From Planctomycetota bacterium (GTDB taxonomy: Bacteria > Planctomycetota > Phycisphaerae > Sedimentisphaerales > Anaerobacaceae): a DNA stretch of 33,060 bases. Positions 1 through 33,060 of the stretch are shown here, piece after piece (positions within the stretch are counted from its first letter, which is position 1; every line of letters starts with the position of its first letter). The stretch spans positions 1 through 33,060 of the forward strand of contig JAFNGF010000023.1 in assembly GCA_017885385.1 (NCBI GenBank), given 5' to 3'. The translations under genes were made by a program, and so were the position numbers. The notes under the pieces were generated by a model that was not told the origin of the DNA, searched no databases, and saw only the letters and a program-made list of their open reading frames with translations.

Positions 1-953
1 TGGACGATACTTCGGGTTAGCTCCTGAACCATAGGGTTCGTATTGATATACTCAGTACGTCTTCCTATCAGCTCTTGTGGCGCGATGGCTTGTTGTTCAG
101 CTTGCTGGAGAAACTGTACCTGGGCTTCAAGGTTGATTCTGCGCGCCTCTATTCGGGTTAGTTCGCCCAGCAAGGCGGTAACCCGCTGCAAGGCCATGTC
201 TTGTCGCCCACCCAAAGTGGTTGTTCCAAACGGGTCTGCCAGTTCGCGCAGCTTTGTGCGGTGATCGTCCAGCCTTTGGACAAGCGTTTTTCGCTCGCTT
301 TCCAGAGTGGCCAGCTTTTGGTTCTCGTCTTGGGTGGCTCTGGTGCCTTCAAGAGCCATATAGGCACTAATGAAAGCGTCTACGATCTGCTTCGCTTCGT
401 TACCGTTTGTGCTTTTCACGGTCACTTCTATTAGCTCAGTCCTTCGAGCGGGAGCGGCGGTAATAATTCCACCTTGTATTGCGTCTTTCAATACGTTGGC
501 TGGTTCGCGATTTGCTTCGGCACCCTTAAGTTGGCGTTTGAGTTTCGCGACAAAGCCAACCGGTTCTTTCTGGAAGAAGGACAAATTCTTGTCTGCCAGG
601 GTGTCTGCCACCCATTGCACTACCTTCTTACTGGTAATGAGTCTTGCCTGTGTGTATACAAAGCTTTCGTAGTTTGATATTACCCCTTGTTCCGCTTCGC
701 CGGTCAGGATATTCGGTATGATTGGGGCCACTCGTATTGCGCCAGTTACGTTGTATAGTGGCTCTATTAGAAGCCAAATCGCAGGGACTCCTAAGCCGCA
801 CATTACAACAAAGACAAGCAGTACAATGTACCACCGGCGAAGCACACCCTTCACCAAATCCGATGTGCCTTGGCTGCCGGCTTCCGGCGGTGTTTCAAGA
901 TACGCAGGCTTTTGTTCGATAACCTGAGCGGTGTATCTATCTAAATTATCCAT
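1..953 (-). CDS. Chain-length determinant / polysaccharide co-polymerase (Wzz/GumC-like), C-terminus cut by the window edge
   Basis: Reverse-strand reading from ATG at 953: MDNLDRYTAQVIEQKPAYLETPPEAGSQGTSDLVKGVLRRWYIVLLVFVVMCGLGVPAIWLLIEPLYNVTGAIRVAPIIPNILTGE..., with an N-terminal TM, a Wzz-like periplasmic start and later coiled-coil-like sequence. Open to position 1. Confidence 0.8.
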   Translation of the reverse strand, partial: MDNLDRYTAQVIEQKPAYLETPPEAGSQGTSDLVKGVLRRWYIVLLVFVVMCGLGVPAIWLLIEPLYNVTGAIRVAPIIPNILTGEAEQGVISNYESFVYTQARLITSKKVVQWVADTLADKNLSFFQKEPVGFVAKLKRQLKGAEANREPANVLKDAIQGGIITAAPARRTELIEVTVKSTNGNEAKQIVDAFISAYMALEGTRATQDENQKLATLESERKTLVQRLDDHRTKLRELADPFGTTTLGGRQDMALQRVTALLGELTRIEARRINLEAQVQFLQQAEQQAIAPQELIGRRTEYINTNPMVQELTRSIV

Positions 954-981
954 TTCTGGTGTCCTCTTTGTTCTGCGATTC

Positions 982-2976
982 TCACTTTCGCCTTACAGCT
1001 ATTATAGCCTCTTTTTGCGTAGGAGGCATGGTAAGTTTTGCCAAAATCCAGAGTTCCGCAACGACAGTTGCAAGGGCTAAGGGCATCATCGCATATCCAC
1101 CGAAGTCGTGGAACACTTTTTCCCAGTATTCTCCACTTACGACCGTAAAGGCAAGTGCCGTGATTGCCAACCGCGTCGTGTTACACAACAAAGCTACCGG
1201 TAGGCTCGAAGCAAAAACAATCAGCTTTTCCCACCATGTGCGCTTGACTAATAGGACCACTAAGCCGCTGATAACAAAAAAGGCAGTGACCATCCTGAGG
1301 CCATTGCAGGCCTCAGCTACCGCCACGCTTGCACTGCCGATATGAATGACATTGCCTTCTTGCATGACACTATAGCCCATCGTCTCCAGGCAGAATACTG
1401 CTGATGAGGTGGCCCATTCCTGCAGCGGTAAGGCAATAGCTGCCTGGATTCGGTTCGGCCAGGGCAACATTAAGCATAGAAACAGCAGCACAGTAGATAC
1501 TCTTCGCAAAAGCGGCCAGCCGAACAGAAGCAACACCAGGGCAGCGACACTTAGAGCAATAGATAAGTTCTCAGCCGAACTGTAGATGAGGGCAAGGCCG
1601 GAAAGTCTGACCGCCTGGGCGCCGACGAAGAAAAGTATGCCCCAAAGAGACGGCCTTATCCGGCATTGAGCAAGATCGTTGTGCCTCGACCATAAAATGT
1701 AGACAGCCAAAAACGGCACTAAAAGGCCGCTGGAATATTCATCGCTTCTCTGCCACATCTGCCAAAGCTCAACGACGCCTCGCCAGTAGGACCAGAGAAG
1801 GGCGACCAAAACAACGCCCATTGCAAGCCCGGGAATGAGCTGGGCTTTGTGCCCGTCAACCCAGGCTGGTAGCTTTGCGTTGATTCCAGCAAGTTGAGGT
1901 GGCGATGTAATTCGCAGTTTGCTTGTCGTGTTCTTTACTGCCATAAAGGCCTTGCCAGCGCATTGTAGTATTCCCGGTGCTTTGAACATTATAGACTCTT
2001 CTTCTACAATCGTATTAGCGGGCACAACGGCGTGGTAGTCAATTAAGCACCGTTGGATTTGGCAATTCGGACCAATCGTGGCCTCATCCCAGAGTGCGCT
2101 ATTTACAACCACACTACCCTGGCCGATCGTGACGCCTCGCTCAATGATTGCTGGCCCAACAATAACCACGTCCTTTGATATCTGGGCGCCATCCATTATA
2201 GCAACTGGGCCGCAAATTCGCACACTTGGATGTATGCTCACGTTATCCGCCATCCACGCAGTTTGCGAATCTGTTCGTTTGCAGAGATTCAAACCTGTGT
2301 CTGCGCCTGGGCCGTTTTCAAGGTAATTAGCGATGGCATTTAAGTAACTCTGCCGATCTCGAAAGTTCCCTGCAGGCTTTGGCAATGTTACAGTATGAAC
2401 GGTTTTGCCAACTCTGATCATTTCACGAATTAATCCTTCCTTGATGTCAAAGTACCCTTCTTTAGGTACATGTTGCAGGATAGCGGGGTTACAGACGTAG
2501 ATACAGGAGCCCTGGCCCGTAAGCTGGCTATTTTCTTGGTTCGGATTTAACATCACCGTCAGGTCCGCCCCACCATCGCGATGGGCCTGCAATAAAACAT
2601 CGATTTTGGGAGGCGATATTATCGTAGCTGGGAACACTATGAATACCGCATCTGTTTCATTGTCAGCAGCACCGCGGATACATCCAGCAGTACCAACCGG
2701 CAGCGGTTCGTCCAAAAACTTCAACTCTAAACGATTGTCAACGTGAATCGAATCTGCCAACAACGAGCTGTCGCCGGCCGAACAAATAGTGACTTGTCTT
2801 AGTCCTTGATCTGCGAGAGAAGTTAGCATACGCTCAAGCGCAGGTCGCCCCGACACCGGCCACAACGCCGTTGGCAGGCGCCTCGCTAACGGACACATAG
2901 TAAAATCCCGGTTTCCCGCGAGAATCACCGCTTTGACCTTTTGTCTTTTGAGTAATTGCCTGCGCATCATCACCAT
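982..2976 (-). CDS. Fusion protein: nucleotidyltransferase-like domain + left-handed beta-helix region + C-terminal exosortase (EpsH/Xrt family)
   Basis: N-term VKAVILAGNRDFTMCPLARRLPTALWPVSGRPALERMLTSLADQGLRQVTI (NTP_transferase-like), aa ~240-335 hexapeptide-like repeats, C-term multi-TM with AEACNGLRM (Cys557), NTTRLAITA (Arg602), FHDFGGYAMMPLA (His623), the exosortase Cys/Arg/His triad. Confidence 0.88.
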   Translation of the reverse strand: MVMMRRQLLKRQKVKAVILAGNRDFTMCPLARRLPTALWPVSGRPALERMLTSLADQGLRQVTICSAGDSSLLADSIHVDNRLELKFLDEPLPVGTAGCIRGAADNETDAVFIVFPATIISPPKIDVLLQAHRDGGADLTVMLNPNQENSQLTGQGSCIYVCNPAILQHVPKEGYFDIKEGLIREMIRVGKTVHTVTLPKPAGNFRDRQSYLNAIANYLENGPGADTGLNLCKRTDSQTAWMADNVSIHPSVRICGPVAIMDGAQISKDVVIVGPAIIERGVTIGQGSVVVNSALWDEATIGPNCQIQRCLIDYHAVVPANTIVEEESIMFKAPGILQCAGKAFMAVKNTTSKLRITSPPQLAGINAKLPAWVDGHKAQLIPGLAMGVVLVALLWSYWRGVVELWQMWQRSDEYSSGLLVPFLAVYILWSRHNDLAQCRIRPSLWGILFFVGAQAVRLSGLALIYSSAENLSIALSVAALVLLLFGWPLLRRVSTVLLFLCLMLPWPNRIQAAIALPLQEWATSSAVFCLETMGYSVMQEGNVIHIGSASVAVAEACNGLRMVTAFFVISGLVVLLVKRTWWEKLIVFASSLPVALLCNTTRLAITALAFTVVSGEYWEKVFHDFGGYAMMPLALATVVAELWILAKLTMPPTQKEAIIAVRRK

Positions 2977-3193
2977 AGTTTGGTGTCTCAGCCTCCGTGC
3001 TTCAGATAAACCATCAATGGACAGGTCTGCTAATTGCTAAACATGGGAGCGGTGACTTATCTCGTCTAACTTCTTTTACGGTTGACGCCATAGCAAGTCT
3101 GAACGCACGCGCAAACACCCTTTTCCTCTGATTCTTAGCAACGTGTAGACCACCTACAGTTCATTTCCGCCTATGAATCTCACGCCCCCATTT

Positions 3194-3322
3194 GGTATGT
3201 AGGTCTCATCTATGCGGTCTCCAGCACTGCTCTGATTCGTCCCGCCTGATCGTAGATTCATCCCGCTTCCAGATGGGTGACCCTAAGAGCCACACGCTCC
3301 GAGATTTCGGTGAGACCATACC
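3194..3322 (-). promoter_or_regulatory. Putative structured leader / regulatory region upstream of the exosortase fusion gene
   Basis: Inverted arms GGTATG(TAG)GTCTCA (3194-3208) and TGAGACCATACC (3311-3322) enclose a CCGA-AATC-TCGG hairpin (minus strand) and a 21-bp-spaced direct repeat GATTCRTCCCGC (3234, 3255). Confidence 0.35.
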
Positions 3323-3414
3323 ATTTTGCGGCGATTACAGCTAAACAAATTCGGTTTGTATTTGCGAGAGAGAATCGTACTATTATTCTGCGCACTTCAC
3401 GAACAGTCTTTGTG

Positions 3415-4551
3415 TCAGTCTGCTGTCAGAACCTCTCCGCCGTCAGTGTCATTATCCAGGATTTCCTCGCTTAACAGACCTGACTCAAGAATGATTTTTG
3501 CCAAACCCTCGCCCACAATTCGGCAGCCGAGCGGAGTAAAGTGACCGTCCGACCGTTCCCAGTAAAGTATCTTACCGTTATGCTGCTTGAATGATTCCAC
3601 CGGACAGAACACTGTAAAGTGTCTATCTTCTGCAAATTCCTCCCATGGGAATTTTGATATGTGTTCTGTTCGGCTTCGCCAAAATGGAATATCAAGAATT
3701 AAGAAGTTGGCTCCGTGAGAAATGCACTGCTGTCTGATTTCCTCCAGAATTGCTATTGTCAAGTGCCTCTGGTATTCCAATACCACTTCGGTGGCGTCAC
3801 TTTCGTTTGGAGATTGTGCTGAGCTGGCCGGATTGGACAGAATTCGTATTGTAGGGAGGATTTTATATTTCACTAAATTGGCCGCCTTGTCACGTACAAG
3901 GGTGTACAGGTGTAGGTGTTCGCCTACAAAGCGATAAATCTTGGACCTAAACAAAACTTCCTGTAGTTTTGTGGCTGGCAAATAGGTTTTGCCACGGCGA
4001 ACTAAGCGGCCGTCTTCCAGCCCGAACAGATCTGCTCGAATGTTGTCGTCAAGGTCTGAACCATGCCAGGCAAGCAGAACAAGGTCAGGCTCGTACCGAA
4101 AACCCTCTTCTCTTAGAGTGATCAGTTCCTCAGCATTTCCGTGACCCGAGACCGAGAGGTTTACAACTTCACATCTTATTCCGTTTTTTTCAAGAGCCTT
4201 TTGCATTTGGCTGGTGAAGGTATCTTGTATATCCACGCCATAACCCATTCCGAAAGAGTCCCCCAGCACCACTATTCTCTTTAGTCCGGGCGGTTTTTCG
4301 TAGGGTATCTCGCTGTCGGCACGGATACCTTTCGAGTTTGTCCGAATGTTAATGCGATAATCAGGTGTGACATGCCAGTAGCTGCAGTTGGGCTCGTTGC
4401 CTCTTATCCCGTAATCCGTGGGGCGCACGTAACGGGGAAGAATCGACTGTGGTGCAAAGACGCGAAGGAAAACTTCTGCAGCAAGCAGGCAATATGCAGC
4501 GACGAATAGTGTTTTTGCAATCCGTTGCCATATCCAGGTTGTCAATCTCAT
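3415..4551 (-). CDS. SGNH/GDSL-type hydrolase, membrane-anchored, probable O-acyl transfer partner
   Basis: N-terminal TM; block I VVLGDSFGMGYGVD; C-terminal DGHFTPLGCRIVGEG. Start taken at MRLTTWIWQ (CAT at 4549-4551) rather than the ORF-track start 4596, which overlaps the upstream gene. Confidence 0.75.
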   Translation of the reverse strand: MRLTTWIWQRIAKTLFVAAYCLLAAEVFLRVFAPQSILPRYVRPTDYGIRGNEPNCSYWHVTPDYRINIRTNSKGIRADSEIPYEKPPGLKRIVVLGDSFGMGYGVDIQDTFTSQMQKALEKNGIRCEVVNLSVSGHGNAEELITLREEGFRYEPDLVLLAWHGSDLDDNIRADLFGLEDGRLVRRGKTYLPATKLQEVLFRSKIYRFVGEHLHLYTLVRDKAANLVKYKILPTIRILSNPASSAQSPNESDATEVVLEYQRHLTIAILEEIRQQCISHGANFLILDIPFWRSRTEHISKFPWEEFAEDRHFTVFCPVESFKQHNGKILYWERSDGHFTPLGCRIVGEGLAKIILESGLLSEEILDNDTDGGEVLTAD

Positions 4552-4564
4552 GTCCTTTGCTTCC

Positions 4565-6238
4565 CTAAAATGCAAAGTATACGAATTCCTTACCACCGCT
4601 CTCTGCCAAACTCAGAACCGACATAATCACGAATAACCAGACATTTAGACGTATAAACCACGGCAATCGCGATAAGGGATTTAATGTCCCGGTCAGACCT
4701 TGAATGGCTTGAAACAACACGAGGAACCAGCAATAGAATACGAGTTTGCCGAAACAACTTGTCGCCTCAGTTGACAGACTTGGATGTAGCAAGATAGATT
4801 GCGAGAAAACCCCTACGGTGTTGAGGTTTCGGGCACGAAACAAGACCCAGCCGGCACAACTCAAATGGAACATAAAGGCGCATTGGATAGCTGAAACCCA
4901 CCATCGTGGTGTTTCGCCGTCGGAATTGCGAGTAAGAGTATGATGTAGAGTAACAAGTATGCCTTGAAACACTCCCCAGAGGACAAATGTCCATGCGGCA
5001 CCGTGCCACAACCCACATAACAAGAACGTGACCATCATGTTACGGGCTGTTTTACAAAGGCCGTAGCGACTGCCGCCCAGCGGGATATACAGATAGTCTC
5101 GCAGCCAACTTGAGAGGCTGATGTGCCAGCGTCGCCAGAAGTCGGATGGGTTCCTCGCAAAATAGGGAAGATTGAAGTTAAGTCTGACGTTAAACCCCAA
5201 CAATTGGGCAACACCGCGTGCGATGTCGGTATAGCCTGAGAAGTCACAGTAAATCTGGAAGGCAAAAGCATAAATCGCTGCCAATAACCGAATGCCGTCT
5301 TGCGGGACCGCTAATGCTGAAGCAGGGTTGTCGAATGGGGCGAAGGTTGTGTTTACAATCTTGGCCAGATTGTCAGCAACTACCATTTTTTTGTATAGCC
5401 CCCAGATGATAAGCCATATACCTTCTCGTAAGTCACAGGACTTTATCGCACGCGGTTTTTGAAACTGAGGTAAAAGAGTTGTTCCTCGTTCGATAGGTCC
5501 TGAAAGGACCAAAGGAAAAAATGTAGTAAAAAGTGCTATGTCGAGCAGAGAGTCATTCGCCTGACTTGTTCGGCGGTAAACATCTATGACGTAACCCATT
5601 GTCTGGAACGTGTAAAAGGATATGCCTATAGGCATTATGATGTTGAGCGTTTCGGTATTCACTGAGATACCGGCGATGGAGTGAACCAGGGTGCGGAACG
5701 TATCTACAAAGAAGTTGCAGTACTTGAAGATTCCAAGCACGGTCAGGTTAATTGTTATGCTGAATACGAGGAAGAATTTTCGTCTATGGTTGTCTCTTAA
5801 ACGGCAAAGGAACGGGTAACTGATATTGATAAGAACTATCGCTGCTATGATACCCAGTGTGAGGATATAATGCTGTGCATCGGCATAAACAAGATTATTC
5901 CAGTCCACTGTTAGTAAAGGACGCCATTTCGGAAGCGAGAATTTCACAGCGTTCCATTTTAATCCCAGGAAGAGCATGACCGCTAAGATACAGAATCCCG
6001 ATGCCCGAGCACGTTGCTTGCCTGTCATTTGTCCCCTATCTATCGATAGAGCGCAGCAGTAGGCAACTACACTTGACAGCGCTATCAGCACCAGAAAGCG
6101 GACATCCCACCAGCCATAAAAAACGTAACTTGCAGCCAGAAGCAGCAGATTCTGCAACCGATACGAACGGCGCAACGACCAGTAGAAAACAAAGACAATG
6201 ACGAAGAAAACTTCAAATGCTATACTATTGAATGACAT
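4565..6238 (-). CDS. MBOAT family membrane O-acyltransferase (AlgI-like)
   Basis: Multi-TM; FYTFQTMGYVIDVYRR, DFSGYTDIARG, NPSDFWRRWHISLSSWLRDYLYIPLGGSR, LLCGLWHGAAWTFVLWG: characteristic AlgI/MBOAT motifs. Confidence 0.93.
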   Translation of the reverse strand: MSFNSIAFEVFFVIVFVFYWSLRRSYRLQNLLLLAASYVFYGWWDVRFLVLIALSSVVAYCCALSIDRGQMTGKQRARASGFCILAVMLFLGLKWNAVKFSLPKWRPLLTVDWNNLVYADAQHYILTLGIIAAIVLINISYPFLCRLRDNHRRKFFLVFSITINLTVLGIFKYCNFFVDTFRTLVHSIAGISVNTETLNIIMPIGISFYTFQTMGYVIDVYRRTSQANDSLLDIALFTTFFPLVLSGPIERGTTLLPQFQKPRAIKSCDLREGIWLIIWGLYKKMVVADNLAKIVNTTFAPFDNPASALAVPQDGIRLLAAIYAFAFQIYCDFSGYTDIARGVAQLLGFNVRLNFNLPYFARNPSDFWRRWHISLSSWLRDYLYIPLGGSRYGLCKTARNMMVTFLLCGLWHGAAWTFVLWGVFQGILVTLHHTLTRNSDGETPRWWVSAIQCAFMFHLSCAGWVLFRARNLNTVGVFSQSILLHPSLSTEATSCFGKLVFYCWFLVLFQAIQGLTGTLNPLSRLPWFIRLNVWLFVIMSVLSLAESGGKEFVYFAF

Positions 6239-6240
6239 CC

Positions 6241-7011
6241 CTAGTTCTCAGCTAGATCGTAGTTTTGCAACAGTTTCTCTAATATGGGAACTATAGAATT
6301 ATTAATCGCTTGGTAGCCTGCCGAATTCAAATGAAACGTGTCTCGTGCGTACTCCGGTTTTAGAGTCTTGCCGACAGACAAGATTGGATCACAATTGACC
6401 ACTGTCACTCTCGGGCCACCCAAGCCTCTGATCATTGCATTAGTTTTCTCCACCGCCTCGCGGATTCCGTCCGACCAAATCAGCCTGTAAAGAAGTCCAA
6501 CTGTACCAGGAGAGAATATGGTCAGAACTACCACATGGGTATTGTGTTCCGTCGTCTGCTTGACTATAGTCCTCAAGTTCTTCTGGCACGTCTCAGTAAT
6601 TTCGTCCTTGCGCTTAGGAAAGACACCTATGGTCTTGAGGTCATTGATTCCCACTTGTATAACCACTACAGACGGCCGTAGTCGAATGATGTCTCTATCT
6701 AATCTGAGAATTGTTTGGGCGGTAGTCTCACCACTGACGCCGCGGTTCAGCAACTGACAATTCGGGACACAAGGTAGAGGGTCCCAGTAGGCGATCCTCG
6801 AATCACCTAACAAGATAACCCTTGCTTTTCCCGCCTGAGGCGGTTGCCGTTGGAGGTTTTCTGCCGCGAAGCTCCTGGCGCTCGTCGGATCAAGCCGAAC
6901 CATTTGAAGTTCACGGTAGAGTCTGGTAACCTGTCGATAAAGAATGATATTAACCAGGCCTGAGAACAGGAGGCACAATACAAGCACAAATGGCACAATC
7001 TTAGATCTCAT
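6241..7011 (-). CDS. SGNH/GDSL hydrolase, N-terminal membrane anchor
   Basis: VILLGDSRIAYW, RGVSGETTAQ, IQVGINDLK, DTFHLNSAGYQ: SGNH blocks I, II, III, V. Confidence 0.85.
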   Translation of the reverse strand: MRSKIVPFVLVLCLLFSGLVNIILYRQVTRLYRELQMVRLDPTSARSFAAENLQRQPPQAGKARVILLGDSRIAYWDPLPCVPNCQLLNRGVSGETTAQTILRLDRDIIRLRPSVVVIQVGINDLKTIGVFPKRKDEITETCQKNLRTIVKQTTEHNTHVVVLTIFSPGTVGLLYRLIWSDGIREAVEKTNAMIRGLGGPRVTVVNCDPILSVGKTLKPEYARDTFHLNSAGYQAINNSIVPILEKLLQNYDLAEN

Positions 7012-7505
7012 GCCTTTTCGCCTTCTGCGGTTAGCCCGCTCAGAAACCTTGCAATCCGGACAGCAACTGCCATTGGCTGAGCCTGTCGTTTACAGGGCAC
7101 AAAGGTCCTTAACCGCGTTAGTTTTTCGGGCAATTCCTCCACTTCATAAGCTACAAGTACATAGGCCAGTTTTTCAAATCTCTTGGCAACTGCCACTTGG
7201 TGGTCGTTCACCACCTCCCCATAGCTTTGCCGTCGCGGCATCACGAGGAGAGGCTTTTCATACTCCATCGCCTTCGAAATGGTTCCTATACCTGCATGAC
7301 TGATTACACTGGAAGCCTCACGCAGACGCTTATCAAAAAGGTGGTTTTCAAGGGAGCACACAGCTTGAAAATTACGCGGCCGATACGAGCTATTGCCAAT
7401 CTGCGCGAATATCTCCTCCTCAAATCCACTATGATCGACGGCGTCATCAACGGATTTAACCAAACGATCAAAGGGAAATTGTGTCCCTACAGTGAGGAAA
7501 ATCAT
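7008..7505 (-). CDS. Glycosyltransferase catalytic subunit, Alg13/PssE/EpsF type
   Basis: MIFLTVGTQFPFDRLVKSVD... SHAGIGTISKAMEYEKPLLVMPRR...EVVNDHQ; Alg13-like motif. 4-nt overlaps with both neighbours. Confidence 0.85.
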   Translation of the reverse strand: MIFLTVGTQFPFDRLVKSVDDAVDHSGFEEEIFAQIGNSSYRPRNFQAVCSLENHLFDKRLREASSVISHAGIGTISKAMEYEKPLLVMPRRQSYGEVVNDHQVAVAKRFEKLAYVLVAYEVEELPEKLTRLRTFVPCKRQAQPMAVAVRIARFLSGLTAEGEKA

Positions 7506-7969
7506 ATGACTTCCCCTACGTATTCGACATTTCTGTATTGTGCCGCGAGTTCAGGCCACTGCACAAGGAAGAGGCTCGCAATGTATCTGACCATCCTCCC
7601 TGACAGAGATAACCGTTCTATATTTGTAATGCTGTCAATCCAGACAATTTCAGCGCCAGTTGTTTTGGCCAGGAAACAGACTATGCACCCTACGGCTGCA
7701 CCTGTGCTTATAACAACTCCAGGCCTTTCGCGCAAGAGGGCTTTCAGACACCGCGCGAAAACCCGAATAACGCGCAGAGGATATCTGCGGTTGCACTCCC
7801 CAACAATATAGACATTTCCGTACTCTTGAAGTTGCTTGGCGACAACATCTGTTGTCGTAACACAAAATGTCTCGTGTCCTTTCCAACTTTCACTGAGTCT
7901 TAATAGCTGGCTGAGATGTCCTCCTCCCGACGCTGCCAAGCAAATCTTCAGTTTTCTTGCTATTACCAT
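7502..7969 (-). CDS. Alg14/PssD-type glycosyltransferase partner subunit
   Basis: KICLAASGGGHLSQLLRL...VISTGAAVGCIVCFLAK...IVWIDSITNIERLSLSGRMVRYIASLFLVQWPEL. Start set at ATG 7969 (7-nt overlap with the upstream gene). Confidence 0.85.
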   Translation of the reverse strand: MVIARKLKICLAASGGGHLSQLLRLSESWKGHETFCVTTTDVVAKQLQEYGNVYIVGECNRRYPLRVIRVFARCLKALLRERPGVVISTGAAVGCIVCFLAKTTGAEIVWIDSITNIERLSLSGRMVRYIASLFLVQWPELAAQYRNVEYVGEVI

Positions 7970-9051
7970 ATCCCTAACCGTCTTTGAATTGGGCGTAGGA
8001 GAATCTGCGGCCAGAAAATTGGCTGGTAATGGACGAACCTCTTTGCGATGTCCAGCCATAAGCTATGTCGTGATTGGGTCTCTAAAGTCTTCAGTTCTGA
8101 TGTGTATTCTTTTTCATACCTTTCTGTGCCGATGGGCTGTTGTCTCAAGATGTCGCATCGCCGCATTGTTTCTTTATGCAATTCATTTTTCATTTCGCCC
8201 GTGGCAAGTATAGGCCGATAGTCTTCGTCTCTGAGTATAGGAATCGCTTCCCATTTAATGATTCTTTTATCTGCGATTATTATGCTGAGTATTATAGACC
8301 AATCGGTGTCTTTGAAGTGACTGTCAAAGATGAAGTTACCCAGACTATAAGCAACCAAGAAATTGTCGGCACTATCAATACCCTGTACAACATGGGAATG
8401 ATGACCTATGATTAGTAAGGCACCTGCATCAGCAAATTGCCGCGCTACTTTTCTTTGCCATATGCTCGGACGGTCTATTAATTCATCGCCCCAATGAACT
8501 GAGACTATCACAAGATTATCTTTGGCTGCTTTGGCTTCTATTGTCTGGATTACATTATCCAGATTGCTGTTGAAAGCATACTTGCCGTTGTGGAAGCAGG
8601 CCCCGATTACAGCAACTGGTTGGTCGCCGAACCTCATAGATAGAGGTTCATTCCCCATTTGGAAGCGACCATTTTTGCCCGCGCCGACTGTTTTTACCCC
8701 GGCCTTTTCCAATTGCTGGACCGTGTCGACCGCAGATTCAAGACCTTGCTCAAGAATATGATTGTTGGCAACATGTGCTACTGTTACTCCCCACTTCGCA
8801 AGATATGCAGCCGTTGTCGGACGGCCTCGCATGTGCAGACTACGCAGGCTGTTTTGCTGGCGACCGATATCAGATAGAACACACTCCAAATTGCAGAGTA
8901 CCATATCGTGTGAAGCGAAGACATCGACGATCTCACGCGGCAAAAAATCGCTGCCAAACTTGTCTAATCCGGAGGCGACACCACATCCGAGCAGGTGAAA
9001 TGAGTCTCCACACATTGTATCACCAACACAGGCTATCTTCAGCGCACCCAT
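7963..9051 (-). CDS. CapA family protein (poly-gamma-glutamate/capsule synthesis, metallophosphoesterase fold)
   Basis: KIACVGDTMCGDSF, LCNLECVLSD, ANNHILEQG, VSVHWGDE, IIGHHSHVVQGI, YSLGNFIFDS: CapA motifs. Confidence 0.9.
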   Translation of the reverse strand: MGALKIACVGDTMCGDSFHLLGCGVASGLDKFGSDFLPREIVDVFASHDMVLCNLECVLSDIGRQQNSLRSLHMRGRPTTAAYLAKWGVTVAHVANNHILEQGLESAVDTVQQLEKAGVKTVGAGKNGRFQMGNEPLSMRFGDQPVAVIGACFHNGKYAFNSNLDNVIQTIEAKAAKDNLVIVSVHWGDELIDRPSIWQRKVARQFADAGALLIIGHHSHVVQGIDSADNFLVAYSLGNFIFDSHFKDTDWSIILSIIIADKRIIKWEAIPILRDEDYRPILATGEMKNELHKETMRRCDILRQQPIGTERYEKEYTSELKTLETQSRHSLWLDIAKRFVHYQPIFWPQILLRPIQRRLGIW

Positions 9052-10271
9052 CAGCTAATTTCCTCTGTCGGTTGCCTTACAGGGTGGAATTTGCTGCTCT
9101 GTTTCATTGCGATTGCTTTTTCAATAAGCTCGGAGATTTTTTCCACATGCGTATCCCAGCTATGTTGCCCGGCAATTTCAATTCGCTTTCGGGCCCGTTC
9201 CGGGGTATCGTTACGCAACTCCCATCGAATAGCGTCGGCAAATTGCTCCTTATTATAAGCAATGCTGATAACGTCGGAATACTGCTTTGTTTCTTCGATC
9301 GGAACTGAGACAATTGGTTTGCCGGAGGCCATATATTCAAACATTTTCAGTGGATTGCAGCATTTTATCCACTCGCTCATTATCCATTGCAGCAAACATA
9401 CATCGAAACACGCGCACAACTGGCGAACCTTTTCGTAAGGCATCCGACCTAAAAGGTGTACGTTTTTCAGCCGAGCCAACTCGGAGTAATCACCGCCGGT
9501 AATCTGGCCGGCAAATACAAACGAAACATCCCGCAACTGTCTGGCACAGTACAGCAGCAGTTCAATATCATTGTGCGCAGTCATCGTTCCGAAATATCCT
9601 GCAATTGGCCGGGGTACATTGGCCAATTCTTCAACCGGTTCACTCTTCTGTGCAGCCTCTTGGAACAGATCAAAATCTACTCCGTGCGGTATGTAGAACA
9701 CGTTTTCTCTCTGCGTCTGTTTCCTATCGTACAGTTCTTTGGACACACAGATCATCAAATCGCTCTCATCGGAAATGCGTTTTTCGCGTTGGTTCAACAA
9801 TAAGGAATTGCCTGTGTAGGAATCGCTGGCAAACAGGTCAGAGACATGATATACCTTCAGCGTAGAATTGAACCAGCTCATCATGTTGGCTGCACGGATG
9901 TTCTCCAGCCAAAGTATCGGTTCCGATATCCCGATACGCCAACAAGCTGTTTTTAGCTGTAGTTTAAGCAGAGAATTGTTAAGAATATCTACTATCTTTC
10001 TGCCCTGGAGGGGAATGAAGATAGGGCTGAATACGTAGAGGTTCTTTTCCGGCTGGCGCAGACACTTGGCGATGCTCTTCACCTTTCTGCCGATTCGCGC
10101 CACGAATCCCTTTTTGCCCTTTGCCGCTCTGACCATATCGGAACCGAAAGGATTTATGTAGAGAACCCTGTTGCTTTTGGCAAATCTCCGCATCAAGTGC
10201 GTAGTGCAACTAGGGTTCATACCCCACCAGTCACTTGGGGCAAAACATATTATGTTATAGTCTGATAACAC
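9051..10271 (-). CDS. Glycosyltransferase family 1/4 (GT-B)
   Basis: IPHGVDFDLF, IAGYFGTMTAHNDIELL, VHLLGRMPYEKV, NPLKMFEYMASGKPIVS: GT-B C-terminal motifs. Confidence 0.85.
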   Translation of the reverse strand: MLSDYNIICFAPSDWWGMNPSCTTHLMRRFAKSNRVLYINPFGSDMVRAAKGKKGFVARIGRKVKSIAKCLRQPEKNLYVFSPIFIPLQGRKIVDILNNSLLKLQLKTACWRIGISEPILWLENIRAANMMSWFNSTLKVYHVSDLFASDSYTGNSLLLNQREKRISDESDLMICVSKELYDRKQTQRENVFYIPHGVDFDLFQEAAQKSEPVEELANVPRPIAGYFGTMTAHNDIELLLYCARQLRDVSFVFAGQITGGDYSELARLKNVHLLGRMPYEKVRQLCACFDVCLLQWIMSEWIKCCNPLKMFEYMASGKPIVSVPIEETKQYSDVISIAYNKEQFADAIRWELRNDTPERARKRIEIAGQHSWDTHVEKISELIEKAIAMKQSSKFHPVRQPTEEIS

Positions 10272-10294
10272 TGCGGTCGATCTTCTATGTTTAT

Positions 10295-11665
10295 CTAATG
10301 GTGCTCCGCCATGACAAAAGAGAGGAACTTGCCGCTCGGCGTCTGGTTTATTTGACGAGTCGGTCGAATGCTGAGGTTGAATTCATCGGGGAGCTCTCTT
10401 TCCAACAATTCGCGGAGTTGTTGCGCGTGCTTCTCCGAGAAACCCTCAGCCGGGACATACTCCAGCACGACATCACTGGCGCTCTCCTGAATGACCTGTC
10501 CGGCCAGTACCGGCATCTCGTACATCCCATACAGCACATGGGCAAGGAGGCACTCAATCGCCGTCGCCCCCAAACGCCTGCCGGAGGGCGTGACCATGGC
10601 ATCGCTCTCACGTCCTACAATACGAGCAATCATGGGGAAGTGACGTCCGCAAGGACACTCTTCATCGCTGGGGAGAACAAGGTCGCCCATCTTATACCGG
10701 ATGAGGGGCATGGCCATGTTCCAAAACCCCGTCGCGATGATCTGACAGCAGTCCTCGTTCGGCGGATCCGCCCGCTCCAACTCGGTCAGTCCGTACTCAG
10801 GCAGAATATGGTAACGACCATGCTCACACGTGTGTATGTAGCATACACGCTCTGCACTGCCGTAGAAATCAAAAACAGGGCAATCAAAGGCTTCTGAGAT
10901 AACTTGCCTCTTGCCATCGTCGAGGGTCTCCGCAGTGGTCAGGACACACTTCAGTGGCAGGCGTATACCCTTCTGCAGACACCCTCTGCCCAAGACAGAT
11001 GCCGCCGACGGATAGGCCACCAGCACCTTGACGCCGTAACAGCGCATGGCATCCACAAATGTTGGCACAACATCCGGTGACAGGTGAAACGCCGACAGCG
11101 TTAACTCCTTCATGCTTGCATCGTAGACATAAGGCTTATGCAGTTTCTCGCTTGGGGAGGCAACGACACGGCCCATCATGTAGGCCACGCTGTCCCTACG
11201 ACCCACACTCGCCCAGTCGAATTGCCGTCGGACGAATGCGTGTTCGTTTCCTATCGAAAACAAATCGCGCCTTAACGGCACCGGCAATCCTGTCGTCCCA
11301 CCGGTGTGGGCGGTATTGAGTAGGAACTGCGGATACCGGCAGGAGACAATACCATCGCCGATTTCCTTGAGGTCCTTCTTGCTGATGATGGGGAACCGCC
11401 GGATATCCTCCAGTTCCCGGATGTCCTGCGGGTGAATCCCCAGCACGTCCATCTTGCCCCGCCAGTAGGGCACGGTCCTGTAGGCGTGCGCGACCACCTT
11501 CTTCAGCAGCGACAACTGGATCTCACGCAATTGCTCAGGCTTATACCACTGTGTCTTGCTCAACCACCGCCGACGGACCCAAAACGTACCTGTGTACCTT
11601 TTGACCAAGAGAGTCTTACAACCACGGAGTGTTGCCTTGACGTCTCTAAGCGTTCGAATGTACAT
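10295..11665 (-). CDS. Adenylate-forming ligase, phenylacetate-CoA ligase (PaaK)/CapK-like
   Basis: P-loop TAHTGGTTGLPVPL; VFDFYGSAERV; IRYKMGDLV...CPCGRHFPMIARIVGRESDAMVTPSGRR. Start taken at ATG 11665 (MYIRTLRD...); ORF track extends to 11731. Confidence 0.82.
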   Translation of the reverse strand: MYIRTLRDVKATLRGCKTLLVKRYTGTFWVRRRWLSKTQWYKPEQLREIQLSLLKKVVAHAYRTVPYWRGKMDVLGIHPQDIRELEDIRRFPIISKKDLKEIGDGIVSCRYPQFLLNTAHTGGTTGLPVPLRRDLFSIGNEHAFVRRQFDWASVGRRDSVAYMMGRVVASPSEKLHKPYVYDASMKELTLSAFHLSPDVVPTFVDAMRCYGVKVLVAYPSAASVLGRGCLQKGIRLPLKCVLTTAETLDDGKRQVISEAFDCPVFDFYGSAERVCYIHTCEHGRYHILPEYGLTELERADPPNEDCCQIIATGFWNMAMPLIRYKMGDLVLPSDEECPCGRHFPMIARIVGRESDAMVTPSGRRLGATAIECLLAHVLYGMYEMPVLAGQVIQESASDVVLEYVPAEGFSEKHAQQLRELLERELPDEFNLSIRPTRQINQTPSGKFLSFVMAEHH

Positions 11666-11818
11666 GTCAACCCTCTTCTTGGCAGAGAAGCCTAATGGGC
11701 TAGACCTTGTTCTTCCCGACTCACGTAGCACTGCCGGGCATTGAGCGGCCCTGCTGGCTGACTCAACTCCACCCTTGTGGGATCGTCCCTCTCGATCTCT
11801 GATTTTCCAAATAGGAGT

Positions 11819-12739
11819 CTAACGAAAACTGAACGGATAGCCGAGAAGCGTCATGAGAAGCTCAATACCTCTCCTGGCTGTCTGCAGGTTGTGATCAAGG
11901 ACTGGGTTCAGACCCACGAGATCGATGGATACGACACGGCAGTGGGACGCAATCTGATGACAGATGTAGGCTGCCTCTCTCATATTGAATCCATAAGGTG
12001 AGGGCAGACCTACTCCAGGCGCCACGGTCTCGTGCAAAGAATCAAGATCGAGACTGACATGTACACCATCTGTCTGATCTGTAACGGTTCGTAAACACTC
12101 CCTGACAGTATTGGCTAATCCTTGTTCAATCACATCGAAAAGCGTGAACATGCGTATCCTGTGGTGGTTGACAAAATCAGCTTCACCCGGATCGATATCA
12201 TGCACCCCCAGGAGACAGATGTTCTTGACGTCGACCTTGGGACCGGGTTTTCCAATGTTGACCAGCAGACTCGGTCCAAAGCCGGTAATAATCGCAACGG
12301 GCATGCCGTGCACGTTTCCAGAGGGCGATGTCTCTGGTGTATTCGCGTCTGGATGGGCGTCAATCCACAGACAACCTGCCCGGCATCCAGCCAAGGCAAC
12401 ACCCGCGAGACAGCCGATGGCAAGACTGTGATCTCCCCCCAGACATACGGGCGTTCGCTCCCTCTCGACAGAGTCTGCCACCACACGCGACAACCTCTCG
12501 CAGTAATCTGCAATTAAACCGACATTGTGAGCGGATGTACGGAGATACTCTGCGGAGGCAGAACACGACACGGAAGCAGGCAGGTCAATGTTGCCTATAT
12601 CGCGAAAACACAGTCCTCGTTGGCGGGCAACAGCGAAAAGGCCCGCCTCGCGGAAAGCATCGGGTCCCAACTTCAGACCGAGTTCTTTCACACCCAGATC
12701 TACGGGAACACCTATGAAATCGACATTCTCACATCGCAT
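11819..12739 (-). CDS. Arginase / ureohydrolase family protein
   Basis: CLGGDHSLAIG, LWIDAHPDANTP...GNVHGMPVA, HVSLDLDSLHETVAPGVGLPSPYG: the Mn-binding H, DxHxD and DxD motifs of ureohydrolases. Confidence 0.9.
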   Translation of the reverse strand: MRCENVDFIGVPVDLGVKELGLKLGPDAFREAGLFAVARQRGLCFRDIGNIDLPASVSCSASAEYLRTSAHNVGLIADYCERLSRVVADSVERERTPVCLGGDHSLAIGCLAGVALAGCRAGCLWIDAHPDANTPETSPSGNVHGMPVAIITGFGPSLLVNIGKPGPKVDVKNICLLGVHDIDPGEADFVNHHRIRMFTLFDVIEQGLANTVRECLRTVTDQTDGVHVSLDLDSLHETVAPGVGLPSPYGFNMREAAYICHQIASHCRVVSIDLVGLNPVLDHNLQTARRGIELLMTLLGYPFSFR

Positions 12740-12796
12740 TTGATGGCCGTCCAGACATGGCTATATGGAGGATTTCGTGTTTGGCCTGCCACTATT

Positions 12797-13954
12797 CTAC
12801 AGCAAGCTGGTCAATGGTGTGTACTCCAGTCGCTTCTTCTTAGCCGAGTATTCATGCGTGAGTTTTCCTCGGTGACACATCACGGCTTTTCGAAGACCCA
12901 GATCCTTTTCGATTGCCTGGTGAAATCCCGCACTGAGCAGCTTTATGTACGGGAACGTTGCGTCGGTCAGCAATCGCGTCGCGGTGACAGGTACAAGAGA
13001 GGGGATGTGATCAGGGTTGTAGTGAATCACCCCGTTTTCGACGTAGGTTTCTGTCAAGGAATCCGAAGACACACATGTTTCTGCAAGATCTTTGTCACAG
13101 GCAGTCGCATCGCAGAGTATACTGTTAGTAGTCATTTGCCCCAAGTCTTCCCGCCTGATTAGATACTCGCACTTTTCCTTCGGCAGCGTGGCCCGTCTGA
13201 CTGCTGCGAGGATCACAATATCCGCGGATGGCAGATGTTGTCTCAACGCCGCGGTTGACTTGTCAGGGTCTCCCTCATCAAATCTCACTACGTCTATCTG
13301 GCAATGCGACATGACCTCCGGGGAGACATATTGTGCGAGGCGTCGATTGAGCGTCTCGGGGTGTTTGTCCACAACCACAATACCAAAGCGATTCATGGCA
13401 AACACGTTGATGGCATTGCAGCCAATGTGCCCTGCGCCAACAACCATCGTTTTCGCACGCGGCCAGTGCCGAAGGTAGCTGCCACCGAGCATGCCCTTAT
13501 GCTCCACCAGAAGATTCATCGCCTTTCTTGCAAATGCGGCGCCGGTCAGTTCGCTCATGGGCTCAAGCAATGGGAGCCGCCTGTCTCGATCAACCCACTC
13601 GTATGCTATTCCAGTCACGCCGGTATCGACGATGTGTCTTATGTTCGCTGGTGCGATATTCTCATCGAAATGCAGATATGTGAACAGAACGTGCTCGGGC
13701 CCGTAGAAGGCGCATTCAGTCGGCAACGGGCACTTGACTTTCAGAATCAGTTCGGATCTCTTATACAATTCCTCTTGGGAGACGATCCGAGCCCCAGCTT
13801 GCTCGTAGTCACTATCCGCGAATCCAGCCTTCAATCCGGCTGTCTCCTCAACGGAGACGCTGTGGCCCATGGCAACCAACTCAGATACATGATCAGGCCG
13901 TAAGGCCACACGTCCTTCGTCGCGCTTTGTCTCTTTTGGCACTCCTATTTTCAT
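12797..13954 (-). CDS. Alanine dehydrogenase / PNT family oxidoreductase (divergent)
   Basis: MKIGVPKETKRDEGRVALRPDHV, LILKVKCP, LFTYLHFDEN, AYEWVDRD, Rossmann VVGAGHIGCNA...VVVDKHPE, C-terminal VIHYNPDHIPSLVPVTATRLLTDATFPYI. Start taken at 13954 (MKIGV). Confidence 0.83.
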   Translation of the reverse strand: MKIGVPKETKRDEGRVALRPDHVSELVAMGHSVSVEETAGLKAGFADSDYEQAGARIVSQEELYKRSELILKVKCPLPTECAFYGPEHVLFTYLHFDENIAPANIRHIVDTGVTGIAYEWVDRDRRLPLLEPMSELTGAAFARKAMNLLVEHKGMLGGSYLRHWPRAKTMVVGAGHIGCNAINVFAMNRFGIVVVDKHPETLNRRLAQYVSPEVMSHCQIDVVRFDEGDPDKSTAALRQHLPSADIVILAAVRRATLPKEKCEYLIRREDLGQMTTNSILCDATACDKDLAETCVSSDSLTETYVENGVIHYNPDHIPSLVPVTATRLLTDATFPYIKLLSAGFHQAIEKDLGLRKAVMCHRGKLTHEYSAKKKRLEYTPLTSLL

Positions 13955-14380
13955 TCGGTTCACCTCAGAAAGACCACCGGCCAAACCCCACGGCGACAAT
14001 CACAACCGAGATTCGGGCAACCCAGCAGCATACGTTCCTCTTGACAAATCATTCTTGGTCGATGACAGAAACAGACTCCCATTACTCATTCGCTCATATG
14101 AAAGACCTCACTCACGAAACTTATGTTCCCCATCCCTCTCGCGAGGCGACGCGAGCCCCGCGCGGACCGACCGCACCGGTACCTGTAAAACAAAGAATAC
14201 GCCGGTCGATAATGCAAAACCAACTTTCAACACGGTGTCATCTCCTAAAAGCTACCATTATGTTTCCAAACGTTTCCACCACTGAATAAGCCATTCACGT
14301 GCACAACTTCAACCAGGCAACACACACAATACGTCTGCCTTTCCACCGAAGACTATAACCTTGTATTACCTGTGAGGGTG

Positions 14381-15568
14381 CTACCGATCCTCGCGAATGA
14401 AGGCCACAACTTTTTCAGCAATAAACGCAATGTGTTCGGAATTTAGCTGTGGGTGCACAGGCAGTGCTAAAATATGGTCTTTGAGAAAACAGGCATCTGG
14501 AAACTCGTCCCAAGGGAGAGCCGGGTGATACCCAGCCCACCATTCTATAGCAGCGATGGACAGTTCGTTGAGCTTTCGGTACAAGTAGACACGGTTTTTA
14601 ACAATCACGGGAAAATACAGTGGACAGACACCTTCGGGCAGTGTCTTGAAAAGAGGTTCTATCCCTTTGGCTTCAGCTAACATATTCAGCAATAGTGTAA
14701 AGTTATTTCGCCGTTTGGTTACTATCGTTGTGATGTCGAAAGTCTTTAGCAGGCGTTTAGTTAATCTGGAGATAGCTTTATCCGTGAAATCTTCGTCGTA
14801 ATAAAAGCTTTTGGGCACATCAGGCGGCAGAGCCTGGTGCGGGGGTTCCATATATCTTGTGTACGCCTGATATCTTTCCAACAATGGCCAGAACAGTGGA
14901 AACAATCTTGTGCCGGAAGCCGAGCGCAAAGAGTTTCTTTTCAGGAGTGATAGTGTCTCCTTTGCTACTAGTGAGAACGGTGCCCGGTGAAGCTCCCAAT
15001 CGTTTTTTGCAAGGTCTGTGCTGTTGATTACAAGTGCCCCACCATCTGGAACAGGCAACGACTTTGGAAAGCTGAAGATTGATATATCGCCTGTTGAGCC
15101 AAGTTTAGTTGAGCCATCACGACTGAATAACGCCAATGCACAATCTTCGATAAGGTATATATTTCTGTCTATGCAAAGTCTTCTAATCTCATTTATCGGC
15201 TGTGGAAAGCCAAAGTAGTGGGTTACATATACGGCCCTGGTTCTCTTGGTGATACGGCTTTGGAGATCAGCAAGGTCAATCAGGCCTGACTTTTGGACAC
15301 GGTAAAGAACCACTGAAACACCATAAGTAACCAGTGGGTCAATTTCTGCTCCACAGTTGTATGCAGGAACCAGGACCTCGGTCTCTGGCGATAGATGGAG
15401 AAACTCACATGCCCGACGAATAGCGGTTCTGCCTCTGTGCACATAATATATCCGCCCTTTGGGCAACCATGTAGTTGCACTATGTTTGGAGTGTTGACCA
15501 GCCAATGAAATAAGACTAAAAGAATGATGTCCACAGTATAATATGTTTGTCTCTTCCTGCATTATCAT
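14381..15568 (-). CDS. DegT/DnrJ/EryC1/StrS family PLP-dependent aminotransferase
   Basis: RTAIRRACEFL...VLVPAYNCGAEIDPLV...VYVTHYFGFPQPINEIR...LIEDCALALFSRDG...STGDISIFSFPKSLPVPDGGALV (PLP lysine in SFPK). Confidence 0.87.
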   Translation of the reverse strand: MIMQEETNILYCGHHSFSLISLAGQHSKHSATTWLPKGRIYYVHRGRTAIRRACEFLHLSPETEVLVPAYNCGAEIDPLVTYGVSVVLYRVQKSGLIDLADLQSRITKRTRAVYVTHYFGFPQPINEIRRLCIDRNIYLIEDCALALFSRDGSTKLGSTGDISIFSFPKSLPVPDGGALVINSTDLAKNDWELHRAPFSLVAKETLSLLKRNSLRSASGTRLFPLFWPLLERYQAYTRYMEPPHQALPPDVPKSFYYDEDFTDKAISRLTKRLLKTFDITTIVTKRRNNFTLLLNMLAEAKGIEPLFKTLPEGVCPLYFPVIVKNRVYLYRKLNELSIAAIEWWAGYHPALPWDEFPDACFLKDHILALPVHPQLNSEHIAFIAEKVVAFIREDR

Positions 15569-15642
15569 TAGTTCTCAAAGATTCCTGAAGGCGGCCGTTT
15601 GATTACTTTGTACTGAGCAAATAATGCTTAGGGAACCCCTAC

Positions 15643-16767
15643 CTACGTACTTTCGCGGCGTAGGTTGGGAATACACATTTTTTTCTTGATTTTGTAGGGT
15701 AAACCTGTGGCTGAGCGCCAGCCGCAGGATAGAAAGTTGAAGCTCTTATGCACCGAGTAAATAAAGGGCTGGCATACACGTATGTAATGCCCGAGGCCAT
15801 ACACAGGCTGTGGGCTGAACTTTTTTTTGAATTCATAGACGAGGTACTTCTCATTAGATGGATCGGCGTTATCTGCGTAGCCTTCTACATCCAACCAGGA
15901 ACACCCTTTCTCTTTTGCCCATTTTATACCCGACCACCATAGCACCGGTCCTATGGACAGGTTTGAGAGTTCTCTGAGAGGCTTCGGTGCAACTACATAG
16001 CGCGCCGTATGAGCTGTCGTGGGTCCTCTGACTATCCAAAGCCCGCCAAGGAACATCTCTCCACCGAAAGCGTTCAAAAGAACACCGAGTTGTCGCTTTT
16101 CGAGTATGTGTTGAAAAGTTGCCTTAAATTCATCATAGGAGACTGGTATGATGCCACGTTCTCGATTCATACGATCGAGATACCGAAAAAACGTTTGAGC
16201 TTCGTCTATACTGCCTGCGGCCCGGATCGCCACATTTTGCCTTTCCGCCCGGCGAATCTCCCTGCGCGCGCTTTTGGAAAATGAACAGAAGATATCGTCG
16301 TCACTACGGCGAATATCCACCAAGCCGGTCGAATAACCGCTATCAGTTGTGGGGGCATCTGCCGAATAACCTAACTCGTCGAGAACTGCTACAACATCGT
16401 GTGCCTCCGGGAAAATCCAATACGGTGAGACGCAAATCCTGCCGACCATGAGAGATTTAAACAGTGGTTCGATCCCCCAGAGGAACTCCTTTGCCCACCC
16501 AGGCTCGTCGAAAATTGGTCCACGCTGGCAAATGGCCTCGAAAGAGAATCGGCGGCTCCAAAGAAAGGGGTGAATACTAAAAACTCCCGCACATACAATG
16601 GTACCGTCCGATTCTCCATATATATAAATGGGAATTCTACCCTTTGCTCGCTCCACCTGACCAAACAGAAAATGCTGTCGCGGATGAGCGTGCCGGCATT
16701 TGCACCAGAACTGTTCCCACCGACTTTTTTGGGTTTGGTCTAATTCATAACAAGAATGTAACTTCAT
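15643..16767 (-). CDS. FemAB-like / GNAT-fold acyl- or aminoacyl-transferase
   Basis: FSKSARREIRRAERQNVAIR, FFRYLDRMNRERGI, AHTARYVVAPKPLRELSNLSIGPVLWWSGIKWAKEKGCSWLDVEGYADN: FemAB/lipid II:glycine transferase-like architecture. Confidence 0.75.
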   Translation of the reverse strand: MKLHSCYELDQTQKSRWEQFWCKCRHAHPRQHFLFGQVERAKGRIPIYIYGESDGTIVCAGVFSIHPFLWSRRFSFEAICQRGPIFDEPGWAKEFLWGIEPLFKSLMVGRICVSPYWIFPEAHDVVAVLDELGYSADAPTTDSGYSTGLVDIRRSDDDIFCSFSKSARREIRRAERQNVAIRAAGSIDEAQTFFRYLDRMNRERGIIPVSYDEFKATFQHILEKRQLGVLLNAFGGEMFLGGLWIVRGPTTAHTARYVVAPKPLRELSNLSIGPVLWWSGIKWAKEKGCSWLDVEGYADNADPSNEKYLVYEFKKKFSPQPVYGLGHYIRVCQPFIYSVHKSFNFLSCGWRSATGLPYKIKKKMCIPNLRREST

Positions 16768-16809
16768 GCAGCTCTCTTGACCGACCTAGTATCAAAAATT
16801 GATGTCGTT

Positions 16810-18093
16810 TTACGAGAAAAGTATTTGGGACTTTATCCATGCTTTCCAACGAGGCCCTCGTTCAAAAGGCAAACGCGGCGCAATCCTGCGAAACCATATC
16901 TTATTATAGCATACGTCGAGCAGCCAAAAAAGTCCCCGACAAATGTATATCCGCATAATTGCGGACATTCCCGACCTAAAAATTAGGATACAGTGTATTG
17001 GAAGAGTCTCGCCGCCGAGATGCAATTTGTGCTCATACATGCCCTGCATACTGTCTATATACTTTGCATTCTCCTCTATGGCTTTTTTAACCTGCTCGAC
17101 GAGAATAACCTTTCCTAAATCCAGATTGGCAACTGCCTGCGACACCAGGCGGGCATCCAAAAATGAATGGTATCTGTCTGCGAATTTGTAGCAATACTTA
17201 TACCCCACGGGCGTGTCCCCCAGCCTAACTTCCAAAAGTCTCAGGCGATTGCGCTTTAGTTGAACAGCGGCAACTTCCCGATGAAAATGGTGAGCATTGG
17301 GCCAATCCTGAAAATGCCCTCCTTTCCCTACACCGTGCCATCGTGCTTCATGCATTTGCACAAAGTTGTCAAAAAGTTCTGGAAAATTTTCCTGCGAAGC
17401 AAAGGTTGAAATCAGTTCCTTGCCCTCGGAATTGATTGCTTTGTAGCTTCTCCTAATGTTGTATCTTTGCTGCTTCGGCAGCCTGGCGATATAATCTTCC
17501 CAGCTGCCTGCCAATTTGAAGTATGTCTGGACACCACATTTTTTCTCCTGAACGTTGTAACCATTCCCAAGTATTTCCTTACACAGACACCCAACTTTTT
17601 CGCATTTATTCTTACCAAATAGACCGGCGAAGGGGCCCAAACATAGCACGTCCCAACGGTAGTGGGAAACCAACTCACAGAGAAAGATCCGCAGAACTTC
17701 GTGCAGAAAATCATTGTGTATAGGCAAACTTACTGTAACAAGCGTAAAATCTGTTCCGACAAGCTTGATTGCTCGCACACAAGCCGGCCCAAGCCATATT
17801 TTCTCCAAAAAGACCGGAATAATCCCAACCAACGTAGATTCGTGGCGGAAGATAAAAACCCTCACGTGTCGTTTTCCACCATAGTACTTCCACCATGTCC
17901 TGCACCAATCATAAGTGAGAAATACTTCACCACCGACGGCTTCTATGAAATCGTCCCATTCCTGCTGCATCGGTGCCAGTTCATCAAGGCTCTCAAACAC
18001 CTCCGCTGCGATATGTTTTTCACATGGACTATCTATATCGGTGCTACGTCCGCATCCAACGGGTGCCCTTTCTTCTCGCCAGAGGTTCTGCAT
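16810..18093 (-). CDS. GNAT-fold acetyltransferase, CelD/BioF2-like
   Basis: WDDFIEAVGGEVFLTYDWCRTWWKYYGGKRHVRVFIFRHESTLVGIIPVFLEK; RLPKQQRYNIRRSYKAI; LLEVRLGDTPVGYKYCYKFADRYHSFLDA. Confidence 0.8.
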   Translation of the reverse strand: MQNLWREERAPVGCGRSTDIDSPCEKHIAAEVFESLDELAPMQQEWDDFIEAVGGEVFLTYDWCRTWWKYYGGKRHVRVFIFRHESTLVGIIPVFLEKIWLGPACVRAIKLVGTDFTLVTVSLPIHNDFLHEVLRIFLCELVSHYRWDVLCLGPFAGLFGKNKCEKVGCLCKEILGNGYNVQEKKCGVQTYFKLAGSWEDYIARLPKQQRYNIRRSYKAINSEGKELISTFASQENFPELFDNFVQMHEARWHGVGKGGHFQDWPNAHHFHREVAAVQLKRNRLRLLEVRLGDTPVGYKYCYKFADRYHSFLDARLVSQAVANLDLGKVILVEQVKKAIEENAKYIDSMQGMYEHKLHLGGETLPIHCILIFRSGMSAIMRIYICRGLFWLLDVCYNKIWFRRIAPRLPFERGPRWKAWIKSQILFS

Positions 18094-18096
18094 TTG

Positions 18097-19137
18097 TTAG
18101 ACCCGTACTTTTTTTAGTAGACGGTGTGCCCCCTCGGCTGCATGCCAAAGCCTCTCGACGATAGAGTTCTTGTACATCTCGAAAGCTCCCAGGTAAAAAG
18201 TCTCGTCGCCACCCATACGTTTCTTGAAACGATATCCGTCGGGATTCCTGTCTGGGTCAACGCCGCCTAGATCATAACGTTCCATGCCCAAGCTCTTCGC
18301 TATAAGATATGCTCTCCACCAAAGTAAATACGACGTCCCGCAACTCAGCCCAGTTTCATTGCTTGCTGTTAGTATTGGCACCGCGGTAGTGCCGAAATGA
18401 GTAGTAGCATGAGCTGTTATGGGCTGACCGTCGTAATATGCAATAAGGACTATTGCTTTGTCGTTTTGTGCCAGCATCTGCTGTGTCTTGGCGTACTCCG
18501 CGGAATCAACTCCCTCGAAACCCTTCCGTTCTTTTGCCCCGGCATACAAATTTTCAAGTATTTCGAAGAATTCATGGCTGGTTCCCTGCCTTACCTCAAT
18601 CAGCATTTTTTCTGCCTTTTTGAGGATCCTTCGACTTTCCCGGTGAATCCTGGCGAGTATTTCTTCCTCAGGCTCTTTCAGCGATACTATAAACGTGCGG
18701 TAAGGAGCGACCCTTTGGTTTTTCTTGAATCCGCTGAATTCCAGCAAGCCTCCAATTTTTTCCCCAACCTCATCATTGCGCAAATTGGGCACGACCCTCA
18801 AAACGTTTATACTCATGTGCGAACACGAATCTCGCAACTGCTTTAGTGCATCGGGTAAACAGTCCAACTCGCCGCGTTCTCGCAGCATCAGCGGCCCAGA
18901 CTGCACATAACCGATTCTAATGCCGAGGGGCCTTATGGCCTTTATACGCAAATGACACATCAACACTGCTTCGCCATTCTCGTCCTTGATGATTATTCTC
19001 CTAACTTCTTGGCGGTCACTCTCGGCGCGCACCTGCTGATATGCCCAGGTTTGGTATATGCTATAGTCGACAAAACCGTGAGCGTATTGCTCCCATTGTT
19101 GAGCATCTATACTATCAATCAATATGGTGTAGTCCAT
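18097..19137 (-). CDS. FemAB-like / GNAT-fold transferase
   Basis: YSIYQTWAYQQVRAESD, RIHRESRRILKKAEK, VLIAYYDGQPITAHATTHFGTTAVPILTASNETGLSCGTSYLLWWRAYLIAKSLGMERYDLGGVDPD. Confidence 0.8.
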   Translation of the reverse strand: MDYTILIDSIDAQQWEQYAHGFVDYSIYQTWAYQQVRAESDRQEVRRIIIKDENGEAVLMCHLRIKAIRPLGIRIGYVQSGPLMLRERGELDCLPDALKQLRDSCSHMSINVLRVVPNLRNDEVGEKIGGLLEFSGFKKNQRVAPYRTFIVSLKEPEEEILARIHRESRRILKKAEKMLIEVRQGTSHEFFEILENLYAGAKERKGFEGVDSAEYAKTQQMLAQNDKAIVLIAYYDGQPITAHATTHFGTTAVPILTASNETGLSCGTSYLLWWRAYLIAKSLGMERYDLGGVDPDRNPDGYRFKKRMGGDETFYLGAFEMYKNSIVERLWHAAEGAHRLLKKVRV

Positions 19138-19156
19138 TCTAACGGTCCCCCGGAAC

Positions 19157-20050
19157 TTAGTGCCTAAGCAATGTTCTTTTGATTCTTCTCAACGAGTTCA
19201 CCACCTGATATGCGCCAGTGACCTTCAGTTTGGACTTGAGCAGGCCATCATGCGGAGAAACAGCGAAACGCCCAATTTGCATAAGGTCTGTGGAGGTACT
19301 CACTGTAGCAGGCTCAATCGTGAAACCTAACCGATAGCCTGCCGCTTTAGCAGCATTACAGACCCTTGAGTTGCAAGCTCCATATGGATAGCTGATGCCG
19401 CAGACTTCGCAGCCGAGAATTTTCTCCAATGTATGCTTCGAGTCTTTCATTTCCTTTTCCAGACGAGCACCATCAATCTCAGTCAGATTGGTATGTGATA
19501 CGGCATGCGAAAGGACTTCAAAACCATCTTTCGCAACTTCGGCGATTTGTCTCTCGCTCATAACAGCGTCAAATCTATCGGGCTGGCCATCGCGCATTTC
19601 CCATCTGGGTAATTGAGCGAGCTGACCGGTCGGGACGAAAACCGTAGCGGTAAGGCCGTGACTCTTGAGCACAGGTATCGCATTTTCCAAAACACTGATA
19701 AAAGCGTCATCAAATGTGATGGCGACTACCGGTCTCTCCCCGTCTGTAGCAGCCTCTATGATTTGCGACGCCTTCACCACAATGCAGCTTCCTGCTAAAT
19801 AAACCATTTGTCTTTCAAATCCCTGAGCATCTTCGTCTCTAACGCCGTGATAGTATAAAACGACCCGACGCGGTTGGGTTTGACAGATTGACAGGAATAA
19901 AGAATATATGACCGCTGAAATCAATTCCAGAACTTCAACTATATGCCTGAACACAGTCGATTCTTGCACCGCAGCCCTAATGTTCGACGCCAAAGGCGCA
20001 AAACTTAAAGGCTGCCCAACTTTGTTGACTTTTCCCCTCTGCGTAACCAC
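19157..20050 (-). CDS. Polysaccharide deacetylase (CE4/NodB domain)
   Basis: VVLYYHGV, AITFDDAFISVLENAIPVL, EVLSHAVSHTNL, GISYPYGACNSRV: CE4 metal-binding TFDD and SHxxxH motifs. ATG start gives a 74-nt overlap with the upstream GT; a downstream GTG/TTG start is possible. Confidence 0.87.
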   Translation of the reverse strand: MVTQRGKVNKVGQPLSFAPLASNIRAAVQESTVFRHIVEVLELISAVIYSLFLSICQTQPRRVVLYYHGVRDEDAQGFERQMVYLAGSCIVVKASQIIEAATDGERPVVAITFDDAFISVLENAIPVLKSHGLTATVFVPTGQLAQLPRWEMRDGQPDRFDAVMSERQIAEVAKDGFEVLSHAVSHTNLTEIDGARLEKEMKDSKHTLEKILGCEVCGISYPYGACNSRVCNAAKAAGYRLGFTIEPATVSTSTDLMQIGRFAVSPHDGLLKSKLKVTGAYQVVNSLRRIKRTLLRH

Positions 20051-20927
20051 TATCCTTGCCAGTTATATTTCTCATAAACTTCGTAATAGTCCAGATGCCC
20101 CAGCGTACTCCGAACGAAACAGCCAGCGTAAATCGAGCAATAAAACATTGAATAGGTCCCTTATGTTTCTTAAAAAACAGCAACAAGCTTTTCGTGAACC
20201 GAATAAACATTTTAAGTGCACTTTGGCACGTACTGTGTCCACCACCATCGACGTGAGTTATCCCGGCACCGGGCCAGAATACAATCTTCCAGCCATCTCT
20301 GGAAAAGCGGTAGCACCAGTCGGTTTCTTCGAAGTACAGAAAATAGTCCTCGTCCAATAACCCGACCTGACGAATAGCTTCGGACCGCACAAGCATAAAC
20401 ATCCCGGAGACGACATCTACCTCGCGTTCGCTGTCGCGCCGCCACCAAAGCATTGCTTCGCGGCCGAAAAAATGATTGTATTTAAAAGCCTGTGCCAAGC
20501 CGGAGCAGTTCAGGAAAAGATTAAGCAAGCTGGGGAAACGGAAACAGGTCATTTGCACATTGTCTGAACTTTCTCTGACCTGGCAGCCGACAACTGCAGC
20601 CTTCGGGTGCTCGTCCGCGTACCTGGCAGCCTTTTCCACGGCTGCATCGTGAATAACCACATCGCTGTTCAGGGCCAAAACGTATCTGCCTTTGGCTGCC
20701 TCGATTCCCTTATTGATGCCAGCTGCATAGCCACGGTTAATATGTTCAACAATAAGCGTTACCTTAGGGAACCTGGATCTTACCATTTCGGCAGACCCAT
20801 CAGATGAGGCATTATCAACGACGATAATCTCATAATCCGTATTCCCTGCCTCTCTGTATATAGACTCGATACACCTTTGAAGGTCATGTTTTGTATTAAA
20901 ATTAACTATGATTACCGACACATTCAT
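19977..20927 (-). CDS. Glycosyltransferase family 2
   Basis: VSVIIVNFNTKHDLQRCIESIYRE, EIIVVDNASSDGSAEMV, NRGYAAGINKGIEAAKGRYVLALNSDV, GLLDEDYFLYFEETDWCYR: GT2 rhamnosyltransferase-like. Confidence 0.93.
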   Translation of the reverse strand: MNVSVIIVNFNTKHDLQRCIESIYREAGNTDYEIIVVDNASSDGSAEMVRSRFPKVTLIVEHINRGYAAGINKGIEAAKGRYVLALNSDVVIHDAAVEKAARYADEHPKAAVVGCQVRESSDNVQMTCFRFPSLLNLFLNCSGLAQAFKYNHFFGREAMLWWRRDSEREVDVVSGMFMLVRSEAIRQVGLLDEDYFLYFEETDWCYRFSRDGWKIVFWPGAGITHVDGGGHSTCQSALKMFIRFTKSLLLFFKKHKGPIQCFIARFTLAVSFGVRWGIWTITKFMRNITGKDSGYAEGKSQQSWAAFKFCAFGVEH

Positions 20928-21591
20928 TGATTCTGCTGCTCTTTCGACAACTTCGTAATTGTGAGTACGTTAATACCGTCATTCCATTTGCTTTGGCTGT
21001 TGCCAAGGCAATCCGAGTAGATTCAAGGACGAGTTTTTCTGTGTTTTTATCAGAACGATCGAAATCATGCGCCAATGAGACTACACCACCTGCTCGCTTT
21101 GCAGCAAGTGCGATTCTTTCCGAGCAGCGCTCCATCTTTAGTGTATCTCCGAGGTCAACCGACCAATACACAATCGACACACGGCATAACAACAGGTACA
21201 ATAGACTTATTATGTTCAGCCTCCCGTTAGGCGGGCGGAACGGATACTTACCACGCTTGGTTTCCATCGCTGCATCTATGGCTTGCCAGCCTCTCTTTAT
21301 ATCCTTTACGGTTCGCAATGGCGAGACCCTCCAGTAGTCCAAATGATCGTAACCGTGTGAGCAAATATCATGGCCTTCTGTTGCGATCCGCTGCACGATT
21401 TCTTCCCGTCCGGCAATTCTCCTGCCAAGAAGAAAAAACGTTGCCTTCGCGTTGTGCTCTGCAAGCAAATCCATAATTGCCGGCGTCAACCTGCTGCCTG
21501 GGCCATCATCAAAAGTCAACACGAGAGAATTGGACTTTACAGCCTTTCGTTTAAGCAATATTCGAGACATCTTGCCGTATATGAAAGGCAC
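20902..21591 (-). CDS. Polysaccharide deacetylase (CE4/NodB domain)
   Basis: LVLTFDDGPGSRLTPAIMDLLAEHNAKATFFLLGRRI, HDICSHGYDHLDYW, FRPPNGRLN, VVSLAHDFD. Confidence 0.92.
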   Translation of the reverse strand: MPFIYGKMSRILLKRKAVKSNSLVLTFDDGPGSRLTPAIMDLLAEHNAKATFFLLGRRIAGREEIVQRIATEGHDICSHGYDHLDYWRVSPLRTVKDIKRGWQAIDAAMETKRGKYPFRPPNGRLNIISLLYLLLCRVSIVYWSVDLGDTLKMERCSERIALAAKRAGGVVSLAHDFDRSDKNTEKLVLESTRIALATAKANGMTVLTYSQLRSCRKSSRINECVGNHS

Positions 21592-21666
21592 ACCCGCATA
21601 GAGGAATAAGGCAGAGAAGAGTGCAAAGCTGGCCCATATAAAAATAATCTGGTATCACCTCCCAAC

Positions 21667-22881
21667 TCAACGTTTTCTATCTACACTTTTGACCTGCAGT
21701 AAATCACGCCAGCGTCGTTTTACCCAGCCTGCCAAGCCTGTTTTGCTCAAAAGATACTTCATACTTGCATCTATGCTCATCATAAATGTTCGAACCATAT
21801 TGATGAAGATTGGGTACGGCCTCGGCGCAAAAATGTGAACGGAGGCTTCCTGCCATTGCTTATTACCATAACTGCGTTTGTAGTCAGCATCACCGAAACC
21901 AAAGTCAACAAACTCAGTATCCAGATCAGCGCAAATGTCTTCCAATACTCTGATAAACAACACTGTTCCAAGCTCAAGGCTGCTCCATTCGGGGTCAAAC
22001 CCGATCTGTTCCAACATATATTGCTTGCCATACTGCTGACCAACCTGAAAAGCGCCAGGTTCTCCGTTTATATAAAGCACCGACATACGAAGCCAACCTT
22101 GCCTTGCCGCAGTTGTCAAAAGAACGCGTGTCCGTGGATTATCAGTAAAACCAGAATCCAGTCCGTGTTGATAGGTTAAGCAAGAAATCTGAGAAGCAGC
22201 CTTTATTGCTTCATCTAAATCATCTTCTTCAGTGTAGGTAATTATCCTGACCTGATTTCGATATTCTTTATCAAGTTTACTAATGTATCGTTTTAAGTTA
22301 CCCCTGTGTTTTTTTGAACGCGCCTGATAAAACCCTTCAAGGTTTTCAGGTACTGACATCGACCAATGATTTTCAACCTTTGGAAAATAACCGCGGATCA
22401 AAACACCAGGCAACTTTCTGGAGATGTGAAAAATGCAGGAATCTGTTCTTATGTGATTGAAGAAGATTACATCAACCTGTCGCTGACGTAAAACCTTCAT
22501 TAATTCCTGAATCAGCAGCACACTGACGTCTCCGTCCGGCTGGCCGAGGATGCCGCCGTGTACCACCGTCATACAGCGGAGTTTCGGTTTTAGGATTGTC
22601 TTATATCCTACCCGCAAGGGGATGGCGTGCATCTCCAGCCGGCCTACGACCATGGCCCGAGGCTGGTCGTTTTGTTTGGCGAGAATGACATAGGGCTGCA
22701 CACTGTCATCGCTCGACTCAATTACAGAAAGGAATCTGTCGATATCCGCATTGATGACCGGATAGGGTTCTCTATCCTGCATTTGTTCCCACACCGGGCG
22801 AATGGCTTCTATGTCTTCCGGACTCCTCGCGACAACCACATCCCAGTCGTTGCAACAATACTTGCAGCACATCTCTGCCAT
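21667..22881 (-). CDS. GNAT-fold acetyltransferase, CelD/BioF2-like
   Basis: WDVVVARSPEDIEAIRPVWEQM, YQARSKKHRGNLKRYISKLD, MSVLYINGEPGAFQVGQQYGKQYMLEQIGFDPEWSSLELGTVLFIRVLEDI. Start set at ATG 22881; the ORF-track start overlaps the upstream gene. Confidence 0.8.
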   Translation of the reverse strand: MAEMCCKYCCNDWDVVVARSPEDIEAIRPVWEQMQDREPYPVINADIDRFLSVIESSDDSVQPYVILAKQNDQPRAMVVGRLEMHAIPLRVGYKTILKPKLRCMTVVHGGILGQPDGDVSVLLIQELMKVLRQRQVDVIFFNHIRTDSCIFHISRKLPGVLIRGYFPKVENHWSMSVPENLEGFYQARSKKHRGNLKRYISKLDKEYRNQVRIITYTEEDDLDEAIKAASQISCLTYQHGLDSGFTDNPRTRVLLTTAARQGWLRMSVLYINGEPGAFQVGQQYGKQYMLEQIGFDPEWSSLELGTVLFIRVLEDICADLDTEFVDFGFGDADYKRSYGNKQWQEASVHIFAPRPYPIFINMVRTFMMSIDASMKYLLSKTGLAGWVKRRWRDLLQVKSVDRKR

Positions 22882-22909
22882 GTAACTTACCTCATGACAC
22901 GGTGTCGCC

Positions 22910-24244
22910 CTAGCGACAGGAAAGGAATTCCGCATAGCGGACAGAATCATTAACCTTCGTAGCTGAGCTGAACTCGCTCCCCGCAAGATTAGGCAGTGAG
23001 CCGATCATTCCGAGGATGCTATAGAAAAGCTGGGTAGGTGGCCCAAAGAAACTGACCGACGTCCAAACCACTGCTACGGAAACCACCATGCTGCCAAAAG
23101 ACCAGCACAATGATCTTAGTTCACGATCCGCAGATCTCTTGTACAGAGATACAATCCCGCGCAATGCTACTGCGAGCACACCGCAAAGCATTATCACACC
23201 GAGAATACCATATTCGACTCCTGCAACAAGGTACTGGTTTGTTATGTCCGTGATACCCATACCAAGTTCACCGCCCCAGTCTGGATCCCTACCTCCGTAA
23301 CCGATTAACCACCACTCGCCAAGATGTTCAATTGCAAGGTCGATGAGTTTTGCACGGTGCCATCCGCTACCCCCGAGAGGATCCATGTAGGAAAAAAAAA
23401 TATGGTAAAACGGCCTGTTACTGGCCGCTGCAACTAGTATGCATGAAAGCCCGAGGCCTATAAGTGCTGGTTTGATCCAGGCGGGGTGTTTTTCCATCGC
23501 AAGGCAGAGAATCGCCACTATCACCATCATCCATGGACCACTGGACATACTGCTTAGGGCGCCGATGAAAACCACCACTGAAACAATATATGCCCAGACC
23601 TGCCACCGATTCTTCTGGCAGCGTAAGTAATAAACTAACGGCAAAAACATGACAAGACAAGACCCGAATAAAATAGAATGGTTAAACGGCCCCACAGCGC
23701 GGGTAAATCCCCACCTGGGGTTGTAACTCGTTATATGTATAAACGCTGGCGAATTTCCACACAGTAGAGTGAAAGGCCGCCACCCGGTCGCGGATTCAGC
23801 CATACCTAAGACTGCCAGAGGAACCAGAGTGACAGCTATGCACTTAATAGTAGTCACAAACGCCGACCGATCTATAACCGTGAATCGGGCTACCATATAC
23901 GCGCACCAAGTGTCCAGCAAGAACCCGCTTCTGTTTTCCAGAGATTCAGACAGAGGCCTGGTAATTAAATACGTGCCTACATATACGACCATGCTAAGCG
24001 TAACCCACGTGTCCAACCGAGACCAGACAAATCTACTTCGGATTTGGCTGTCAGCCAAACACCGCAGAAGCAGTGCTGAGGTTACAATCCGCGCCGCTGT
24101 TATGTCTATAGTACCTACACTTACTATTAGATAATTGGGATACCATAACAATGTTGCGATATATACCGCCAAGGCATAATGCGGGCGTAACGTTAAGGCC
24201 AGCATAGCAAGAATGCTTGCAATTGTTAAAGTTACACCTTCCAT
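22910..24244 (-). CDS. O-antigen ligase/polymerase-like integral membrane protein (Wzy/EpsE-like)
   Basis: Multi-TM throughout with a large loop containing FNHSILFGSCLVMFLPLVYYL, ALSSMSSGPWMMV, WWLIGYGGRDPDWG, NQYLVAGVEYGILGVI: Wzy_C/O-antigen ligase pattern. Confidence 0.83.
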   Translation of the reverse strand: MEGVTLTIASILAMLALTLRPHYALAVYIATLLWYPNYLIVSVGTIDITAARIVTSALLLRCLADSQIRSRFVWSRLDTWVTLSMVVYVGTYLITRPLSESLENRSGFLLDTWCAYMVARFTVIDRSAFVTTIKCIAVTLVPLAVLGMAESATGWRPFTLLCGNSPAFIHITSYNPRWGFTRAVGPFNHSILFGSCLVMFLPLVYYLRCQKNRWQVWAYIVSVVVFIGALSSMSSGPWMMVIVAILCLAMEKHPAWIKPALIGLGLSCILVAAASNRPFYHIFFSYMDPLGGSGWHRAKLIDLAIEHLGEWWLIGYGGRDPDWGGELGMGITDITNQYLVAGVEYGILGVIMLCGVLAVALRGIVSLYKRSADRELRSLCWSFGSMVVSVAVVWTSVSFFGPPTQLFYSILGMIGSLPNLAGSEFSSATKVNDSVRYAEFLSCR

Positions 24245-24250
24245 AACGAC

Positions 24251-25507
24251 TTAGTTGCTCCCGCGTTTACCACGATGGGCAGTTTGGGGTCTCATCCATC
24301 CGCGCAGGATAATCCGCCTCAAAGTCCCTCCTAATGACTGAACCTTTTCCACCAGTGACAACTCTTGCCAGTTTCGATACAGAGAGAAACCATGGTAGCA
24401 TGGAACAGGTAACCCCATCATTCGCATCATCATCAGTCGCCCGAACAAATGCCGCCTTCGACTAAGAAGCGACTTCTGCGATTGAACCAGAACATCAGCA
24501 TTCTGCCTTGCTGCTACGACATACCCAGCACGAATTGCTTTCGCCAAAGTTTCTTTACCCCTTTCAGTGCGGACTAATATCAGTGACCAACCGGGGTCGG
24601 ACGGGGCTATGTTTCTATACCATGGATCTCCACATGCGATGTCCGCAAATTCACCGGTGGCGTCTGCGCACAAGCGGCACCTGAACTGTCCATACTTGTT
24701 CAAGACACCACCCCAGGACTCGTCGTAGCTCATCTGGCGGACTTCGCCATTGCCGCCCTTAATCTTTGCTGTAGTCATACCGGGCCAACCGCAGCCGCGA
24801 TATCTAAGCTCCCCTACCTGCTCAGGTTTTACGCCGAGAATGGCAAGTAGCTTGTATGTTCCCGCGGTGGTTGGGGTCCCGGCACAGAAAATGCTGATAG
24901 CCAAGCCAACCTTACAATTGAGGCTGGGGTTAACCGCTTGAGATTTGCGAAGCGCGACCACATCGCAAGGCTTACCAATAAACACGCAGGGTGAGTCGGA
25001 TTCTTCGATCCAGTTCAGTTTCTCACATGGTGCTGCAGGCGAATAACGTGAACCCGTGTACTTTAGAAGCTCTGCTTTAGTTCTGCTAAATGCCGGAACA
25101 TTTCGCAGGGGGGCTTCCAGTTTGGTGCCTATGTGGAGCACACCGGCAAAGTTTTCTTTCTCCAGGCAAAATAAGGCCAGCGCCGTAGCAGCTCCACCTG
25201 AAGAACCCTCAAAGCGAATTTCAGAATCGGCAGCATAACCCTCCCATATCTCAAGTAGCGGTCCCCATGCCCTTCGGAGTTGAGGTATTGTGCCGTTGTT
25301 AAAGGGCTGATGAGACAACTTGATTCCAGGACAAACTTCAACACACTTGCCGCACTTTTGGCATGCCGCCAAATCGACCACAGGTCGAAGACCTTGATCT
25401 GGTATGTCGACCAACCGTATATTGTTTTCAGGGCACGTGGCTACACAGGCCCCACAACCTGTGCAAAGCCGCCAAGCAACAATTTGGTCAACCCGTTTGA
25501 AAATCAT
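24251..25507 (-). CDS. Coenzyme F420 hydrogenase beta-subunit (FrhB)-like ferredoxin-domain protein
   Basis: Two 4Fe-4S motifs: CTGCGACVATCPENN and CQKCGKCVEVCPG; FEGSSGGAATALALFCLE; CVFIGKPCDVVALRK; CRLCADATGEFADIACGDPW. Confidence 0.9.
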   Translation of the reverse strand: MIFKRVDQIVAWRLCTGCGACVATCPENNIRLVDIPDQGLRPVVDLAACQKCGKCVEVCPGIKLSHQPFNNGTIPQLRRAWGPLLEIWEGYAADSEIRFEGSSGGAATALALFCLEKENFAGVLHIGTKLEAPLRNVPAFSRTKAELLKYTGSRYSPAAPCEKLNWIEESDSPCVFIGKPCDVVALRKSQAVNPSLNCKVGLAISIFCAGTPTTAGTYKLLAILGVKPEQVGELRYRGCGWPGMTTAKIKGGNGEVRQMSYDESWGGVLNKYGQFRCRLCADATGEFADIACGDPWYRNIAPSDPGWSLILVRTERGKETLAKAIRAGYVVAARQNADVLVQSQKSLLSRRRHLFGRLMMMRMMGLPVPCYHGFSLYRNWQELSLVEKVQSLGGTLRRIILRGWMRPQTAHRGKRGSN

Positions 25508-25540
25508 TCCTCATTCCTGTCGTCCATAGGTTGCAAAAAA

Positions 25541-25766
25541 TCAGTCAAGGTCAAAGGAGCAATATCTACCGATTTTCGTAAACGGGGCAATGCAATGAGG
25601 GTCGAAGCAACCGCCGTAGCTATACAGCCCAACTTCGATATGATGATAATCCAAGAATATCCGACGGAGTGTTTGTGATAGCATTTGCCCCCCCCTCGAA
25701 CTTTTCAACGATACGCAGTATTGCATTTCTTAAGCTCCTCCTTTTGATTGCGTAGAGTTTATACAA
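25541..25766 (-). pseudogene. Frameshifted, C-terminally truncated remnant of a hexapeptide-repeat acyltransferase (CatB/WbbJ-like)
   Basis: Two frames join at a G8 tract (C8 on +, 25688-25695): LYKLYAIKRRSLRNAILRIVEKFEGG in one, QMLSQTLRRIFLDYHHIEVGLYSYGGCFDPHCIAPFTKIGRYCSF in the other, then stop at 25541. Confidence 0.65.
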
Positions 25767-25770
25767 GAGA

Positions 25771-27078
25771 TTAGACAGTATTGTTACGCTGGCTACCGTT
25801 TGAATTGTTGAATATGTCAAGTATATTTTCTTTTACCCGCGGCATGATGTGCTCTAACCGATTGCGAATTTGGCTTCTTCGTTTGAAGACTGATTCGACC
25901 TTCTCGAGCACCTCTTTCTCGTCGCAATTGCGTGTATCTGCCACGCAATCTCCCAACCCGATGCTTTCAAACACGCCTTCAAACTTCTTGCTGTAGGCCA
26001 AGCCTACAGTTGGTATATTTTGGGAAATCGCCGCTATGCAGGCGTGCATACGCGAACCGATAAAAAAGTCACATAAGCCTATAATGTATTTGATTTCGTT
26101 GTGATTATATTTGCCGTCTACTAACAGCATCCGTTTCTGATATGTGTCTCTGGTCAGCTCGTATGTCTTCCTGCATGCCTTAGGGTCGCTTTCAACTTCC
26201 CATCCCCTTGGTGGGAATACGTGCGGAACTAAAATAATAACCGCCTTTTTTTCGTCCACGAACAAATCAATAATCTTGTGGATCAGACCCCGATAGTCGG
26301 TTTTCAGACCAAACATATTGTCTTTTGTATAGCCGCCATTGAAAAGTAGCCCGCTTATGTTCAGTCCCACCAGAGTAGTATTTCCGTTCTTTGCCTTTGG
26401 TAGCAGAGTGGTGTCAAAATTATCCGGTTTTCGGGAATCCAAAATAAAGGCAATGTCCGGGGCAAATCTGACTTTTCTGGAATTCGTATCAATATTCAAT
26501 ACATTTTTTAAGTATTCGATGCCTGCGTGGTCCCTTGAATAAACCAGGTTTGCGTGTTTAAGGACATATCTTGCCATCTTTTGGGTAAACGGTCTTTTAA
26601 ATGGGCCGTATGTCTGCGGCAAAAGGACCAGCTTCTTTCCCAATAGGATAACAAGCCACTTACACAAAAATACCAGAAAGAACCTTCGAAAACCGTAGAT
26701 GTCACTGAAACTGTCGCCCCCTGTTATGTCTGCAACAAGGTCCGTCTCAAATAGTAATCTGAAATACTTATTATGATTCGCTACATACTCTCTCATCCTC
26801 AACCCGGGCAATATCTTCAAAAGCAAACCATAAAAGACAAACTTCAGAAAATGATAAGGCAAAAAGACGTTCTTACAGAACCTTATAGGAAGTATCCGGA
26901 CCGATGTTTCCCTTCCCATTAGCGACAGGTGGTGCTCGCCGGGAACATACCCAGCGCCGAGCAAAGTGACTTCGGCATCTGGCCAGCGGTGCAAGATGAT
27001 CTTAACGGCAGATTCGGCCAGGGCACTCACGCCGAGATTACCCGTCTCGAAGGAAGCACCAAGCAGACATATTTTCAT
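25771..27078 (-). CDS. Polysaccharide pyruvyl transferase family protein (WcaK/CsaB-like)
   Basis: MKICLLGASFETGNLGVSALAESAVKIIL, TGGDSFSDIYG, LLPQTYGPFK, VYSRDHAGIEYL, FFIGSRMHACIAAISQNIPTVGLAYSKKFEGVFESIGL. Start set at 27078. Confidence 0.9.
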   Translation of the reverse strand: MKICLLGASFETGNLGVSALAESAVKIILHRWPDAEVTLLGAGYVPGEHHLSLMGRETSVRILPIRFCKNVFLPYHFLKFVFYGLLLKILPGLRMREYVANHNKYFRLLFETDLVADITGGDSFSDIYGFRRFFLVFLCKWLVILLGKKLVLLPQTYGPFKRPFTQKMARYVLKHANLVYSRDHAGIEYLKNVLNIDTNSRKVRFAPDIAFILDSRKPDNFDTTLLPKAKNGNTTLVGLNISGLLFNGGYTKDNMFGLKTDYRGLIHKIIDLFVDEKKAVIILVPHVFPPRGWEVESDPKACRKTYELTRDTYQKRMLLVDGKYNHNEIKYIIGLCDFFIGSRMHACIAAISQNIPTVGLAYSKKFEGVFESIGLGDCVADTRNCDEKEVLEKVESVFKRRSQIRNRLEHIMPRVKENILDIFNNSNGSQRNNTV

Positions 27079-27149
27079 ATTTTCTTCTTTTATCTTGCTT
27101 TTCTCAAGCATTCTTGATTCCATTTGGAGATTAACGATTCAATTTGGCT

Positions 27150-28646
27150 TCAGATCCTTTCTTGCTTTATTGGAAGCAGCCCAGTAAGGCGTTTCAAGAC
27201 GAATACCCCCACTGTTGATATCCCAAGGAATACGGAAGCGCCAGCAACAAAGATAACCACAGGAGATTTTATCCCGACCACCCGCAGCACGCTGACAGCC
27301 ACCACTACCGGTAAGGCGAGCAACACGCCAGGAACATATTGCTGTAAGTAGCTAAGAAATTTAAGCTCTATGATACGGTTGCACCAAACAACTTGCATTG
27401 ACAAAGCAGCGAAATTAGCCATAACGACAACAACAGCTGCACCTAACAGTCCGAAGTGAAGAACAGCCGGGTAGATAAGCCCAACGATAATTACCGCACG
27501 TAGTGTAACAAATCGCCGGTGCAAATGGGGTTTGCCTACCGCGAAGTAGATTGATGCGAGGATAGCTCCTTCCGTCTGCGCCAGAATCTGAAGAGACAAG
27601 ATGCCAAGCGGAATGGTCACGGCAATATATACTGGGCCATAAGCCAATAGCAGTATCCCACTTGCACAACTGACTATAAATCCTACCAGAGGTACACCGA
27701 AGAGAGCTATTCCTCGAGTGATCTGAAGAACCGCTTGGCAAAGGAAGTTCTTATCATCTTGTTTTTCAGCAAAAACAGGAAGCAAAATAGGATATATTAC
27801 CTGTCCAAATATATCTATCGGTAAATAAGCAAGAGTAGCAGCCAAACTGTACATTCCCAACTGTTCTTCGGTAACAACCTTGCCAAGTACCAAGACATCT
27901 GCTCCAAAAGCTATCATAGTCAGAATCGGCAGGCCAAACATGCGGCGGGCAAAGGTTAGTAACTCGGCTAAAGACTCCCTATCTACGTTGAATCTTGGCA
28001 TAAAAGGAACCAATATATATGAGAACAAGCTCCGTATAGCAGACTCTGCCACAAAACCCACAACCAGCACCCAAACGTTTCGTACCACCAAAGCAAGACC
28101 GAGTGTGATAATAGTGCCTAAGATGCTGCTGCCTTGGCTTAGGAAAACTGCCCGGCCAAATTTATATTCTCTCTCAAGGACATGTGCACGAGGGCTGATA
28201 AGTCCTCTGAATAAGAGGGAAAGAAAACAGACCTGTAACAGAGTCAATAGTTCAGGCTTCCCGTAGAAAGAGCTGATCCACGGAACTGCGAGCATTGCGA
28301 TTGCAAAAAGACAAAATCCTCGAATCGCCTGCATCCACCACACAACATTTAGATACTCACGATTTGCACCACGTTTATTCTGGATAACTGATTCTTTTAG
28401 GCCGACCTCAGTGAACGCTTCAAAGGCCATAGTCACGAACATGATGATTGCCATCAGCCCAAATTGGTCAGGCGCCAGGATTCGCGTCAGAATCATGTAG
28501 CGTACGAACCTTGCTCCACGACCACTAATCATTCCGATGCACAACGCCATCGAAGCGCGGGCAATTTTGGCTCTGGGACCAGAACCCCGTATTCGCGCTA
28601 TTGTATCAGAGGTTACTTTGCTTATTGTGTTGGGCAAAACGAGCAC
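27150..28646 (-). CDS. Oligosaccharide flippase / polysaccharide transporter (Wzx, MOP superfamily)
   Basis: Multi-TM; RGARFVRYMILTRILAPDQFGLMAIIMFVTMAFEAFTEVGLKESVIQNK, characteristic Wzx N-terminus; 12+ hydrophobic segments. Start appears to be GTG at 28646. Confidence 0.9.
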   Translation of the reverse strand: MLVLPNTISKVTSDTIARIRGSGPRAKIARASMALCIGMISGRGARFVRYMILTRILAPDQFGLMAIIMFVTMAFEAFTEVGLKESVIQNKRGANREYLNVVWWMQAIRGFCLFAIAMLAVPWISSFYGKPELLTLLQVCFLSLLFRGLISPRAHVLEREYKFGRAVFLSQGSSILGTIITLGLALVVRNVWVLVVGFVAESAIRSLFSYILVPFMPRFNVDRESLAELLTFARRMFGLPILTMIAFGADVLVLGKVVTEEQLGMYSLAATLAYLPIDIFGQVIYPILLPVFAEKQDDKNFLCQAVLQITRGIALFGVPLVGFIVSCASGILLLAYGPVYIAVTIPLGILSLQILAQTEGAILASIYFAVGKPHLHRRFVTLRAVIIVGLIYPAVLHFGLLGAAVVVVMANFAALSMQVVWCNRIIELKFLSYLQQYVPGVLLALPVVVAVSVLRVVGIKSPVVIFVAGASVFLGISTVGVFVLKRLTGLLPIKQERI

Positions 28647-28675
28647 GCTCCAACCCGGGCAAACTCCGTCCCCGT

Positions 28676-28704
28676 CGGTTGCATGGCAAAAATTGATGCA
28701 ACCG
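28676..28704. repeat. 9-bp perfect inverted repeat upstream of the flippase gene
   Basis: CGGTTGCAT (28676-28684) - 11 nt - ATGCAACCG (28696-28704), read directly. Confidence 0.6.
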
Positions 28705-29323
28705 TTTGCAGGAGAGAAGCCACATTAGTTCTCTATGCCAGTCTTAGTCGCTTTTGTCTTTACCTGCCCGGTCACGCGCACCAAGGGTCGCAGTTATCCC
28801 CCACTTGAGCGTCGCCCTTTTGTCCGTTAGGAAGTGCGGCAACAGCCCAGCCGTGAACTTCGCGGCTTCGCTAGCTCGACCCTCAATAAGCCGTGAGAGC
28901 CGTAACCCGAATTCCATACCCCTTTAGTGGTAATTGGCTCGCAGACATTATTGACTCTGAGCATCAGAAACTATTATCCACTGCCGAAAACTCGCAAATG
29001 CCTCCTCCCTGAAACACCTGATTTAGTCATCAAGATACCCACTTAATCGTCCGGTTGTCAAAAGATTCTTAGCAAGAATTGCAACTGGCAAGAATTTTTT
29101 GCACGACTTCCGATAACATTCGAAGGAAACAAGGCGACCGGCAATCGTTCCTGATGCCTAATTTGCTGGTCTCCGAAGGCAGCACCCATTCCTCATGGTA
29201 GAAACCTTCCTGCCGGTAGACCCATGCGACTAATAATCCTGCCAATGGCCACCTGTTCGGTTTTTTGTTCACCTGTGTAGAAAAAAGTCCTATAATGGAT
29301 TTACCCATGTGGTGGGCAGGAGG

Positions 29324-29456
29324 CCTAGTAGTCTGTCATGATTGATTGTGTGACTTGTCATTCCCGCGAAAGCGGGAATCCAAAATACTGACGTCCTGGA
29401 TTCCGCATCAAGTGCGGAATGACAACCTACCTAATCGAGCTTGACGGACTACTAGG
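29324..29456. mobile_element. MITE-like 133-bp palindromic element
   Basis: Terminal inverted repeats CCTAGTAGTCTGTCA / TGACGGACTACTAGG; each arm carries a nested hairpin (ATTCCCGC-GAAA-GCGGGAAT at 29360-29379; ATTCCGCA-TCAAG-TGCGGAAT at 29400-29420). Confidence 0.65.
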
Positions 29457-29544
29457 TTTCCGTTTGCCTGTGGCGAAACTTATTGTTACAATTTGATTGG
29501 TAGGGGGATCACACACGGTGATGCTCTGGTAGGAGGTCAACAGT

Positions 29545-32500
29545 ATGGTAAACTTAGCCAGTGCACGTGGGCGGCTGCGCAGTAGCCATCGGCAGCCATT
29601 GCATAAATTTTCCGTATGCTACCTGTTAATCGCTGGCCTGTTTTTCATTACTCTTTTGGGTGACACGGCAGTCGCGGCAACTTATTATTGCGACGCCGTT
29701 AATGGCAACGACAGCAATCCTGGCACAAGCGAGCAGCCGTGGAAGACTGTGGCGTACACGTTGCGAACAAATTCACTAGTAGGGCCCGGGGATACAGTGT
29801 ATTTGCGAGGTGGAACTTATCGGGAACAGGTTGATGTAAAGAAATACGGTACTCCGAACAATTGGATTACGGTCAAAAGTTATCCCGGGGAGACGGCGGT
29901 CTTGGACGGAACAGATCCGGTTACTGGCTGGACGCAAGCAGCATCAAATGACTCTTATTTAACTGTGCAAGGGGCAGTTAATCCTCGTTATAATAATATT
30001 TACTGGACGCGGGTGAAAGCGTCTAATTTTCCTTCCAATCTATCCGACACTGTTTTTTTTGAGGATCGCGTAATGGGAAGGATTGCCAGCGATCCGGACC
30101 AGTCAGTAGGATTTGGAGAAGATACTGTTGAATTTAGAGGAGTAGGGGCTGCTTCAGGAGGTCAAAACGCATACCTTATTGACCCAAATTTAAATCAAAA
30201 TGATGACTATTGGAATGGGGCGTTTGTTCATATACATTTAATCAATGATAATGCCAGTACGAGCCATAGGACTGTGGCGGATTTTGTATCAGCCGACCAT
30301 AAACTCATATTCGATTCAAATCTGCCAGCGAATATACTTGCCAGTAGGGACGTATATCGCATTATAAATCATCCTCATATTCTTAATAGTGCGGGAGAAT
30401 TTTATGTTAGCAACATTGAGACTGTCGGTGGAACTGATTATCGCAGGATTTATTACTGGCCGAAGAACACGAGCAATTTGACGGACAAGATAACGGTAGG
30501 AACTCGCTCTCACGCTTTTGTATCAGTAACAGGAGTAAGTTATTATCTTAATATTGAAGATTTAACAGTTTTCGGTGCAAAAAATAACGGAATAGATATT
30601 GAGGGTAGCGGTGGGGCTCGTGGTTCTTACGTTACAGTCAAGAACTGTATTATAACGGATTGTGGGAATTTAGGGATTCTATATGCGGGTATGAATAATG
30701 TGCGGGCAGAAGGCAATTATGTGCATCGAAACGGCAATAATGGAATTATAGCCAGTGGTGTGGACCACTGTGTTTTTAAGGGTAATGATTGCGGCGAAAA
30801 TAAGGGCACAGGTATTGATTTTTATGACGTTACCAACGGTATGATTATTAACAACATTTTATCGGGGATTCGCGGGGGGCATGGTAATGGTACTGCCGTA
30901 TATGGAACAACTTCAGATATTACTTGCGAGGACATTTTAGTGGCAGGTAATCGATATAACAATACCAATATGGCTTTTAATCTGGTTAGACGATTGGTTG
31001 TTTTTGGGAATCTGTTTGCACAAAATCCAATTGGTGATACTTATGCTATAACGGCATGGTCCTCAAGATATGATGGTTACCAGGTATGGATGAATAATAC
31101 TGCGCCAATTGCGGTTACCTACGCCTTATTCTTACATAGAGGACAGCAGGAATATACAGATTTACCCTGCCATTATGTAGTAAACAATGTTTTTCACGGA
31201 TTGGCTCACGGTTGGCACCCTACAAAATGGGATGAATTTGACCCTAGTGATGTTATAGTGGAAGACCGGACGTATAATGTTTATACCTACTATAACTGGG
31301 ACCAGGGTACGGCTGAAGGTTGGACATTGCACGAAGGTGAACAGGATCGTCGTTCCACCCCACTGATGGACCTATTTGTTAATCCAACATATCCTGATGG
31401 GGACTATCGTACAAAAGAGAACAGCCCCCTGCGCAGCACGGGCAAAAATGTGCAAGGAATTCTTGCTGAGCTGGGGATTATCGCCAAGTTCCCGGAATAT
31501 GATTTTACGAAAGATTTGGCGGGCAATGCTTGGAATAGCAATCCTTCCATAGGCTGCTATGAATATCACGGTCCAGCGTTGGAAAACATTGGAGATAAGT
31601 CCGTATATGTGAATAAGTCGCTTAACTTCACAGTCAGTGCCACTGATCCTGATGCAGATCCCATAACGTATTCTGCTCAGAATCTTCCGAGTGGTGCAAC
31701 TTTTCAGGGTCAAACCTTCAGTTGGACACCGACAGGTGGGCAGGTTGGCACCTACAAGGTAACGTTTATTGCAAGCGATGGTTCAGAGCAAGATTCCGAG
31801 ACAATCACAATCACGGTGAAAAGTACCAATCAAGCTCCCACTGCCAATGCTGGGCCAGACCAGACGGCCATCGATTCTGACGGCAATGGAAGTCAGCAGG
31901 TGACTCTGAATGGGTCAGGTTCTACCGACTCGGACGGCACCATTCAAAGCTACGTATGGAGTGAAGGGGGTACTCAGATTGCAACCGGCGTAAACCCAAC
32001 TGTGACGCTGTCTGTCGGTCAGCATACCATCACGCTTACAGTCACAGATGACGGTGGTCTGACGAATACAGATACCGTAGTGATCACGGTCAATGAATCC
32101 GGCACCAATCAACCTCCTATTGCGAATGCTGGACCGGATCATACCGTTACCGATGCTGACGGCAACGGCAGTGAGCAGGTTACTCTGAACGGCTCAGGTT
32201 CTTCCGATCCGGGCGGCGCCATTCAGAGTTACGTATGGAGAGAAGGCGGCAGCCAGATCGCGACAGGTGCAAACCCAACTGTGACGCTGTCAGTTGGTCA
32301 GCATACGATTACCCTGACGGTTACCGACAATGGCGGTTTGACGGATACAGATACGGTGACAATTGCAGTTAGCGCGAGCAGCAGTACTGATAATAACCCG
32401 CCAAGCGTCACCAACTGCTTACCAACTCCTGACTCAATACAGGTGCCGTTGAACAATCTGATAACCTTACATGTTATGGATAATGGCAAGGGTGTCGATG

Positions 32501-33060
32501 CGAACTCCGTAACAATCAAGGTCAATAACAACACTGTGTACTCCGGCAACACCGCCAACTACACCAGCGCGACCGGCAATTGCCGCAGAACGGGCACTAA
32601 AGCTGATTACACATTCTCTTTTCAGCCGAATGAAATGTTCGACTTCGAGCAAAAACTAACGGTCGCGGTAAATGCTTCAGACCTTGGCGGGAATGTGATC
32701 CCCGAATACACATATCCCTTCTGGACCGAGATGCGTTCCTTCGGCAAAAACAAAAGGGTCAGCTTGGGTTTAGATAACCTCGGCAGCGCAGCACCTGCAA
32801 CAGTTCGAGACAGCAGCGGTAATGTCTGGGCGGTCTGGCACGCAGGGCCAGCAGGCGCCAGGGCCATTTACCTCAGCAAGCTTGTGAACGAAGCAGCCAA
32901 TTTTAGCGGCAGCGTCCAATTGACCGACAGTTCTAGCGACTGCTGTAATCCCGTTATTGCCCTGGGTGCCAGTAATAACCTATACGTAGCCTGGCAGGAT
33001 AACCGCCGGGGCAACTGGGATGTCTATCTGTGCAACTCGGCCGACGGAGTAAACTGGTCG
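29545..33060 (+). CDS. Large secreted right-handed beta-helix protein with Ig-like and PKD domains, C-terminus cut by the window edge
   Basis: SD AGGAGG at 29531 before ATG 29545; signal-peptide-like N-term (FSVCYLLIAGLFFITLLGDTAVAA); TYYCDAVNGNDSNPGTSEQPWKTVAYTL; beta-helix region; Ig-like PALENIGDKSVYVNKSLNFTVSATDPDADPITYSAQNLPSGATF; two PKD repeats; YVAWQDNRRGNWDVY. Open frame of 1172 codons to the window end. Confidence 0.85.
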   Translation, partial: MVNLASARGRLRSSHRQPLHKFSVCYLLIAGLFFITLLGDTAVAATYYCDAVNGNDSNPGTSEQPWKTVAYTLRTNSLVGPGDTVYLRGGTYREQVDVKKYGTPNNWITVKSYPGETAVLDGTDPVTGWTQAASNDSYLTVQGAVNPRYNNIYWTRVKASNFPSNLSDTVFFEDRVMGRIASDPDQSVGFGEDTVEFRGVGAASGGQNAYLIDPNLNQNDDYWNGAFVHIHLINDNASTSHRTVADFVSADHKLIFDSNLPANILASRDVYRIINHPHILNSAGEFYVSNIETVGGTDYRRIYYWPKNTSNLTDKITVGTRSHAFVSVTGVSYYLNIEDLTVFGAKNNGIDIEGSGGARGSYVTVKNCIITDCGNLGILYAGMNNVRAEGNYVHRNGNNGIIASGVDHCVFKGNDCGENKGTGIDFYDVTNGMIINNILSGIRGGHGNGTAVYGTTSDITCEDILVAGNRYNNTNMAFNLVRRLVVFGNLFAQNPIGDTYAITAWSSRYDGYQVWMNNTAPIAVTYALFLHRGQQEYTDLPCHYVVNNVFHGLAHGWHPTKWDEFDPSDVIVEDRTYNVYTYYNWDQGTAEGWTLHEGEQDRRSTPLMDLFVNPTYPDGDYRTKENSPLRSTGKNVQGILAELGIIAKFPEYDFTKDLAGNAWNSNPSIGCYEYHGPALENIGDKSVYVNKSLNFTVSATDPDADPITYSAQNLPSGATFQGQTFSWTPTGGQVGTYKVTFIASDGSEQDSETITITVKSTNQAPTANAGPDQTAIDSDGNGSQQVTLNGSGSTDSDGTIQSYVWSEGGTQIATGVNPTVTLSVGQHTITLTVTDDGGLTNTDTVVITVNESGTNQPPIANAGPDHTVTDADGNGSEQVTLNGSGSSDPGGAIQSYVWREGGSQIATGANPTVTLSVGQHTITLTVTDNGGLTDTDTVTIAVSASSSTDNNPPSVTNCLPTPDSIQVPLNNLITLHVMDNGKGVDANSVTIKVNNNTVYSGNTANYTSATGNCRRTGTKADYTFSFQPNEMFDFEQKLTVAVNASDLGGNVIPEYTYPFWTEMRSFGKNKRVSLGLDNLGSAAPATVRDSSGNVWAVWHAGPAGARAIYLSKLVNEAANFSGSVQLTDSSSDCCNPVIALGASNNLYVAWQDNRRGNWDVYLCNSADGVNWS
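31828..32385 (+). repeat. Tandem PKD-domain duplication (2 x 279 bp)
   Basis: NQAPTANAGPDQT...GLTNTDTVVITV and NQPPIANAGPDHT...GLTDTDTVTIAV start at 31828 and 32107, exactly 279 bp (93 codons) apart. Confidence 0.85.

Follow-up and report, generated by a model that had tools for sequence, protein, structure and literature searches.

The window, a stretch of 33,060 nucleotides from a Planctomycetota bacterium, carries near its first position a gene that encodes a pseudo-nucleotidyltransferase (pseudo-NTase), a left-handed beta-helix (LbH) and an exosortase in a single frame, preceded by EPS genes on the same strand. Its features are as follows.

3..953, minus strand: N-terminal part of a polysaccharide chain-length determinant, which follows the fusion gene in the operon and is truncated where the contig ends (from synteny with locus L055)
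982..2976, minus strand: pseudo-NTase, LbH and exosortase fusion, single open reading frame of 664 aa (ORF calling, Pfam)
2272..2937, minus strand: pseudo-nucleotidyltransferase domain, aa 14-235, GTAG loop and DIKE motif kept, catalytic Arg/Lys/Asp lost
1987..2259, minus strand: LbH, aa 240-330, of the eIF2B-epsilon/GMPP type
1846..1974, minus strand: fast-evolving, low-confidence linker, aa 335-377
1045..1809, minus strand: Exosortase_EpsH transmembrane domain, aa 390-644
1306..1308, minus strand: predicted catalytic Cys557 (AEACNGLR), invariant in 51 sequences
1171..1173, minus strand: predicted catalytic Arg602 (CNTTRL), invariant in 51 sequences
1108..1110, minus strand: predicted catalytic His623 (FHDFGG), invariant in 51 sequences
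3415..24244, minus strand: upstream EPS biosynthesis genes (GDSL, MBOAT, an Alg13/Alg14-like pair, PGA_cap, glycosyltransferases, FemAB/GNAT, polysaccharide deacetylases, Wzy_C-like)

The fusion frame starts at an ATG and contains no internal stop codon. Pfam detects NTP_transferase at residues 15-150 (35.1 bits, above the cut-off) and Exosortase_EpsH (PF09721) at residues 390-644, with 190.9 bits for a cut-off of 25.7 and profile positions 1-253 of 254 matched. In the region 240-330, Hexapep scores above its cut-off, and LbH_EIF2B, the best Pfam LbH match, is slightly below (48.9 bits vs 54). A preliminary description made from the sequence had placed a nucleotidyltransferase, a hexapeptide domain and an exosortase in one frame; the open reading frame, the Pfam domains and the full-length orthologues bear this out, and the motifs quoted there, LAGNRDFTMCPLARRLPTALWPV and FIVFPATIIS, are present in the translation.

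The AlphaFold2 model of the fusion comprises a well-predicted NTase fold and LbH (pLDDT of about 90-97 for the latter), a linker (335-377) that is disordered, and a helical exosortase. By sequence and structure comparison, the structures nearest to the NTase-LbH head are VTC1 (Foldseek E ~1e-19), human GMPPA-GMPPB and eIF2B; both the fold and the profile match those of the GMPP/GlmU/eIF2B-like proteins. The LbH is probably an oligomerisation surface.

The EpsH profile is covered over its whole length and the Cys/Arg/His triad is conserved. Indeed, Cys557, Arg602 and His623, which had been reported to be in place, are the same in all 51 full-length homologues. The named Xrt models stay far under the curated NCBIfam cut-offs (XrtD 164/400, XrtW 142/425 and XrtA 142/208 bits), and the protein is not assigned to any of these three subfamilies. 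No NCBIfam model covers the fusion, in agreement with the preliminary description, to whose author no such fusion was known, and no description of an NTase/LbH head on an exosortase was found in the searchable literature. Fusions of EpsH to an EpsI domain and to a CAAX-protease-like domain are on record (PMC1569441); the sources searched mention none to an NTase/LbH head. The component types (exosortase, pseudo-NTase, monotopic phosphoglycosyl transferase) are known, and what appears to be new is their combination.

The truncated product of 3..953 has no Pfam match, and its full-length homologue at L055 consists of Wzz and a tyrosine autokinase. Two other regions of the window are worth describing. 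Genes of the arginase family and for alanine dehydrogenase (11819-13999, minus strand) stand in unusual company amid the EPS genes. Divergent from the EPS operon, a gene on the plus strand (29545-33060) encodes a secreted protein of more than 1172 aa, with beta-helix-like and PKD-like repeats recognised by eye, which runs off the contig end.

Distribution and origin of the fusion

About 60 full-length orthologues of the fusion are found in Planctomycetota assemblies. They have 36-67% identity and come from independent assemblies of several families of the order, which rules out the assembly error or frameshift against which the preliminary description had cautioned. The fusion is present in 30/60 relative genomes, belonging to the window's own family and to several further families of the order. 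When 85,488 species genomes were scanned for the head only, 77 loci were recovered, nearly all in Planctomycetota and the majority of them fused. In a survey of the class, the head occurs in 58/250 genomes; the frames are mostly longer than 630 aa inside the order, whereas outside it they are mostly standalone proteins of 340-440 aa.

In another family of the class (loci L133-L136), a diverged exosortase fusion lies beside a conventional phosphoglycosyl transferase (PGT) that has no NTase-like head. Trees place these fusions outside the main fusion clade, and they are possibly of independent origin. When later losses are allowed, AU tests do not reject a single origin of the fusion (p=0.27; p=0.17 for the exosortase tree); the AU result of p=0.001 was obtained with the secondarily unfused rows forced out as well, and is no evidence for two origins. 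The fusion has apparently been split again at L076-L078 and L143.

At L068 (2-4154; G004:C211, also L011), a stop-free frame runs through the pseudo-NTase, the LbH, the exosortase and the chain-length determinant. It is a possible triple fusion, seen in one MAG.

Loss of nucleotidyltransferase catalysis

The metal-binding Asp is retained in none of the 81 pseudo-NTase homologues, the Arg of GTR in 1/81 and the Lys of PK in 1/80, and no homologue has all three; the window copy has a Thr at each of these sites. The protein is therefore not a catalytic sugar-1-phosphate nucleotidyltransferase, which requires the GxGTR Arg, the PK Lys and the metal-binding Asp. The preliminary description was right that these residues are gone, but the loss is not peculiar to this protein, since it is common to the 81 homologues.

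Compared with 7x8j, an active GDP-mannose pyrophosphorylase, GGFGTRLRPL is replaced by GSRDFGRCPL in the family consensus, and about 25-30 residues ahead of the AGIY strand are missing. The family has a conserved motif of its own, RDFGRCPLAsRLPtALWPV, from which the window copy deviates further (FGR to FTM). Essentially all homologues retain the GTAG loop, and the GYxDIKE motif is also kept; G95, A97 and G98 of the former and Y175, D177, I178, K179 and E180 around the latter are invariant in 51 sequences. The nucleotide pocket, whose survival had been left to a structural check, is thus partly preserved: GTAG and DIKE are there, but the phosphate and metal residues and the segment before AGIY are not.

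The strong conservation of RDFGRC, W39, GTAG and DIKE could mean that RDFGRC and DIKE form a new catalytic site, for instance that of a modified nucleotidyl- or phosphotransferase that feeds the EPS pathway. Such a shifted activity is very improbable: the metal-binding Asp is missing in 81/81 homologues, GR of the motif is absent from the window copy, and the standalone homologues carry a different motif at the same position.

The standalone homologues have lost the same catalytic residues, and the inactivation is therefore older than the fusion. The head of the fusion is under purifying selection (dN/dS mostly 0.15-0.39, compared to 0.12-0.23 for the exosortase and 0.3-0.93 for the linker). 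That every homologue is dead, including the unfused ones, and that the head is under selection exclude the recent decay of an active domain.

The preliminary description proposed that the head may sense or bind a nucleotide-sugar or a glycan precursor; sensing of a nucleotide-sugar is possible. In the manner of GMPPA, it would bind an NDP-sugar or a nucleotide through GTAG and DIKE, and gate the activity of the exosortase or of the EPS pathway according to the precursor supply. This reading, which we regard as somewhat doubtful, agrees with the invariance of the pocket residues and with the fact that GMPPA, though catalytically inactive, still binds GDP-mannose and is an allosteric regulator of GMPPB (PMC11228364). 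However, the active-site Arg, Lys and Asp are lost, the missing segment before AGIY is one where active enzymes have sugar-phosphate contacts, and the conserved pocket residues may serve folding. With the phosphate and metal residues and this segment gone, protein-protein scaffolding is no less likely than sensing. The two models are not mutually exclusive.

The sorting signal and the headed phosphoglycosyl transferase

The window's genome encodes at least six intact C-termini with the signal [IV]PAPGA, each followed by a hydrophobic stretch and an Arg-rich end. Three of them belong to successive small secreted proteins, candidate substrates ending in [IV]PAPGAILLG...RRRRTL, at L120 (7001-9282; G000:C170), and the genome has more intact copies on its contigs C2, C11 and C174.

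The locus resembles the exosortase/PEP-CTERM systems (EpsH; XrtA, XrtD) in its EpsH domain with the Cys/Arg/His triad, in its EPS context, in a TPR protein near PrsT (292 bits vs a cut-off of 312.2), and in the short secreted proteins that end in a motif, a hydrophobic stretch and an Arg cluster. It differs from them by the N-terminal pseudo-NTase/LbH head, by a signal that is [IV]PAPGA instead of PEP and by its low scores with the named Xrt models.

The same genome contains a second, distant exosortase (L002/L121, G000:C282) whose EpsH match crosses three stop codons in one frame; it is a pseudogene or an assembly error. In almost all relatives, this exosortase is intact and about 330 aa long.

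At 2.3-2.8 kb downstream of the fusion, past the Wzz/tyrosine-kinase gene, lies the gene of a protein of about 570 aa composed of an NTase-like head, an LbH and a Bac_transf domain. Downstream DNA of 4.3 kb or more is available at 71 loci (two fusions of the head to a PGT were set aside). This headed PGT is found at 66 of them, between -3 and +2.8 kb, whether the pseudo-NTase is fused to an exosortase or not; of the other five, four carry a PGT of the conventional type at about 3 kb and one has none. The headed PGT may directly follow a standalone pseudo-NTase, even with a 4-base overlap. In the window's genome, contig C170 opens with a truncated copy of its gene; judging from synteny, this contig is probably the continuation of that of the window (C23).

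The PGT head and the pseudo-NTase are homologous over both domains (hhalign E=1.3e-26 with the LbH); the NTase part by itself is weakly similar (E ~1e-4, compared to 0.06 for a reversed control). The model of the PGT protein matches NTase-LbH structures as well as PglC/WbaP, with a modest global structural fit. D467 and E468 of the PGT are invariant, which suggests that the transferase itself is active. The catalytic domain is thus of the type found in monotopic PGTs (WbaP, PglC, EpsZ), but the large members of this group have a four-helix bundle and PF13727 (PMC10942596), where an NTase-like/LbH head is present here.

Over 60 genomes, the pseudo-NTase and the PGT head occur together (31/32 vs 2/28, p=1.4e-13), and so do the exosortase part and the [IV]PAPGA signal (29/32 vs 3/28, p=2e-10). 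Because these genomes are related, the Fisher p-values make them look more independent than they are. An association of the signal with the head fits less well (p=3e-7) and is less likely. Two genomes, G014 and G019, have the head and the PGT but neither such an exosortase nor PAPGA. We infer that [IV]PAPGA marks the substrates of this exosortase.

The pseudo-NTase/LbH module has two fusion partners, in the sense of a Rosetta stone: the exosortase at about 60 loci, and the priming PGT, to which it is directly joined at L137 (7583-9679) and L138 (8240-9979). The connection to EPS synthesis put forward in the preliminary description is much stronger than the sequence alone could show, the pseudo-NTase family being tied to the EPS-priming PGT.

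G035 (L063), a one-contig genome with the most PAPGA matches (26), is the sole relative that has the fusion without a headed PGT. Together with the four genomes of L133-L136, in which the fusion accompanies a conventional PGT, it shows that the partner head is not obligatory.

A possible docking module between protein sorting and EPS initiation

The best explanation, to which we give a slightly better than even chance, is that the pseudo-NTase is a scaffold of the GMPPA/eIF2B kind which docks the exosortase to the EPS-initiating PGT. The dead NTase and the LbH would form a cytosolic docking subunit. Its partner is likely to be the head of the downstream PGT, a degenerate NTase/LbH homologous to it. 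On the pattern of GMPPA/GMPPB and eIF2B-gamma/epsilon, these two heads would assemble into a heteromer through their LbH domains. The exosortase-fused head would thereby bring the protein-sorting enzyme to where EPS synthesis begins, and the secreted proteins tagged with [IV]PAPGA would be processed together with the polysaccharide. The module is in the first place one of EPS initiation, and was joined to an exosortase. The contact between the heads, the LbH interface and the coupling of the two activities are all inferred.

GMPPA-GMPPB and VTC1-KJC share the NTase and LbH fold with the head, and in these pairs a non-catalytic member works with a homologous partner; in GMPPA-GMPPB, the LbH supplies the main or sole contact between subunits (PMC9168903). 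On the contrary, the dead subunit is here tethered to a membrane exosortase, and its presumed partner is a degenerate PGT head in place of an active pyrophosphorylase. The gamma and epsilon subunits of eIF2B likewise use the NTase-LbH fold as a scaffold for protein assembly, but they are eukaryotic and their function is unrelated. The regulation of a monotopic PGT by a bound protein has a precedent in EpsW-EpsZ (PMC12802240).

Adjacency and co-occurrence could also reflect co-regulation inside one EPS operon. A pseudo-NTase of the EPS locus would then have joined the neighbouring exosortase gene, which would provide co-expression and stoichiometry but no specific contact to the PGT. All partners do lie within one EPS operon, and the apparent re-splitting of the fusion at L076-L078 and L143 fits this idea. 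We nevertheless consider it unlikely, because the retention of the head throughout the order and the purifying selection on it call for a further reason, as do its alternative fusion to the PGT and the existence of a homologous PGT head.

The active site of the exosortase is expected to be periplasmic and that of the PGT is cytosolic. Docking as proposed in the scaffold model would therefore not allow direct channelling of a substrate without a flippase, and any shared lipid-linked intermediate would first need to be flipped. In a bolder version, which seems rather unlikely, the heads would be a bacterial counterpart of GMPPA-GMPPB that joins the exosortase to the EPS-priming enzyme, and the sorted proteins would be covalently attached to the lipid-linked EPS precursor made there. 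If true, this precursor would be the acceptor that exosortases use.

The case bears on the identity of this acceptor and on the reason why exosortases are almost always sited in EPS loci; a recent study of a cyanobacterial exosortase left open whether the proteins are attached to the outer membrane, to a polysaccharide or to both (PMC12188702). Here, an exosortase is evolutionarily tied to a module that elsewhere goes with the PGT that initiates EPS synthesis, in some cases as one fused protein. As a scaffold, the head would add a bacterial example to the few pseudo-NTases that serve this purpose. The fusion offers a specific and testable connection, at the molecular level, between the sorting of proteins and the initiation of polysaccharide synthesis. 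It suggests that in Planctomycetota the two processes are physically coupled for surface proteins and the extracellular polysaccharide.

Follow-up and report, generated by a model that had tools for sequence, protein, structure and literature searches.

Exosortase (EpsH) EPS loci of Proteobacteria can carry an AMP-ligase. Opine-type amino acids have been described as substituents of surface polysaccharides in Providencia: the O-antigen of P. alcalifaciens O35 carries alanopine on 4-amino-4,6-dideoxyglucose, and that of P. rustigianii O14 carries N-epsilon-(1-carboxyethyl)-lysine (both structures as cited in PMC10609480). Glycans also often bear ordinary amino acids as substituents (PMC10609480). 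In the open-access literature we found no report of the genes that make or attach opine substituents, those of the Providencia O-antigens included, and nothing useful that links opine dehydrogenases to O-antigen or capsule genes.

In this work we analysed a window of 33,060 nucleotides, a single 33-kb contig of a fragmented, metagenome-type genome of 436 contigs, which contains an EPS operon on the minus strand. Three consecutive genes of this operon, read in the order ald, arg, lig, encode a dehydrogenase, an arginase-family protein and a PaaK-like ligase. We consider it somewhat probable that ald and lig form a functional pair that would make and activate an N-carboxyalkyl amino acid for the EPS, a pairing drawn from four loci, all in one taxonomic order, in incomplete genomes and with enzymes named by homology. 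Because opine-decorated O-antigens are chemically established, a product of this kind is plausible.

The EPS locus and its resident ligase

The operon encodes an exosortase, Wzx, Wzy, glycosyltransferases, a pyruvyltransferase, deacetylases, and FemAB and GNAT proteins. The exosortase (982..2976, minus strand; PF09721, E 3.4e-56) has N-terminal nucleotidyltransferase (PF00483) and hexapeptide domains and, together with the polysaccharide genes, makes this an exosortase-associated EPS locus. The preliminary description had placed three consecutive minus-strand genes inside an EPS operon, behind a 426-bp non-coding gap; gene calls and domain matches bear out the first point, with lig at 10295..11731, arg at 11819..12739 and ald at 12797..13954, and the gap 5' of ald (13955..14380) is exact on recount. 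Neither a sigma-70-like promoter, nor a terminator-like site, nor an Rfam match was found in this gap. On its other side lie degT (14381..15568, minus strand), which encodes a DegT/DnrJ/EryC1-type sugar aminotransferase (PF01041, E 2e-27, residues 46-193) with a PKS motif where the PLP lysine is expected, and a set of FemAB, GNAT and FemAB proteins (15643..19137, minus strand; PF02388 and PF13480), which are candidate acyl- or aminoacyl-transferases. The last two members of this set also occur in locus L136 of genome G010, without a dehydrogenase there. Directly downstream of lig is gt (9051..10271, minus strand; PF13692), encoding a GT4-type glycosyltransferase.

For lig, the ATG at codon 23 (about 11665) is the more likely start: it has the better ribosome-binding site, homologues begin there, and the protein would then be about 456 aa long. 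The PaaK/CapK-like adenylating ligase matches phenylacetate-CoA ligase 4r1l in phmmer (E 3e-15), and has the ATP-binding/adenylation core and the C-terminal Lys of PaaK-type adenylating ligases; it scores below the cut-off of all NCBIfam PaaK-type models (93 bits against 300 for the best), and its identification as a named PaaK equivalog was dismissed on these scores. A search of 161 genomes of the order returned 17 close ligases (42-57% identity) in 15 other genomes, which with the window gives a clade of 18 copies in 16 of the 161 genomes. The TGGTTG, FYGSAER, RYxxGD, GR and C-terminal SGK motifs are conserved across this clade, with few exceptions, each in single members. Matches at E<=1e-80 among 392 genomes of the phylum come from members of this order only; beyond the phylum the clade was looked for in plasmids, in which the relatives of lig share only about 25-33% identity and are uninformative. 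The homologues of lig sit in EPS loci; most of these contain an exosortase, and in the majority the gene that directly follows the ligase encodes the same glycosyltransferase. The PaaK-like ligase is thus a core, resident gene of exosortase EPS loci across the order.

Dehydrogenases in the slot upstream of the ligase

In the three genomes with the closest relatives of lig (54-57% identity; G060, G139 and G033), the gene directly upstream of the ligase encodes a dehydrogenase, a different one each time. The G060 enzyme (L131:8645-9655) is a homologue of N5-(1-carboxyethyl)ornithine synthase (CEOS): it falls within the CEOS clade (support 100/100), and its best plasmid matches are annotated N(5)-(carboxyethyl)ornithine synthase. 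G139 has a short AlaDH/PNT protein of 318 aa (L132:8724-9680), preceded by ATPgrasp_ST genes. The G033 enzyme (L133:1512-2636) belongs to the Octopine_DH family (PF02317), and its nearest solved structure is 1bg6, an N-(1-D-carboxylethyl)-L-norvaline dehydrogenase (E 2.7e-28). The window ald represents a fourth clade among these slot enzymes. The ligases of the four loci form one supported clade (97/96) out of the 18, distinguished by a few residues such as Ala at positions 239 and 244 of the window lig. None of 500 label shuffles was as clustered on the ligase tree as the dehydrogenase slot is, a result that measures clustering on the tree and not independent events: although the dehydrogenase families differ, the slot may go back to a single gain. 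Among called ORFs, no such dehydrogenase adjoins the other 14 ligase copies, of which L134 starts at a contig end and L145 follows a gap.

PF02317 is present in only nine of the 161 genomes of the order, with one match each, and the single copy of G033 lies 13 bp upstream of the ligase; given this rarity, its place beside that ligase is unlikely to be due to chance. In the other eight genomes the PF02317 gene was not observed next to any ligase of this clade, some of these copies being on short contigs. The occupation of the same slot by different genes suggests a shared function, and the presence of unrelated, putatively opine-forming dehydrogenases beside one ligase clade argues for an EPS module that would make and activate an opine. 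That this part of the operon produces and activates an EPS substituent derived from an amino acid had been proposed from the window sequence; the slot enzymes of G060, G033 and G139 lend support to this and to opine-type (carboxyethyl-ornithine-like) chemistry.

The window ald encodes a 385-aa protein of the AlaDH/PNT family of NAD(P)-dependent dehydrogenases, with AlaDh_PNT N and C domains (PF05222 and PF01262), and is the sole AlaDh_PNT_N match in its genome. It shares the fold family of alanine dehydrogenase (AlaDH) but reaches only 200.7 bits against TIGR00518, about half the cut-off of 391.85, and reads DHIP where AlaDH has ANMP around the conserved Asn. DHIP fits the DHxP motif of the CEOS homologues of G060, E. 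coli and Streptomyces, which have DHTP or DHSP; the Lactococcus type has PNTP. In the tree, ald groups with proteins from Mesorhizobium, Methylobacterium and Planctomycetes bacterium GWF2_50_10, which belongs to the same order as the window genome, in a DHIP-bearing clade (100/99) separate from the AlaDH clade (95/93), and the CEOS clade that includes G060 leaves it out; its sister group is AlaDH rather than CEOS. Its assignment as AlaDH or as CEOS was dismissed by cut-off, motif and tree together, and we infer that it is an opine synthase. The closest relative of ald is in another genome of the order (G037, locus L002), in a polysaccharide locus of another kind, where it adjoins an ATPgrasp_ST protein, an asparagine-synthase-family protein and a glycosyltransferase. 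Around the relatives in Mesorhizobium and Methylobacterium, the neighbouring genes are catabolic- or transport-like and no EPS context was found; these surroundings, and the sister position to AlaDH, were counted against an opine-forming pair.

If ald made an ordinary amino acid, such as L-alanine from pyruvate, lig would activate that amino acid for an EPS amide and no opine would be involved. The identity of ald to alanine dehydrogenases (about 30-36%), its retention of their conserved Arg, Lys and His, and the frequency of ordinary amino acids on glycans are consistent with this reading; however, ald stands outside the AlaDH clade, with half the NCBIfam cut-off score and no ANMP, and the slot enzymes of G060 and G033 come from opine-forming families and not from AlaDH. 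We regard the production of an ordinary amino acid as unlikely.

The arginase-like protein and the origin of the three genes

The arg protein has a ureohydrolase domain (PF00491, E 2.1e-59), and its score against the arginase model TIGR01229 (210.8 bits) is under the cut-off of 227.6. The nearest solved structure is the arginase of B. caldovelox (1cev), and an alignment with 28 relatives shows that the binuclear Mn ligand motifs (GGDHS, DAHxD and DxD), the catalytic His and the amino-acid-binding motifs are intact in arg. The guanidinium pocket differs: at the position of rat Glu277, the guanidinium-binding Glu of arginases, arg has Gly, where 28 of the 28 ureohydrolases compared have Glu, and the substrate loop GTPVxGG reads GLPSPYG. 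The loss of this Glu makes a supply of ornithine from arginine doubtful. Plain arginase action, as first proposed for this gene, is not supported, and arg is probably no ordinary arginase but an enzyme that hydrolyses a related amino acid; its role is where the account proposed here is weakest.

These residues bear directly on the pathway initially suggested for the locus, in which arginase would convert arginine to ornithine, ald would form N5-(1-carboxyethyl)ornithine, and lig would load this product onto the EPS. The position of arg between ald and lig, its intact metal-ligand and amino-acid-binding motifs, and a true CEOS homologue in the same slot in G060 are all in keeping with such a pathway. 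On the other hand, the altered pocket of arg, and the fact that no arginase was seen at the other loci of the ligase clade, tell against it; since the window ald lies outside the CEOS clade, the product cannot be taken to be carboxyethyl-ornithine itself. The ornithine pathway therefore seems to us quite improbable.

The three genes do not recur as a set, contrary to what their description as a unit had implied. Neither an arginase nor a close ald is found beside the other ligases, and the trio was dismissed as a recurring unit on this ground. Outside the window, only one of 60 sampled relatives has a close ald, and a search of 392 phylum genomes at E<=1e-55 gave none; for arg, the strongest match to the arginase family in the rest of the order has an E value of 1e-12 and 28% identity. 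Locus L136 is syntenic with the window over more than 10 genes and lacks arg, ald, degT and fem1. With the ligase resident in EPS loci across the order, the three genes do not make up a single mobile unit; the slot upstream of the ligase is filled by arg and ald. The window lig is nearest to those of G060 and G139, and the downstream pga and gt are nearest to those of G010, a difference which indicates that the window locus is a mosaic.

From this distribution it could be argued that arg and ald entered the operon as a catabolic insertion or by chance and play no part in the EPS: close relatives of both are nearly absent from the order, the syntenic L136 lacks them, and some relatives of ald are in catabolic-looking neighbourhoods. 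Nevertheless, the slot next to this ligase clade holds an opine-type dehydrogenase in another three genomes, and apart from these two genes none of those annotated in the window was identified as one of amino-acid catabolism. An insertion of this kind appears slightly less probable again than the ornithine pathway.

The preliminary description also regarded the trio as a compositionally distinct island and as horizontally acquired. The GC step on which this was based is real: its four hand counts (35, 36, 26 and 30 of 60) are exact on recount, and positions 10295-13954 have a GC content of 54.2%, whereas 3660-bp windows of the flanks average 47.4% (range 45.4-50.1%). However, the trio matches the background of its own genome, taken from 20 contigs (about 143 kb, 88 windows of 3660 bp), where the mean GC is 53.4% (sd 3.8%) and 41% of the 88 windows have at least the GC content of the trio. 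Among 68 background genes, the GC3 of lig, arg and ald is at the 81st, 12th and 40th percentiles, and that of the neighbours degT and gt at the 4th and 12th. The compositional outlier is the low-GC EPS operon (47%) around the trio, not the trio. As the GC content of the trio is like that of the rest of the genome, it gives no support for a foreign island, and a GC island as a sign of foreign origin was rejected on the 20-contig sample. A recent gain of the trio as a foreign island from a GC-rich donor, to which the sharp step against both flanks and the lack of a close arginase relative in the order might point, is thus very improbable, its compositional argument being largely refuted by GC and GC3 values at genome background and by the atypical flanks.

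The proposed opine module and known systems

For the ald-lig pair we infer the enzyme activities, the substrates, the order of steps and the linkage from sequence, as follows. With NAD(P)H as reductant, the ald enzyme would reductively join an amino acid to a 2-keto acid, and lig would adenylate one carboxylate of the resulting N-(1-carboxyalkyl) amino acid (opine). Attachment to the polysaccharide repeat, through an amide or ester bond, would then fall to a GNAT or FemAB protein or to lig itself. The acceptor would plausibly be an amino sugar, of which the adjacent DegT-type aminotransferase is a possible source. The arg protein would be an accessory hydrolase acting on an arginine-like amino acid, probably not plain arginine. 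More tentatively, the ligase clade may be dedicated to opines and recruit interchangeable opine synthases from several families, so that strains would differ in the opine they attach; in the window, the arginase-fold hydrolase, with a specificity new to its kind, would tailor the amino-acid precursor. The exchange of opine dehydrogenases in one slot beside one ligase clade is a concrete, testable genetic signature, from which one would expect the EPS of uncultivated planctomycete-type bacteria to carry an unusual, charged decoration. The locus also contains two enzymes that are liable to be misnamed in routine annotation, as an arginase and as an alanine dehydrogenase.

Among characterized enzymes, CEOS of Lactococcus and related proteins belong to the same AlaDH/PNT superfamily as ald; the Lactococcus type is about 313 aa long, compared with 385 aa for ald, and the clades are separate. 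An E. coli plasmid carries a CEOS gene in an EPS locus, where it adjoins an ATP-grasp protein; this arrangement, like the polysaccharide setting of the ald relative in G037, counts in favour of the proposed module. The octopine/opine dehydrogenases (PF02317; 1bg6) are of a sequence family unlike that of ald, but one of them fills the slot next to the ligase of this clade in G033, and this position suggests a common role. The Providencia O35 and O14 O-antigens resemble the EPS proposed here in having opine-type amino acids on a surface polysaccharide; the organisms and the polymers differ, and the likeness is at the level of chemistry, not of genes. Finally, the window, like the exosortase (EpsH) EPS loci of Proteobacteria, has an exosortase together with EPS genes, but its ligase is of the PaaK type and belongs to one clade paired with opine-type dehydrogenases.

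Exosortase, acylation cassette and adjoining ORF

The exosortase of the window (982-2976, minus strand) is encoded by a single ORF of 664 aa, with nucleotidyltransferase and hexapeptide (LbH) domains at its N-terminus and Exosortase_EpsH at its C-terminus. Among the loci with related EPS ligases that we compared, near full-length homologues of this protein are present in L134, L135, L136, L138, L142 and L144, and in L137, L140 and L143 only roughly half of its length is matched. The GDSL-MBOAT-GDSL cassette (3415-7011), which likely serves in polysaccharide acylation, is common to the window and to genome G139 (L132); apart from L132, its MBOAT and first GDSL genes are unmatched in the ligase loci compared. 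The EPS locus is adjoined by a large plus-strand ORF (29545-33060) that runs off the contig end and encodes PKD, Ig-like and beta-helix domains; its product may be a surface protein or an exosortase-sorted protein.

Tandem EPS ligases

Genome G133 carries three copies of the EPS ligase in tandem (L137:8705-13014); in the ligase tree they do not form a single group.

Loci with CEOS or ald-type genes

An ATP-grasp protein and an N5-(1-carboxyethyl)ornithine synthase (CEOS) gene lie within an EPS locus of E. coli plasmids (NZ_AP027746.1; strain ES7; L148:7022-9098), a stretch carried by only 2 of 5426 E. coli genomes.

In the polysaccharide locus of G037/GWF2_50_10, genes for ATPgrasp_ST, a relative of the window dehydrogenase ald and an asparagine-synthase-family protein are consecutive (L147:14546-18683), adjoined by a glycosyltransferase (GT) and a flippase-like ORF, the latter also matched by an ATP-grasp gene of G139. 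This gene row is possibly a version of the window's module that does without the PaaK-like ligase.
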